DNA of 64,000 nucleotides from Chromobacterium haemolyticum DSM 19808 (lineage in GTDB: Bacteria; Pseudomonadota; Gammaproteobacteria; Burkholderiales; Chromobacteriaceae). The notes under the pieces were generated by a model. The model saw only the letters and a program-made list of their open reading frames with translations. It searched no databases and was not told the origin of the DNA. The position numbers were made by a program, and so were the translations under genes. Of this stretch, positions 1 through 64,000 are shown in pieces; positions within the stretch are counted from its first letter, which is position 1, and every line of letters begins with the position of its first letter. The DNA lies in NCBI RefSeq assembly GCF_000711885.1, contig NZ_JONK01000014.1, forward strand, positions 1 to 64,000, in the 5' to 3' direction.

Positions 1-1
1 T

Positions 2-328
2 TTGGTCGATGCGATTCCTGCCGTTCCTGGTTTGCCAGGGCGGCCCAGGCAAAAGCCTTACAAGCTGCATGCAGACAAAGGCTATGACTACCGCCGTTGC
101 CGTGAACACCTGAACCGACGCGGAATCTTGGTGCGAATCGCGCGTCGCGGGGTGGAAAGCAGCGAGAGACTAGGTCGCCACCGCTGGGTGGTAGAACGAA
201 CCCATTCTTGGCTAGCTGGCTTCGGGAAATTGCGCATCCGCTTCGAACGGCGGCTGGATACGCATTACGCCTTACTCAAGCTGGCTTTCTCATTGATCTG
301 TCTGCGATTTATCGACAGGTTTTGTTAG
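2..328 (+). CDS. IS5-family transposase, C-terminal part (cut by window edge)
   Basis: C-terminal part of a DDE transposase that would cut and join the ends of an insertion sequence. Visible are the block LHADKGYDYRRC, which carries the second catalytic aspartate region of IS5-type enzymes, and RHRWVVERTHSWL, whose glutamate is the third catalytic acid; a basic RIRFERR segment and a hydrophobic tail follow, as is usual at the end of IS5/IS427-group transposases. The reading frame is open at the window start, so the N-terminus and first catalytic aspartate lie outside. The stop codon (326-328) overlaps the stop codon of the oppositely oriented effector gene, so the end of the element must lie within or just beside the 3' end of that gene. 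Terminal inverted repeats could not be identified because the other end is not in view. Confidence 0.85.
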   Translation: MVDAIPAVPGLPGRPRQKPYKLHADKGYDYRRCREHLNRRGILVRIARRGVESSERLGRHRWVVERTHSWLAGFGKLRIRFERRLDTHYALLKLAFSLICLRFIDRFC

Positions 329-1122
329 CGGGTCTTAGCGCCGGCCCACATTTCATTCAGCTCGCGCTGTAGCTGTGTACCCCAGTCCTGGATATAGCCT
401 GGGGTTGAGACCGGAATTGGACTGTAGATGGGCGCAGGTACACGTTGGCTTTGAGATTTAGATTTTGCCTGCGGCTGCGGGCTGAAGACCGGCACCTTCG
501 AAGATTGTGCGGACTCCTTTTCTTTTTTGCGGTCGCGGACATCGAGCACGGTAAATCTGGAGCGTCCGTCAGCAATGGCTAAGTAGGCATCCAGCTGTTC
601 TTTACCCAAATAATCCCCCGGAAATTTGATTTCAACCACCCGTGCAAGGTTGTCTCCGTGAGCAACACCATCATGGTCAGCAGCGGCACGGCCAGGCCAG
701 CGAGTCTCCTTGTCCTTCACGATAATCAGGTCGGGACGACGCAAATAGCCTTTTGACAGCCCCTTGGGAAAGGGGTTGATGGTATGTTGCCGTCCAGGAC
801 CTTCTGCCCGACGGCTTGAACTCAGGAAGGGAATAGGAGGGTTGCGTGTCAGGTCGAAACTCACCTCGGCCTTGTAAAACCATTTAAATCCATGGCCATA
901 CTCGTCCAGACGAATGAGCGTGGACATGGTGATTTGCCGCATGTTAAGGCTGTAACGCCGCCCGGTTTTCTTGCTGGTGACGTCGACTGACTTGGGTGCC
1001 AGAATCGCCTTGTCAGCCTTCTCGGTCAGGTAGGGCTTGTTATCGGGTTGCGGCAACTTGGCGTATTCAGGGCGCTCCTCCACGATAGTCATCGTGCCAC
1101 CTGCGGGTTGGTACTTGGCCAT
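325..1122 (-). CDS. VRR-NUC nuclease, probable type VI secretion effector
   Basis: 265-residue protein encoded directly after vgrG; its ATG overlaps the vgrG stop (TGATG), so the two are co-translated. The core resembles VRR-NUC nucleases of the PD-(D/E)xK superfamily: Asp131 in RRPDLIIV, Glu164-x-Lys166 in VVEIKFPGD, and Gln176 in KEQLDAYL form the expected active site. From family knowledge such proteins cut DNA, and VRR-NUC effectors loaded on VgrG are known; the role here is inferred from context. The C-terminal 60 residues are rich in Pro, Ser and Gln and end in a short Trp-containing helix-like segment. No immunity gene is seen downstream: an IS5-family transposase starts right at the stop codon, so the partner may have been lost or may lie beyond the window. 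A housekeeping VRR-NUC enzyme is less likely given the vgrG coupling. Confidence 0.75.
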   Translation of the reverse strand: MAKYQPAGGTMTIVEERPEYAKLPQPDNKPYLTEKADKAILAPKSVDVTSKKTGRRYSLNMRQITMSTLIRLDEYGHGFKWFYKAEVSFDLTRNPPIPFLSSSRRAEGPGRQHTINPFPKGLSKGYLRRPDLIIVKDKETRWPGRAAADHDGVAHGDNLARVVEIKFPGDYLGKEQLDAYLAIADGRSRFTVLDVRDRKKEKESAQSSKVPVFSPQPQAKSKSQSQRVPAPIYSPIPVSTPGYIQDWGTQLQRELNEMWAGAKTR

Positions 1123-3977
1123 CAGGCATCTTCTCCGTTGTCGTCTTTCAACTGCAGCCCGCGCTCCGCCTGGCCGGTGCCATAGCCATACAGCTTGTAG
1201 TTCTCCTCAACCAGCGGCTTGGGCGCCTCAAGCTTGACGGGTTGGGCATTGGCCGTGAACGCCGTGCTAGTGCGCCCCTCCCAGTCCGTGTAGCCGGGCA
1301 GCGTACGGCCATTAGGCAACTTGAGCCGGTATGCGTGGCCGACCAGAGGCTCTCCGGTCTTCTCGTTTTGCAGGATATAGCTGCGCTGGTAACCCTTGGG
1401 CATCGTCGGCATCGGCATCGATACGCTCGCCGGGCCGCTTAGCGCATGGCTGGCGCCCTTGACGCTGACGGTGCCGGGACAATGCACCTCAATATTGCCT
1501 CCGGCCAACCGGATATAGCCGCCATCGCAGGTCAGCAGGATTTCCTCTTGCGCGGCGATGGTGACGCGGTCCTTGCACGAGGTGATGGTCACGTCCTTGT
1601 CGGCTGTCAGCTCCATGTCGCCCGCCTGCGCCTGCACCTGGACTTTGCCCTTGGCGGCTATCAGTTTCATCGCGGCCTGGTTTGCTACGCCGCTGACGAA
1701 CAGGCTGATGTGTTTGCCCACATTGGCGAGCCAGCGCCTGCCGGTGGTCTGGTTCATATCCCGCTGCGCCACCAGGTCCAGATTGGTGCCGGCAGCCAGG
1801 GTCTGGCTTTGTTCGGTGACGCTCGCAATGCCGGCTGGCGCCGACAGCACGAGTAATGGTTGCTGGCCAGCCTGGTCGCCCGCCGCAGTCTTGCCGTCCG
1901 GGTCGGTATTGGTCCCCGCCTCCCAGGCTTTCAGGGCGTCGACCTGGTGCTGCAGATGGCCTTCAGGGCGTTTACGACCTTTGGCGTTGTCGGCCGTGAT
2001 TTCCTCGGGTCCGGTCTCCATTGCATCCGCCAGCTGGGCTTCCGCGGCTTCCGCCAGCACCTGGCTGAGGGCCAGCGCCGACTGCAGCTGACTGCTGGCA
2101 TGTTCGCGCGCCAGCTGTTTGCCGCCGGCGCCGTTCTGCGCCTCGGTGCTCAGCAGCAGACCATGGGCGGCGCGGATGGCGCCATGCTGGTCGGTGCGCA
2201 GCTCGAAACCTTCGCCGCGCGGCTGCGCTTTGCCATTGCTGCGCGGATGGGTGAGGTAACCTTGGTTGAGCTGCGTCTTGCCGGTTTCGCTGCTGAGCTT
2301 GGCGCGCACTTCGCCCGGCGTGTCGTCGAACAATAATTCGTTGTACTGGCCACCCTGGTGCTCCTGCGACTTGATGCCGGACAGGGTTTTGTTGGCGGGG
2401 AGCGCGCCGGCGCCGCTGAAGCTAGGCGTCGGATGGCTGCCGTTGTACAGCACGCCGGTGATGAGGGGACGGTCGATGTCGCCTTCGATGAAGTCGACCA
2501 GCACTTCCTGACCGATACGTGGAATGAACTGGTGACCAAAACCGGCACCGGCGGAAGGCATGGCAACACGCAGCCAGCACGAGGAATGCTCATCCATGCC
2601 GGCGCCAATAGCGAGGTGTTCTTCGCGACGCTGCCAATGCAGCTGTACCTTAATGCGGCCCTGCGCGTCGGTGTAGACCTCTTCGCCCGCCGGTCCCACC
2701 ACCGTGGCGGTCTGCTTCCCCAGGCTGGTCGGCTTGGCATGCGCAGTATTCGCGTACAGCGGCGTCAGCGGAATCCCGCGGCGTTGCGCCTGGAAGGTGG
2801 TCTGGAATGGAGACGGATTGGCAGACTCGGGGGCCAGCTTGAGCCGCGGCGCCACCATTAGCAGTTGCTGGCTCAAGTCGGCCGGCAGGTTGTTCTGAGC
2901 GCGGAACGTTTGCCGGGTAACAACGAATTCGCGCTTTTCAGGGGCATCGACCGCGTGCGCGGGATGGTCGTCCAGCCGGAACCATTCGCCGGCTAAGAGG
3001 CCGCGGACAGCGCCGCTGCCGGAGAATTGCTTGGCCTGCAGGTCCTGGGCCTGCTGCCGCAGCTGGGCATAGCGTCCCAGTTGTTCGCTATCGCTGGCGT
3101 AATACAGTCCTGGCGCATCGTAATGCTGCAAGCTGGATTGCAGCGCCATGCCGCCTTGCCCTTGCTGTAGCGGGCTCGTCTGCGCGGCATGTTGCGTGGT
3201 GACCGGTTGATAATCGAAACTGGCCAACGCCGTTTGGCCGGCCACCACCTGCCGTTGTGTTTCCCATCCCGTCAGGCCGTCTTCCTGCTCGGTCGCATCG
3301 GCGCGATGAAAGCGCACGCGCGCTACCGCAGCCTGAGGCAGGTTGTGCGCATCATCGAACACCACCAGCTGGACCTTGGGACCCTCGTCCTCCCAATGGG
3401 CGAAGCGCCATGCCAGACCTTCCTCGTGCAGCAGGCGTACGATGAAGTCAAAGTCGCTTTCTTTGTATTGCAGGCAGTAGCTGCGGGACGGGAGGCTGGT
3501 AGCCTCGAAGGCCAAGGCCTGGACACGGGCGAACACCGGATTGGCGGCCTGATGCTCGGCAAAAATCTGCTGCACAATGTCCGGCACGGACAGGTCCTGG
3601 AACACGCGAGACGTCCGCCGCAGCCGCAACAAGCTAAATGGGGACTCAATCGTCAAGCCATACTGAGCGAAGCCGCCATCGGCGCCTAACTGCTGGGCCT
3701 GGCTCACCACGCCGCAGCGCACCGTCTCCACCCCATCGGTGCCGACGATGCCGAGGCGCGCCGGCAAGCCAAGTAGGGTTTTGAGTTCGATGCCGACGTC
3801 CGGTGACAGGCAGGTCAACTGATAACGATAGCCCTGCGAGACCCCTTCCTCGCCCTCCAGCTGCTGCGGCAACAACTGCTGGCTCGCGATATGTCCGTCG
3901 CCCAATTGCAGGGTGAGCAGGCGTTGGCTCTGGTCGAACGCGGAAGCAAAACTGGCAAGCAGGGAGCGGAGGTCCAT
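1122..3977 (-). CDS. vgrG: Type VI secretion spike protein VgrG with C-terminal extension
   Basis: Trimeric spike tip of the type VI secretion system, 951 residues from the ATG at 3977 (AGGA lies 8 bases upstream; an in-frame TTG at 3983 is a less likely start). Order of regions: N-terminal phage gp27-like part (around 20-400) with the hallmark SYCLQYKESDFDFIVRLL; gp5 OB-fold region with GRIKVQLHW and WLRVAMPSAGAGFG and IGQEVLVDFIEGDIDRP; a DUF2345 beta-helix region (about 620-850); and a final 90-residue extension with GEPLVGHAYRLKLPNGRT and GYTDWEGRT that looks like a transthyretin-type adaptor domain. Such extensions carry specific effectors, which fits the nuclease gene coupled downstream. 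A short stem-loop (4007-4024) lies in the 5' leader. No other T6SS structural genes are nearby, so this is an orphan vgrG-effector cassette. Confidence 0.95.
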   Translation of the reverse strand: MDLRSLLASFASAFDQSQRLLTLQLGDGHIASQQLLPQQLEGEEGVSQGYRYQLTCLSPDVGIELKTLLGLPARLGIVGTDGVETVRCGVVSQAQQLGADGGFAQYGLTIESPFSLLRLRRTSRVFQDLSVPDIVQQIFAEHQAANPVFARVQALAFEATSLPSRSYCLQYKESDFDFIVRLLHEEGLAWRFAHWEDEGPKVQLVVFDDAHNLPQAAVARVRFHRADATEQEDGLTGWETQRQVVAGQTALASFDYQPVTTQHAAQTSPLQQGQGGMALQSSLQHYDAPGLYYASDSEQLGRYAQLRQQAQDLQAKQFSGSGAVRGLLAGEWFRLDDHPAHAVDAPEKREFVVTRQTFRAQNNLPADLSQQLLMVAPRLKLAPESANPSPFQTTFQAQRRGIPLTPLYANTAHAKPTSLGKQTATVVGPAGEEVYTDAQGRIKVQLHWQRREEHLAIGAGMDEHSSCWLRVAMPSAGAGFGHQFIPRIGQEVLVDFIEGDIDRPLITGVLYNGSHPTPSFSGAGALPANKTLSGIKSQEHQGGQYNELLFDDTPGEVRAKLSSETGKTQLNQGYLTHPRSNGKAQPRGEGFELRTDQHGAIRAAHGLLLSTEAQNGAGGKQLAREHASSQLQSALALSQVLAEAAEAQLADAMETGPEEITADNAKGRKRPEGHLQHQVDALKAWEAGTNTDPDGKTAAGDQAGQQPLLVLSAPAGIASVTEQSQTLAAGTNLDLVAQRDMNQTTGRRWLANVGKHISLFVSGVANQAAMKLIAAKGKVQVQAQAGDMELTADKDVTITSCKDRVTIAAQEEILLTCDGGYIRLAGGNIEVHCPGTVSVKGASHALSGPASVSMPMPTMPKGYQRSYILQNEKTGEPLVGHAYRLKLPNGRTLPGYTDWEGRTSTAFTANAQPVKLEAPKPLVEENYKLYGYGTGQAERGLQLKDDNGEDA

Positions 3978-4236
3978 CGACAAATCCTGGAAGCAGAATA
4001 AGAAACACCCTCCGCGAGGAGGGTGACGGTCGTGACGCTACGTAATTTAGATGGCGGTAATATTTTAAGTTTCCCTCGCCGACCCAACAAGGCATACATC
4101 GGCGCGACCTGGCTTGCCGTCCCAAATCCATCCTTTTAGACAGGTGAAAAATGCAACAGGCTTTCTCTCCTAGGGCACGAAGGCTATCGTCCGCCATCCC
4201 CGCCCCAGAGCACGCTATCATTCGGTCTGACGATAG

Positions 4237-4766
4237 ATGTTGTTGAGCGCACGTAAATATACGATGGGGTGGGCTGTGGGACGTTTGAAAGTGGTAGTCG
4301 ATAAGCTGTACCACCCACCGACGGATGGGCGGCGTCAGGTATTCGCCTTATCTCGCCCTGAAGCAGAAAAATTGCCCCGATTGCCGACGGTGGCCATGAT
4401 TTCCATCACCGCGCCAGAGCGACCGATTGCCGCTGTTGACGGCTTCGCATACTTGCTCCGCCAGAGCTTCGCGGATGTGGACTTCCTGAACCCTTTGCTC
4501 TCCAAGAAGGCCCGGCAAAAAACGCAAGATGCGTTCACGCCTGCTCAAGCCGCGCCCAAATCCTCGACTTCGTGAATGGCTTGCCAGGCGACGTTCATTC
4601 ATTAGTAGTGCATTGCGAAGGTGGATTTTCCCGTTCATGCGCCATCGCACTGGCACTGCATCAACGTTTTGGTTACTTAGCCGAGGTGGAGCAGTTGACC
4701 AAGGGAAATCCGAGCGTGCTGCAACTGATGATGGCTTGTCGCGCACCCAGTGAAGAAAAACGCTGA
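4237..4766 (+). pseudogene. Frameshifted protein-tyrosine-phosphatase-like gene
   Basis: Two adjacent reading frames join into one protein. The first frame runs to 4575 with TVAMISITAPERP and FAYLLRQSFADVDF; the second contains LPGDVHSLVVHCEGGFSRSCA, whose HCEGGFSRS matches the HC(x5)R(S/T) phosphate-binding loop of cysteine-based phosphatases. Reading through CAAGCCGCGCCCAAATCC with one extra base gives a continuous AQILDFVNGLPGDV stretch, so a single-base deletion near 4550-4556 (in or beside a C run) breaks the gene. It may be a real pseudogene or a sequencing error. If intact it would encode a roughly 175-residue small predicted tyrosine phosphatase. The start at 4237 is not certain. No partner kinase or operon is visible. 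Confidence 0.6.
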
Positions 4767-5106
4767 CACAGGCAGTAGCAAAGGTATTCTCTATCAGCAT
4801 CCCCAGCGGCCGGTGCCGCTGCTGCGACTCAGATAGTCATACACAGCCCACTCCACCCCAGGCCGGATGTCGGATTCCGGCTCGATTCACCAGCGAAATG
4901 CTGGCAGCCTGTCGGAAAATGGTCGGATTGTCCCGGTTTTTGTCTGAATTGTGTCGGACTCCGGGTGACGATACGCCAAATCAGCGTGGTGTGAGCAAGC
5001 GCCCACCTCCTCGCAGGCACCCCACCCAGCAGCGACCGATACGCAGCGGATGTCATTCCCCACAAACGGCACTATGATGCCGCTTATCGCTATTTTCAGC
5101 TTTTAT
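4767..5106. other. Intergenic region, no gene seen
   Basis: About 340 bases between the broken phosphatase gene and the XRE regulator. No reading frame here has recognisable similarity or a good ribosome-binding site. The end of the stretch becomes AT-rich and leads into the operator-like palindrome of the XRE gene. Confidence 0.6.
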
Positions 5107-5122
5107 AGGCAGAATATTGCCT
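5107..5122. promoter_or_regulatory. Operator-like inverted repeat upstream of XRE gene
   Basis: Arms AGGCA (5107-5111) and TGCCT (5118-5122) separated by six AT-rich bases, flanked on both sides by TTATA-like sequence. It lies 34 bases upstream of the XRE regulator start, where an autoregulatory HTH protein would be expected to bind. Binding is inferred from position and symmetry only. Confidence 0.5.
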
Positions 5123-5156
5123 CTTATAGTAAGACTCGCCACGACAGAGGAAACCG

Positions 5157-5489
5157 ATGCCATCGCCTAGCGCGCACCTGACTCCCGCCGAGCAAGAAGC
5201 TGAGCTGGGGCGTCAACTCAAAGCCTACCGCCTGCTGCGCAACCTGAGCCAAGCCACCTTGGCGGCGCGCGCCGGCATCAGTCCCCGCGCCTTGCGCAAT
5301 CTGGAGACGGGCCACGGGTCATCGCTGACCACTTTCATCCAGGTGGTCCGCGCGTTGGGACGGGAGAACTGGTTCCAGACGCTGGCCCCGATTCCGACCA
5401 TCAATCCGCTGACGATGACCCGCGCGGCTACGCCGCGCCAACGCGCCAGCCAGTCACGCCGCCCGCCCGTTGACAAGCCGGGACGTTGA
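5157..5489 (+). CDS. XRE-family HTH transcriptional regulator
   Basis: 110-residue DNA-binding protein. The helix-turn-helix spans about residues 17-68: LGRQLKAYRLLRNLSQATLA followed by RAGISPRALRNLETGHGSS, the classic Cro/CI-type arrangement, and a basic, Pro/Arg-rich tail. The start is supported by AGAGG six bases upstream of the ATG. It is of the kind often paired with a HipA-like kinase, but no such gene follows: the next 200 bases are empty and then the WYL regulator ends on the other strand. It is therefore an orphan. A diverged fragment of a homologous gene lies at 13431-13608 on the far side of the Wadjet operon, so this regulator may be a remnant of the locus into which the island was inserted. 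Confidence 0.85.
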   Translation: MPSPSAHLTPAEQEAELGRQLKAYRLLRNLSQATLAARAGISPRALRNLETGHGSSLTTFIQVVRALGRENWFQTLAPIPTINPLTMTRAATPRQRASQSRRPPVDKPGR

Positions 5490-5687
5490 ACATATCGCCC
5501 CAATTATGCGAACTACGGAGATTCAAACCTGGCTAGTAATACAGCGGCCTTGGCTGGCCGCCGCTGACCGTCGCCCTACCGGTCAGGAGAGCAAGCGGTG
5601 ACTTCCCTGAATATGTCAGACCTTTCCGACCAGAGTGCCGGCAAGCACTATCGAAGAAGATAGGCACAGCTTGTCAACACCTTTCAA

Positions 5688-6587
5688 TCACGTGTGAGTT
5701 AGTTCGACAGGGGGTAACAGAGGCTCAATTTCTGTGCGGTTGTGCAGAATGATTTGCTGGACTTTCGGGCTTTTCCCCTCGGCCTCATCCAGGCCCAAAT
5801 TTCGAACAACGTAGAGCAGTAGCGCGCGTCGACACTCAAAACGCAACTCCCCATTTTCCATTCCGTAGTCGAGTTCGATGACTCGCTGATGGGCTTTGGG
5901 TAAGCCTGGATTCGGGGCCAAGACCAAGGTCACCAGTGTCTCCCAGTCGTGGTCTGTGGGTGGGGGGACTGGTGAAGCCTGCTCCATCCCCAAAGAAAGA
6001 ATTCGCGCGATGACAAAGTCTCGGTAGCCATTTTCCATATGGCAGTACACCCTGACATGCCAACGATGCCCATCATGACCAAATGCCCTAGGAGAAACGA
6101 GCCGCTTTTTCGGCGTGGGGCTCGTCATCGATTGATAGGTCATTTCTAGCGCACAGCTTCGGCGCATTGCCCCCAGGAGCGTAATCAGCGTTTCTGCACT
6201 CAACGTTCGTGCAGGTGTTGGGGCCACAGCGACAGGGGGCGCCCACCCCAAAAAGCTGACGCCCTGGCCAAATATGCCATATGCTTGCCCCAGCAAGTCG
6301 CTGAGATACTTCTGTGGCTGACTGGATGGAAATAGCGGGTGGAATGCTTCGGTAGCGATGTAGCTTCGCTCACTCCGGTCATACTCCGCATTGTCGGGAG
6401 CCATCTCAAGATAGCGAGCAATGTCGAGCGAGGCTTGTGGTGTAGAAACCCCGAAAAAGTCCGAGATGTCTCCGCGGTTCAAGCGTCCATCCCAGCGTAG
6501 ACGAAAGTCGATGAACTCAAGCCGTTTCTCCGGCCCCCATCGGGAGGGCGCTCGAGCTTCGGTGGGATGAGTAGGTGTCGTTTTCAT
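5688..6587 (-). CDS. WYL-domain transcriptional regulator (BrxR/CapW-like)
   Basis: 299-residue regulator divergent from jetABCD. The N-terminal third looks like a winged helix (RLEFIDFRLRWDGRLNRGDI, then FFGVSTPQASLDIARYLEM); the middle carries a WYL-type ligand domain (LEMTYQSMTSPTPKKRLVSP, FGHDGHRWHVRVYCHMENGY, followed by DFVIARI), and the C-terminal part resembles the WCX extension. Proteins with this layout (BrxR, CapW) repress defence operons and are thought to sense nucleic acid signals. The 124-bp divergent promoter region holds strong inverted repeats (6605-6656), the likely binding site. Inference: it controls both itself and Wadjet. Similar regulators accompany BREX and CBASS, but the neighbours here make Wadjet the clear target. 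Confidence 0.88.
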   Translation of the reverse strand: MKTTPTHPTEARAPSRWGPEKRLEFIDFRLRWDGRLNRGDISDFFGVSTPQASLDIARYLEMAPDNAEYDRSERSYIATEAFHPLFPSSQPQKYLSDLLGQAYGIFGQGVSFLGWAPPVAVAPTPARTLSAETLITLLGAMRRSCALEMTYQSMTSPTPKKRLVSPRAFGHDGHRWHVRVYCHMENGYRDFVIARILSLGMEQASPVPPPTDHDWETLVTLVLAPNPGLPKAHQRVIELDYGMENGELRFECRRALLLYVVRNLGLDEAEGKSPKVQQIILHNRTEIEPLLPPVELTHT

Positions 6588-6604
6588 GGCGGCAACTGTA
6601 GCAT

Positions 6605-6656
6605 ACGTATAAAAACTTTACTCATGTCAGTTTTGAACGTATAGTTTTTATACGTT
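6605..6656. promoter_or_regulatory. Inverted-repeat operator between WYL regulator and jetA
   Basis: Two nested symmetries. AACGTATA (6636-6643) and TATACGTT (6649-6656) form an 8-bp perfect inverted repeat with a five-base spacer; in addition ACGTATAAAAACT (6605-6617) is the exact reverse complement of AGTTTTTATACGT (6643-6655). The site sits between the divergent starts of the WYL regulator (6587) and jetA (6712), so a dimeric WYL repressor bound here would cover both promoters. Confidence 0.7.
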
Positions 6657-6711
6657 AATCCATTTTAGATAGGACTATGCGCAATCCCAGCATTCACAGT
6701 GGGGCAGGCTC

Positions 6712-8178
6712 ATGAAAGCGCTCCGCGTGTCGGCAGCCCTGATGGCACTACGTGGTCGCCCACTTTGGAGACTGTTGGCTGCCGAGAAGGCACCACCCGT
6801 AATGGGATTGTTGCAAAGCTTGCTGCTCGACCAGGAAAAGACCCTGTCGAGCTCCGTTTTCCATGAGCGACTGGCCCGTGAGCTCGAAGTGCTTCGCGCT
6901 CACGGCCATGACCTTCCTCAAACACCACAAGTCTATGTGGCCACCTGGATTAGGGAGGGCTGGCTGAGCCGACGTTTTCCGGCGGGGGCGAGCGAGGAAG
7001 AATTCGAACTGACCGCCGAAGCAGCCTCGGCTCTGCGCTTCCTCAATGGCCTGCTGAAACCTCGCACGACAGCCACAGAAAGCCGGCTGGCCAACGTCAT
7101 CCAGCAACTGACCCGCCTGGCCGAAGAAACCGATGCCAACCCGGAAACCCGGATGGCGACACTCGTTGCGGAACGAGAACGCATCGATGCAGAGCTTCGG
7201 TCGTTGGAACGCGATGGTGTTAAAACCTTGCCAGACGAGCGTGCTCTCGAACGCATCCGTGAAATCATTGCCCTCGCCGAGGACCTGGCGGCCGATTTCC
7301 GAAATGTGCGGGACGAATTCGACAAGCTCAATCGTGGCCTGCGGCAAAGCCTGATGGAAAGCGGCGGAAGCCGCGGGGAGGTACTAGAAGCCTTGTTCGC
7401 CGGGGTCGACCTGATAGCGCAGAGCGAGCATGGAAAAACCTTTACTGCCTTCTGGCGCCTGCTGACCGATGGTGAGCAGTCCGCCACCCTGATGGAATCC
7501 CTGGAAGCCGTTACGTCCCGAGCCTTTTCCCGCAGGCTGGAGCTCAAGGAAAGGCGTTTTCTCCAGAATCTGACGGCAACCTTGATGGCCGAGGGCGGGA
7601 CCGTACATGAGGTGGTACAACAATTTGCACGCAGTCTCAAAATCTTTGTCCAGAGCCGTGAATTTCAGGAGCAGCGACGACTGCACAGTCTGCTAAAGGA
7701 AGCACAACAGGCAGCCCTCCAGGTCCGCGACCAGATTCGTCCGAATGCGGCACTCAACTACTCCCTGACGCTGACCAGCAGCCGTATTCGCTCAGTCAGT
7801 CAGTGGGAATTGCACGACCCCAGTCTGAATGTGGCCGACGCTTCGATGCTTGATGCCGAAGCCTCGGAACTCGGTTTGGATGTTGTGGAGGAGCTGGTCC
7901 GCCAGTCGGAAATCGATTTCCGTACCCTGCGTCAGCACTTACGAGAGGCACTCACCGAGGTTTCCCAAATCACGGTAGGCCAGCTCCTGGTACGGTTTCC
8001 TGCCGAACAGGGCTTCGGCAGCGTTGTGGGCTATGTCGCTCTGGGAGCCAAACACGGGGAACTGACGACCGAAACAGAAATGGTCAGCTGGGTCGGCAAC
8101 GACGGAAAACAACGAAAGGCCAAGGTCCCGGCCATCTACTTTGTCAGGGAGAGCCTGCTTGAACTATTCGACGAATGA
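6712..8178 (+). CDS. jetA: Wadjet component JetA (DUF3375, kleisin-like)
   Basis: First gene of a type I Wadjet operon, 488 residues, matching the DUF3375 family in length and character. The N-terminal portion is helical and winged-helix-like (ALRVSAALMALRGRPLWRLL, then QKTLSS-like and VYVATWIREGWLSRRFP), followed by long alpha-helical segments (about 130-330) and a C-terminal part with SQWELHDPSL. In Wadjet, JetA is the MukF-like kleisin that bridges the SMC subunit JetC; the complex extrudes DNA loops and lets JetD cut small circular plasmids. It starts at an ATG preceded by a GGGGCAGG purine stretch. It lies divergent to the WYL regulator, and its stop codon lies close to or within the start of jetB, consistent with one transcript. 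Confidence 0.93.
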   Translation: MKALRVSAALMALRGRPLWRLLAAEKAPPVMGLLQSLLLDQEKTLSSSVFHERLARELEVLRAHGHDLPQTPQVYVATWIREGWLSRRFPAGASEEEFELTAEAASALRFLNGLLKPRTTATESRLANVIQQLTRLAEETDANPETRMATLVAERERIDAELRSLERDGVKTLPDERALERIREIIALAEDLAADFRNVRDEFDKLNRGLRQSLMESGGSRGEVLEALFAGVDLIAQSEHGKTFTAFWRLLTDGEQSATLMESLEAVTSRAFSRRLELKERRFLQNLTATLMAEGGTVHEVVQQFARSLKIFVQSREFQEQRRLHSLLKEAQQAALQVRDQIRPNAALNYSLTLTSSRIRSVSQWELHDPSLNVADASMLDAEASELGLDVVEELVRQSEIDFRTLRQHLREALTEVSQITVGQLLVRFPAEQGFGSVVGYVALGAKHGELTTETEMVSWVGNDGKQRKAKVPAIYFVRESLLELFDE

Positions 8179-8221
8179 CAGTTGCTCGGGCGGAGCGCAT
8201 CTCCAGCCAGAGTCGGCACCG

Positions 8222-8902
8222 GTGCCTCAAAATGATAAAGCCATCGATAGCGAGGTGTTCCCAGGGGACCAGGGGCGCATTCCTCATGAAACGCGCCGGG
8301 CGCTTGTTCAACTCTTGCTTGGCCCGGCTGTCGATGGACGTCGACAAGGTAATCTGTGGGCGGTACTGCTGCGCGATGAAGCGGTACTTCGGGAGCGCTT
8401 GCACGAGCTCTTCTTGGCGCTGGTCGTCGACCATGACCAGAAGGTTGCGTTTACTCGCCAGGTCATCGCTGATGACATCGAAATTCCTATCCTGCTGCGG
8501 CGAGCCAATCTGACGTTCTTGGAATCGGTACTTATCTTGTTCCTGCGACAACGCCTTACGCAGGCTGATACCCAAGGTGACCGGGCCGTCGTTTCCTGGC
8601 TGGAGATGATGGAACATCTGAGCGTTTATGAGCGTATCAGCAACGTGGACCATGCCCGCTTCGACAAGCAGCGCCAAGGAGCTATCGACAAGGCGAAGAA
8701 GCTCAACTTCCTCCAAAAGATTCGTGGTGCTGACGACCGTTTCGAGGTCTCGCCCACATTGAAGCTCCTATTCCCGGCCGAGGAAATCCAAGCTCTCACC
8801 CGCACCTATGTGGAGATGCTTCATCGCGGCCAGCCAGACGAGTCCGAAATGACCGATGAAACCGCTAACAGTGGCAACACCCCGGGAGATGACGATGAAT
8901 AG
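8222..8902 (+). CDS. jetB: Wadjet component JetB (DUF4194, KITE-like)
   Basis: Second Wadjet subunit, matching DUF4194: HETRRALVQLLLGPAVDG near the N-terminus, then LWAVLLRDEAVLRERLHELF, FTRQV and IPILLRRANLTFLESVLIL, and a C-terminal KKLNFLQKI winged-helix-like part ending in an acidic tail. By family knowledge it is the MukE-like KITE subunit that binds the JetA kleisin. The start is uncertain. The frame is open from an ATG at 8141, which would overlap jetA by 38 bases, but the first 27 residues from there look like non-coding translation, so the GTG at 8222 (226 residues) is preferred. The 3' end overlaps the jetC start by eight bases. Confidence 0.88.
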   Translation: MPQNDKAIDSEVFPGDQGRIPHETRRALVQLLLGPAVDGRRQGNLWAVLLRDEAVLRERLHELFLALVVDHDQKVAFTRQVIADDIEIPILLRRANLTFLESVLILFLRQRLTQADTQGDRAVVSWLEMMEHLSVYERISNVDHARFDKQRQGAIDKAKKLNFLQKIRGADDRFEVSPTLKLLFPAEEIQALTRTYVEMLHRGQPDESEMTDETANSGNTPGDDDE

Positions 8903-11900
8903 AGAGCCGCAAAGCACCTTCGATTTCTTCGCTGAAGGCGCTGCCGACATCAATCAGTTTCGTCTGAGCAATATTCAGCTATTCAAGTGGGGAACGTTCG
9001 ATGGAGTCGTCGAGTTTCAGATTCCCCGTAGTGGGTATCTCTTCCTCGGGCCATCAGGCTCCGGAAAGTCGACCATCCTGGATGCCCATGCAGCCATTCT
9101 GACTCCGCCAAAATGGGTGGATTTCAACGTCGCCGCTCGTCAGGATGAGCGTCACGGCAAAGACAGGAATCTCATCACCTACATCCGCGGGGCGTGGTCT
9201 CAACAGACCGGAGATAGTGGCGAGTATGTCTCTCAATATCTCCGCTCGGACACCACCTGGTCGGCCATTGCCGAAACCTACCGTGATGGTACCGGTCGGG
9301 TTGTGGTCCTCGCTCAGGTATTCTGGGTACGGGGCAAGAGCACAGCTGCCGGCGACGTCCACAAGCGCTATCTGGTTCTGCAGCGTGAATTCGACGTGCG
9401 GGAACTGCAATTCTTTGCCGACCACAACTTCGACGTTCGCCGCTTCAAGTTTGACCTTCCCGATGCCATGGTCAAGGAAGAGTTCAGTGGCTACCAGGAG
9501 CGCTTCCGGCAACTGCTCGACATCGACAATGAGCGGGCCCTGCGCCTCCTTCACAAGACACAATCCGCCAAGAACCTCGGTGACCTCAATACCTTCCTGC
9601 GCGATTTCATGCTCGACGCGCCGGAAACCTTCGAACTGGCTGACAACCTGGTTGCCCAGTTCCAGGAGCTGAACGAGGCTCATAAAGCTGTCGTCGAAGC
9701 ACGTCGCCAAATCGAGACCTTGAGGCCAGCACAGGCAGAAGCCATTCAGCTCGATGCGGCCAAGTTCGCCAAAACCGAGCTGGAAGCATTGTCGGTTGCT
9801 ATCGATGCCTATTCAGAACGAGAGAAGAAGCGGCTCCTTGCGGTCGCGATTCATGAGTGCCAAGTTTCCATTCTAGGGCTACAGGCTCAAGCAACAGAGC
9901 GGGAAGCTGCGACACGTAATGCACTTGAAATCCTGCAGGGGCTTCAACAGAAACGCTCAGAATCGGGCGGTGGCCGTATCGAGCAGTTAGGTAAGGACAT
10001 CCAGGATGCCGAGTCACAGCGGGATGCACGTATTGGCAAGCGTAGCCAGGCCGAAGCGGCATGCCAGGGCATTGGGTGGCCATATCCAGACAATGCCACC
10101 GAATTTGCACGACGCACAGACGAGGCTCGCCAGGAAGTTATTGGCGCGGAAGCCTGGCGTGCAGAACACCTCGAAAAAACGGTTCAGCTCCGGCAAAACC
10201 TGAAGGAATGTGAAGGTAAGTTTGGTGAAATTCGCCAAGAAATAGAAGCGATGGAAAAGCACCCTTCCAATATTCCTTCGCGCCTCTTGGGTATCCGGGA
10301 ACAGATGGCCAAGACGCTGAATATTCCTGAAGACAAATTGCCTTTCGCTGGCGAGCTCATTGAGGTGAAGGAAGAGGACAGCGAATGGCGGGGGGCTATC
10401 GAACGCGTTTTGGGTGGGTTTGCCCGCTCGCTCTTGGTGGCTGATAAACATTATTCAGCAGTTTCCGGGTACCTTAACGAGCACAACATCGGTGAGCGCC
10501 TGACCTATCTGCGCGTTATTGAGCGGAGTACCGAGGTCCGCCTGGTTGGTCCCAACTCACTGGTGGGCAAACTCAAGTTGGCCCATGGCCTTTATACCGA
10601 GTGGCTGCGCGACGAGCTCAAAGCCCACTTCAACTACGACTGCGTCGATAGCCTGCAGGCCTTCCGCAATGCAACGCGTGCCGTCACGCGCGAAGGCCAG
10701 GTAAAACACAACACCATCCGGCACGAAAAGAATGACCGGACCAAGGTGGATGACCAGACCCAATGGGTGCTGGGCTTCGACAACAAGGCCAAACTCGCAC
10801 TGTTTAAGAAGCAAGCGTTAGAGCTGGTTTCTGACCGTGAAAAATTGCGTAAGACACTGGAGACACATACCGAGGCAGGTAACAAGCAAGAGCAACGCTT
10901 TATGCACTGCCAGACACTGGCCAATCTACAGTGGGTCGAGGTCGATGTCGCCTCGATGCTGACCCGCATCAGCAGCCTTCAGACCCAGCTAGGCAATGAG
11001 CGGAAAGCGCATCCAGACCTGGCAGCGCTCGACGAGCAAATAGAGAAACAGCAGAAGACCTACGATACTGCGCAGAAAGAACAGAACGCATGCTCAGTCG
11101 CCATTCAGGGTGCCGAAAAAGAACTCAATAAACTACAAGGCAACCTGGATGAATTGCGAGCAGAGCTCCTTGGGTTTCCGCTATCGCCACCGCAACTGGA
11201 TAACCTCAAACGCCGCTTTGATGAGGTACCCAAGACGCTGGAACTGGCGACATTGCCAACAGTGACGCTTCAAGTGGAGCGCGGCCTTAACAAAGAGAAA
11301 GAACAGCTGGAAGAACGCATCCACGGGCACATCAAAATCATCGAGCGCCAGTTCCAGGCATTCGTTACGAATTGGCTTGCAGAGGCCGGTGGGCTCGACC
11401 CGACCATGGCCAGCGCTGATGACTTTTTCGCCAAGCTAAAACGCTTGGAGCAAGACGGGCTGCCCGAGTTCGAGGAACGTTTCCTGCGTCTGCTGCGAGA
11501 GCAGAGTGACCAGAACCTGACTCGCTTGTCGACTCAGCTCGACCAAGAGCGTAAAGCGATTCGTGACCGGATGGACGTGGTGAATGAAAGTCTGGAAACC
11601 GCTCCCTTTGGACCTGGTACCCACCTCGTCATCGACACCCAAGACCGTATGTTGAAGGACGTGCTCGACTTCAAGCAAAGCCTGAAAGGTGCTCTGAGCT
11701 ATGCCTTCAGCCAGGACAAGGAAAGCGCTGAAGCCCGCTTCGAGGTACTCAATGAATTAGTGAAAAAGTTGTCCAGCCAGGAAACCGTGGACCGCAACTG
11801 GCGAGCGCTGGTGCTGGATGTGCGACAGCACGTGGAATTTGTTGCCCGAGAGCTCGATGAATCGGGGCTGGAGATTGAGGTTTATCGCAGCGGTGCTGGC

Positions 11901-12269
11901 AAATCCGGGGGGCAGCGGCAAAAGTTAGCCGCGACCTGCCTGGCGGCGGCACTGCGCTATCAACTGGGCGGCCATGACCGTGAATTGCCAACTTTCTCAA
12001 CAGTGGTGCTCGACGAAGCCTTCGACAAGGCCGATGCCGAATTCACAGCAATGGCCATGAACATCTTCAAGACCTTCGGTTTCCAGATGATTGTGGCGAC
12101 GCCCCTTAAGTCGGTGATGACGCTAGAACCCTTCATTGGTGGCGCCTGCTTCATTCACATCAAGGACCGCAAATACTCCGCTGCCATTCCCATCGACTAC
12201 GACGACGATACCCAGCGATTGAAATGGAAGCCGGAGGATGACGATGGTCAAGAAACTGCTGTTGCCTAA
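8895..12269 (+). CDS. jetC: Wadjet SMC-like ATPase JetC
   Basis: 1124-residue SMC/MukB-like motor. Walker A is GPSGSGKST at residues 52-60; two long coiled-coil stretches (about 290-470 and 640-960) surround a hinge-like region around 480-600 (FAGELIEVKEEDSEWRGAIE); near the C-terminus the signature SGAGKSGGQRQKLAATCLAA and Walker B STVVLDEAFDKAD complete the ATPase head. It powers loop extrusion in Wadjet. The ATG at 8895 is chosen because GGGAG lies six bases upstream; ATGs at 8889 and 8856 in the same frame are alternatives. The gene overlaps jetB by eight bases and jetD by 26, showing tight coupling. Length is typical of type I Wadjet JetC. Confidence 0.95.
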   Translation: MNREPQSTFDFFAEGAADINQFRLSNIQLFKWGTFDGVVEFQIPRSGYLFLGPSGSGKSTILDAHAAILTPPKWVDFNVAARQDERHGKDRNLITYIRGAWSQQTGDSGEYVSQYLRSDTTWSAIAETYRDGTGRVVVLAQVFWVRGKSTAAGDVHKRYLVLQREFDVRELQFFADHNFDVRRFKFDLPDAMVKEEFSGYQERFRQLLDIDNERALRLLHKTQSAKNLGDLNTFLRDFMLDAPETFELADNLVAQFQELNEAHKAVVEARRQIETLRPAQAEAIQLDAAKFAKTELEALSVAIDAYSEREKKRLLAVAIHECQVSILGLQAQATEREAATRNALEILQGLQQKRSESGGGRIEQLGKDIQDAESQRDARIGKRSQAEAACQGIGWPYPDNATEFARRTDEARQEVIGAEAWRAEHLEKTVQLRQNLKECEGKFGEIRQEIEAMEKHPSNIPSRLLGIREQMAKTLNIPEDKLPFAGELIEVKEEDSEWRGAIERVLGGFARSLLVADKHYSAVSGYLNEHNIGERLTYLRVIERSTEVRLVGPNSLVGKLKLAHGLYTEWLRDELKAHFNYDCVDSLQAFRNATRAVTREGQVKHNTIRHEKNDRTKVDDQTQWVLGFDNKAKLALFKKQALELVSDREKLRKTLETHTEAGNKQEQRFMHCQTLANLQWVEVDVASMLTRISSLQTQLGNERKAHPDLAALDEQIEKQQKTYDTAQKEQNACSVAIQGAEKELNKLQGNLDELRAELLGFPLSPPQLDNLKRRFDEVPKTLELATLPTVTLQVERGLNKEKEQLEERIHGHIKIIERQFQAFVTNWLAEAGGLDPTMASADDFFAKLKRLEQDGLPEFEERFLRLLREQSDQNLTRLSTQLDQERKAIRDRMDVVNESLETAPFGPGTHLVIDTQDRMLKDVLDFKQSLKGALSYAFSQDKESAEARFEVLNELVKKLSSQETVDRNWRALVLDVRQHVEFVARELDESGLEIEVYRSGAGKSGGQRQKLAATCLAAALRYQLGGHDRELPTFSTVVLDEAFDKADAEFTAMAMNIFKTFGFQMIVATPLKSVMTLEPFIGGACFIHIKDRKYSAAIPIDYDDDTQRLKWKPEDDDGQETAVA

Positions 12270-13425
12270 AGACGTCGCAGATTTCCTGTCACGGCGGTAT
12301 GCGAATCAGCATAAAGCGTGGCTCTTGGGTGAAGGCCAATGGCCGATGACCGTGGCACTCGGCCTTCCCACGGAAAACGATGTCGCCAAAGATGTCGTTG
12401 GTGTACGGCAATGGGTCGATGCCTGGGCATCGTGGTCTGGACCGGCGCGGGTATCGCGGGTTTCTCGCCAATGGGCGCGCTTGGGTACTCAACAACTACC
12501 CGCCAGCTTGGAGATTGCCGGTCCTGCTGAAATAGCGGTAATCGTTGGCCAGGGGCGGCGCTGGCATATGGCCGCTCAGCGTTATCAACTTGTTACCGAG
12601 CGTTGGCCGCAGCTTGCTGGCCACTCAGTGCTTGGACGCCATTTCGGGGTTTTGGCGGACTATGCCGAGGCGGATTTTACGAGGCTGTTTGCCATGCTCG
12701 AGTGGTTAGAGAAAAACCCGGCATCTGGGTTGGCGCCACGGCAACTACCGGTCCCAGGTCTCGATACCAAATGGCTGGAAAAGCGGACGGGTGTTATCAC
12801 CGACTTGCTGAAGGCTATTCGAAGTAGCGACGATGCTGGCGATTTCTATTCGGTATGTGGCCTGAGACGCCCAGCACCCAGAATACGCATTCGAATTCTC
12901 TGTCCAGAGCTCCGCAGCAAGGTGGGGGGACTCAAGGACATCGAAGCCCCCGTGACTGACCTGGCCGAGCTATCTATCAAACCGCAGCGTGCCATCATCG
13001 TCGAGAACCTCGAAACTGGCCTGGTCCTTCCTGAGTTGAAAGCCACCGTTGCTTTCATGCGGTTGGGTAACGCGGTTAGCTTATTAACCGAACTTCCTTG
13101 GTTGCGAAACTGCAGGGCGGTGTATTGGGGAGACATCGACACCTATGGCTATGTCATACTCAACCGGGCGCGCAGATACTTCCCCGGTTTGCAATCAATG
13201 ATGATGGACCGGGCGACATTTTTGGCCTATGCGGACCTCTGGGTAGAAGAGAGTACCCCGTCTGCCGAATCTGAACTGCAGTTGCTCACCGAGACCGAAC
13301 GGGAAGTGTTCGAGGGCCTTCGAGATGGTACATGGGGGACCAATCTTCGATTGGAGCAAGAGCGCATCGCGTGGCTGGATGCACTAAAAACTATCGGCAA
13401 CCTACGTTTACTGCAGGAATGCTAA
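12244..13425 (+). CDS. jetD: Wadjet nuclease JetD (DUF3322/DUF2220, Toprim)
   Basis: 393-residue nuclease subunit of type I Wadjet. The N-terminal half corresponds to DUF3322 (DKxxWLLGEG-like and W-rich segments, MLEWLEKNPASGL); the C-terminal half is the DUF2220 Toprim domain with Glu254 in IIVENLETG and the DxD pair Asp297/Asp299 in VYWGDIDTYGY, which bind the catalytic metal. JetD cleaves circular DNA once the JetABC motor has stalled on it. GGAGG six bases before the ATG at 12244 decides the start; an ATG six bases earlier (12238) is possible. The start region repeats that of jetC (purine box then ATGACGATG). It is the last gene of the operon, and no obvious terminator follows. Confidence 0.94.
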   Translation: MVKKLLLPKDVADFLSRRYANQHKAWLLGEGQWPMTVALGLPTENDVAKDVVGVRQWVDAWASWSGPARVSRVSRQWARLGTQQLPASLEIAGPAEIAVIVGQGRRWHMAAQRYQLVTERWPQLAGHSVLGRHFGVLADYAEADFTRLFAMLEWLEKNPASGLAPRQLPVPGLDTKWLEKRTGVITDLLKAIRSSDDAGDFYSVCGLRRPAPRIRIRILCPELRSKVGGLKDIEAPVTDLAELSIKPQRAIIVENLETGLVLPELKATVAFMRLGNAVSLLTELPWLRNCRAVYWGDIDTYGYVILNRARRYFPGLQSMMMDRATFLAYADLWVEESTPSAESELQLLTETEREVFEGLRDGTWGTNLRLEQERIAWLDALKTIGNLRLLQEC

Positions 13426-13430
13426 GCGCT

Positions 13431-13608
13431 TACACCCTACGAAATCTTGCACGCGGTTGGGGCTCATCGGTCACTGCACTGGCCAGAGTCCTTCGCACGC
13501 TGGGCCCAGAGCCATCCCTGCAAACCGTTGCCCTGTCGGCGATTATCCATCCAATTATTTTTACGCTGGCTGCAGGGCCTCGAAGAAGGGCATACGCCCA
13601 AAGCAGGC
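13431..13608 (+). pseudogene. C-terminal remnant of an XRE regulator gene
   Basis: Directly after the jetD stop, one frame reads TLRNLARGWGSSVTALARVL and then LRTLGPEPSLQTVALSAIIH, ending GPRRRAYAQSR. This aligns without gaps to the second half of the intact XRE protein encoded at 5157-5489 (ALRNLETGHGSSLTTFIQVV, RALGRENWFQTLAP, TPRQRASQSR), with matching residues such as LRNL, GSS, LG, QT and PR. The N-terminal half with the first HTH helices is missing. The frame is open upstream into jetD in a different phase, so this is not a functional gene. It shows that the DNA right of Wadjet once held a related regulator. Confidence 0.6.
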
Positions 13609-13921
13609 CTCCTACATCATCACCTTACCATCCTGCCGGGTGTTGCACCACCAAGCCTCATACCCTACCCCCTATGGCACCTCTGGAGAGGTGTTGCGGT
13701 AGCCCATGACCGGTCCCAGGAGGCATTTTCATGTCATTTTTGTGCCCTTTGACTATGGTTATGTAATTATAATGGTAGCCGACACCCCGTCGAAACCATG
13801 CTTGTTACCATGTTTGAAGAGCCGTGATTTAGCGGTTTTTCAGCTGCATGCAATCCGGACTATCGGCGGCAAATTAAATCGTCGCTGATGACGAAAACTA
13901 CGGACCGGGATTGGGGACCAG
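13609..13921. other. Intergenic region, no gene seen
   Basis: Roughly 310 bases between the XRE remnant and the large helicase gene. Short frames here are not recognisable. The later part is AT-richer (TATGTAATTATAATGG around 13758-13773) and could hold the promoter for the helicase gene. Confidence 0.5.
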
Positions 13922-16900
13922 ATGCAAGAAGCTATCGTCGAACCGAGCGAAACGCCGGTGGAGCCTTGTTGCGTGCGGATACAGGCCACGTTAGCTGGCA
14001 AGTTGAATCTGGCTGACTTCCAGAATGCCATACCGGTCGCGCGCGAGTTATCGATAGTCAATGAGACCGAAGCCGACCTCAAAGAGTTGCGATTAACAGT
14101 ATCGTCCGAGCCCCCGTTTCTCAAATCAAAAAACTGGCACATTGACCATGTCGGCGCCTGTCAGGCGGTCCGTATCAATGACCTTGACCTGTTGCTTGAC
14201 GGTCCGTTGCTCGGACGCCTGACCGAATCCGAGAAGGCGGTCGTAACGTTCAGGCTGTCCTCAGGACAGGACGCTTCGGTTGAGTTGGCGTCAAGCGAAT
14301 CGACAGTCGAACTGCTACCGCGTAATCAATGGGGGGGCTTGTCATCACTGCCTGACATGGTCGCTGCGTTCGTCCAGCCGAACGAGCCTGCAATCGAGCG
14401 CGTTCTGAAGCAGGCTGCCGAAGTTCTCCGGAAGGTTGGCAAGTCCGGGGCGATTGACGGGTATCAAGGCGGAGCCCGGCGGGCATGGGAGCTTGCCTCT
14501 GCCATCTGGAACGCAATTGGAGCCATGGGCCTCGATTACGCCTTGCCACCGGCCAGCTTCGAACAGACCGGTCAAAAAGTGCGTAGTCCCAGCCAGATTG
14601 CCGACTCAGGGCTTGGCACCTGTCTCGACCTAGCGTTGTTCATGTGCGCCGCTCTGGAACAAGCTGGTCTGAATTCTGTGCTGGTCTTTACCAAGGGGCA
14701 TGCATTTCCAGGCGTTTGGCTCAAGGCCGAAGGATTCTCTACATCTGTAGTGGATGACGTGACAGCACTGCGCAAGCGCGTGAAGCTGAAGGAGATGGTG
14801 CTTTTCGAAACGACCTTGCTCACGCAAAGACCGCTACCAGCCTTCAGCTATGCTATTGACCGCGGCGAAGAACAGATTTCAGAGGAAGAGGAGCAGAAAT
14901 TCCAGCTAGCCGTCGACATTCAACGTGCACGCCTCCAACGAATTAAACCGCTGGCTAGCGAACAGGCGGTCGCACGAGGGGTACTCGTAACAGAGTCTGC
15001 GAGCATTCAGCCTGTATTTGAGGCCGCACCCGACCTACCAGATGAACTGGATGACGAAAAACCAGACGCTGCACTGGAGCGTCCAGAAGACCGTTTGACT
15101 CGATGGCAGCGCAAGCTGCTCGACCTTTCACTGCGTAATAACCTTCTCAGCTTCAAGGCTGGTAAAAAGTCGTTGAAGCTTGACGCGCCGGCCCCCGGTT
15201 ACCTCGAAGATATTCTGGCAGAAGGGCATGCTCTCAAGCTGTTGGCCCGTCCAGATTTGATGGATGGAAACGACCCTCGCAGCCAGGCCATTCATGAAGG
15301 GCGGGAACGCGAGAATATCCGCCGCCAGCATGCGCTCGATGCATTGAAACGTAAAGAGGTCTTCGTTGGCCTTGCACAGGACGAAATGGACTCGCGCCTG
15401 GTTGAGCTTTTCCGGTCTTCGAGGACCTCTCTTCAGGAAGGCGGCTCCAATACGTTGTATCTCGCGCTTGGCTTCTTATCGTGGACCCGCGATGAAAAGG
15501 AGGACAAAAAATACCGTGCCCCTCTCATCCTGGTTCCGGTGTCGCTGGAACGTCGCAGTGCACGCTCGGGTTTCAGTCTGAAGCTGCATGACGACGAGCC
15601 GCGCTTCAACCCGACGCTCCTCGAGATGCTGCGTCAGGACTTCGAACTCGAGCTTGGTGTACAGGATACCGAGTTGCCGAAGGACGACTCAGGGCTGGAT
15701 GTTACAGGTGTTTGGAAGACTGTTTCCAATGCGGTCAAGGACATCAAAGGATGGGAGGTCGTAGAAGATGTCGTGCTCGCGACATTCTCATTCGCCAAGT
15801 ACCTGATGTGGAAGGACCTGACGGAGAGTACCGAGCAGCTGAAGCAGAATGCTGTCGTCCGTCATCTTATCGAAACACCACGCGACTCGTATGAAATTAC
15901 CGTTGAGTTTCCTGACGTCCGGAAGCTCGATGTTGAGTTACCCGTGAAGGAGACCTTCTGTCCGCTGCCGGCGGACTCGTCGCAATTGTCGGCTGTCGTA
16001 GCTGGCAGTAAGGGCAAAGACTTCGTGCTGATTGGGCCACCGGGTACCGGCAAAAGCCAAACCATCTCGAATCTCATCGCGCAGTGTCTCGCGGAACGCA
16101 AGTGCGTGCTCTTCGTTTCCGAGAAGATGGCAGCGCTTGATGTCGTTTATCGTCGTCTCGCGGATGTCGGCCTGGGCAACTTCTGTCTTGAACTGCATTC
16201 GAGCAAAGCGCGCAAGACGGAGGTACTAGAGCAACTTCGCAGGTCATGGGATGCTGCTGCGGCGATGGCACCAGACGAATGGCATGCAGAGGCGGTACGG
16301 CTCGAGGAGCTTCGGTCGCAACTGAACAACTATGTCGCACGTTTGCATACTCGGCATTCGAACGGGTTGAGCGTCTACGAGGCTATCGGCAAGGTGGTGG
16401 CCGGTCACGACTTGCCTGTCCTCCAACTATCCTGGTCGTCTGCGCAAGTCCACGATGTGACAGCCATGCGCACTCTACGCGAGACGGCCGAGTTGCTCGA
16501 TGTCCATGCACGGGTAATGGGAGAGGGGCAGCTCACCGCTAATCCTTTAGCGCATGTTGCTCAAACGGAATGGTCTCCCCTTTGGCAGGCAGAACTGCTG
16601 GAGGCGGCTCGGAGTGTCGGGCCTGCAGTACGCAAATTTGAGGCCGCCGCCACCGCGCTCTCCGCCGCCATTGGGCTACCAGTATTGCAGCTGGAGCCAC
16701 GAGTCCGCGATGGGCTTCGGTCGCTGGTAGAGACGCTGCCAGCAGCATCAGGCCACGATTGGCAGTTTGTTTTGCGGCCGGATGCGAAGACGATTGCTGA
16801 CGGCCTGCGTCAGGCCGTTCCATTGCTCGAGCGTTATCGTGAGCTGCATGGCTCGCTGTCGTTACCTTGTAGCAATCAGGTGCTGGAAGACGTTCGCCTC

Positions 16901-19900
16901 GGTATCACCCAGCTTTCCCGTTATTCTGAACTTCACGCGCAACTTTCGCCGCCGTGGAATGAGACGCTTCGGTCACGGCTGGCTTCGGGCATCGAGCTGT
17001 TGCGCAACCGACAGGAGCTTCTGAGCCAGCTGACCCTTCCTTACAAGGAAGGGATTCCGACAGAGACTGTGCAGAAGCTTCAGGCAGATTGGCGAGAATT
17101 ACAGAGTTCGTTATGGCCAATGAGCGTGATGCGGCGCCGCGCGCTAACCAGAAAGCTCAAGGAGCTGGCAACCGGAGGAGCCGAACCGGATATTGGCGCC
17201 GATATTGAACGTCTTGGAAAAATTGATGTACTCCAGGCCGAGATAAAGACCTTCGACGACCTTTCTCTACTCACATCCAATGCATGGGCGGGGCTGAAGA
17301 CCAAGCTGGACATTGCTCGCGCATCGCTTGGTTTCCAGTCGGCACTTGAGCATGCCTGCGCTAGGCAGGCATGGGAGGATATTGGCTTTGACCCGGTGAG
17401 CCGTGGACAATGTGGCGATGTCGCGCGCGGAGACCTCCAGCGCATGCGGGAAATACGCCAGATTGACCAGGCCGTAAGCCGGTTGGCTGCACTTGGTAGT
17501 GAAACCGACGGTGTTTGGTCTGGCTATGAAACAGACCTGACCATCGCGAAAACCTTTGTCATCTATCAAGGGGCATTGACGGCCGCGCGCAACAATAATG
17601 TATGGCTGGACGACGGGTTTGGTGCCATTGAAAGTGGGCGAGCCGGAGCGGTAGCCGCGGCTGACCTTAAGAAAATGCGCGAACTGGTCTCGTTGCAGAG
17701 TCGCCTGCAAGAGTTCGAGGACCTGTCAGCTAAGACATCTGGTCTGTGGAACGGCTTGCAAACGAAGATTGAGGGAGTTGAACCTGCCCTCAAGTTCTTT
17801 GAAACTTTGTCTGGCGCGCTCGCGATGCTCGCAAGCACCCCCGAAGCACTAGCAGCCATTAAGGCACCGATTACATTGCTGCTGGGGGAAAGTAACGTCC
17901 TACTCGAGCCGACAGGCGTTATTAGCAGAGATGGGCGAGTCTATGCTGATGCATTGCATGCTTTGAATACGACCGTCACGCGCTTCTCTGTTGCGAGCGG
18001 ACTTCCTGAGTCTGACAAAAAGATGCTTGAGGGGCTGCGGCCAGAACAAGTCACGCAGCGCGCGGATAACGTTCTGAACGCATCAAATCGATTGAACGCA
18101 TGGTGCGCATGGCGCAAGGCCCGTCAACAGGCACTTGCACAGGGGCTTGCAAATGTCGTCACGGGTCTTGAGCAAGGTGCCATTCAGCTCGGTCGAGTTA
18201 AGGAAACCTTTGAGACGGACTACTGTCGTTGGTGGCTGAATGCGGTGGTCGACTCTGACGAAGTTCTCCGAACATTTGTTTCCGCCGAACACGAGAAGCG
18301 GATTCGCGATTTCCGAGAGCTGGACGAGCGTTTCATTGGCCTCACACAGGCGTTGGTCCGTGCACAGCTCTCCGCTGACCATCCGTCGCCTGACCGCGTA
18401 TCTCATGGCTCTGAATGGGGGAAGCTACGCTATGAGATGCAGAAGAAAACCCGCCATCGGCCCCTGCGGGAGCTAATGTCACAAGCGTCAGATGCGGTCA
18501 TGCGACTGACGCCGTGCTTGCTCATGAGTCCACTGTCTATCGCCCAGTATCTGCCGGCGGGAACCGCGCATTTTGACGTCGTTGTTTTCGATGAAGCGTC
18601 GCAGATTCCGGTTTGGGATGCCATTGGTGCAATGGCACGCGGAAAACAGGTCATCATGGTTGGGGACCCAAAGCAGTTACCGCCGACGAGCTTCTTTGAC
18701 CGTGCGGAATCCGATGACGACGATAGCGATGTCGAAACCGAGCTCGAAAGCATCCTCGAAGAGTGTATCGGCGCAAACCTGCCCACGATGAAGCTGTCGT
18801 GGCACTACCGTAGCCGCCACGAAAGCCTGATTGCGTTCTCTAATTATCGCTATTACGACGGTGACCTGGTTACGTTCCCGAGTCCTGTGACCAACGACCG
18901 TGCAGTGAGCTTCAACCATGTACCGAACGGGCAATATGAGCGTGGTGGTGCACGAACAAACAAACCTGAAGCGAAAGCATTGGTGGCGGACCTAGTCGGT
19001 AAGCTGAAGTCACCGGGATTCCGCGACAGCGGACTAACCATTGGCGTTGTCACATTCAATGCCGAGCAGCAATCACTCATCGAAAATCTGCTGGATGAAG
19101 AGCGTCGCAAGGACCCTTCCATTGAACCGTACTTCCTAGAGAACCAACTCGAGCCTGTCTTTGTTAAGAATCTGGAAAGTGTGCAGGGTGATGAGCGGGA
19201 CATAATGTACTTCTCCATCACATATGGCCCAGGTATTGATGGTTCGATGCCCATGAACTTCGGCCCAATGAATAAGCAGGGAGGCGAACGACGACTAAAC
19301 GTTGCCATCACCCGTGCTCGTCAGGAGCTCCTTGTATTCGGAAGTTTCCATCCGGAGCAGATGGACCTGTCGAGAACGCAAGCGCTGGGAGTGCGTGACC
19401 TGAAGCACTTCCTTGAGTTTGCGGACCGTGGTGCGCGTGCACTCGGCGAGACCGTTGCGGGGAGTGTCGGTGGTTTCGATAGCCCGTTTGAGAAAGCCGT
19501 CTGCACTGCGCTTGCTGAAAAAGGGTGGATTTTGCACTCGCAGGTCGGCGTGTCGGCATTTCGCATTGACCTTGGCGTCGTAGACCCTGACGCGCCGGGT
19601 CGCTATCTGGCCGGCGTCGAATGCGACGGGGCAACCTACCATCGTTCGGCGACCGCCCGAGACCGCGACAAGCTCCGCGAGCAGGTATTGCGTGGTCTGG
19701 GATGGGAAATCCTGCGAATCTGGTCGACGGACTGGTGGATTGACATGGTTGGAACCGTCGAAAAAATTCATGGCCAGCTTGAATTGTTGCTAGCTGAACA
19801 GCGCGCGGTACGAGCGAAAGAGGCAGAAGCCGCGGCAATGCTCGCGCGGCAAGTTATTACTGGAGCCATGGCAACATCGAGCGAGGGTTCAACTGACGCA

Positions 19901-20536
19901 TCGTCAGGGCGTGTCGAAAAGCCTATTACACAGGTAGACGATGCTGATGCTACGACACTGACCTATGCGCGAAATGCGGCCGTATCCAGTAATTTACCAC
20001 CCCCGGGAGTTCAGTTCATTGAAGCGGACCTGGGGTTGACCGGTCTTGAAGTCGACGTGCACGCGTTCTTCGATATGACGTACAACCCTCGTCTACTCAG
20101 CATGATTGAGCATGTGGTGAGCCTCGAAGGTCCGGTCCTCGATGAGGTTCTGGCTCGTCGCATTGCACGACTGCACGGCTGGGTGCGTACCGGTGCACGA
20201 ATCCAGGACCGAGTCGTCCGCCTTGCATCGCTGCACTACGAGAGTGAAGCTGAAGACGTTGGTACATTCTTCTGGCCTAAAGGCAAAGACGTTCCGGGGA
20301 CGATTCGGTTCCGTCGTCCAGCAGAAGGCGCGGCACGCTCGGTCGATGAGATTTCATTGACCGAGTTGAAGGCACTCGCATCCGAGATGAGAGTGGCGGG
20401 GCATGACAGGGAGTCAGGCATTCTAGCCATGGCGCACGAAATCGGCTTGAGGAAGCTCAGCGCGATAAGCCGAGCCCGATTGGAACGCGCCTGGGAGGGC
20501 ATGGTCGCGAGCTTGTGCCCAAGCAGCGGAGTATGA
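13922..20536 (+). CDS. Giant SF1 helicase with DUF4011, Vsr-like nuclease and DUF3320
   Basis: 2204 residues in one frame. An Ig-like N-terminus (about 1-130) is followed by a transglutaminase-like domain (about 150-320) with Cys234 in GTCLDLALFMC, His260 in KGHAFPGVW and an acidic Glu296 in LFETT. A DUF4011-type region begins near 390 (LTRWQRKLLDLSLRNNLLSF). The SF1 helicase has Walker A LIGPPGTGKSQT near 703, a long helical insert (about 780-1450), Walker B VVVFDEASQIP near 1555, GDPKQLPPTSFF, and C-terminal motifs VQGDERDI and NVAITRARQEL. A Vsr/MTES_1575-type nuclease follows (about 1855-1940; SPFEKAV, FRIDLGVVD, GVECDGATYH) and a DUF3320 tail. This architecture is recurrent in defence islands; DNA unwinding and cleavage of invading DNA is inferred. 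It stands alone as a single-gene system. Confidence 0.88.
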   Translation: MQEAIVEPSETPVEPCCVRIQATLAGKLNLADFQNAIPVARELSIVNETEADLKELRLTVSSEPPFLKSKNWHIDHVGACQAVRINDLDLLLDGPLLGRLTESEKAVVTFRLSSGQDASVELASSESTVELLPRNQWGGLSSLPDMVAAFVQPNEPAIERVLKQAAEVLRKVGKSGAIDGYQGGARRAWELASAIWNAIGAMGLDYALPPASFEQTGQKVRSPSQIADSGLGTCLDLALFMCAALEQAGLNSVLVFTKGHAFPGVWLKAEGFSTSVVDDVTALRKRVKLKEMVLFETTLLTQRPLPAFSYAIDRGEEQISEEEEQKFQLAVDIQRARLQRIKPLASEQAVARGVLVTESASIQPVFEAAPDLPDELDDEKPDAALERPEDRLTRWQRKLLDLSLRNNLLSFKAGKKSLKLDAPAPGYLEDILAEGHALKLLARPDLMDGNDPRSQAIHEGRERENIRRQHALDALKRKEVFVGLAQDEMDSRLVELFRSSRTSLQEGGSNTLYLALGFLSWTRDEKEDKKYRAPLILVPVSLERRSARSGFSLKLHDDEPRFNPTLLEMLRQDFELELGVQDTELPKDDSGLDVTGVWKTVSNAVKDIKGWEVVEDVVLATFSFAKYLMWKDLTESTEQLKQNAVVRHLIETPRDSYEITVEFPDVRKLDVELPVKETFCPLPADSSQLSAVVAGSKGKDFVLIGPPGTGKSQTISNLIAQCLAERKCVLFVSEKMAALDVVYRRLADVGLGNFCLELHSSKARKTEVLEQLRRSWDAAAAMAPDEWHAEAVRLEELRSQLNNYVARLHTRHSNGLSVYEAIGKVVAGHDLPVLQLSWSSAQVHDVTAMRTLRETAELLDVHARVMGEGQLTANPLAHVAQTEWSPLWQAELLEAARSVGPAVRKFEAAATALSAAIGLPVLQLEPRVRDGLRSLVETLPAASGHDWQFVLRPDAKTIADGLRQAVPLLERYRELHGSLSLPCSNQVLEDVRLGITQLSRYSELHAQLSPPWNETLRSRLASGIELLRNRQELLSQLTLPYKEGIPTETVQKLQADWRELQSSLWPMSVMRRRALTRKLKELATGGAEPDIGADIERLGKIDVLQAEIKTFDDLSLLTSNAWAGLKTKLDIARASLGFQSALEHACARQAWEDIGFDPVSRGQCGDVARGDLQRMREIRQIDQAVSRLAALGSETDGVWSGYETDLTIAKTFVIYQGALTAARNNNVWLDDGFGAIESGRAGAVAAADLKKMRELVSLQSRLQEFEDLSAKTSGLWNGLQTKIEGVEPALKFFETLSGALAMLASTPEALAAIKAPITLLLGESNVLLEPTGVISRDGRVYADALHALNTTVTRFSVASGLPESDKKMLEGLRPEQVTQRADNVLNASNRLNAWCAWRKARQQALAQGLANVVTGLEQGAIQLGRVKETFETDYCRWWLNAVVDSDEVLRTFVSAEHEKRIRDFRELDERFIGLTQALVRAQLSADHPSPDRVSHGSEWGKLRYEMQKKTRHRPLRELMSQASDAVMRLTPCLLMSPLSIAQYLPAGTAHFDVVVFDEASQIPVWDAIGAMARGKQVIMVGDPKQLPPTSFFDRAESDDDDSDVETELESILEECIGANLPTMKLSWHYRSRHESLIAFSNYRYYDGDLVTFPSPVTNDRAVSFNHVPNGQYERGGARTNKPEAKALVADLVGKLKSPGFRDSGLTIGVVTFNAEQQSLIENLLDEERRKDPSIEPYFLENQLEPVFVKNLESVQGDERDIMYFSITYGPGIDGSMPMNFGPMNKQGGERRLNVAITRARQELLVFGSFHPEQMDLSRTQALGVRDLKHFLEFADRGARALGETVAGSVGGFDSPFEKAVCTALAEKGWILHSQVGVSAFRIDLGVVDPDAPGRYLAGVECDGATYHRSATARDRDKLREQVLRGLGWEILRIWSTDWWIDMVGTVEKIHGQLELLLAEQRAVRAKEAEAAAMLARQVITGAMATSSEGSTDASSGRVEKPITQVDDADATTLTYARNAAVSSNLPPPGVQFIEADLGLTGLEVDVHAFFDMTYNPRLLSMIEHVVSLEGPVLDEVLARRIARLHGWVRTGARIQDRVVRLASLHYESEAEDVGTFFWPKGKDVPGTIRFRRPAEGAARSVDEISLTELKALASEMRVAGHDRESGILAMAHEIGLRKLSAISRARLERAWEGMVASLCPSSGV

Positions 20537-20685
20537 CGCCAGCTGCTTAAGTCCAGTCGAGATGCTTGAGGCTAAGTACCTCGAAGGCTCTTGAACTGCC
20601 TAGGAAAGCTGGGGCGATTCACGTCGCTTTGTTGGCGATGAAGAAGCCATGGTGGTAGGAGAGAGTCAAAAGGCTAGCGTCAGCC

Positions 20686-21726
20686 TCATCCCCACCGCTT
20701 CAGCCTCACGGTAATCACCGTCCCTTTCATCTCATATCCTGTCACACGGATGGCGGGAGGGACATCTTCGCCCTGTAGCTTTTCCAATGCGGATTTGAGA
20801 CGACGCCGAAACTCGCGCAAGTCGCAGACCACGCCGCTGTAACGCCACAAGTCAGATACCTGCAAGGCATAGGGCTTGGCATGGGTACTGTAGAAACTGG
20901 CTAACCAGGCCGGCAGCCCGGTGAAATCGTGCAGCGCGACTTCGCTGACCGCCGTCCACTCTTGCGGCCCAAACAGATTGGCCATCGAATCGAGCACCCG
21001 GAAAGCAATGACATCCCCGCCCTTCACAAGGCTACTGGCTAGGGCGGCCGCATCGTGGCCATCGTCGAAAGCCACCTCTATCAGCCTGGGCAATGGGATG
21101 TCCCTACGCTTCACCCGTAGGCGCAAATGAGCGGCATTCAACCGTATCAAGCTGGAACGCACCGCTTTGTAGACATTGGGGCCGGGCTCCACCCCAAGCT
21201 CTTTCGCAAATTGCCAGTAGGAAATCCGAATCCACTGAAAATCCCCCTGCACGGCCGACAAGGGGCGGTCTTGCCGGTAATGGTTCAGGCACACCGCAAA
21301 CACGCGCTTGTCGTAGCCGGTAAGCTGGAAACCGGTAAGCGTGATGGAGGTATCTCCTTGGGATGCAATCGTCTCCTCGACAACCGCCTCGTCGGGATTG
21401 TGCGAGGCGGCAAACAAGGCCGAGCGCAGCAGCAGATTCGGCATCCCGGTATGGGCGTCGCGCCAGGCGGGCAGGTAAACCTCCTCACCCCGCCGCACCG
21501 ACTGGCGCAGTCGCGCCTCGCGCAGCTCAACATCGGTCGCATTGGCCGCCAGCGCCAAGACAGGCTCGTTGGACGCCCGCTTGTCGGCGATGGCTTGCAT
21601 GGAGTCCGCCGCCGCGAGCGCGCAAGCTCTGACCACCTCGTCGTCGTAGGCTTCACCGGCCAAGCGTACCGCGTCGGCCTGCTGGCGCAGGCGTTCAATG
21701 ACCGCCTCGGAGGAGGTCCTAGCCAT
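20686..21726 (-). CDS. TrfA-like plasmid replication initiator
   Basis: 346-residue protein resembling the TrfA family that opens iteron-type plasmid origins. Recognisable segments: EEVYLPAWRDAHTGMPNLLL, RSALFAASHN, SQGDTSITLTGFQLTGYDKR, WIRISYWQFAKELG (first winged helix), VYKAVRSSLIRLNAAHLRLR, and a second winged-helix region FTGLPAWLASFYSTHAKPY. The ATG at 21726 overlaps the stop of the small upstream gene by eight bases, indicating translational coupling; an ORF extension to 21759 lacks support. Four iterons lie just upstream of the pair (22084-22166), as expected for the binding sites of such an initiator. No partition or conjugation genes are visible nearby, so this looks like a plasmid replicon captured in the island. 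Confidence 0.85.
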   Translation of the reverse strand: MARTSSEAVIERLRQQADAVRLAGEAYDDEVVRACALAAADSMQAIADKRASNEPVLALAANATDVELREARLRQSVRRGEEVYLPAWRDAHTGMPNLLLRSALFAASHNPDEAVVEETIASQGDTSITLTGFQLTGYDKRVFAVCLNHYRQDRPLSAVQGDFQWIRISYWQFAKELGVEPGPNVYKAVRSSLIRLNAAHLRLRVKRRDIPLPRLIEVAFDDGHDAAALASSLVKGGDVIAFRVLDSMANLFGPQEWTAVSEVALHDFTGLPAWLASFYSTHAKPYALQVSDLWRYSGVVCDLREFRRRLKSALEKLQGEDVPPAIRVTGYEMKGTVITVRLKRWG

Positions 21727-21907
21727 GACGCCGCTCCGCATTCTGGATGTAAGCGACAAGCAAGCCGCGCAGCACCGCGGAGGCCGTCATGCCTTGCGCG
21801 GCGCAAACGACGGCGAACTCGGTGCGCAGCTGCCGCGGCAGCCAAGCTTTGAACTGTACGGCATCGGGCCTATGCCGGTCTTTGGATGGCGAAGCGAAAT
21901 CCGTCAC
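21719..21907 (-). CDS. Small ribbon-helix-helix protein upstream of TrfA-like gene
   Basis: 62-residue protein with the layout of CopG/Arc-type DNA-binding proteins: a beta-strand VQFKAWLP, helix RQLRTEFAVVCAAQG, and a second helix TASAVLRGLLVAYIQ. The start is taken as the GTG at 21907, because AAAGGAG (21913-21919) lies five bases before it; a longer frame from an ATG at 21925 would place this ribosome-binding site inside the gene. Its stop overlaps the initiator start. Inference: a copy-number or autoregulatory protein of the plasmid module. An inverted repeat ATACC/GGTAT at 21932-21949 just upstream could be its operator. Confidence 0.65.
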   Translation of the reverse strand: MTDFASPSKDRHRPDAVQFKAWLPRQLRTEFAVVCAAQGMTASAVLRGLLVAYIQNAERRHG

Positions 21908-22083
21908 ATCATCTCCTTTGTGCATGTTTGGATACCCATACAGCGGTATAGAGATGAGAGGGACGGATAAACGCCTAGGAACGAAATGTCGAAAAAACCT
22001 CGCCCATAGCAGTCGTTTTACCCAAGTGGACTGCCGGAGAGACGTACGCTGCCGTTGACGAATGCAATGGCGAAGCGCAGCAA

Positions 22084-22166
22084 CTGGACTTCAAAACACG
22101 TTTTACTGGACGTGAACCCACAGCCTACCAGACGTAAAAACACGCCATAGCGGACCTGAACACACG
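22084..22166. repeat. Four 17-bp iterons with 22-bp spacing (oriV-like)
   Basis: Direct repeats starting at 22084, 22106, 22128 and 22150, each 17 bases, with consensus CNGGACNTNAANACACG. The spacing is exactly 22 bases each time, which puts the copies on one face of the helix about two turns apart. A degenerate fifth copy may start near 22174. Iterons of this size and spacing are typical of the origins bound by TrfA-type initiators, and the TrfA-like gene is 360 bases away. An AT-rich stretch follows at 22232-22250. Confidence 0.8.
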
Positions 22167-22575
22167 CTTTTGACTGGCCGACAGGGAAAACGCCCGTCCC
22201 TGCAAGGCGATTTCCACAAGCCGGCCGCCGGTAATCTAATAATCTTGTAATCCTCACCCTCGCAGGCACCGCTTAGGATGCAACCTCGCTCAAGAGAGTC
22301 TGGCGCTCCGCCGGCCAACATCTGGGCGCTGGCCAGGACAAGCAGGGTTGAAGCCAGCATGCCGCAGCCGCGTTGTGGTGTCGCGCAGGCACGCGGGGCC
22401 GGTGCCGGCCCGCCTGGTTGCCAGGTCGTATAGCGTAGGGAACACATAAGCCGAGAAATCAGGGTCCAATAAGTTGAGAAACATTGGGCCCATACCGTTT
22501 CATCGCGCTGGTCTATCAAGACGAGGTTTTGAGGTTGCCTTAGCTGGCGACCTTGCGATTCCCTGAGATGTCGAC
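22167..22575. other. Non-coding stretch between iterons and GIY-YIG gene
   Basis: About 410 bases. The first part is origin-like with an AT-rich segment (22232-22250). The second part has overlapping short minus-strand frames, but none is convincingly coding; the change of frame within them may reflect a decayed gene of the former plasmid. I see no tRNA or clear terminator. Confidence 0.5.
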
Positions 22576-23283
22576 TCACTTGTTCACAAAGTGAATGACA
22601 GATTGGACTTCATCCAACGTGGTCATGAACCACTCGTCCCCCGGCGCATCTTCCTTCCAGCGGCCCCATGCTTTCAACACGGCGTGAATCGCGTCCTCCA
22701 CCTGTGCAACCCGCTTCACCTTCCACCGTCCAAGAATCTCGGGTCTTTCGAAGAAGCCCGCCCCCTTGCACTGGCCGAACACGCGGGTTTCCACGTCTGC
22801 AGCGGTAGTCAGGCCCACCTTGATAGGGAAAGCGCCTTCATTTTTCTTGATGGCAGGGAAGGTAAAGGCGTATATCCAACCGTCGAACTCGACATCGGCT
22901 TGCTCCTCCACCTCGTCGTCCTCGTCTTCGACGGCCTCCATTGAGACTTCTGAATCCGACTTGAGCCGGTACATGCCAGATTTGCCCAACCAGACAAATG
23001 GCGACTCAGCCCCACGTTTCGCGCGTAAAGACACAAAGAACCGGATTCCAGCCCCGACCGAAAGCAACTTCCCTTCGGTATCGCGCGCAGGGTAGCACTG
23101 ACTCATTTGCTCGTCGGTCAGGTATCGCGCCATCACCCGATTGGTCATGGAATTCAGCTTGAAGGGCTCGCCTGTCAGCGCCTCGGGTTCTTGCGCAATC
23201 TCTTGCAACAGGTGATAGCGCGCGAATCGATAGCAGAAAGAGGCATTGGCCTCGAAGGGGATTGGGAGGTTTTTCATTGGCAT
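22576..23283 (-). CDS. GIY-YIG-type nuclease domain protein (T5orf172-like)
   Basis: 235 residues. The C-terminal half has the layout of T5orf172/MUG113 GIY-YIG proteins: GWIYAFTFPAIKKNEGAFPI leading to KVGLTTAADVETRV (the second motif with the catalytic-type Arg), then a conserved glutamate region VAQVEDAIHAVLKAWGRW and GDEWFMTTLDEVQSVI. The first half (1-120) is not recognised, and an acidic linker (EAVEDEDDEVEEQADVEF) separates the two. GIY-YIG enzymes cut DNA with a single metal ion; whether this protein cuts DNA is not shown. It is at the downstream end of the type I restriction cluster, 49 bases after the metallopeptidase gene, and could be cotranscribed with it. The start could also be the ATG at 23277. 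Confidence 0.7.
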   Translation of the reverse strand: MPMKNLPIPFEANASFCYRFARYHLLQEIAQEPEALTGEPFKLNSMTNRVMARYLTDEQMSQCYPARDTEGKLLSVGAGIRFFVSLRAKRGAESPFVWLGKSGMYRLKSDSEVSMEAVEDEDDEVEEQADVEFDGWIYAFTFPAIKKNEGAFPIKVGLTTAADVETRVFGQCKGAGFFERPEILGRWKVKRVAQVEDAIHAVLKAWGRWKEDAPGDEWFMTTLDEVQSVIHFVNK

Positions 23284-23332
23284 GTTTTTGTGCAGTCGTA
23301 ACTAATCGTATTGCTGGATTGAGCTCACCGGT

Positions 23333-24043
23333 TCACACAGCATCCCCAAACACAGCCCGCTCAAGCACCTCATGATGACGATGCCAGTCCGGCATATGAC
23401 TTGCCACCAGGCCCCAGAACGCTTTGGTATGGTTCTTCTCCAGGGTATGGCAGAGCTCATGTACTACCACGTAGTCCTGCACGCAGGCGGGTAGCTCCAT
23501 GACCCTCGGGTGGAACTCCAGTACGTTGTGGGCATCACAACTGGCCCAGCGGCTCTGAAAGTGCCGGATGCGAGCGCCATTAGCCTGTAGACCTGTCTCG
23601 CGTTCCCAGTGGCGTACACGCGCCAGCAGCTTTTCGTGGGCACGGTCGCGATAGAAGTTTTCAAGCACCGGCATTAACTTATCAGACTGAATGCTGGCCC
23701 CATCTGGATTCTCAATGACAAACCGCGATGCGGTGAAAGTCAGCCGCGGCTTGGCAAGCTCAGGCACATGCCGTACCTCGGTGAAATAGCTACGGCCGCA
23801 GTAACGCAGCCGGCTACCGGTAACGATGGCATCACTAGCCTGCGGCTGGTTCACCAAGGCCAGCTTCTCGCGTATCCATCGGGCGCGTCTGCGCACCAGG
23901 GCCTCTTGTTCCACTTCCGCCACCTGCGGTCCACGCAGCAGCACCGGCCGTCCACGCTCGACAGTCACGTAGTGCCGCTTGAGCTTGGTATCTGGCTGGA
24001 ACTGCCACTCGATGGTGGTCTCGCCATATTGCAGCAAGGGCAT
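23333..24043 (-). CDS. YgjP-type (M48/DUF45) metallopeptidase
   Basis: 236-residue member of the YgjP-like metallopeptidase family common in type I restriction operons. The zinc motif HELCH in YVVVHELCHTLEKNHTKAFW is followed by the distal glutamate/histidine region; the upstream signature RHFQSRWASCDAHNVLEFHP is typical. The N-terminal part is a beta-rich domain (ETTIEWQFQPDTKLKRHYVT). It begins three bases after the hsdR stop, so it is translated with it. Its role in restriction is unknown; proteolytic control of the restriction subunit has been proposed for such neighbours but is only inference here. Confidence 0.85.
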   Translation of the reverse strand: MPLLQYGETTIEWQFQPDTKLKRHYVTVERGRPVLLRGPQVAEVEQEALVRRRARWIREKLALVNQPQASDAIVTGSRLRYCGRSYFTEVRHVPELAKPRLTFTASRFVIENPDGASIQSDKLMPVLENFYRDRAHEKLLARVRHWERETGLQANGARIRHFQSRWASCDAHNVLEFHPRVMELPACVQDYVVVHELCHTLEKNHTKAFWGLVASHMPDWHRHHEVLERAVFGDAV

Positions 24044-24046
24044 GGG

Positions 24047-27000
24047 TTAGTTCTTCAGCAAAATGGCCAGGATATGGCCTGCATGGTCGCGGGCGACCGA
24101 GCGCTGCCAGCCGGCCAGCGGCACCAGCAAGCCGCCAATCCGCTTCTTCATTTCCGGGTGTAGGTCGGGCATCTGCTTCCAGTTACCCGATGCCATGGCG
24201 TGACTCAGGTCGGCATCTTCGAACAGCTTGGTAGTGACGACGCGGGCGGTATCGCTGGCCAGATGGGATTCCAGATAGTGGAACACCGCCGAATGAGCCG
24301 GGTTGGCGAAGCCGGAGTTGTCCTTGTCCTTGATGCGCTGGCCGAACAGGTCGAGCTGTTCAAGGAACTGCGCTTGCGAGATACGGCCTGCCTTCTCTTC
24401 TGCCAGTAGCTTTTCCAGCTCTTCGGCCAGCTTGTCGAAGAAGGCCGGGTCTTTGTCGCGGCCGGTGACGATGGTGTGCTTCAGCTGGTTTTTCATCACC
24501 AGCGCCTGGCTGCCGGGACTGGCCAGCTTTTTCAGGCGAGCCATGTCGGCTGCGTCAAGAATCGACACTTCCTTGCCCAATAGGCTCTTGGCCGGGCTGG
24601 CGGCAATGTATTCATCCAGCAATTGCTGCAGCAACACCGATTCCAGCTTGGTGATGCGCTCGCGGTAAGTCGCGCCCGGCAGCTTGTCGCGCAACATCAG
24701 GCGGATTTCGGCGAAGAGCGTGAAGTAGGGCTTGAATGGTACGCCACGTACATCGGGCAGGATGATGTCGACGCTGCGATTGAACTGCTTCACCAGTTCC
24801 AGAAATTCCTCAACAGCATCGAGACGGCTGGCCGGGTCGAGATAGCGCTCGGCATCGTCTTTGTAATCTTCCCGCTGCTTTACCGGGTCATGCTTCTTCG
24901 GCAGCAGCTTGAGGATGCGGTCGAGGGTGGCTTGTAGCTTGGGTAGCTCGCTTTCCACGCCTTCCCAGACCTGAATCGGCTGTACCTCGCCGCCGTAGAT
25001 TTTCAGGGCATGGTCGAGGTGCTCCACCACGCCGTGGTAATCGACGATATAGCCGGCGTTCTTGCCGGCCATGGTGCGATTCACCCGCGCGATGGCCTGC
25101 AGCAGGGTGTGTTCCTTCAGCGGCTTGTCGAGGTACATGGTGCCGACGATGGGGGCATCCCAGCCGGTCAGCAGCATGTCGGAGACGATGATGAGGCCGA
25201 CGTTGTTGGCATGGACCTGACCATCCTTGGCCTTGGTTTCATCACCATAGGGCAGCGGGAACAGCTTGCTGACGAAATTGGCAATTTGCTCGGGCGGCAT
25301 CGCCACCGGTTCCTTGCCCGCTTTGATTTCGGCCTTCACCCGCTCTTCGATGGACTGCACCTTGTCCGGGCTGACTTTGTACTCGGCCGCGGCCTCCTGC
25401 ACCGATGCGCCGGTGCGCGAAGCGGTCATGCTGGCCAGCGACACCACCACGCGGCTCTGGAAGGTTGGCAAACCCTGTGCGGCACGCTCGACCATCATGT
25501 CGTCAAGCAAATCCTTGTAGCGCACCGCCATGTCACGGCCATCGCAGACCAGCATGGCCTTCAGGCCCTTGGCCTGCACATTGGCCAGGAAGTGCTCGAC
25601 CAGATGGCTGGCAACTTGCTCCACGCGGTCGCCGGCCTGGCGCCACCGTGCCAGCAATTCCTTCTTCAGCGCATGCTGTCTGGCTTCGGATTCTTTGGCG
25701 AACTGGTCCTTGAAGGCTTGGTCCAGCTTGGCATTGGGTGCCAACTCTACCCACGCGTCCTGATATTTGATGGGCAAGGTTGCGCCATCGGCCACCGCCT
25801 CGTGCAGCCGGTATTCGTCGATATAGCCATCACCACCAAACTCGCCGAGCGTGTGTTTGTCCTCATTCAGCAGGGGCGTGCCGGTGAAGGCAATGAACTT
25901 GGCATTGGGCAGGCTGGCGCGCATGAAGGCGGCCAGGAAGTCGTACTGGCTGCGGTGGGCCTCATCCACCAGCACATAGAAGTTAGGCTTGGTACTGAGC
26001 ACCCGGAAGTGCACCTTTTCGCGGCTCACTCCTTCCCACTTGGCCGGCAGTAAAACGCCATCGGGATTGTACAGGCCAAAGTGAACGTTACGCTCCTCGA
26101 CCATGAAGAAGTCCTTATCCACGCGCACCCGTCTATGCCGGGTGGCCTGCAGGGTATCGTCTTCCTCATCGGGGGCGGTCGCGGTAGCAGTCGCGCCCGG
26201 CTGCTCGTTCTCCTGAAATTTCTGCACCGTACTGGTGAACACGCTGCCGTAATCGTTGGACAGCATCTTCACCAAACCATCGACCGACACCGCCTGAATC
26301 GCCTTGATGCCGACTGCGTGGAAGGTATCGAAGATTTGCTTGTCGAGGTCGCGCCGGTCGGTCAGCACCAGTACGGTCGGGTTATTCAGACCGGTGTTCT
26401 CAGCGCGCAGCATCCGCGCTAGCAGCGCCATGGTCAGCGATTTGCCGCTGCCTTGGGTATGCCAAACCACGCCGCCAGTGGGCTTGGATGCAGTCAGTCG
26501 GGCAATGGCTTTTCGGACCGCCCGCCACTGCTGATAGCGCGGCAGCTTCTTGACCGTCTTGCCGTCGCGGGTTTCGAACAGCACGAAGTGGGTAATGAGT
26601 TCGAGGAAGCGGGCAGGCTCGAACAAGGCCCAGAACAACTGGTCTTGCTCACGAGGCTCCGCGCCCAGCAAGGCCGCCACTTCGGCACGCTCGGCCTCCT
26701 GCAGGCGGTAATGGGAATAGAAAGCCGGCGGCGTGAAGATGGCTCCGTACATTCCTTCTCGGCGATTCAGGCCGACGCTGACCTGATTGAACACGAATTG
26801 GGCTGGGAAGCTTGCCCGGTAGCCATCCAGCTGCGCCAGCGCTTCAGCCAGCCGATGATGGCTGGCCTTGCATTCGATGATGGCCAGCGGTAAGCCGTTC
26901 ACGAACAGCAGCAGGTCGGGCCGGAACACATCGTCGTCGGCATTGCGGCCGACGTACTGGTCCACCACATGGAAGTCGTTGTTGGCGACGGAGGCGGCAT

Positions 27001-27328
27001 CGAAGAAGCGCACGCTGCGCGGCTTGCCGTCGGCATCCTTCACCTGGATGTCCGAGCGATGCACCACCTGCTCCCAGAATGCCTTGTTGGCCGGCAGCAG
27101 CTCGTCATTGACCCGTTTGCGAAGCTCCACCAGCGCCGCGGCGACGCCGCCAGGCGCCTTGGTCAGCCAAGGGTTCAGGAGAAGCAATCGGGGTTTGAGG
27201 ATGTCTTCCAGCACCGGGGCTAGGTGACGGTGCTCAACCGCTACCTTGCTGCCGGGCAGATGGGTATAGCCCAGCTTTACTAGCCATTCGATGGCTGGGC
27301 GTTCGACACCTTGTTGTTCTGACTTCAT
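24047..27328 (-). CDS. hsdR: Type I restriction enzyme endonuclease/translocase subunit HsdR
   Basis: 1093-residue motor and nuclease subunit. The PD-(D/E)xK nuclease is near the N-terminus, Asp138 in FRPDLLLF and Glu152-x-Lys154 in IIECKAS, followed by the QLDGY motif. The SF2 translocase follows with Walker [15 protein letters not shown] box [12 protein letters not shown], motif [11 protein letters not shown], and motif [12 protein letters not shown]. The C-terminal part is helical and contacts HsdM. The start at 27328 is chosen because AGGGAGGGG lies immediately upstream; a longer frame to 27373 has no such site. It is the fourth gene of hsdM-hsdS-orf-hsdR. With HsdM and HsdS it cuts DNA lacking the host methylation pattern after translocation. 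Confidence 0.95.
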
Positions 27329-27357
27329 ACCCCTCCCTCTGAACAATACCGGTTTTG

Positions 27358-27867
27358 TTATTGGCCCAACCAAATTTCATGCTGGCTTGAGGTGGCAAGT
27401 ACACCGGCTTTTATCAGCCCCCTTAGCAAGCCAACACGAGTGTGGCCTTCAACCAACCTCAATGGTGTTGGAGCACCAATCAGGTGACCTGCGATGAACA
27501 CCGGGAGACGCAACCAAGTCATGTGCTCCCGCCAGTGCGCTACAACATTGGGGCGCGTGTCGATGCAGGCCCACCCCTGAGCAGAGAACTGCGCTACTCT
27601 TTGCTCAACGCCATCTATCCAATTGTCGAAACGGTCGTAGTGACAACTCGCCGCAATCTCGGCAGCAGAAAAATCCCTCTTTTCCCACCTCAGCGAAGTG
27701 ATGTCTAGTTCACCGTATTGAGACTGGAAATCGTCTTTCCGCCCATGGTCGGCATAGACCTGAGTCAAGACATCGTCCGGTGTATCAGGCAAGCACCGCT
27801 TCAAGCTATCACGGTCAATGTTGGCAGCCGAGTCATAGGGCAAATTCAGTAGGTCACAAAATCTCAT
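27358..27867 (-). CDS. Unknown protein within the hsd operon (ParB-like motif)
   Basis: 169 residues, not assigned to a known function. It overlaps the end of hsdS by 14 bases and ends 29 bases before hsdR, so it is part of the operon. The C-terminal third contains [20 protein letters not shown] followed by HTRVGLL: the LVEGHTR stretch resembles the nucleotide-binding motif of ParB/sulfiredoxin-fold proteins. The N-terminal part includes [20 protein letters not shown] and [12 protein letters not shown], without catalytic motifs I can name. No signal peptide or membrane segment. Possible roles are regulation or modulation of the restriction complex, but this is open. Confidence 0.6.
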
Positions 27868-29146
27868 CGGTTTTTACCCGCCACTCTCCAGTAAGCAGCT
27901 TTTGCATTAGGCCTCGTTTGAGGGCTTGGAATTTCTCCCGCTTTTCCGACAACAATTTCAGCTTCCAGTCTGAAGCTGCCAAAATAGTCCCGATGTGGGC
28001 CTGTTCAGCGTCCGTTGGCAGTGGAATAGCGAATTCTCTAATACGAGTGAGGGCCAGTTTAGGCTGAGCGTTTGAAGTTGCCTCTCGTGCTATTGCATCC
28101 TGAATGGCTTCAGAGCACAGGCAGTAAAACAGGTAGTCCCGATGGATTTTGATGCTGGTGAGCTTATCAGCGTTCTCGGTCAGGTTCGCACCGTCTAACT
28201 CAGCTGGCACGATGCCAACAATACCCAGTGTGCCGGCTACCGTGATAAAGATGTCGTCCTTGGAAATTGTGTACCGCGCAATACTTGGCTGAATGTGCGA
28301 GGGAACGTAAAGGATGCCCTTGGTATCAACGCCACCCATATACATGTCGGTCACACGAATGTATGGGTAACCGGTGTTTTCTTCGGTAAGTGTTTCGCCC
28401 TTGGGTAATCGCTTGCCGCCCTTTACTTCGCAAACATCCCCAACGGTTGTGACCGTCCACCCCGCCGGAATCTCTCCCAGCTCACTGTCCTTGAACTCGG
28501 TGTGCGGCACCCAGCGGCCATCGGCATCTTGAGTGCCGACACCCCGGCTGAACAGGGTCTGCATCAGCCCGCGCTTGAGAGTCTGTGTGGCTTCAATCTG
28601 GCGTGCAATCACGTCCAGCTTGTCGTCCACGGCCGTCAGGATGGCGGCGATTTTCTGTTGTTCGGGGAGTGGAGGGAGCGGCAGCTTCAACTGCGATAGA
28701 TGGTCATAGTAGATGCGCACCCTAACGCTGCCGTCACCGGAGGTGCCAACGAACGTCTGCCACGCGTGTGAATAACGAAAGTGGTCTAGGTACTCGGGTA
28801 GCAGCCGTTGCGATACGACCTCGAAGACAACGTAATCGGGACTCACCATCACTGGATGCTGCACTTTGTTCCGAGCAATGGAACCGATATTTAAACGCAT
28901 CGGGTTATATGCGAACGCATTTACAGGCACCAACTTGCAACGGTCAGTTGAGTTGCCTTTCACTCTTTCGCGCATTGGCACAAGCCCGGCGGTCTTTAGG
29001 ACCCCGCAAAGTAAGCTGTCATCTAACTGAGCACCATTTCGATGCCTACTCTCGATAGATACATCTGCCAACGTAACCGTTTCCCAATCGCGGAAAGCCT
29101 CACCTAATTGATGCGCATCGTTTGCCTCAGCTACTTCCGCGCTCAT
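27854..29146 (-). CDS. hsdS: Type I restriction specificity subunit HsdS
   Basis: 430-residue DNA-recognition subunit with two target-recognition domains. Each half ends in a conserved helix region: [20 protein letters not shown] with KRGLMQTLF for the first and [20 protein letters not shown] with KRGLMQKLL for the second. The first recognition domain covers about residues 20-160, the second about 220-360 ([20 protein letters not shown] is its typical opening). The start overlaps the hsdM stop by four bases (ATGA), ensuring coupled translation. The recognition sequence cannot be read from the protein by eye. Confidence 0.95.
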
Positions 29147-30762
29147 GCCTCAGACTCCAGCAAGCCCAACTCCGTCAGATACCCATTCAGCCGCGCATCA
29201 ATTTGCGCTTCTTCCTCGGCCAGCGCCGCCAGTTGCGCCAAGGTGGCGCCCACATCGACGGCTTCTTCGGTCTCGCCGTTGTCGATGTAGCGGGCAATGT
29301 TGAGGTTGCCGTCATTGCTGCGGATTTCGTCCAGCGTGACCACCCGGCAATAGTTCTCGACCTCGGTCTGGTGCTCAAACGCAGCTTTGTGCGTGCTGGC
29401 GATGTGGGCGATGTCCTCGGGGCGCAGGCTGTTCTGGGCCTTGCCTTCAAGGTAGTCGCGGCTGGCGTCGATGATGATGACCTTGCCCTTGAGCGCAGCG
29501 GGCTTGCGCTTGTTCAGGACCAGCACACAGGCTGGAATGCCGGTGTTATAGAACAGCGCCGAGGGCAGGCCGATGATGGCCTCGATGAGGTCGCCGGGCT
29601 GGTTGCCGCTGGCAGCGTCGGTGCCGAACAGCAGTCCCTCGCGAATCTTGCCTTCCTCGCCACTGCGGAACAGCACGCCGTGGGGAAGTATGACGCCCAT
29701 GCGGCCATCTGCCTTGAGGCTGGCCAGCATGTGCTGGGCGAAGGCCAAGTCAGCATAGCCACGGGGCGGAATGCCGTAGACGAAGCGCCCATATTGGTCG
29801 GAGACCTGTTTGTAATTCGGGGCCTTGGGTTTCTTGTCGCTGTCCTGTTCCGCCTCTTTGGCCAGTTCCAGCGGCGCCCACCAGGCCTTGGCCGAGAACG
29901 GCGGATTGGCAATCACTCGGTCGAAGGTCTTGAGATAGTCGCCATCGAGGTGCTTGGGTTCAACCAAGGTGTCGCCGCGTTCAATCTCGGCCCGCATATT
30001 GTGCAGGTAAAGGTTCAGCTTGGCGATGGCCCAGGTGCCGAGGTTTTTCTCTTGCCCGTACAGCAGCACGTTGGGCTTGTCGCCCAACAGGGTGCCGCCG
30101 GGTAGCTTGGCAATATGGTGCGCGCTTTCCACCAACATGCCGCCACTGCCACAGGTAGGGTCGTACACGCTCATGCCGGGTTGCGGGTCGAGCAGTTCCA
30201 CCACCAGTTGCACCACACCTTTGGGGGTGTAGAACTCGCCACCCTTTTTACCTGCATCGTCGGCGAACTGCTTGATGAGGTATTCGTAGGCGTCGCCTAG
30301 CATGTCGGCCTTGTAGAGGTCATCATTGCCCAGCTGGTACTGATTGAAGTGGCGCAGCAGCCGTTGCAGGGTGTGGTCGGACAGCACGCGCTTGTCGCCA
30401 TACTGGGTGGCGGTGAGCACGTGTTGCAGGTCATTGCCCTTCACCCCGGCTTCGATGTAGTAGAACGCCTTGTCCAGCGCTTCGCCAATGTTTTCGGTAC
30501 GGGTAACCAACCATTCCCAGCGAGCCGTCCCCGGAAACGCGCCGATGTCGTCACAGACTTCGGCGTCGGCTTCTTCCCGACTGATACCTTCCTCGGCCAT
30601 CAGCTTGTTCACGCGCTCCTCGAATACATCGTTGAAACGCTTCAGGAACAGCAGGCCGAAGATATAGTTTTTGAAGTCGGACGAGTCGATGGAGCCGCGC
30701 AGGATGTTGGCGGACTCCCAAAGCCACGATTCGAGGGCTTCGAGGGTAAGTTTATTGGCCAT
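29143..30762 (-). CDS. hsdM: Type I restriction-modification methyltransferase HsdM
   Basis: 539-residue adenine-N6 methyltransferase. The N-terminal helical domain ([20 protein letters not shown]) matches HsdM_N; SAM-binding motif I is [12 protein letters not shown] near residue 200, and the catalytic motif IV is RVIANPPF near 290. It modifies host DNA with HsdS and forms the core of the restriction complex with HsdR. It is the first gene of the operon. The upstream region carries a TATAAT-like box on the minus strand inside an inverted repeat (30799-30817), suggesting a regulated promoter. Length and motifs are complete. Confidence 0.95.
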
Positions 30763-30798
30763 GATGTTTCTCGTTGCGTTTTGAAGCTCAGTGCGTAG

Positions 30799-30817
30799 GG
30801 GGCATATTATAGGCCCC
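30799..30817 (-). promoter_or_regulatory. Probable hsdM promoter -10 box within an inverted repeat
   Basis: On the minus strand a consensus TATAAT (30806-30811) is enclosed by GGGGC and GCCCC arms (30813-30817 and 30799-30803). It lies about 37 bases upstream of the hsdM start. A repressor that binds the repeat would block the promoter directly. No strong -35 match is seen. Confidence 0.45.
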
Positions 30818-30835
30818 TTACATTGGTTGGTATGT

Positions 30836-31744
30836 TCACGCCATCCTCCACAAACTGCGCTGCCGCCAATCCACCGGGAATCCCATTAACGTCGTATCAA
30901 TCTCCAGATGCGCCGCAATCAGGGCCTGGATTTGTCGGCTCCAGGCATGGTTCGGGCTCATCAGGTCGAGCAGGTACACTAGCATGGTCAGGGTGTTGTA
31001 CAGCAGCTGGGGCTCTGCGGGGTTAAACGCGGCTACAATGTCTTTCGGCTTCTTTTTGGGAAGTGTGAAACGCAATGCGAAACGTCGGTTCCACACCCGG
31101 CCGTGATGGGCGCAGTGGTTGCGAACAATCGTCAGGTGGTGGGTGAACGAGCACAGGACTCGTTCATCCAAGCCGTATGCATTGGCAATCGCTTGCCGGT
31201 CTTCCGCCGCTGCTAGATTCTTGAGCCAATGAGACAGGTCCCCGAACATCATCAGCTCACAAGCAACCCAGATGGGCGGGGTGTTCAGCTCAGGGTAACG
31301 GTCTCGATAATGCTCGGCAAAGGTCTCACGGCTACTCTGGTACTCCTTAAGCAGCTTGCCCTGGCTGATACCCCAGGCAACTTGGTCGTGAAATAGGGAG
31401 GCGTCATCATGCGCAAAGGCACCATAGCGGTCAGCCAGATACTGAGCAAACGTCGTGCGCAGCGAGATTTCGACCCGCTCAATGGCATCCAGTAGCAACA
31501 AGCGCAGCTCGCGGTCGAACACATAGATGGCCAATACCGTGTCAAAGTTGGTGCCGGGGGCAAAGACGTGGTCGTCCCCGTTGGTGGGCTCGGTCTCGAA
31601 TGGCAACCAATAGGCCCGCAAGCGGTAGTAATTGATATGAGTGAGGTAGTGCTTGGCGCGGTCGCGGTCGGGAAACGTCATGCCGCGCTTTTGCAGCAGG
31701 TCGATTTGTGCGTCAACGCTGAGGGACGGTTTAAGAAAGGTCAT
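30836..31744 (-). CDS. Abi_2 (AbiD/AbiF)-family abortive infection protein
   Basis: 302 residues of the Abi_2 family, related to lactococcal AbiD/AbiF. Typical features: [20 protein letters not shown] at the start, [38 protein letters not shown], and near the C-terminus [17 protein letters not shown]. The RNHCAH stretch fits the R(x4)H motif of HEPN RNases, so RNA cleavage during infection is plausible; this is family-based inference. The ATG at 31744 is chosen because the family begins there; the frame extends to 31855 without conserved sequence. It lies as a separate unit between hsdM and the M-S fusion gene, both on the same strand. Confidence 0.85.
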
Positions 31745-31932
31745 TTCCGCCGCCAGAAATGAGAAACCCGCCTGGTGCGCATCGTGGAGAGGCGTGGCGG
31801 GTGTTGTTACGCATATGGTACTCATTGAGTACGCAAATGTCCACCGCTCCCGCACACGCCTTCCATAAAGTATTGTTTTTATTCATGCCTTTAGCCCCTT
31901 GAAGTCATCTCTATGGTTGTGATGCCGACATG

Positions 31933-33705
31933 TCATGGCTTGCCTAATGTGGCCGGCCAGCGTTGCCGTGCAATGTCCGTCATCTCCCCTTCCAGACTGG
32001 CTATCTGCTGCTCAAGCTCACAGAGTCGGTCATAGTCCTGCAGGATTTCCTGGCAACGTTCTGCCGATGGCATCGGTATCGACACCGCTCCTAGGAGAGT
32101 TTTGGGGCTAATGTGCGGCACCCCCGCGCCTACTTGAAGGCCAGCTAGTTGTGCTTGGCCGTGGGGCGACCGGAGGTACATGACCAGAACCTCAGCAGGC
32201 AGGTGTTTATTTGGTTGCTTGGGGTTCAGGCGCAACGCGAGGCAACTCTGTGACACGACGGTGGGTCTGTTCTGTGCCGACCCACCCATCAGCGCAACAC
32301 GCCCGACTGAGCCTTTGATGGCAATCACGACATCTCCGGGTTTAACCAGCGTCGCCGCTCTAGGTTCTGATTTCAGGTAGGTGGTCTTTTCGATGGTGTT
32401 ATTGATAGGTTGCCATTTATTCAGGTCCGGCAAGCCTACTTCTGTAACCTCGAGCGCACTCTTTTCCTTTGAGGTTGCGGGCGGTCTTACCGCTTCACAG
32501 AGGTCCCCAAGCTTGACTACCTCATCGCCCAAGTCAGTCACTCGCCGCAAATAGCGGGAGGGGGCAAAGCTATGTTCGTTTTCTGCAATTTCCTCGCAGC
32601 TGACCCAGCTGGACTTATCCGACGCTTGCTGTTCAAGCACCATCACCCGAGCGGCTGACAAAATATCACCGGCCTCTTGAAGGGAGCGGCGACCGCTGAC
32701 AAGGTCCGCCATGAAAACGGTATCGGTTGGCCCAACTGCATTAAACATGAGGATGGCACCAGAAAGGGCGGTAGCGCCGAGTGTTCCCGGAGGCAATGCG
32801 ACAACAGTTTGGAGTGCGCGGGATTGATTGCCTAGCAGGTATTCACGCAAGCGCTGCTCTTGGCCTAGCGCGAACAAAACCCCTTGTAATGTTACAAAAA
32901 CCACTCGCTGGTTAATGCGATTCACGAATTCAAATAAGGCCCAGGACTCGCTACGCGTGAACCGCTCATAGGGGCGAGTCCTCGTAACGTCCCAACTCCA
33001 CACACGGCCATTTTTTACTGGCATGCCGAATGGAGGCACAACGAGGCCATAGTCCGCACGCAGCTCGAGATACCCCATCACGTCGCCTCCACTCTCAGTC
33101 CGAACGGATGGCGGCTGTGGCTGACCTGTTTCAATCGTCAAAAGGAGTTGTCGGATGAGCGGCCAGGATGCCAAGGGAGACGTTGCAAGAACACGCCAAC
33201 CACGGCGGAGTGCTTCGACGGTTAGCTGTCCTTTGACGTCGAATGGAATCCAGACCTCACTGTCCGGCGGAGCATCAACCATATCCATCAGCAGAGAAGA
33301 CATTTCAGGTATAAAAGTGCCTTCTGCATAGTCTCTGCGGCCAGAAGATTCGGACAGACAAGGCAGAACATCCCACCGCTGCACCCCAAGCTCCATTTCC
33401 AGGCCGGAAACAATATCCGCAGCTGCTACTCGTCGACTGACATCATTCCCAACTGCCGAAGACCAGGGTGCGCTAATCAGGTTATGCGCTTCCGCGGGGA
33501 ATCCTGCGTCTACCAGCTTTTCCCACGCATGTGGTTCGACCAATTCACGAACAGCAAAGACGCCCCCAGCTTGTTGCAGGGCAACCATGCGCCCAGCAGC
33601 GAGCCAGGTCAGAGCGAACAGTTGGGCGTCATGGGCGCCGTCAAGACGCGCAAGGTCAGCCAGTTGCCAGTAAGCCTTTGTTGCGGGGGTGTCGGTTCGT
33701 GCCAT
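31933..33705 (-). CDS. Fusion of degenerate N6-methylase-like domain and HsdS-type specificity domain
   Basis: 590 residues. The first about 380 residues resemble a type I/IIG N6-adenine methylase fold, but motif I (DPxCGSGG in active enzymes) is replaced by a PFDVKGQLT-like segment and the catalytic NPPF is VPPF in YGLVVPPFGMPV, so methylation activity is doubtful. The C-terminal about 190 residues form a single HsdS-like recognition half: VVKLGDLCEAVRPPATSKEK, KPGDVVIAIKGSVGRVAL, VVSQSCLALRLNP, HGQAQLAGLQVGAGVPHISP, and a terminal coiled coil. It could be a DNA-reading component of an unusual defence system or a decayed modification enzyme. No matching restriction subunit is next to it. The ATG at 33705 is preferred because a promoter (-35 at 33763-33768, -10 at 33740-33745) overlaps the earlier ATG at 33741. 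Confidence 0.65.
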   Translation of the reverse strand: MARTDTPATKAYWQLADLARLDGAHDAQLFALTWLAAGRMVALQQAGGVFAVRELVEPHAWEKLVDAGFPAEAHNLISAPWSSAVGNDVSRRVAAADIVSGLEMELGVQRWDVLPCLSESSGRRDYAEGTFIPEMSSLLMDMVDAPPDSEVWIPFDVKGQLTVEALRRGWRVLATSPLASWPLIRQLLLTIETGQPQPPSVRTESGGDVMGYLELRADYGLVVPPFGMPVKNGRVWSWDVTRTRPYERFTRSESWALFEFVNRINQRVVFVTLQGVLFALGQEQRLREYLLGNQSRALQTVVALPPGTLGATALSGAILMFNAVGPTDTVFMADLVSGRRSLQEAGDILSAARVMVLEQQASDKSSWVSCEEIAENEHSFAPSRYLRRVTDLGDEVVKLGDLCEAVRPPATSKEKSALEVTEVGLPDLNKWQPINNTIEKTTYLKSEPRAATLVKPGDVVIAIKGSVGRVALMGGSAQNRPTVVSQSCLALRLNPKQPNKHLPAEVLVMYLRSPHGQAQLAGLQVGAGVPHISPKTLLGAVSIPMPSAERCQEILQDYDRLCELEQQIASLEGEMTDIARQRWPATLGKP

Positions 33706-33769
33706 GGTGTGTTGGAAAGCACTGGATTGCGATATCCCCATAGTATCAGCGTGCAATTAGCAATGCAAG

Positions 33770-33787
33770 TTCGTAGCTCGCTACGAA
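33770..33787. promoter_or_regulatory. Perfect 8-bp inverted repeat upstream of the M-S fusion gene
   Basis: TTCGTAGC (33770-33777) and GCTACGAA (33780-33787) are exact inverted repeats with a two-base spacer. The site abuts the -35 region of the putative promoter of the M-S fusion gene. It looks like the operator of a dimeric regulator, but no regulator gene is adjacent; the candidate may have been lost when the neighbouring transposon module arrived. Confidence 0.6.
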
Positions 33788-34012
33788 AAAAGAGGAGGAG
33801 AGAGGAAAGAAGGGAACGTTGCTAATCCAGGTCGCTGTCTCGCAATCGCTTGAAGTGGGATAGGCTGCGCCCTAAACTGAAACATACGGCTTGGTATGCC
33901 GTGCAAACCCTGTTTTGACATGCGATTGCGCCCTTCCCGCCTCCAATGGGATGTCATGCCCTTTTTATGAGAGGGTATGGAGTTGGGCGGGATGGTTATC
34001 TCAAATAGATAT

Positions 34013-34360
34013 TTAGTCTGGCTGGATTGGCTTGTCTTCCTGCGACGAGGATGCGTCTTTGTTCTGCTGCAGGACATACAAGCAGGCCAACATAAAGCCG
34101 GCGCTGAAATTTCCCCGGTTGATGCGCCGGTTGAGTACCGCCGCGCTTCGCCTGATACCCAAGGGCTTCAGCGCAGCAGACAATTCCTGGTAGCCCCAGC
34201 CCCGTTTGAGCATCGCTTGCTTCACCATGCGGTAAGCCTCCATTCCCCACTCTTCTGCCGCCGCACCCTCTGTCTTGGCCTCTCCCTGCTTGGTCAGGGA
34301 AATCGGCCTTCCTACCTTGTTGATTATCACCATCCACTCCTGGGCAAGCTGGCTCGCCAT
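34013..34360 (-). CDS. DUF6471 small protein
   Basis: 115 residues with a DUF6471 core: YRMVKQAMLKRGWGYQELSA, LKPLGIRRSAAVLNRRINRG, NFSAGFMLACLYVLQ. The pattern (a helix-turn-helix-like region with NRRINRGNFSA) suggests DNA binding, but no function is established. It is divergent from the TnsAB gene with about 76 bases between starts, so it could regulate the transposition genes; two GTCAATT direct repeats ten bases apart (34362-34378) lie at its start. The frame extends six bases to a TTG at 34366; the ATG at 34360 is preferred. Confidence 0.65.
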   Translation of the reverse strand: MASQLAQEWMVIINKVGRPISLTKQGEAKTEGAAAEEWGMEAYRMVKQAMLKRGWGYQELSAALKPLGIRRSAAVLNRRINRGNFSAGFMLACLYVLQQNKDASSSQEDKPIQPD

Positions 34361-34436
34361 GGTCAATTAGAGTCAATTTTGGCACGACAGCGCTCAAGCT
34401 GGTTATACCTCAGCCCAAACATAATTGAGGCAGAAC

Positions 34437-37157
34437 ATGCTTGAGAAACCCCTGCGAGAGCGTCTGCTGGACCGGCTTGGCACACCGTCAGCCGGTATGC
34501 GGCTGATTCTGGATGCCGTGAAGTACGCTCCCGTGCGCAAGGTTGAGTCCCGCGGTGGCGGTAATGTCATCACGCCGCTGCAGAGCCGCAAGATGCAGCG
34601 CACCGTGGAAACGGAAAGCCGACACCTAGAATTCCCTGTGGCGGTCAGCCTGGAGCATGACCCGGCGGTGCTCGAATACTATCCCCAGCCGAGCCAGCTC
34701 AAGTTCGAGGTCATCGATGCCGATGGCGAAATCCACGCCATCGACCATATACCGGACTTCCTGGTCGTCACCGAGCGTGAAGTCTGGTTCCTGGAGTGCA
34801 AGCCCTGGAGCAAGCTCGAGAAACTGGCTCAGCGCTACCCCTGGCGCTATCAACTCGACCCGGACAATCACTGGCGTGCCCCACTGATTGAAGAGTGGTT
34901 GGCAGCGCGCGGGATTGGCTACCGAATCCAGACTGACCGAGACATCCCGCAACGCCGTATCGAGAACACCCTGTTCCTCGAGGACTACCTCGACCCAAGC
35001 GCGCCGCCATGCCCGGTCGACATAGCCGTGCGGGTCCAAGAAGCATTGGTCGCGGATGCCACCCTTTATCTGGCTGAACTCTACGACAAAGCCGATTGCC
35101 GGCCGGATGAGGTCTTCAAGCTGATTGCAGACGGACAACTGGTCGCCGAGATAGACTTTGCCGCTCTTAGCGAGCCAACCCGCTGCCGGGTGTTTCGGGA
35201 CACGGCGGTACGAGACTTTGAACGGGCCCGGCAACGTCCGACGCCCTTTGCCATACCGGGTGTCGTCGACATCAAAGTCGGCGCCCATCTCGTGTATGAC
35301 CAGCAGCCCTACAAAGTAGTCTTGGTGGGCGGTAGCAAGGTCATTCTTGAATCCGAAGATGGTAAGTCTGTAGAAACCGAGCTTGAAACCTTAGAAAAGC
35401 TCGTGGCCCAGCAAAATCTCCTGATAACCAACGAAGCCTCGTTGGGCCAGGAACCGGTCCGCCTTTCAGACTACACCGAAAGTGAGCTGAAAATGGCCTT
35501 GAGCCGATTGAACGGACTCGAGAACATCTCCCTGCCCAATCGGACTCAGCGCCGACATCTCAAAGCGCTCGGCCTCGCTAAATTGGCGGGTGCTGACGAA
35601 TTGATAGCCCTGGTGCCGCGGCTGCGCGACCGCGGCAATCGCAACCCGCGCCTGAGCCCCGAACAGGAATCTGCCATGGAGCAGGTCATTCGGGACGAGT
35701 ATCTGACCAGCAACGCCCCCAATGCCCGGCATTGCCACCGCAAGCTCGTTATTTTGTGTGCCCAACTCGGCATCAAGGCCCCGTCCTACCCGACGCTGAT
35801 TGAGCGCATCGAGGCTCTTCCACAAAAGCAGGCCGACCGAGCCCGCCATGGCAATCGGGTCGCGTATCAAAATGCGGAGTTCGTCAATGTCCTGCATGCC
35901 GATACACCGGTACACGGTTCTCGAGCCTTCCAGTACGTGCACATGGACCATACCGAACTCGACATCGAACTGGTGTCTGCAAAGAACGGCAAGCCATTAG
36001 GTCGTCCGTGGCTCTCTTTCGCCATCGATGCATTCACTCGGCGAATCCTCGGCCTGTACCTGTCGTACGACCCGCCGTCGTATCGCTCGAACATGATGCT
36101 GCTGCGAGACATCGTTCGCCGCCATCGCCGCTTGCCGCAGTTCATTGTGGTGGATAACGGAGCGGACTTCCGCAGTGAAGACTTCAAGCACTTCTGCGCG
36201 CTGATGCGCATTCACCTGCGTTACCGTCCTGCCGGCCGTCCGCGCCATGGTTCGGTGATGGAACGCATCTTCGGTCGCGCGCACACCGAGTATGTGCATA
36301 ACCTGGCCGGCAATACGAAAGCCATGAAAGCCGTGCGCAGTACGACGGGCAAGTTTCTGCCGTCACGCTTGGCCGAGTGGACGCTCCAGGCCATGTATTA
36401 CGGTCTCGAATACTGGGCCTTCACCTACTACGACAATGAGGTGCATTCCGCTTTGGGGCTGAGTCCCCATGATGCCTTCATGCGCAGCCAGTCCTTGTCC
36501 GGGAGCCGTGAGCACCGCATCGTCACGCTGACTCAGGACTTCCTTATCCTGACTTGCCCAACCGTCAGCAGAGCGGGACTGCGCACGGTGGACCGCCAGC
36601 GTGGCATCAAAGTGCATGCCAACTACTTCTATTGGTGCCCGGAATTCTGCGACCCGAAGATGCACGGCAAGAAGCTGCCGGTGCGCTACGACCCCTGGGA
36701 TGGCGCCACCGTCTACGTCCAAATCAACAAGCGCTGGGTCCCGGCGCAGTGCAAGGCGCTGGTCAATCTGGGACAGTTGACCGAGAAAGAGCGCGAGTTG
36801 CTGTCGCAGGAAATGCGCGCTCGCTACCGGATGGACGACAACGACGAGCCATCCCTGCAGCGACTGACCGAGTTCATGCAAGTGTTCACGCCGGAAGGCG
36901 CCATGGCACTGGCGTTCCAACGGCAACAGGAAAACCGCGAACTGTACCAAGGCATGGGTATTGGTGCCATCGCGCCTCCCACAAGCCAACCCGCTATCGC
37001 TCCTGCGTCAATACCAACTCAGCGACAGGCTCTGGATAGTGCCAACACCGTAAACGAAGTCCCCCCATATCAGCTCACCACTGCAAACCCGTCCAGTGAT
37101 GATGCAGACGACATCCCTGAACTCGATATCTTCTGGAATTGGAACAACCGCCTATGA
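34437..37157 (+). CDS. Tn7-like transposase, TnsA-TnsB fusion
   Basis: 906 residues that combine the two strand-cutting enzymes of Tn7-like elements. The N-terminal part (about 55-180) looks like a TnsA nuclease: Glu73 or Glu80 in SLEHDPAVLEYYPQP, Asp107 in DHIPDFLVV, and Glu120-x-Lys122 in WFLECKPW. The rest is TnsB/Mu-type: helical DNA-binding region, DDE catalytic domain with Asp504 (YVHMDHTELD), Asp573 (FIVVDNGADF) and Glu609 (GSVMERIFGR), and a Mu-type C-terminal barrel with KVHANYFYWCPEF. TnsB joins the 3' ends; TnsA cuts the 5' ends, so a cut-and-paste mode is expected. The ATG at 34437 has GAGG six bases upstream; a TTG at 34425 is possible. It overlaps tnsC by four bases. Confidence 0.88.
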   Translation: MLEKPLRERLLDRLGTPSAGMRLILDAVKYAPVRKVESRGGGNVITPLQSRKMQRTVETESRHLEFPVAVSLEHDPAVLEYYPQPSQLKFEVIDADGEIHAIDHIPDFLVVTEREVWFLECKPWSKLEKLAQRYPWRYQLDPDNHWRAPLIEEWLAARGIGYRIQTDRDIPQRRIENTLFLEDYLDPSAPPCPVDIAVRVQEALVADATLYLAELYDKADCRPDEVFKLIADGQLVAEIDFAALSEPTRCRVFRDTAVRDFERARQRPTPFAIPGVVDIKVGAHLVYDQQPYKVVLVGGSKVILESEDGKSVETELETLEKLVAQQNLLITNEASLGQEPVRLSDYTESELKMALSRLNGLENISLPNRTQRRHLKALGLAKLAGADELIALVPRLRDRGNRNPRLSPEQESAMEQVIRDEYLTSNAPNARHCHRKLVILCAQLGIKAPSYPTLIERIEALPQKQADRARHGNRVAYQNAEFVNVLHADTPVHGSRAFQYVHMDHTELDIELVSAKNGKPLGRPWLSFAIDAFTRRILGLYLSYDPPSYRSNMMLLRDIVRRHRRLPQFIVVDNGADFRSEDFKHFCALMRIHLRYRPAGRPRHGSVMERIFGRAHTEYVHNLAGNTKAMKAVRSTTGKFLPSRLAEWTLQAMYYGLEYWAFTYYDNEVHSALGLSPHDAFMRSQSLSGSREHRIVTLTQDFLILTCPTVSRAGLRTVDRQRGIKVHANYFYWCPEFCDPKMHGKKLPVRYDPWDGATVYVQINKRWVPAQCKALVNLGQLTEKERELLSQEMRARYRMDDNDEPSLQRLTEFMQVFTPEGAMALAFQRQQENRELYQGMGIGAIAPPTSQPAIAPASIPTQRQALDSANTVNEVPPYQLTTANPSSDDADDIPELDIFWNWNNRL

Positions 37158-38161
37158 CTACCCAAGCCAATACAACTCAAAATGCTACCGTCGAATCAAG
37201 CCACCTCCGTCATCCTCATCTGGCCTCAATCATCGAGGAATGCCAACTGATGCAGGAAGCAGGCAACAACGCCAACCTAATTTTACTGTGCGGCCCGACC
37301 GGCGTCGGAAAAACCACTCTAGGATATTTTCTTGTGGGTACCGAATTGCAACGCCAAACCGAGACCATGGCCACAAACCCTGGTTTTATTCCTGCCATCC
37401 GAGTGGAGGCACCAGCTTCTGGAGAGCGAGAATTTTCCTGGCGCTTGTTCTATCAACGCATCTTGCATGCTTTGGAGGGTGAACTCGACGTACCACGAAC
37501 AGCCTATAGCGTAGACCCGACAACGGGGAGACTGGTTCGTCCCACCGGAACACAATCCAATAGGCTGTCAGGACTGCGCACCGCCGTGGAGCGCTCGCTC
37601 CGGAATCGTGGCACCCGTTTTATCGTGGTCGACGAGGCTGCCCACATGATGCGCCAATGCCGTCCGAATCAACTCGAGCAACAACTCGATACGCTGAAGT
37701 CGCTATCTAATGAGTTCGGCGTGCAGTGGATTCTGCTGGGTTCGTATGACCTATTCGAACTGGCCACGCTGAACGGACAATTGGCACGCCGCACCCACGT
37801 CATTCACTTCGGCCGATACCGCGAAGATGTCCCCGAAGATGTACTCGCCTTCCGCCGCTGCCTGATAAAATTGGGGAAAGGCATGCCTGCCTTGAAAGAT
37901 GTAGATTTACAGCGCTACGCTGATGTATTTCAGCAAAACACCCTGGGCTGCATCGGCACCCTGCGAACTCTGCTCATGCGCTTGAATTTGATGGTGGCAG
38001 GAAAAGGCTGGTCAGAAGACTTGCTGTGCCGCGCGCTGATGACTGAAGCCCAAACCACGCAAATCCTGCGCGAAATTCTTGAAGGCGAAGAACGCATTGC
38101 GCCTGGACTCAAACGCAGCTTGCTACCTGCCCAGTTCGCGACGAAAACGAAGGTGGCCTGA
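37154..38161 (+). CDS. tnsC: Tn7-like transposition regulator TnsC/TniB (AAA+ ATPase)
   Basis: 335-residue AAA+ ATPase linking target selection to the transposase. Walker A GPTGVGKTT and Walker B RFIVVDEAAHM with the sensor region VQWILLGSYDLFEL are clear; arginine-rich segments follow. In Tn7-like systems it polymerises on target DNA, contacts the TniQ protein and activates TnsAB. The start at 37154 lies in the ATGA overlap with the TnsAB stop. It ends one base into tniQ (TGATG), so all three genes are translationally coupled. Confidence 0.9.
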   Translation: MTTQANTTQNATVESSHLRHPHLASIIEECQLMQEAGNNANLILLCGPTGVGKTTLGYFLVGTELQRQTETMATNPGFIPAIRVEAPASGEREFSWRLFYQRILHALEGELDVPRTAYSVDPTTGRLVRPTGTQSNRLSGLRTAVERSLRNRGTRFIVVDEAAHMMRQCRPNQLEQQLDTLKSLSNEFGVQWILLGSYDLFELATLNGQLARRTHVIHFGRYREDVPEDVLAFRRCLIKLGKGMPALKDVDLQRYADVFQQNTLGCIGTLRTLLMRLNLMVAGKGWSEDLLCRALMTEAQTTQILREILEGEERIAPGLKRSLLPAQFATKTKVA

Positions 38162-39441
38162 TGATGCAATTGATTCAACCTCCACGCTCCACTCTTCACG
38201 CACTGGCCCCGCAAGGTTTGGACACTCCCGACGTGGAAAGTTTGACCAGTTACGTTTGCCGTCTGGCCCACTCCCATGGCATAACCAGCCAGAGGCTAGT
38301 CGATTGGGTACTTGGCTTTTTTGAACATTCGGTATGTGACAAATACGGCTGGCACCAACGCAATCTGTCCAGCATGTCGGCCGAGAGCGAACAGTGGGCA
38401 GCTTGGCTGTCAGAACTGACGGGAGTCGAATCGCTGGACAGCCTGACCCTCTCTCCATATCGCCGTCTGCTAGGCACGCCGGGCCTGGCGCCGAGGTCTG
38501 ACCGTTGGTGCCCTTGCTGCTTCAGCGAAGATAAGCAGCGCGGCGAGGAACCCTATCTGCGCTTGGCTTGGGACATTGCCCCGGTTGAGGCCTGTCTTAA
38601 GCATAAGGTCAAGCTGACTTCCATTTGCCCGCATTGCCAACGCAGCAACGTCCGAAACCGTGCGGCCATCGTCGTTCCTGGATATTGCACCGCCTGCGGA
38701 GGCTTTCTCGGGGAGGGGAGCCCAGAGCCAGCTACGCCGGAGTCGCTGTGGACAGCGCGTCAGGTTGGCAACATGCTGGCGCATCGCCCGCAAGTAGCCG
38801 CGGAAGGCGTGGTGCCCTTGCTAGAAACGATTATTGAGCGGATGGCCGATGGCAAGATTACCTGTTTTGCCAGCAGTTATGGTTTCTCCAAGAGCGGCGT
38901 CTGGCACTGGCTGAGAAAGGGTGGCCTGCCTGGCATCAAAGCCTGGCTGACGATTGCGCTGCATGGCGGCATCGGCTTGGACAAACTGTTCGCCGGCGAG
39001 GTCCAGAACTGGGCAATGCCGCATCAGCCCTTGCAACTGAACATTGCGCTGTCCGAATCGCCTCGTGCTGGCATCCAGTCGCGCGAGCTGGATTGGGAAG
39101 AAATCCGCGCCAGTTTGCGTTTGATGCTTGAGCTTCCCACGCCCCTTTCCATCAACGAAGCGGGTAAACGTGTGGGAATCGGCCGCAAACACCTGTACCT
39201 GCGGGCGAATGCCGAGGCCCGTGCGATTGCAGACCGCCATCGCCGCTACCGCGCGGCCTCCAAACAACAACACGTTGACGAACTACGGGCCAAGATTGAG
39301 ATGTTGCTCGACGAGCGACTGGAGGCGGGATATGAAGGAATCAGCGCGCGCGACATCTGGGCGCGGCTGGACACGGAAGCGCAATCCGTCAACGGCATCT
39401 TCCACCACATCAATCTGGTCATCTCAAGCCGCTACGGCTGA
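38161..39441 (+). CDS. tniQ: TniQ/TnsD-like target-site selector
   Basis: 426-residue targeting protein. The TniQ N-terminus (LTSYVCRLAHSHGITSQRLV) is followed by zinc-binding cysteines: RWCPCC, VEACLKHKVKLTSICPHC, and YCTACGGFLG. The C-terminal half includes HTH-like segments (SYGFSKSGVWHWLRKGGL and GKRVGIGRKHLYLRANAEA), as in TnsD-type selectors that recognise a fixed chromosomal site. The gene ends about 230 bases from the 3' end of a tRNA-Ala gene, which makes that tRNA the obvious candidate attachment site. No Cas genes or CRISPR array are present in the window, so this is not an RNA-guided version as far as can be seen. Confidence 0.9.
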   Translation: MMQLIQPPRSTLHALAPQGLDTPDVESLTSYVCRLAHSHGITSQRLVDWVLGFFEHSVCDKYGWHQRNLSSMSAESEQWAAWLSELTGVESLDSLTLSPYRRLLGTPGLAPRSDRWCPCCFSEDKQRGEEPYLRLAWDIAPVEACLKHKVKLTSICPHCQRSNVRNRAAIVVPGYCTACGGFLGEGSPEPATPESLWTARQVGNMLAHRPQVAAEGVVPLLETIIERMADGKITCFASSYGFSKSGVWHWLRKGGLPGIKAWLTIALHGGIGLDKLFAGEVQNWAMPHQPLQLNIALSESPRAGIQSRELDWEEIRASLRLMLELPTPLSINEAGKRVGIGRKHLYLRANAEARAIADRHRRYRAASKQQHVDELRAKIEMLLDERLEAGYEGISARDIWARLDTEAQSVNGIFHHINLVISSRYG

Positions 39442-39464
39442 CCGCGCGCGCAGCCAGAAAACCA

Positions 39465-39490
39465 AAACGGGACCTTCGGGTCCCGTTTTT
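39465..39490 (+). terminator. Rho-independent terminator after tniQ
   Basis: Stem AACGGGACC / GGTCCCGTT with a TTCG tetraloop, ending in TTTTT. It lies 23 bases after the tniQ stop and closes the transposition operon. Confidence 0.85.
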
Positions 39491-39672
39491 CATGTCTGGA
39501 ATCTTTGCCGCCAAGTAGATAATGCACTGGTTTGCAAGGAAAAATCGATTATTGTACTACGCCGTTCCCCGTAAACCATAATGTGTCCAAACGGGAAATA
39601 AAGCATATCTTGGCCACCTGGCCACTTTATGCTTAACGGCACAGTCACATGGGGAAACAAGGGAGGGGAAGA

Positions 39673-39748
39673 TGGTGGACCGAAGGAGGATCGAACTCCC
39701 GACCTCTGCATTGCGAACGCAGCGCTCTCCCAGCTGAGCTATCGGCCC
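39673..39748 (-). tRNA. tRNA-Ala (anticodon CGC)
   Basis: 76-base cloverleaf on the minus strand. The acceptor stem GGGCCGA pairs with TCGGTCC and includes the G3-U70 wobble that identifies alanine tRNAs. The D arm (GCTC...GAGC) and anticodon arm CTGCG-TTCGCAA-TGCAG give anticodon CGC; the T arm is GGGAG-TTCGATC-CTCCT, and CCA is encoded. The 3' end faces the accessory island, the usual arrangement when a mobile element has inserted at a tRNA gene. Folding was done by eye. Confidence 0.93.
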
Positions 39749-39916
39749 AAATCGACAGCCATGATATGACAAGGGCCTTGCGCTTGCCAAGCCCGACCCC
39801 ACGGCTCCCGGCCAAGCTGGCGCATCCCCGCCACAACTCTTCATTTCAATGGCATGCCCGCCCCCGGCGAGGCTACACTGCTCCGGTTCATCCCAACATC
39901 ATCGCCGGAGATTTCC

Positions 39917-40543
39917 ATGCTGCGCATCCTGGGCCGCACCAGTTCCATCAACGTCCGCAAAGTGCTGTGGACCTGTCATGAAATCGGCATCGACTACCAA
40001 CGCGAAGACTGGGGCCGCGGCTTTCAGTCCGCCAGCAGCCCGGAGTTCCTGGTGCTCAACCCCAATGCGCTGATTCCGGCGGTGGTGGACGACGGCCTGG
40101 TGCTGTGGGAATCCAACACCATCTGCCGCTACCTGGCCGACTCGCGCCGGGCTAGCCACTTGCTGCCCACCGATCCGCGCAGCCGCGCCCAGGTGGAAAA
40201 ATGGATGGACTGGCAGGCCACCGAACTGAACGGCTCCTGGGGCTACGCCTTCCACGGCCTCAGCCGCCGCAGTCCGGAACATCAGGACCCGGCGCTGATC
40301 CAGGCCAGCATTCAACAGTGGGGCCACTATATGGCGATTCTGGACCGCCAGCTGGCCGCGCAGGATACGCCCTACATCTGCGGCGACGATTTCACCCTGG
40401 CCGACATCGTGCTCGGCCTGTCCATCCACCGCTGGCAGCTGACGCCTTTCGACAAGCCGGAACTGCCGCATGCGCACGCCTACTATCAGCGCCTGATTCA
40501 ACGGCCGGGGTTTGTGACGCATGGGAGCATGGGGGTGGCTTAA
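39917..40543 (+). CDS. Glutathione S-transferase family protein
   Basis: 208 residues. The thioredoxin-like N-terminal domain reads LRILGRTSSINVRKVLWTCH with a Ser in the usual active-site region, LNPNALIPAVVDDG (cis-proline) and LWESNTICRYLA (the glutathione gamma-glutamyl site E-S). The helical C-terminal domain ends with the N-capping pattern FTLADIVLGLSIHRW. Function is likely glutathione conjugation or reduction of small molecules; the substrate is unknown. The start at 39917 has CCGGAG six bases upstream, whereas the frame extends to 39854. It is the first core gene to the right of the island, transcribed away from the tRNA. Confidence 0.92.
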   Translation: MLRILGRTSSINVRKVLWTCHEIGIDYQREDWGRGFQSASSPEFLVLNPNALIPAVVDDGLVLWESNTICRYLADSRRASHLLPTDPRSRAQVEKWMDWQATELNGSWGYAFHGLSRRSPEHQDPALIQASIQQWGHYMAILDRQLAAQDTPYICGDDFTLADIVLGLSIHRWQLTPFDKPELPHAHAYYQRLIQRPGFVTHGSMGVA

Positions 40544-40741
40544 TAAAATTCCTAATTCCTCGATTGGCGTACAGCCGTCACCATCATGGCCCCTCAGCAC
40601 GGCCCGATGGTTGCCACGCGCGCGGTTTACAACGCGTGTTCCTTACAATTCGGGTTTGCCATCCTGGTGCCGCCATTGCGCGGCACCAGGCGGCTTGCCG
40701 CCGTGGCGGCGGGGAGAGGTCAATCAAGCTTGGTCCGGGCA

Positions 40742-41365
40742 TCACGCCCGCATATGCAGCCCGTAGTACATGGTCTGGTCCCAGTAGCCACCGGTCAGGC
40801 CGGCCAGGTATTGCGCCGCGCGGAACAAGTCCGCCGCGCTGCAGCAGCCGGCGCTGACATTGCCGCGGTAAAGCCCGCGATTGGGATCGAACACCCAGAT
40901 ATAGTCGCTGCCCTTGTAGACGCCGACGGCGTGGCCGGAAGCGCCGCCGTTGCGCATCAGGTTGAGAAACAGGGCGTCGCCGCGCACCATCCGATTTTCG
41001 ATAATGTCTTGCCAGGCTTGGGCGCTGGCGCCGTGGGCGTTGTTGCTGTAGTGGCAGAAGGTGAGGCCGAAGGTTTCCGCATGATTGGCGTCGCCCACCC
41101 GCTTGTAGGCAGCCACCGAGGGGTAGACCTGCTGTTCCAGATAGGAGGCGAAGCGGAACAGGTAGGTCCCGTTGTCGAACTGCTGGTAGAGCGCGTCCGC
41201 CTGCGCGGTGGTGGGCAGGTAGTCGCCGGCGCTGCTGCCCATATTGAATTTGCCCACGCGGTCTTGAATGTGTTTGAGCCACAGGCAAACCGCGGCCTCG
41301 CACACCCCGGCGGCGTTGGCGCCGTTCCCGGCATTATTGAAAGCCCTTTGCAACGACCACGCCAT
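40742..41365 (-). CDS. YopT-type (C58) cysteine protease
   Basis: 207 residues resembling the C58 family of bacterial effector proteases (YopT, AvrPphB). The triad can be placed: Cys22 in GVCEAAVCLWL, His145 in ASGHAVGVYKG, and Asp160 in IWVFDPNRGLY; the spacing (123 and 15) is close to that of YopT. YopT cleaves prenylated Rho GTPases from host membranes; the target here is unknown. The protein is almost only the catalytic domain, with no signal peptide, so a type III or type VI export route or an intracellular role must be considered. It is flanked by core genes and has no chaperone gene beside it. Confidence 0.75.
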   Translation of the reverse strand: MAWSLQRAFNNAGNGANAAGVCEAAVCLWLKHIQDRVGKFNMGSSAGDYLPTTAQADALYQQFDNGTYLFRFASYLEQQVYPSVAAYKRVGDANHAETFGLTFCHYSNNAHGASAQAWQDIIENRMVRGDALFLNLMRNGGASGHAVGVYKGSDYIWVFDPNRGLYRGNVSAGCCSAADLFRAAQYLAGLTGGYWDQTMYYGLHMRA

Positions 41366-41482
41366 CGCGTCCCCCCTTGTTGCTCATTGGTTTCAGATTT
41401 TCAAGACACGCGCATGTCATGGCGCGATATTTTGGGATAAACCGTAAACGGTGTTTGCGCCAGTGGATTCAAGCATGACCAC

Positions 41483-41504
41483 GGCCCGGCGGCGATGCCG
41501 GGCC
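41483..41504 (-). terminator. Strong stem-loop downstream of the peroxidase gene
   Basis: Stem GGCCCGGC / GCCGGGCC with a six-base loop, 50 bases after the stop of the 885-residue gene. It lacks a T-run, so it may stabilise the 3' end rather than terminate by itself. Confidence 0.35.
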
Positions 41505-41553
41505 ATGGCGTTTCAACACCGTATATCCAGCGCGGCGGATCGTAAACAGGTTC

Positions 41554-44211
41554 TCAGCGCCGGAACAGCTCGGCCTCGCTGGCCGGCTGCAGCCGCGGCG
41601 GACCGGACAAGGCTTGCAGGAAGGCGTGCAGCGCCTGTTTTTCCGCGGCGCTGAGGCCCAGCGGCTTGAGCAGCGGCGAGGGCTTGGGCAGCGTGTATTT
41701 TTCCACGCCCACCGCCTCCACCAGATTGCCGCCGTTGTTGTAGAACTCGATCACGCCGGCGCCGTCCTCGTCCAGCGGCATGTCGCCGGTGTGCATGTAG
41801 TCGCCGGTGTAGAGCAGATCGCGCAGGGTGGGGGTGCGGAATTTGCCCAGGTCGGCGCGCAGGCCGGTGACGCCGCCGCGGCCCAGGTCTTCCTTGTCGC
41901 GGCCGATGTAGTTGAGGCCGGTGTTGTGGAACTGGTTGTCGGACAGCAGCGGGCTGTTGTGGCAGTTTATGCAGCGCGCCTTGGTGCGGAACAGATGCAG
42001 GCCCCACAGCGCCTGGTCGTTCAGCGCGGCGCGCTCGCCTTTGAGGAAGCGGTCGAAGGCGCTGTCCTGGCTGATCAGGGTGCGCTCGAAGGTGGCGATG
42101 GCCTTGGCCATGCGGTCCAGGTCCACGCGGCTGTCGCCGTAGGCGGCGGTGAACAACGACGCGTATTCCGGCGCGGCGGCGATCTTGGCCACGGCCTGGC
42201 CCAGCGGCTGGTGCATTTCCAGTGGATTGGCCACCGGGCCCTTGGCTTGCTCTTCCAGGCTGGCGGCGCGGCCGTCCCAGAATAGCGCGCCGACGTAGGC
42301 GGTATTGAGCAGGGTCATGGCGTTGCGGCCGCCCAATTGGCCAATGTGGCCCTGGGACACCGAGCGCGGATCGCTCCAGCCATGTTCCGGCGCGTGGCAG
42401 CTGATGCAAGCGATGCGGTTGTTGCGGGACAGCCGGGGATCGCGGAACAGTTTGTCGCCCAGCGCCGCTTTGGCGGCGCTATAGGAGTTGTCGGCGGGAA
42501 ACGGCACCGCCGGCAGCAGGCCCAGATCGCGGAAACCGGCTTGCGCCGCTGTATCCAATGTGGGCACGGGCCAGGCCTCTTGGCGGTCCGCGCCGGGCTG
42601 GTATTGGCTGTAGCGGGTCCGCCATTGCGCCAGCTGGGCGGCGTCCGGCTCCTCGCCGTCGCTGTCCGGCAGCAGCGGTTTGGCCGGCCGGATGGAGAGG
42701 GCGACCAGCAGCGGTTGCTCGGCCTGGCCGGCGAGATGGGCCGCGCTCTGTTTTCCGCCGTTTCGGTCCAGGCCGTAGAGCTCGCCGCTCGCGTCGCGCG
42801 CCCATACTCGGGCGGCGGCGTTGCCGGCGGGGTAGTCCTGATCCTGTTGCAATTGCAGCCAGCGGATGGCCTCGACCACGCTGGGCAGCCGCCAATTGTC
42901 CTGTTGGCACAACCGTTGCTGTTGCAGCGCGGCTAGCGCCGGATTGAGACTGGCCGCGCTGGCCGGCCGCGGCCGGGCTTGCCACAGGATGATGTCGCGC
43001 CAGCTGTCCGGGTGCAGGTTGTCGTCAACGCAGGCAGCCTGGGCCGGCGCGGCCAGTTGGCCGTCGGCGCTCACCGGGATGTAGGCCGGCTGCGGCGGTG
43101 GATTGTCTTCCGGGTTGGGATCGTCCGCCAGCTTGGGGCCGCGCACCAGACGCAGCCGCGCCGGCTGGCCCAGGCTGAGACTGACGCTGGACAGGGTGCG
43201 GTGGGTGTCGTCAAAAGCCACCGCCACTGCGCCTTCGCCGCGGCGGCTGGTGGCGGTCCAGTAAAAGGCGGCTTCGGCGTCCGGGAAGGCATGGCGGTCC
43301 ATGGCTGGCAGGCCGCGCGAACGGTCGTACTGGCTCCAGTCCAACAGGGTTTTCAGTTCTCGCTCGGTGGGCAGCCGCCAGCCGCGCTCCGCGGCGATGT
43401 CGTCTTCGCTGTCTTCGAAGCCGCAGAGTTTTTGCTTGTTCACGGCTTCGGTGTAGGTAACGGCCAGGCAGTCTTCCTGGCCGGGCTCGCATTGGGCCGG
43501 GCGTTCCGGCTTGCGGCTGGCGCTGGCGTAATAGCTGTGGAACTGGCTGCGCAGGCCCTGCACGGACTTCACTTCCCAGATCAAGCCGGTCTGCTTGTCT
43601 TTCACGCAACCGGCGCGTTCGCCCGCGTCGCTCAGGGGCGCGCCGTCGGTTTCGGCCAGCGGGGTAAAGCGCGGACCGGGCGGCTGTTCGCGCAGCGCGG
43701 CCAGGCTCAGGCGAAAGTGGCTGGCCGCGAAGTCGGCGGCCACTACGCTGCGGGCAATGCCGGCGGCATCCAGCAAGGTTTGCAAATCGCCGGCCTGTTC
43801 CAAGCGCATGCTGCGACGGAAGCGGCCTGCAGTGTCAGCGCTGATCTGGATGCCGTTGTTGGGGTTGTCGTCTTCGTCCAGCGTCAGCAGCAGCTGTACC
43901 TGACGCAGCACTTTGGGATCCGCCGGGTTCTGGCTGCCAACCAGTTGCAGCGGGGTAAGCTGGGCCGCGCCCAGGCCGCGGCCCAGTTCCAACTGACCGA
44001 TGCGGAAGACAACGATTTCGCCGTCCAGGTAGTGGAATTCGCCGCTGGCGGTGGTTTTGCCGGCATGGCTGCCGCTGTCGTAGTCCAGGCCCGCTACCGG
44101 GCTATCGACGAAAACACCGGTCCGGACCGGCTGGGCGGCTGGGCCGCCGGAGCAGGCGGACACGGCCAGGCTGCCTGCCAGGATGAAGGGAAGAACAAGG
44201 CGCGAGTGCAT
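41554..44211 (-). CDS. Lipoprotein with DUF1566 domains fused to a di-haem cytochrome c peroxidase
   Basis: 885 residues. A lipoprotein signal peptide ends at a lipobox (LAVSAC). An N-terminal module (about 25-180; GVFVDSPVAGLDYDSGSHAG is a typical surface-repeat start) is followed by a DUF1566/Lcl_C domain (about 200-365; GCVKDKQTGLIWEVK, GWRLPTERELKTLLDW, FYWTATS), a second shorter DUF1566-like part (DNWRLPSVVEAIRWL), and a MauG-type di-haem peroxidase with haem sites CISCH and CINCH (about 560-870) plus the expected MHTGDMP region. It would sit on the membrane facing the periplasm or on the cell surface, reduce hydrogen peroxide or oxidise a partner protein. An AT-rich Fur-box-like sequence lies in front of the gene. 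A shortened paralogue is next upstream. Confidence 0.88.
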   Translation of the reverse strand: MHSRLVLPFILAGSLAVSACSGGPAAQPVRTGVFVDSPVAGLDYDSGSHAGKTTASGEFHYLDGEIVVFRIGQLELGRGLGAAQLTPLQLVGSQNPADPKVLRQVQLLLTLDEDDNPNNGIQISADTAGRFRRSMRLEQAGDLQTLLDAAGIARSVVAADFAASHFRLSLAALREQPPGPRFTPLAETDGAPLSDAGERAGCVKDKQTGLIWEVKSVQGLRSQFHSYYASASRKPERPAQCEPGQEDCLAVTYTEAVNKQKLCGFEDSEDDIAAERGWRLPTERELKTLLDWSQYDRSRGLPAMDRHAFPDAEAAFYWTATSRRGEGAVAVAFDDTHRTLSSVSLSLGQPARLRLVRGPKLADDPNPEDNPPPQPAYIPVSADGQLAAPAQAACVDDNLHPDSWRDIILWQARPRPASAASLNPALAALQQQRLCQQDNWRLPSVVEAIRWLQLQQDQDYPAGNAAARVWARDASGELYGLDRNGGKQSAAHLAGQAEQPLLVALSIRPAKPLLPDSDGEEPDAAQLAQWRTRYSQYQPGADRQEAWPVPTLDTAAQAGFRDLGLLPAVPFPADNSYSAAKAALGDKLFRDPRLSRNNRIACISCHAPEHGWSDPRSVSQGHIGQLGGRNAMTLLNTAYVGALFWDGRAASLEEQAKGPVANPLEMHQPLGQAVAKIAAAPEYASLFTAAYGDSRVDLDRMAKAIATFERTLISQDSAFDRFLKGERAALNDQALWGLHLFRTKARCINCHNSPLLSDNQFHNTGLNYIGRDKEDLGRGGVTGLRADLGKFRTPTLRDLLYTGDYMHTGDMPLDEDGAGVIEFYNNGGNLVEAVGVEKYTLPKPSPLLKPLGLSAAEKQALHAFLQALSGPPRLQPASEAELFRR

Positions 44212-44416
44212 TTTTGTAATTAATAATCATTTTTATTTGAAGACAGGGATTATGCGTTTGTAGAGTTGTTCGTACAAGAAGCATGTCGGGAATAGACAAG
44301 GCAGGGTCGCGCCTTGCCCGCCCGCGGTGACATAGGGCTGGGCTTGGGGTTCTAGATGGGAGTTGAGAGCCGCGCCTTTCTAGGCGCGGCAACAAGGTGT
44401 GGCGAGCCGCCGATAA

Positions 44417-45598
44417 TCAGAGCGGACGGCCCGAGGCATGGAGGATGGATGGCCCCTCGGAGCGAACCGAGGCATAAGCCGACAAGGGTTTGTCCATGCC
44501 GTGCGGCGACGGTTCGTCGGCCAGCTTGGGACCTCGCACCAGACGCACCCGCGCAGCCTGGCCCTGGCCCAGGCTGATGCTGGCCAAGCTGCGGTGAGTA
44601 TCATCAAAGGCAACCACCACGGTGCTTTCTTCCGAATGGCTGGTGCCGGTCCAATAGAAAGTGGCCGCCGCATCCGGAAACGCGTAGCGGTCCAATGCCG
44701 GCAGGCCAAGCGCTTTGTCCCGCTGGCTCCAATCCAGCAGCGTTTTCAACTCCCGTTCTGTTGGAAGCCTCCAGCCACGATCCCCGCCCGCCGTCTCATC
44801 GTCGAAACCGCAAAGCCTCTGCTGCCTGACAGACTGGACATAGGTGGCGACCAGGCAATCCCCCTGGTCGGATTCGCATTTGGCCGGCTGCGCCGCATTT
44901 CCGCTAGAGCTGGCGTAGTAGCTATGAAACTGGCTACGCAAGCCTCGCTCGGCTTTCACTTCCCAAATCAGGCCGGTCCGCTTGTCCTGCACGCAGCCGG
45001 CGCGTTGCCTGGCCCCGCCCAACGGCGCACCGTCGGCTTCGGCCAAGGGCGTGAAGCGCGGGGAGGGCGGCTGCGCACGCAAGGAGGCCAAGCTGAGCTG
45101 GAAATGCTGGGCAGCGCGATCGGCACTGACCAGGCGACGAGCAATGCCGGTCTGATCAAGTAGGGTTTGCAGATCGCCAGCCTGTTCCAGGCTTTGGCTA
45201 CGGTTAAAGCGGGCGGCGATTTCCGTCTCAATCTGAATGCCATTGTCGGGATTGCCATCCTGGTCCAGCGTCAGCAGCAGTTGTACCTGGCGCAGCACTT
45301 TGGGGTCCGCCGGGTTCTGGCTGCCGGTCAATTGCAGTGGAGTAAGCTGGGGCGCGCCCAGGCTGCGGCCCAGTTCCAGCTGACCGATGCGGAAGACAAC
45401 GGTTGCGCCGTCCAGGTAGTGGAATTCGCCGTTGGCGGTGGTTTTGCCGGCATGGCTGCCGCTGTCGTAATCCAGACCCGCTACCGGGCTATCGACAAAC
45501 ACGCCGGTGCGGACCGGCTGAACGGCTGGACCGCCCGAGCAGGCGGCTAGCGTCAGGCTGGCCGCCACAACAAGTGAAAACTGAGAATACCGGATCAT
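44417..45598 (-). CDS. DUF1566 lipoprotein, paralogue lacking the peroxidase domain
   Basis: 393-residue lipoprotein (lipobox LTLAAC) that matches the first about 380 residues of the neighbouring fused peroxidase almost segment by segment: SGGPAVQPVRTGVFVDSPVA, GLDYDSGSHAGKT, RIGQLELGRSLG, GWRLPTERELKTLLDW, FYWTGTSHSEES. It stops right after the DUF1566 domain with a short unrelated tail. The leader sequences of both genes are also similar (GATTATGCGTTTGTAGA at about 45630 and 44251), so promoter and coding region were duplicated together. The function is unknown; a regulatory or binding partner of the peroxidase on the cell surface is possible. Confidence 0.85.
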   Translation of the reverse strand: MIRYSQFSLVVAASLTLAACSGGPAVQPVRTGVFVDSPVAGLDYDSGSHAGKTTANGEFHYLDGATVVFRIGQLELGRSLGAPQLTPLQLTGSQNPADPKVLRQVQLLLTLDQDGNPDNGIQIETEIAARFNRSQSLEQAGDLQTLLDQTGIARRLVSADRAAQHFQLSLASLRAQPPSPRFTPLAEADGAPLGGARQRAGCVQDKRTGLIWEVKAERGLRSQFHSYYASSSGNAAQPAKCESDQGDCLVATYVQSVRQQRLCGFDDETAGGDRGWRLPTERELKTLLDWSQRDKALGLPALDRYAFPDAAATFYWTGTSHSEESTVVVAFDDTHRSLASISLGQGQAARVRLVRGPKLADEPSPHGMDKPLSAYASVRSEGPSILHASGRPL

Positions 45599-45946
45599 TC
45601 TGACAACAAAATATCATTTTTAGGACGATTGATTATGCGTTTGTAGATTCGTCCACACAAGGAAAATGTCCGAAACAAGCAAGCGAAGGTCGCGATCAAG
45701 CTTTTGGCATACGATATGTTAAGCAAACATCGCGCGATCTAGGCGATGCGCAGCGTCGGAACGCGCTGGCAGCAACAGCAGACCCCTCCAAGCAGTTCAA
45801 TGCCTGCTGCGCTACGGCGATACGACGTTGAAAACGGCTTCACAATGCCCATTTAGCATATTTATATTGTGCTTTCTCGGCCGTTTTCGTTCTGGCTTGC
45901 GGAACTGTGAACAGACACAAAGAGCCGGAGCGCAATGACTGAAACT
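45599..45946. other. Intergenic region, no gene seen
   Basis: About 350 bases between the DUF1566 lipoprotein start and the terminator of the serine protease gene. It holds the promoter region of the lipoprotein, with the duplicated leader (around 45630-45680). No coding frame is convincing. Confidence 0.6.
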
Positions 45947-45971
45947 AAAAAGCAGCCCTTGGGCTGCTTTT
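45947..45971 (-). terminator. Terminator of the trypsin-like protease gene
   Basis: Perfect stem AAAAGCAGCCC / GGGCTGCTTTT with a two-base loop centred at 45959/45960; T-runs occur on both strands, so it can work in either direction. It lies 16 bases after the protease stop. Confidence 0.85.
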
Positions 45972-45987
45972 GTATTTGCGCTCCGTT

Positions 45988-46737
45988 TCAGCGCAATGCG
46001 GCGTCCGGCCATACCCAGTCCCCTGGCGGCGGGACTTGGCTGCCGGACGGACTTAATACTTCGGACCAGGCCTTGATGCTGCCCGCGTATTTGCACAATG
46101 CGGCGAAGGCGGAAACGTTGCCAGCGTTGCCGTTGTATACACCCACCTGCACCCCCTTGGGCGACAGCAGCGGGCTGCCGGAGTCCCCGCCGCGGCCCAC
46201 CCTGCCGTTGGCAAGCAAGGACAGGCCGTTGGCCAAGGGCGACGGCCCCAGCTGCTGGATATTGGCGATGCGGACATCCATCAGACTGGCCGCCAGCTGG
46301 CCGCCGGTCTCCGCCATGCGTAGATTGGCCTGCATTGCGCCCATCCCGCCGTTGCAGTCCTCTTGCGCCACTACCGGCACTGCCCTGGCTCCGTCTAGGC
46401 CGGCGATGGGGCGGGACAGTTTAAGTAAGGCCAGATCCACCGCCACGCCGTTATGGTCGAACTTGATCCAGTTGGGCTTGGCATTGTTGCGCGTGGTTTC
46501 CACGCGCTGGGCGAAGTGGCGGCCGTAATAAGCGGTCACACCGTTCCAGTTATCCAGAATGCAATGCGAGGCGGTCAGCACCAGATCCGACCCCACCAGC
46601 GAGCCGCCGCAGATATTGCCGCCGGACGAGCCGCGAAAATCGAGCTTGACGTAGTGGGTTTCGGCTGGAGAGAAAGGCGCGGCGGCGACCAATTGCGCAC
46701 TGGCCAGCAGGCCTGCGGCAAAGATAATTTTCTTCAC
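45988..46737 (-). CDS. Secreted trypsin-like serine protease (S1)
   Basis: 249 residues with a signal peptide (MKKIIFAAGLLASAQLVAAA). The catalytic triad is His in LTASHC, Asp in VDLALLKL and Ser in GRGGDSGSPL; a cysteine pair (CGG and HC) matches the trypsin core. A separate cysteine late in the protein (LCKYAG) may pair with another. It is probably exported by the general pathway and then the type II system, acting outside the cell. A 370-base AT-rich region precedes it. No inhibitor or foldase gene is adjacent. Confidence 0.9.
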   Translation of the reverse strand: MKKIIFAAGLLASAQLVAAAPFSPAETHYVKLDFRGSSGGNICGGSLVGSDLVLTASHCILDNWNGVTAYYGRHFAQRVETTRNNAKPNWIKFDHNGVAVDLALLKLSRPIAGLDGARAVPVVAQEDCNGGMGAMQANLRMAETGGQLAASLMDVRIANIQQLGPSPLANGLSLLANGRVGRGGDSGSPLLSPKGVQVGVYNGNAGNVSAFAALCKYAGSIKAWSEVLSPSGSQVPPPGDWVWPDAALR

Positions 46738-47110
46738 GGAATATCCTTTTCAAAATCGTTATTGCGGTTTTCATCATCCAAAAAGACCGGCCGGGCCGGC
46801 TCGCTTAATTCAAGCTGGAATCTGCCCATTCCCCATCGCAAGCTTTCCCGGTCGGTTGCAATGATTATGTGATTTGCAAAACGATTTTTATGTGTGAATT
46901 TTCCATGCTTCGTCGCCACAAAAATAACAAAGTCATAGGTTTTTATTAAAACCAATTACCCTATATACCGCAAACTAGCCTGTGGCGGGCTCTGACATTT
47001 TTTAAGCGGCGCTTAAATAGCTGCTTTGTTAATTTTCACCGATTAACAGTTAAATTTAATAGTCCTCATTTAATTAATTTCGAATGATTTATTGTTTTTG
47101 TGGAGTAAAT
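46738..47110. other. AT-rich intergenic region
   Basis: About 370 bases, markedly AT-rich from 46860 to 47115, unlike the neighbouring core genes. It holds the promoter of the serine protease. No gene is recognised. The composition suggests a binding region for a nucleoid-associated repressor such as an H-NS-type protein. Confidence 0.55.
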
Positions 47111-47142
47111 AAAAAACCGCATCGTTAACAATGCGGTTTTTT
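47111..47142. terminator. Bidirectional terminator downstream of metH-DUF2878
   Basis: AAAAAACCGCAT (47111-47122) and ATGCGGTTTTTT (47131-47142) form a stem with an eight-base loop and T-runs on both strands. It lies 85 bases after the DUF2878 stop and can close that operon. Confidence 0.8.
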
Positions 47143-47227
47143 ACGATTCTGGCCGGCGCCAAGCAATATTCAGCGCATGAATACGGCGGGCGGCCCATTT
47201 ATCCACAGGATGCCGAGAATGACGTTC

Positions 47228-47747
47228 TTATCCACAGTCACGCGCTTGGCCCAGCCGACTATCCTCCCCCGACAGTAAACGCGAGGTCCACGCCAACAAT
47301 GCCGCCCATAACGGGGCCAGGATCAGCAGCGTCAGCCACGGCGGCGCGCCGGCTTGCAGTGCGCGCAGTTGCAGCCCTCCCCAGCAGACCAGCGGTCCCG
47401 CCAGCGTGCCGATGAGCGCCAGCAGACGCGGCGACGGCCGCCAGACAGCCAACAGCCTCAGCCACCAACAGCTGAAGCTCAGCCACAAGACAACCCTCCA
47501 CAAGGGCAGGACGCCAACGCCGACAAAGCGGTAGAGTCCCAAGCCGGCAATGGTGAAGTCCAACAGACAACCCGCCGCGGTCAACAGCAGTGCGCGGGCT
47601 TTGAAGCCGGCCGGCAATCCTTGCCAGGCCAACAGCGCGCCGGCCAGCAACAGCACCACGTAGCGGTCGCGGAAACTGAGCAACAGCCAGGCGGCGCCGC
47701 CGAAGAGCAGGCCGCCCAGCAGCAGCCTGGGCCATGGCTTGCCCACC

Positions 47748-47758
<11 letters not shown>
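47228..47758 (-). CDS. DUF2878 family membrane protein
   Basis: 176 residues with five or six hydrophobic segments ([103 protein letters not shown]). The central [14 protein letters not shown] motif is typical of DUF2878 inner-membrane proteins. Function unknown. The start codon (47758) overlaps the end of metH by 11 bases, so it is translationally coupled to it; a longer frame to 47776 lies inside metH. The link with methionine synthase may be only positional. Confidence 0.75.
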
Positions 47759-51461
<3,703 letters not shown>

Positions 51462-51578
51462 GGCGGCTGAACTTTTTTTGTCTACAACGATAACAAGCGC
51501 AACGGACTCAAAAGGTCATCTTAACACTCGCAATCAACTGTCCGGTCGCTTGCTTAAGAATAAAGAGAGAACATCCAT

Positions 51579-52346
51579 ATGGCCATTACGAATAAGCTGT
51601 GGCTGCTCGCGGGGCTGGCGGCGGCAGGGTGCGGGGAGGCGTGGGCGGCGGGTAGTTTGCGGATAGGCGTGGCGGATACCGACGCGGCGCCGGTCGTGAT
51701 GCTGTCGCCGGACGGCGAGCATCTGCGCGGCGGCTTGTCCAAGGACCTCGGCGAGATGCTGGCGGCGGAATTGGGCCTGCGGCCGGAGTTCACCCTGATC
51801 GCCCGCAAGCGGGTGGAGTCCTCTATCGAATCGGGCCGGGTGGACATTATCTGCAACGCCAATCCGGACTGGTTCGGCAACGCGGCGCGTCTGGGCTGGA
51901 CCCATGAAATCTACCCGCAATTGGAACGGCCGTTGACGCTGAAGCTGCCGACGGAATTGCGCCAGGTGGGCGACCTCGCCGGCAAGCGCATCGTCACCAT
52001 CCGCGGTTACAACTATCCCACGCTGGAACGCTTCTGGCGCGGCAGCCCAGCCTTGCACAACGAGGAGGCGCGGATAGAGCTGCTGATCAAATCGGTGCAA
52101 AAACGGCTGAGCGACGTCGCCATCGTGTCTGAACTGGAGTTCGCCGCCTGGGCGCGCGCCTGGCCGCAGGATGCGGCGCAATTCAAGCTGCACTCGCTAG
52201 TGGTGACCTTCATGCCCACCATGTGCGCGGTGGCGCCGCATTCCGATATCAAGGTGCCGCAGCTGAATCAGGCCATAGACCGCCTGCAGAAAAGCGGCCG
52301 CATCAAGGCGGTGTTGAAAACCTATCAGTGGCAGCCGCAGGAATAA
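51579..52346 (+). CDS. Periplasmic solute-binding protein (SBP_bac_3-like)
   Basis: 255 residues with a signal peptide (KLWLLAGLAAAGCGEAWAAG). The family fold is visible in LRIGVADTDAAPVVMLSPDG, GGLSKDLGEMLAAELGLRPE, RVESSIESGRVDIICNANPD and LQKSGRIKAVLKTY. Such proteins bind amino acids or similar small molecules for ABC import or for signalling. No ABC permease or ATPase gene is adjacent, so it may act alone or with a distant transporter. It is transcribed divergently from metH; a weak purine stretch (AAAGAGAGAA) precedes the ATG. Confidence 0.85.
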   Translation: MAITNKLWLLAGLAAAGCGEAWAAGSLRIGVADTDAAPVVMLSPDGEHLRGGLSKDLGEMLAAELGLRPEFTLIARKRVESSIESGRVDIICNANPDWFGNAARLGWTHEIYPQLERPLTLKLPTELRQVGDLAGKRIVTIRGYNYPTLERFWRGSPALHNEEARIELLIKSVQKRLSDVAIVSELEFAAWARAWPQDAAQFKLHSLVVTFMPTMCAVAPHSDIKVPQLNQAIDRLQKSGRIKAVLKTYQWQPQE

Positions 52347-52371
52347 AAGCCGTCGGCCGGCGGCGCCGGCT

Positions 52372-52794
52372 CTAATCCTGGCCGCGGAAACGCTGTTCCA
52401 GCCGGTGCAGCACTTCCAGCGTGGTTTCCATCTGGCTGGCGGGTATGTCGGCCAGCGCATGCCGGAAAAAAGCCTCGCGCTTGGGCTGCACCGCCTCTAT
52501 CAGCGCCTGACCCGCCGGCGCCAACGTCACCAAGGTCTGGCGGTTGTCGGCCGGGTCGGTGATGCGCCGCACCAACTCTTCCTCCTCCATCCCCTTCAGT
52601 TGCCGCGTCAGCGCGCCCGGATCCATCATCAGCCGGGTAGCCAGCTGTTTCTGCGTCGCCTGCTCCAGATCGGTCAGCGCGGCGAGGATGCGCCAGCGCG
52701 GCAAGGGGTAGCCCACCTGTTGCTCAAACGCCGCGTACATGGCGCGGCCTGTGCGGCCGATTTGCTGCAGCAGATTGGGGGCGCGTTCAGTCAT
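52372..52794 (-). CDS. MarR-family transcriptional regulator
   Basis: 140-residue winged-helix regulator: YPLPRWRILAALTDLEQATQ, KQLATRLMMDPGALTRQLKG (recognition helix), MEEEELVRRITDPADNRQTL (wing with the conserved D-x-R) and a C-terminal dimer helix. The start overlaps the stop of the efflux gene by eight bases, so both come from one mRNA. A perfect 22-bp palindrome (54383-54404) in front of the transporter is the expected binding site. It is likely to repress its own operon until an antimicrobial or aromatic ligand binds. Confidence 0.92.
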   Translation of the reverse strand: MTERAPNLLQQIGRTGRAMYAAFEQQVGYPLPRWRILAALTDLEQATQKQLATRLMMDPGALTRQLKGMEEEELVRRITDPADNRQTLVTLAPAGQALIEAVQPKREAFFRHALADIPASQMETTLEVLHRLEQRFRGQD

Positions 52795-54367
52795 GGATTA
52801 CCGCCGTCTTGGTTTTGACATCGCGCAATTCTACATGCGGGACTCGACGCACAAGCAATAAGCCAAGCACAACCAGCGCAGCCACCAGCCACTGGCTAAG
52901 GTGGATGGCGTCCACCAGCGCCAGCCGGGAAGCGCTGAGCAAGGCGCCGCCATTGATACGAGCCGCCGTTGTCAGCTGTTCGAAGCGAGCGGCGGTTTCC
53001 GGGCTGAGCAGGATTTGAGGATCGCGCAGCCAGGCAAGCCATTGCGGTTCGGTAGACAAGACGTTGACGCCGGCGACGTAACGGTGGGTGACGAACACGC
53101 CCACCAGCGCGGTGCCCAGCATGCCGCCTATCATCCGCGTGGACTGGATCATGGCGGTGGCCACGCCAAGCTGTTCTCGCGGCGCGCTCTGTTGAACGAA
53201 GATGGTCAGATTAGGCAGCAGCAGGCCCAAACCCAAGCCGCCCACCGCCATCAGCATGGCCACCACCCCATGCCCGGTGGCGGCGTTCACCCAGCCCAGC
53301 GCGCCGGCGGTGAAGGCGAACAGCAGCAAGCCCAAGCCCAGCAACAGGGTGGGGCGGCGCACCCGGGTGACGATGCGGCCGTTCAGGATGCTGCCCAGAG
53401 TGATGCACACCACCAGCGGCGTCACCAGCAGGCCAGCCTGGTTCGGGGACAAGCCAAAACCGCCCTGGAACATCAACGGCGCGTAATACATCACCGCAAA
53501 CATGCCGCCGCCCAACAGCAAAGACAGGCCGAACAAGGGCGCCAGGCTGCGGTGGCTCAACATGTCCAGCGGCAGCAGCGGATTGGCACAACGCCGCTCC
53601 CACCACAACAGGCCGGCCAAGGCGGCAAGGCTGCTCAGCCCCAGGCCGGCCATCAGCCACAGCGGCTTATGCAGCGGCAGCCATTCCACCAGCAATTGCA
53701 TAGAACCCAGCAGCGTCGCGATCAGCAAGCCGCCCTGCCAATCCAGCTTGGACGCGGTTCCGGCCCGGCGCATCGCCGGCAAATAGCGCCAGACAAACCA
53801 CAGACTGGCCAGGCCCACCGGCAGGTTGACGAAGAAGACCCAGCGCCATCCCAGATATTCGGTGAGAAAACCGCCCAGGGTCGGACCCACCGCGTTGGCC
53901 AGGCCGAAAGCGGCGGTCAGCATCACCTGCCAGCGCAAGCGCTGCGCGGTTTCGGGAAACATGTCCGGCACGCAGGCGAAGGTGGTGGCCACCAGCATGC
54001 CGCCGCCCACGCCTTGCAGCGCGCGCGCCAGCACCAGCTCCAGCATGTTCTGAGCCAGGCCGCACAGCATGGAAGCGACGGTGAACAGGATGATGGCGGT
54101 CAAGACGAAGGGCTTGCGGCCGTGGTCGTCACCCAGCTTGCCGAAGATGGGCACGGTGATGACCGAGGTCAGCAGATAGGCGGTTCCCACCCAGGCGTAG
54201 AGATCGAAGCCGTGCAGCTCCGCCACCACGGTGGGCATGGCGGTGCCCACCACGGTCTGGTCCAGCGCCACCATCAGCAGCACGAAACAGAGACCAAGCA
54301 TGGCCAGCACTTTCTGGCGGAAATCCAGCGCGCCGGCCGCTCCAGCGCTTGCGGCTAAAGTGCTCAT
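52787..54367 (-). CDS. DHA2-family drug efflux transporter (EmrB/QacA type)
   Basis: 526 residues with 14 predicted membrane helices. Family marks: LDQTVVGTAMPTVVAEL in the first helix, the loop GKLGDDHGRKPFVL between helices 2 and 3 (motif A), ALQGVGGGML (motif B region) and GPTLGGFLTEYLGWRWVFFV (motif C and after). It exports drugs or toxic compounds using the proton gradient. No membrane-fusion partner (EmrA type) is adjacent. It is the first gene of the operon with the MarR regulator, controlled through the palindrome 16 bases upstream of the ATG. Confidence 0.93.
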   Translation of the reverse strand: MSTLAASAGAAGALDFRQKVLAMLGLCFVLLMVALDQTVVGTAMPTVVAELHGFDLYAWVGTAYLLTSVITVPIFGKLGDDHGRKPFVLTAIILFTVASMLCGLAQNMLELVLARALQGVGGGMLVATTFACVPDMFPETAQRLRWQVMLTAAFGLANAVGPTLGGFLTEYLGWRWVFFVNLPVGLASLWFVWRYLPAMRRAGTASKLDWQGGLLIATLLGSMQLLVEWLPLHKPLWLMAGLGLSSLAALAGLLWWERRCANPLLPLDMLSHRSLAPLFGLSLLLGGGMFAVMYYAPLMFQGGFGLSPNQAGLLVTPLVVCITLGSILNGRIVTRVRRPTLLLGLGLLLFAFTAGALGWVNAATGHGVVAMLMAVGGLGLGLLLPNLTIFVQQSAPREQLGVATAMIQSTRMIGGMLGTALVGVFVTHRYVAGVNVLSTEPQWLAWLRDPQILLSPETAARFEQLTTAARINGGALLSASRLALVDAIHLSQWLVAALVVLGLLLVRRVPHVELRDVKTKTAVIHD

Positions 54368-54382
54368 TTTTGTTGACCTATC

Positions 54383-54404
54383 AATAATTGACTAGTCAAT
54401 TATT
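54383..54404. promoter_or_regulatory. Perfect 22-bp palindrome, likely MarR operator
   Basis: AATAATTGACT followed by its exact reverse complement AGTCAATTATT, with no spacer. It is 16 bases upstream of the efflux transporter start, in an AT-rich pocket of very GC-rich DNA. Length and symmetry match MarR-type operators (two half-sites about 10 bp apart). Confidence 0.75.
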
Positions 54405-54478
54405 TTGCGCCGATAACGCCCTGGAATCCAGAACCGGACACAAAGATTTACAAAGCAGGCTTGGGACGGGCTTTTAGA

Positions 54479-54618
54479 ACCTGTTCACAGTCTCGCGAGC
54501 AAGAGCGAGACAAGGCGAAAACGGCAGAGAACACGGAGTGTACGCACCGTATATGAGTATTTCGAAGGCATGCTCACCGTGTCAGGCGTCCACGACACGC
54601 AACAGATCGTGAACAGGT
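54479..54618. repeat. Inverted-repeat-bounded intergenic element (MITE-like)
   Basis: A 140-base stretch bounded by ACCTGTTCAC (54479-54488) and its exact complement GTGAACAGGT (54609-54618). It has no gene and lies between the efflux gene and the LysR gene. A partly similar sequence occurs at about 41513-41556 (CACCGTATAT and a GAACCTGTT-like end), suggesting a dispersed repeat family in this genome. Confidence 0.5.
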
Positions 54619-54653
54619 GCAGAGGCGGCGGCGCGGGCACGCCGCCGCGCGCT

Positions 54654-55574
54654 TCAATAGCCGCGCCGCGCCAGCCAGCTGCTGGCTTCGCTCTTGGCCA
54701 GGATGGCCACCAGCCAGTCGCGGAACACCTTCACCTTGGGCAGCTCCGCCAGCTCGTGCGGATAGACCAGGTAATAGCTCCACTCGGTTTCCAGCACCGT
54801 GTCGAAAGGCATGACCAGCCGGCCTGAATCCAGGTCCTGGGTCACCATGGACACCTGGGCCAGGGTCACGCCCATGCCGGCGACGGCGGCATGCAGCGCG
54901 TATTCGGAGGCATCGAAGGTGACGCCGCTTTCCGGGTTCACGCCGTTGACGCCGGCCAGTTTCAGCCAGCGCTTCCAGGTGTCCTGGTCGCGCCACGGGT
55001 GCAGCAGGGTGTGGTGGCGCAAATCGTCCGGGGTGTTCAGCGGATGCTTGCCGTTAAGCAGCGCCGGCGAACAAACCGGAATCAGCTTCTCGCGGCAGAT
55101 GCATTCGGTGCGCAGATCCGGCGCCACCTCGGCGCGCGCCATGCCCACCACCGCCAGATCGTATTCCGCCCGGTTGAACGGCTTGTCGTGAATCAGTTGA
55201 GTCACCAGATGCAGCGTGTACTCCGGATAGCGGGTCTGGAAATCCGGCAGATTAGGCAGCACCCAGCGCATTGCCGGGGTGGGAGGCATGCGCACGCGCA
55301 AATCGCTTTGCCGCAGCCGCAGCGCTTCGCTGGCTTCGTTCAGCAATTGAAAGGCTTCGCGCGCCGGCTTGATCAGCGCCTCGCCTTCGGCGGTCAGCGA
55401 CAGCCCGCGCGCCTGGCGGGTAAACAGCGTGGCGCCGTAGTATTCCTCCAGCGTTTGCACGTGGCGGCTAACCGCCCCTTGGGTGAGGCTGAGCGCGGCG
55501 GCGGCGCGGGTAAAGGACAAATGCTCGGCGGCAACGACAAATACGCGTAATGCATTCAGCGGTGGCAGCTTCAT
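54654..55574 (-). CDS. LysR-family transcriptional regulator (GcvA-like)
   Basis: 306 residues. N-terminal HTH: LNALRVFVVAAEHLSFTRAA, AALSLTQGAVSRHVQTLEEY. The remainder is the two-lobed ligand-binding domain (VRMPPTPAMRWVLPNLPDFQ, YDLAVVGMARAE, VTFDASEYALHAAVAGMGVT). The pattern is that of the GcvA subgroup, which often controls amino-acid metabolism, beta-lactamases or virulence genes; the target here is unknown. No divergent gene adjoins; the 5' region contains the direct repeat ATCATGGTTATCATGAAA around 55590-55607, a candidate binding site. Confidence 0.9.
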   Translation of the reverse strand: MKLPPLNALRVFVVAAEHLSFTRAAAALSLTQGAVSRHVQTLEEYYGATLFTRQARGLSLTAEGEALIKPAREAFQLLNEASEALRLRQSDLRVRMPPTPAMRWVLPNLPDFQTRYPEYTLHLVTQLIHDKPFNRAEYDLAVVGMARAEVAPDLRTECICREKLIPVCSPALLNGKHPLNTPDDLRHHTLLHPWRDQDTWKRWLKLAGVNGVNPESGVTFDASEYALHAAVAGMGVTLAQVSMVTQDLDSGRLVMPFDTVLETEWSYYLVYPHELAELPKVKVFRDWLVAILAKSEASSWLARRGY

Positions 55575-55992
55575 CTTACATGCCTTTTTATCATGGTTAT
55601 CATGAAATTAACTGCTTTGTCATGCCAGGCGCAACATCGTATGCTAGGCATGCCGGACACGGCTGGGCTTTTGAACGGCGCTCCGCGGCATGCAGACCGC
55701 CGTCATGCAACAATGGCATGGCGATTCGCTCTCCCCGCCGATTGAGCCGTCTATGCCGCGCTCCCCGATTTCCAACGCGGTGTCCACAGCCAAAACCAAG
55801 CCCGGCCTTGGCTTGCCCGGAAACGGAATCGTCATTCCCGAGCCTAAGGCTTTATCCGTACTGAAATAGTAACGGATTATAAATATTACAGGATGACATC
55901 CGCTTGCAACGGAGAATTTTCCACCGCTTACCGCGTGTCGCCGCAAGATGCGGCGGCGTCGCCAGATTGACTGCCAATCCACGTTGGGCATT
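55575..55992. other. Intergenic region without a clear protein gene
   Basis: About 420 bases between the LysR start and a plus-strand terminator. A TTATAAATAT promoter-like element lies near 55875-55886, followed by a stable stem (CGCCGC...GCGGCG, about 55930-55955). Because a strong terminator follows on the same strand (55993-56024), the region may encode a small RNA starting near 55890. Confidence 0.45.
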
Positions 55993-56024
55993 GCCGGGTT
56001 CAGACAGGGCCCGGCTTTTTTTTT
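55993..56024 (+). terminator. Plus-strand terminator without an upstream gene
   Basis: Stem GCCGGG / CCCGGC, an 11-base loop, then nine T residues (56016-56024). No plus-strand protein gene precedes it, so it may end a small RNA. Confidence 0.65.
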
Positions 56025-56047
56025 GCCCGCTCTCCGGTGAACGGACA

Positions 56048-56072
56048 AGAAAAAAGGCCACGCGAGTGGCCC
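56048..56072 (-). terminator. Terminator of the hemA-prfA operon
   Basis: On the minus strand the stem GGCCAC / GTGGCC with a four-base loop is followed by a T-run (complement of 56050-56055). It lies about 137 bases after the prfA stop. Confidence 0.7.
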
Positions 56073-56208
56073 AAAGTTCGGAGAATAAGCCCGCGCGACA
56101 ATCCTGCCCGCGGGCGCGGGCGGCAAACCGCCCGTTCTTGAGTTTGCGAGTGTAGCGCGTTGCGCCGACAGCGGCAACGCAATAATCCTTGCTAGTACCG
56201 ACCCGCGG

Positions 56209-57284
<1,076 letters not shown>

Positions 57285-57285
<1 letters not shown>

Positions 57286-58538
57286 TACGACTCCGGGTGT
57301 AAACGATAAAGACGCGCCACGGCTTCCACCTGCGCGTCGTGCTCCGCGCCGCGCCCGGACGACAAGGCCCGAGTGGGGGGATGCATCAATTTATTGGTCA
57401 GTTGCACCGACAGGGTTTCCAGCACCCGCTCCGGCGCTTCGCCGCGCGCCAGCTGCTTGAGCGCGGCGTCGAGCGCTGCGCGGCGCAGCCGGTCGGCGTC
57501 GTCGCGCAGCGCGCGGATCAGCGGCACGGTTTCGCGCTTTTTCAGCCAGTCGCTGAATTCGCAGACTCGCGCCTGGATGATGGTTTCGGCCTCCGCGGCC
57601 GCGCTCTGGCGCGCTTCCTTGCCCACTTCCACCACGCTGGCGATATCGTCGACGCTGTACAGGAACACGTCGGCCAGCTTGCCCACTTCCACTTCGATGT
57701 CTCGCGGCACCGCCAGGTCCAGCATGAAGATGGGCCGGTGGCGACGCGCCTTGATCGCCCGCTCCACCATGCCCTTGCCGATGATGGGCAACTGGCTGGC
57801 GGTGGAAGTGACCAGCACGTCGTAGCGCGGCAAGATGTCCGGCAGCTCGGCGAGGGTGACGGCGTTGCCGCCGAACTGCTCCGCCAGCCGCTGGCCGCGC
57901 TCCAGCGTGCGGTTGGCCACGGTGATACAGGAGGGGTTGCGCGCGGCAAAGTGGGTGGCCACCAGCTCTATCATTTCCCCGGCGCCGACGAACAGGATAT
58001 TCAGTTCGCCGATGGTGGGGAAAATCTGCTCGGCCAGCTTGACCGCCGCCGCCGACATCGACACCGAGCTGGCGCCCACCGCGGTATTGGACCGCACTTC
58101 CTTGGCTACGGCGAAGGTGCGCTGGAACAGGCCGTTGAGCAGGGTGCCCATGGTGCCGGCGTGTTCGGCGCTGCGCACAGCGTCCTTCAACTGGCCCAGG
58201 ATCTGGGTCTCGCCCAGCACCATGGAGTCCAGGCCGGAAGCGACGCGGAAAGCGTGACGCGCAGCGTTGGCCTCGTCCAGTTGATAAAGATAGGGCTGCA
58301 TCTCCGCCAGCGCCAGGCCGTGAAACTTGGCCAGCCAGCTGAGCGCCGCCTGCGGATCGCTGCCGGTGCAATAGATCTCGGTGCGGTTACAGGTGGAGAC
58401 GATGGCCGCCTCGCGCGCCGCATGCGAGCTGACCAGGCTGTCCAGCGCCTTGGGCAACACCTCCGCAGGAAAAGCCAGCTTTTCCCGGATGGAGAGCGGT
58501 GCGGTATGGTGGTTCAAACCAAGGGCGAACAGATGCAT
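57285..58538 (-). CDS. hemA: Glutamyl-tRNA reductase HemA
   Basis: 417 residues, first enzyme of the C5 pathway of haem synthesis: NADPH-dependent reduction of glutamyl-tRNA to glutamate-1-semialdehyde. The catalytic cysteine is in [11 protein letters not shown]; the NADPH-binding part shows [20 protein letters not shown]; the dimerisation helices are at the C-terminus. The N-terminal sequence [20 protein letters not shown] is typical. The 218-base region upstream is shared with the divergent pdxH gene; no riboswitch is seen. Confidence 0.97.
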
Positions 58539-58756
58539 GGGCGGATAAGCCGCGGAAAGAAATGGGGTATTTTAGCCTAACTTGAACCGCACGTCCTGCG
58601 CTGCGGGGGCAAGCCCCGCCGGTCCGTCGTCAGCGCCTTATATGACATAGCAGAATCCAGCGCCGCGCGCCGTCTAAAATAGCGCGCTCTTCTTGCGCAA
58701 ACCCCTATATGGTCCAAGCGGAGCTGGCATAAGATAGCCCCTTCAAGGAGGACGAA

Positions 58757-59398
58757 ATGTCGCTGAACCTCGCAGACATCCGCAAGGATTTTTCCAAGCA
58801 AGAACTATCGCCGGAGGAGTGCCTGCCGGACCCGTTGGCCCAGTTGGAGAACTGGTTGAACCAGGCCATCTCCGCGCAAGTGCCAGAGCCTACGGCGATG
58901 AACCTGGCCACGACCGGAGCGGACGGACGTCCCACTTCGCGCATCGTGCTGCTCAAGGGCGTGGAGGACGGCCAACTGCTGTTCTACACCAATTATCTAA
59001 GCCGAAAAGGCCGCCAGTTGAACGACAACCCTTATGTGGCGCTGACCTTCTTCTGGCCGGAGCTGGAGCGGCAGATCCGCATCGAGGGCCGCGCGGCCCA
59101 GGTGGCGCCGGAAATCTCGGACGCCTATTTCGCCAGCCGGCCTTACACCAGCCGCGTGGGAGCCTGGGCCAGCGAACAGAGCAGCGAGATCAGCTCCAAG
59201 AGCGTGCTGGTGTCGCGCGCGGCGATGTTCGGGGTCAAACACCCCTTGAACGTGCCCCGGCCGCCGCACTGGGGCGGTTACGCGGTGACGCCGGACCGGC
59301 TGGAATTCTGGCAAGGCCGCCCCAGCCGGCTACATGACCGAGTGCAGTATTCCTTGCTGGAAGACGGCGCCTGGAAGATCGCGCGGCTGGCGCCTTGA
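58757..59398 (+). CDS. pdxH: Pyridoxamine 5'-phosphate oxidase
   Basis: 213 residues, close to the usual 218. It makes pyridoxal 5'-phosphate from the pyridoxine or pyridoxamine forms using FMN and oxygen. Conserved FMN-site segments are [38 protein letters not shown] and [12 protein letters not shown]; the C-terminal [14 protein letters not shown] is the family signature. The start is fixed by a strong AAGGAGG six to seven bases upstream. It is a single-gene unit divergent from hemA. Confidence 0.96.
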
Positions 59399-59523
59399 CC
59401 CTACCCGGGTGAGAACAACTCATTGATATCATGCGCTTTATGCATGAGCAAAAAATTGCAACCATCCATAATTAGACAGTTTGTCCGCTTTTATAGCGAT
59501 TTGGATGTTGCCGCATAGCAACA

Positions 59524-59549
59524 AGCCGCATCCGGATGATGCGGCTTTT
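59524..59549 (+). terminator. Terminator downstream of pdxH
   Basis: Stem AGCCGCATC / GATGCGGCT with a five-base loop followed by TTTT, about 126 bases after the pdxH stop. Confidence 0.75.
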
Positions 59550-61470
<1,921 letters not shown>

Positions 61471-61565
61471 TGACCGTCTGACGGCGCGGTCATGACGATT
61501 CGCGCCGTTTCTCCCATCCGCCGGCCATGGTCCGCCCATGGCCGGCATCGCTCAGGAATTCCGGA

Positions 61566-62819
61566 ATGCTCACTCTCAAACCAAGTCTCGTCGCGCTGCT
61601 GGCCGCCACCAGCCTGGCCGGCGCCGTCCAGGCCGCGCCGGTATGGATTTCCATCGGCGACAACGCCTACCAATTGCTACAACAAGTCAGCCCGAAAAGC
61701 CGCAGCCAGGAAAGCCGCCAGCTGGCGGTGAACGCGCTGCCGGCCGGCGTGTCCGCCAAGGGCGTGGCCACCGAAAAAGTCCATCTGGTGCAAGTGGACG
61801 ACAGCGTGCTGCCGCAGTTGTCGGACGCCATCCACCACAGTCTGCGTCATTGCGGCGGCTTCATCGTGCACAAGGATCTGCAGGACGCGCGCACCGCGCT
61901 GAAGGCGCCGGTGGCCGGCACGCTGCTGCCCAGCTACCAGATCAACGACCAGGCCACCGTCAACAAGCTGTTGCCGCAGCTGCAGGACAGCAACATTCTC
62001 GGCACCATCCAATCCCTGTCCAACTACCAAAACCGCTTCTACACCACCAGCCACGGCGTCAACGCGTCCAACTGGATCGCCAATCAATGGCGGCAGCTGG
62101 CCGCCGGCCGCAGCGACGTGACCGTGGAGCAGTTCGCCCACAGCGCCTGGCCGCAAAAATCGGTGATCCTCACCATCAAGGGCAAGGACAATGCCGCTGA
62201 AACCCTGGTGCTGGGCGGCCACCTGGACTCCACCGTGGGCAGCGGCACCGGCGAAAACAGCCGCGCGCCGGGCGCCGACGACGACGCTTCCGGCATCGCC
62301 AGCCTGACCGAGGTGATCCGCGTGCTGCTGGCCAACAACTATCAGCCGCGCCGCACCATCAAGTTCATGGCCTACGCGGCGGAAGAAGTGGGCCTGCGGG
62401 GTTCCTCCGACATCGCCAACCGCTACAAGCAACAGAAGGTCAACGTGGTGGGCGCCTTGCAACTGGACATGACCAACTACCAGGGCAGCGAGGACGACAT
62501 CTTCCTGTTCACCGACTACACCAACTCGGCGCAGAACACCTTCCTCGCCAATCTGGCCGAAACCTATCTGCCCAATCTGACCGTCGGCTACAGCTCTTGC
62601 GGCTATGCGTGCTCCGACCACGCCTCCTGGCACAAGAACGGCTATCCGGCATCCTTCCCGTTCGAATCCGCCTTCAACCAATCCAACCCCAACATCCACA
62701 CCGTGCGCGACACCCTCGCCAGCGCCGGCAACCAGGCTCGCCACGCGCTGAAGTTCTCGCAACTGGCGCTGGCTTACGCGGTGGAATTGGGCAGCGACGG
62801 CCCGGCGGTCAAACGCTGA
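61566..62819 (+). CDS. Secreted M28 zinc aminopeptidase (leucyl aminopeptidase-like)
   Basis: 417 residues with a signal peptide (LVALLAATSLAGAVQAAP). The co-catalytic zinc site is complete: His in LGGHLDSTVG, Asp in PGADDDASG, the Glu pair in YAAEEVGLRGS, Asp in LQLDMTNYQG and His in NPNIHTVRD; the CGYACSDH disulphide loop is typical of the Vibrio/Aeromonas-type enzymes. It removes N-terminal residues from peptides outside the cell. The ATG at 61566 is preferred (AGGAATT upstream); the frame extends to 61527. A terminator follows 22 bases after the stop. A propeptide of about 90 residues precedes the catalytic part. Confidence 0.95.
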   Translation: MLTLKPSLVALLAATSLAGAVQAAPVWISIGDNAYQLLQQVSPKSRSQESRQLAVNALPAGVSAKGVATEKVHLVQVDDSVLPQLSDAIHHSLRHCGGFIVHKDLQDARTALKAPVAGTLLPSYQINDQATVNKLLPQLQDSNILGTIQSLSNYQNRFYTTSHGVNASNWIANQWRQLAAGRSDVTVEQFAHSAWPQKSVILTIKGKDNAAETLVLGGHLDSTVGSGTGENSRAPGADDDASGIASLTEVIRVLLANNYQPRRTIKFMAYAAEEVGLRGSSDIANRYKQQKVNVVGALQLDMTNYQGSEDDIFLFTDYTNSAQNTFLANLAETYLPNLTVGYSSCGYACSDHASWHKNGYPASFPFESAFNQSNPNIHTVRDTLASAGNQARHALKFSQLALAYAVELGSDGPAVKR

Positions 62820-62841
62820 GTCCGCCTTTCCGCTTGATGCG

Positions 62842-62868
62842 CCCACCCCTTTAGCGGGGTGGGTTTTT
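62842..62868 (+). terminator. Terminator of the aminopeptidase gene
   Basis: Stem CCCACCCC / GGGGTGGG with a six-base loop, followed by TTTTT, 22 bases after the stop codon. Confidence 0.9.
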
Positions 62869-62895
62869 CATTGCGGAAGGCTCGATGAAATGGTT

Positions 62896-63363
62896 TTAAG
62901 CGCCGGCCTCGCGCCGCATATCCACATGCAGGATTCCGCCGTCGTCGTAAGGCTCGGACACCGCGTGGAAACCGAAGCTCTCGTACAAGGTCTGCGCGTC
63001 GGTCTGCGCCGACAACATGATGGCCGCCTGGGGGAAATGCGCGCGGCACTGCGCCACCGCCTGCGCCAGCAGCGCCTTGCCCAGGCCCTGGCCGCGCGCC
63101 TCCGGCGCCACCACGACCCGGCCTATCGCCGCCGCGTCCGGGTATTTCTCCCCCGGCGCAATCAAGCGCGCGTAAGCCAGCAGCCGGCCGCCGTCGTCGT
63201 GCCCGGACAGGTGCAGACAGTGCACATCCACGCCGTCCACATCGCCGTAAATCGACTGCTGCTCCACAACGAACACCTGGTCGCGCAGCTGCAAGGCCCG
63301 ATACAACGCCAGCGGCGTAAAACCATCGAAACGGTGGCAGTGCCACGCAACTCGGTTTGCCAT
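62896..63363 (-). CDS. GNAT-family acetyltransferase (ElaA-like)
   Basis: 155 residues with the GNAT acetyl-CoA loop IGRVVVAPEARGQGLGKALL (R/Q-x-x-G-x-G/A) and the typical ElaA opening (FDGFTPLALYRALQLRDQVF, VVEQQSIYGDVDG). The substrate is unknown. The start at 63363 is chosen for its AGGGGAA site; a longer frame to 63621 overlaps the parC start region on the other strand and has no family match. It is divergent from parC and convergent with the aminopeptidase gene. Confidence 0.9.
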   Translation of the reverse strand: MANRVAWHCHRFDGFTPLALYRALQLRDQVFVVEQQSIYGDVDGVDVHCLHLSGHDDGGRLLAYARLIAPGEKYPDAAAIGRVVVAPEARGQGLGKALLAQAVAQCRAHFPQAAIMLSAQTDAQTLYESFGFHAVSEPYDDGGILHVDMRREAGA

Positions 63364-63529
63364 AGTAGAATTCCCCTGAACTGATTCATTATCATCGGCC
63401 GGCTTGCGGCGCGTCCGGGCCAAGCTTACGACAACGCGTCCTCGCCAGCTATAACCGTGAGGACAGGCTTTGCCGTGGCGCAAACGCCGGCCGATGAACG
63501 CTAACCGATTCACCTCCTGTCTTGCCCAT

Positions 63530-64000
<471 letters not shown>

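Follow-up and report, generated by a model that had tools for sequence, protein, structure and literature searches.

Next to a tRNA-Ala(CGC) gene of Chromobacterium haemolyticum DSM 19808 lies a Tn7-like operon in which TnsA and TnsB are a single protein. Fusions of this kind are known from CRISPR-associated transposons (CASTs), and the question is what guided the element to this position and whether it is a CAST, an integrase-type island or a protein-guided transposon. The window, that is, the whole stretch of 64,000 nucleotides analysed, had been annotated in a first pass as carrying a protein-guided element that brings defence genes to a tRNA site. We are confident that it is a cut-and-paste Tn7-like transposon of the naturally fused TnsA/TnsB branch, TnsD-guided to tRNA-Ala(CGC) and carrying defence genes.

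A coupled operon encoding fused TnsAB, TnsC and TnsD-type TniQ

The genes tnsAB (34437-37157), tnsC and tniQ form one coupled operon, as the first-pass annotation had it. The operon is directed toward tRNA-Ala(CGC), its tniQ is TnsD-type, and stop and start codons overlap at both junctions. A TnsB DDE transposase, a TnsC AAA+ protein and TniQ are thus found together in a single operon, as in Tn7-like elements. Among solved structures, all three proteins come nearest to those of PmcCAST (Tn7744), a type I-B2 CAST of a Peltigera membranacea cyanobiont.

34013..34366, minus strand: DUF6471 protein (Pfam), divergent from tnsAB
34437..37157, plus strand: tnsAB, TnsA endonuclease fused to TnsB DDE transposase (Pfam, catalytic residues, PmcCAST collinearity)
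37154..38161, plus strand: tnsC, AAA+ ATPase (Pfam AAA_22/TniB), its ATG overlapping the tnsAB stop
38161..39441, plus strand: tniQ, long TnsD-type target selector (Pfam TniQ), with a 1-bp start overlap with the tnsC stop
39464..39489, no strand assigned: terminator-like hairpin 3' of tniQ (the scan flags the minus strand; a T-run on the plus strand was seen by eye)

The tnsAB reading frame is open from TTG 34425 (34425-37157), and residues are numbered here from ATG 34437. It matches the Pfam families Mu-transpos_C and HTH_Tnp_Mu_2 above the cut-off, and rve and TnsA-N slightly below it. Being a single protein, it is nearest to I-B2 TnsAB among solved structures, and it is collinear with PmcCAST TnsAB (9bw1) across residues 8-839 (E = 3.8e-142). 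Conservation was scored in a 24-row TnsAB alignment, gap rows being excluded at each position. The TnsA residues D107 and E120 are each present in 21/21 rows and K122 in 20/21 (arginine in one), while the TnsB DDE residues are found in 23/23 (D504), 24/24 (D573) and 24/24 (E609) rows; these are the six residues previously assigned to the two active sites, and their positions fit the ATG numbering. From D107, E120 and K122 a TnsA-type endonuclease for cut-and-paste transposition is predicted.

The tnsC frame is open from TTG 37139, and either this codon or ATG 37154 is its start. TnsC matches PmcCAST TnsC (8fcu, 6e-40) and keeps the Walker A/B motifs across 22 alignment rows. The best PDB match of TniQ is PmcCAST TnsD (8v32, 1.2e-30, residues 5-381), with PmcCAST TniQ ranking behind it (1e-22, residues 6-213). 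Eight Cys/His residues of TniQ are invariant in the 21 rows that have a letter there (one gap). Its AlphaFold model has a mean pLDDT of 50 and was left out of the reasoning. The divergent DUF6471 protein is possibly a regulator.

Both ends of the element and its insertion site

The tRNA-side end of the element could be placed to the base. The scores below come from a profile whose training set included sites 1, 2 and 3 of this very end.

39571..39589, plus strand: TnsB-like site 3 (profile score 26.1)
39598..39616, plus strand: TnsB-like site 2, facing terminal site 1 head-to-head (profile score 22.9)
39619..39637, minus strand: terminal TnsB-like site 1, in the opposite orientation to sites 2 and 3 (profile score 26.8)
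39620..39643, minus strand: tRNA-side terminus, TGTGCCGTTAAGCATAAAGTGGCC read outside-in, 39643 being the element's last base
39644..39648, no strand: 5-bp target duplication GTCAC, with its second copy by the far end (G000:C41:23177-23181)
39673..39748, minus strand: tRNA-Ala(CGC), the attachment gene, with 29 bp from the tRNA 3' base to the element

Between tniQ and the tRNA gene there are 231 intervening bases, in agreement with the earlier estimate of about 230 bp. The far end sits on a separate contig of the same genome, at C41:23182; TGTGCCGTTAAGC is present there and at window position 39643, with GTCAC beside each. Both ends terminate in TGT/ACA and bear arrays of TnsB-like sites, as in Tn7-like elements. 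When the genome itself was searched with the end pattern (up to 3 mismatches), three places were found: two are the ends just described, in the window and on C41, and the third, on C44, is an end belonging to a different family. The same IS end occurs at both contig edges, so the assembly leaves the element in two unjoined contigs with its middle unseen; the element measures about 40 kb plus the unassembled gap.

The near end was initially placed at 39649 (TGTGAC), a position rejected because the conserved terminus of the relatives, TGTGCCGTTAAGC, lies six bases further in. In four relatives from other genera (L062, L063, L066 and L067) the terminal 24-mer TGTGCCGTTAAGCATAAAGTGGCC is identical and in the same place, and in a fifth (L065) it has one mismatch. 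Two stretches had been proposed for a scan for TnsB sites and termini: 39.49-39.67 kb does contain the near end, but 33.7-34.4 kb contains no site, and a far end inside the window was discarded once it had been found on C41.

The tRNA flank is 95% identical, and the homology of four relatives breaks off at 39651-39655, immediately outside the end. Beyond the far end, C41:14000-18625 is 96.5% identical to a region of genome G005 that begins about 5 kb beyond the same tRNA-Ala(CGC); apart from G005, no match longer than about 130 bp was found between C41 and the fetched pieces of relatives (IS stretch included). An empty site was partly recovered: the tRNA-side flank occurs without the element in G001, G004, G005 and G012, but the exact empty junction is absent from the 18 other genomes of the genus (24-base pattern, up to 3 mismatches).

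The same tRNA has other neighbours in the genus. By eye, an integrase-like reading starts right beyond it in G003. On C41, the flank TGTGACCGTAAGCCTGTCTTGGCC, read from the tRNA side, resembles an end remnant; an older element beneath the present one was considered and kept only as a hint: its partner end was not found, nor was the pattern in any of the 18 other genus genomes. Seven relatives of the genus have transposase-less elements, for which movement in trans by this family was considered; in several such genomes the end motif is just 7-13 bp from the tRNA, so that the elements look altered (by eye).

Defence cargo

The expectation of a defence cargo was borne out by Wadjet, type I restriction, AbiD and PDC-S37-like genes.

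325..1122, minus strand: VRR_NUC nuclease-domain protein
1122..3983, minus strand: VgrG (T6SS spike)
6712..13425, plus strand: Wadjet (JetA, JetB, JetC, JetD)
13922..20536, plus strand: helicase-nuclease of 2204 aa, PDC-S37 / Hhe-like
24047..30762, minus strand: type I restriction-modification (HsdR, 169-aa ORF, HsdS, HsdM)
30836..31855, minus strand: AbiD (Abi_2)
31933..33756, minus strand: N6-methylase / specificity-domain protein

The 169-aa ORF of the restriction-modification cluster has no family match, and one of the 18 cargo proteins scanned matches WYL regulator models. Homologues of VgrG, 71-72% identical, lie to the left of tnsAB in G009 and G014.

Relatives and their attachment sites

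Six close relatives were found in other genera. Four of them (L062, L063, L066 and L067) lie 26-29 bp from the same tRNA-Ala(CGC) in the same orientation, one (L065, TnsAB 61% identical) ends in DNA where no tRNA was found, and the contig of the last stops too early. Relatives at unrelated sites had been named in advance as evidence against homing; one of the five scorable relatives is such a case and the other four are at tRNA-Ala(CGC). Together with both ends and the exact duplication, these four uphold the proposed homing to the tRNA.

Among 18 operon-side ends read in all, 13 have a tRNA or tmRNA gene aimed at them at a distance of 25-30 bp, in one orientation, although for most ends outside the clade of the window the tRNA flank itself served to locate the end, which makes their spacing less independent; the remaining five do not lie at a tRNA. 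More distant fusion elements lie 25-30 bp from tRNA-Ala, tRNA-Ser, tRNA-Arg or tmRNA, and others show no tRNA in the stretches fetched, namely two copies in Caballeronia, G002:C199 and four loci on cyanobacterial plasmids. In 18/18 operon-side ends the terminal TnsB-like site is head-to-head with its neighbour. In G009, too, both ends and an exact 5-bp duplication (ACTCT) were found. The G009 element belongs to another clade, together with that of G014; the two are 98%, 100% and 94% identical in TnsAB, TnsC and TniQ, respectively, and differ in the genes from tniQ to the tRNA, which points to recent movement.

Alternative explanations

The best PDB matches being proteins of an I-B2 CAST, one might suppose a CAST (I-B2 or I-D like) whose Cas genes were lost here or whose Cas proteins act in trans. 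Of the Cascade genes and CRISPR array that would define a CAST, no trace was found in the parts searched, the gap between the contigs being unseen. No direct repeats of at least 20 bases within 150 bases occur in window positions 1-39700, and 0/18 scanned cargo proteins match Cas effector models. The Cas7 family PF01905 (DevR/Cas7), the sole Cas family tested genome-wide, has no match in the 63 contigs, having matched 2/14 control genomes, both archaea. There is one TniQ, a long one of TnsD type. We consider such a CAST very improbable, and the earlier view of an element with no visible CRISPR array or Cas genes holds: it looks protein-guided, with a single long TniQ most similar to PmcCAST TnsD.

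Even less probable is an integrase-type island in the tRNA gene, with the tnsABCQ genes as mere passengers. Islands commonly use tRNA genes as sites, and G003 has the integrase-like reading mentioned above; but crossover within the tRNA would leave a copy of part of it, and C41:14000-23755 has no exact tRNA run of at least 12 bases. Found instead were TGT ends that bear TnsB-like sites and are flanked by an exact 5-bp duplication, and we regard this explanation as refuted already, provided that these ends are the island borders. That the element homed once and has since lost its mobility is a more serious contender, if still an unlikely one. IS ends on both contig edges would fit a relic, as would the lack of a second copy in its own genome and of a close copy in the 18 other genus genomes (best full-length matches about 30% identical). 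Against this, the three reading frames are open, the active-site residues are intact, both termini were found, and the near-identical operons of G009 and G014 suggest recent movement in another clade.

Comparison with known systems

Like Tn7 (TnsABCDE, glmS), the element has TnsC, a TnsD-type selector, insertion beyond a conserved gene, a 5-bp duplication and TGT ends. It differs in the fusion of TnsA and TnsB and in the head-to-head terminal site; moreover, its operon is directed toward the attachment gene, whereas that of Tn7 is directed away from it. TnsE was matched by 0/19 window proteins in the Pfam scan.

With PmcCAST the element shares the fused TnsAB, collinear along 8-839, and homologous TnsC and TnsD, but not the Cas genes, none being detected here, nor the short TniQ. 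PmcCAST TnsD is reported to direct insertion to a tRNA gene (PMC11406308), and a tRNA-Val target plasmid is named in PMC10293859; the target here is tRNA-Ala(CGC) and the relatives are betaproteobacterial. The type I-D CASTs CyCAST and McCAST also have fused TnsAB and TnsD, and differ by Cascade genes, undetected here, and a second TniQ. Insertion of CyCAST about 30-33 nt beyond tRNA-Leu, as given in PMC10293859, is near the 25-30 bp of the present elements. Cyanobacterial CRISPR-free Tn7-like elements with fused TnsAB are attributed to Hsieh and Peters 2022 in PMC11406308; the present set differs in being from Betaproteobacteria, with sites at tRNA-Ala(CGC), tRNA-Ser, tRNA-Arg and tmRNA.

Proposed mechanism and implications

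The single TnsD, the lack of Cas7, the likeness to PmcCAST and the recurrence at the tRNA make this a CRISPR-free betaproteobacterial member of an already known branch, that of TnsA-TnsB-fused, tRNA-homing Tn7. Position and homology indicate a TnsD that homes to the tRNA gene. By homology to PmcCAST and analogy with Tn7, the long TniQ would bind the 3' part of the tRNA-Ala(CGC) gene and recruit TnsC, which would bring in TnsAB with the paired ends. Cut-and-paste insertion would follow in one orientation about 29 bp beyond the tRNA, with a 5-bp duplication and the tRNA kept intact, and the element, presumably active today, would spread its load of defence genes.

A broader scheme is conceivable, if doubtful. 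The fused branch would share an undescribed end design, with the operon-side terminal site head-to-head and the far-end sites direct, that sets insertion polarity; the hairpin arising from the head-to-head sites would take the place of the tRNA or tmRNA terminator split by the insertion; and TnsD would read T-arm/acceptor DNA common to tRNA and tmRNA genes, C-terminal changes shifting the target from tRNA-Ala to tRNA-Ser, tRNA-Arg or tmRNA. For the head-to-head terminal site at operon-side ends and for tmRNA as a Tn7-type attachment site, no mention was found in the literature covered, from which supplements and Hsieh and Peters 2022 are excepted, and both may be published already. An automatic survey failed to predict the ends of the I-B2 CAST, its filter needing at least two inverted repeats common to both ends (PMC8649781), a failure that the head-to-head end may explain.

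The locus adds to the I-B2 and I-D CASTs a CRISPR-free relative with one selector, in which both ends, the duplication and the attachment site have been defined. Its relatives link TnsD sequences to known adjoining genes (tRNA-Ala, tRNA-Ser, tRNA-Arg and tmRNA), and through these pairs the choice of tRNA gene by TnsD becomes directly testable, with the PmcCAST structures as templates. Within one genus, one tRNA gene has repeatedly served such elements as a docking site.

Transposition genes and search for an RNA guide

The transposition genes of the Tn7-like element form an operon with a stop/start overlap at each junction (tnsAB to tnsC, tnsC to tniQ), pointing at a tRNA gene:
34437-37157, tnsAB
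39643, last base of the tRNA-side end
39673-39748 (-), tRNA-Ala(CGC)

The tnsAB product is a single protein with a TnsA-type nuclease domain at its N-terminus and a TnsB part; HTH_Tnp_Mu_2 and Mu-transpos_C exceed the Pfam cut-offs, and rve and TnsA-N fall slightly below theirs. Across 24 aligned fusion-type proteins (gaps excluded), the residues singled out in the first-pass annotation hold up, both in the TnsA domain (D107 21/21, E120 21/21, K122 20/21) and in the DDE domain of TnsB (D504 23/23, D573 24/24, E609 24/24). In TniQ, eight Cys/His residues are conserved across all 21 rows having a letter there (one gap). The top PDB matches of TnsAB and TnsC are PmcCAST TnsAB (3.8e-142) and PmcCAST TnsC (6e-40). 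TniQ matches best PmcCAST TnsD (1.2e-30, residues 5-381), followed by PmcCAST TniQ (1e-22, 6-213). Partly from an abstract, we take these entries, listed in the PDB by molecule name alone, to be the type I-B2 PmcCAST system of the Peltigera membranacea cyanobiont.

PF01905 (DevR/Cas7), the sole Cas family searched genome-wide, had no matches across the 63 contigs; as a control, it matched 2 of 14 genomes, both archaea. Direct repeats of at least 20 bases spaced within 150 bases were absent from 1-39700, and PADLOC gave no Cas effector match among 18 cargo proteins, one of which (5688-6587) matches WYL regulator models. All these negatives come from assembled sequence, which excludes the gap between the window and contig C41 (discussed below).

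Element ends and target duplication

Read outside-in, the tRNA-side terminus is TGTGCCGTTAAGCATAAAGTGGCC. Its 24-mer is identical at the equivalent position in four relatives (L062, L063, L066, L067) and has one mismatch in a fifth (L065). By the convention quoted in excerpts of PMC11406308, this end, downstream of the operon, is the left one. The window opens contig C12, and searching it gave no partner end. An end-pattern search of the whole genome, allowing at most 3 mismatches, returned three places: the window end, C41:23182 and one on contig C44. The latter (G000:C44:1186-1209; L073, L075) is a TGTGACCGGAACCATAAGCTGGCC end and belongs to another end family.

At C41:23182, GTCAC is followed by TGTGCCGTTAAGC, and on the tRNA side ACA is followed by GTCAC; thus, GTCAC adjoins both ends and the 5-bp duplication is exact. 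Further TnsB-like sites lie inside the C41 end at 23210 (score 23.4), 23307 (12.5) and 23337 (18.3). Since the site profile was trained on operon-side ends, these sites are independent of it. Moreover, C41:14000-18625 is 96.5% identical to a region of relative G005 beginning about 5 kb beyond the same tRNA; among the remaining relative pieces examined, nothing matched C41 except a short IS stretch. The same IS end occurs at both facing contig edges, and because this misfits one simple IS copy, the stretch between C41 and the window includes unassembled DNA. The contig start (window 1-335) is an IS fragment, a 102-bp piece of whose end recurs inverted at the C41 end.

Insertion sites and target genes

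In four genomes with tRNA flanks 95% identical (G001, G004, G005, G012), homology stops at 39651-39655. Copies of a roughly 70-135-bp intergenic repeat (window 54474-54605) occur in pieces surrounding the tRNA in these genomes and farther down the window's contig.

A contig search yielded six close relatives of the element (Accumulibacter, Azoarcus, Alcaligenaceae, Allopusillimonas, Aromatoleum and a proteobacterial MAG), with 61-74% identity in the best segment. Four of the six have tRNA-Ala(CGC) beyond the end at a distance of 26-29 bp and in matching orientation; one of these (L067) has partial tnsAB only, and the two tRNA copies of another (L063) were counted once, its contig reading as an inverted repeat of itself and probably being an assembly artefact. 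In L065 the end sits in DNA without a tRNA, and the L064 contig stops too early to be scored.

Order-wide, 4 of 399 genomes match at E ≤1e-120 and 11 at 1e-60 (own genome counted); class-wide, the only match at 1e-120 among 369 is the own genome. Within the genus, 11 of 19 have a TnsB-like match of some sort at 0.001, long fusion-type matches coming from G009, G014, G002 and the own genome. Of 18 readable operon-side ends, 13 (about 11 independent, given the near-duplicate pairs G009/G014 and G533/G570) have a tRNA or tmRNA gene pointing at them from 25-30 bp away. This spacing is less independent beyond the window clade, where the tRNA flank mostly served to read the ends.

Target genes of the 13 ends
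tRNA-Ala(CGC): window, L062, L063, L066, L067, G009, G014, G446 (tnsAB broken), G527 (tnsAB truncated)
tRNA-Ser(TGA): G533, G570
tRNA-Arg(CCG): G769
tmRNA (Rfam, E 5.7e-86): G549

In G549, the element (L083 5964-6360) and the 3′ end of the tmRNA gene are 29 bp apart. For the other five ends (L065 and the putative ends of four cyanobacterial plasmid loci, L100-L103), the stretches examined contain no tRNA. Not scorable were loci cut off by contig ends (L064, G726, G569, G602), a fragment (G649), the 6.3-kb contig G002:C205, and G002:C199 and Caballeronia, both with neither end nor tRNA found in the examined stretch. Left out of the count were G002:C153, a TnsAB-like fragment with a TGAAAC-type end beside its tRNA-Ala, and genus relatives with TGAAAC-type ends and no tnsAB match near.

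In trees of TnsAB (22 rows, partial L067 and G527 excluded) and TniQ (21 rows), in which several supports fall below 95 and G769 has a long branch, the window groups with the close tRNA-Ala elements, the tmRNA element lies further out, and G009, G014, G446 and G533 form a separate set. Thus, tRNA-Ala(CGC) is used in two distinct parts of the trees. TniQ of L065 is 48-61% identical to the others by segment over residues 1-330, dropping to 35-39% over 331-426; in that region, the pairs of tRNA-Ala TniQ proteins compared are 55-62% identical. In this single case, divergence of the region fits an altered target.

End design and hairpin

All 18 operon-side ends (read mostly by eye) have their terminal site facing the adjacent one head-to-head, with the least regular pair in G769; at the far ends of G000 (own genome) and G009, sites are direct. 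RNA folding of such ends was equalled by at most 1 of 200 shuffles in seven of eight cases, and by 14 of 200 for the window's own. In G003, a clear terminator-like hairpin follows the tRNA, and the G009 insertion falls in the loop of the matching sequence (by eye), the sole direct comparison. The end hairpin may substitute for the split terminator. On the tRNA strand, the T-run of the window stem is weak; a terminator scan flagged the opposite strand only.

Cargo and neighbouring elements

The cargo includes the following systems, as well as AbiD, a methylase/specificity protein and VgrG with an adjoining VRR_NUC protein:
6712-13425, Wadjet JetA-D
13922-20536, PDC-S37/Hhe-like helicase-nuclease
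24047-30762, type I restriction set

A VgrG homologue lies within the G009 element and left of tnsAB in G014. A cargo protein at 20686-21759 has a weak, sub-threshold match to TrfA, a plasmid replication initiator.

Beside the same tRNA-Ala, seven genus relatives carry a transposase-less cassette of PAD_porph, LysR and amidase (L054 13163-17508; also L042, L043, L044, L052, L055, L057), with TnsB-like end motifs nearby. The amidase is 96-98% identical among the seven; PAD_porph or LysR is unmatched in some. In G009, the end of an older element (L093 6425-6460; G009:C97:10528-10558) abuts the far end of the TnsAB element, and elements here seem to stack at one tRNA.

Relation to known elements

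Neither a tmRNA attachment site nor a head-to-head terminal site was found in the literature listings and excerpts searched, and both may already be published. CyCAST is described as homing around 30-33 nt past tRNA-Leu (PMC10293859), and insertion downstream of tRNAs is noted together with failed automatic prediction of I-B2 CAST ends (PMC8649781). Since tRNA homing of such elements is published, the window element belongs to an already known kind.
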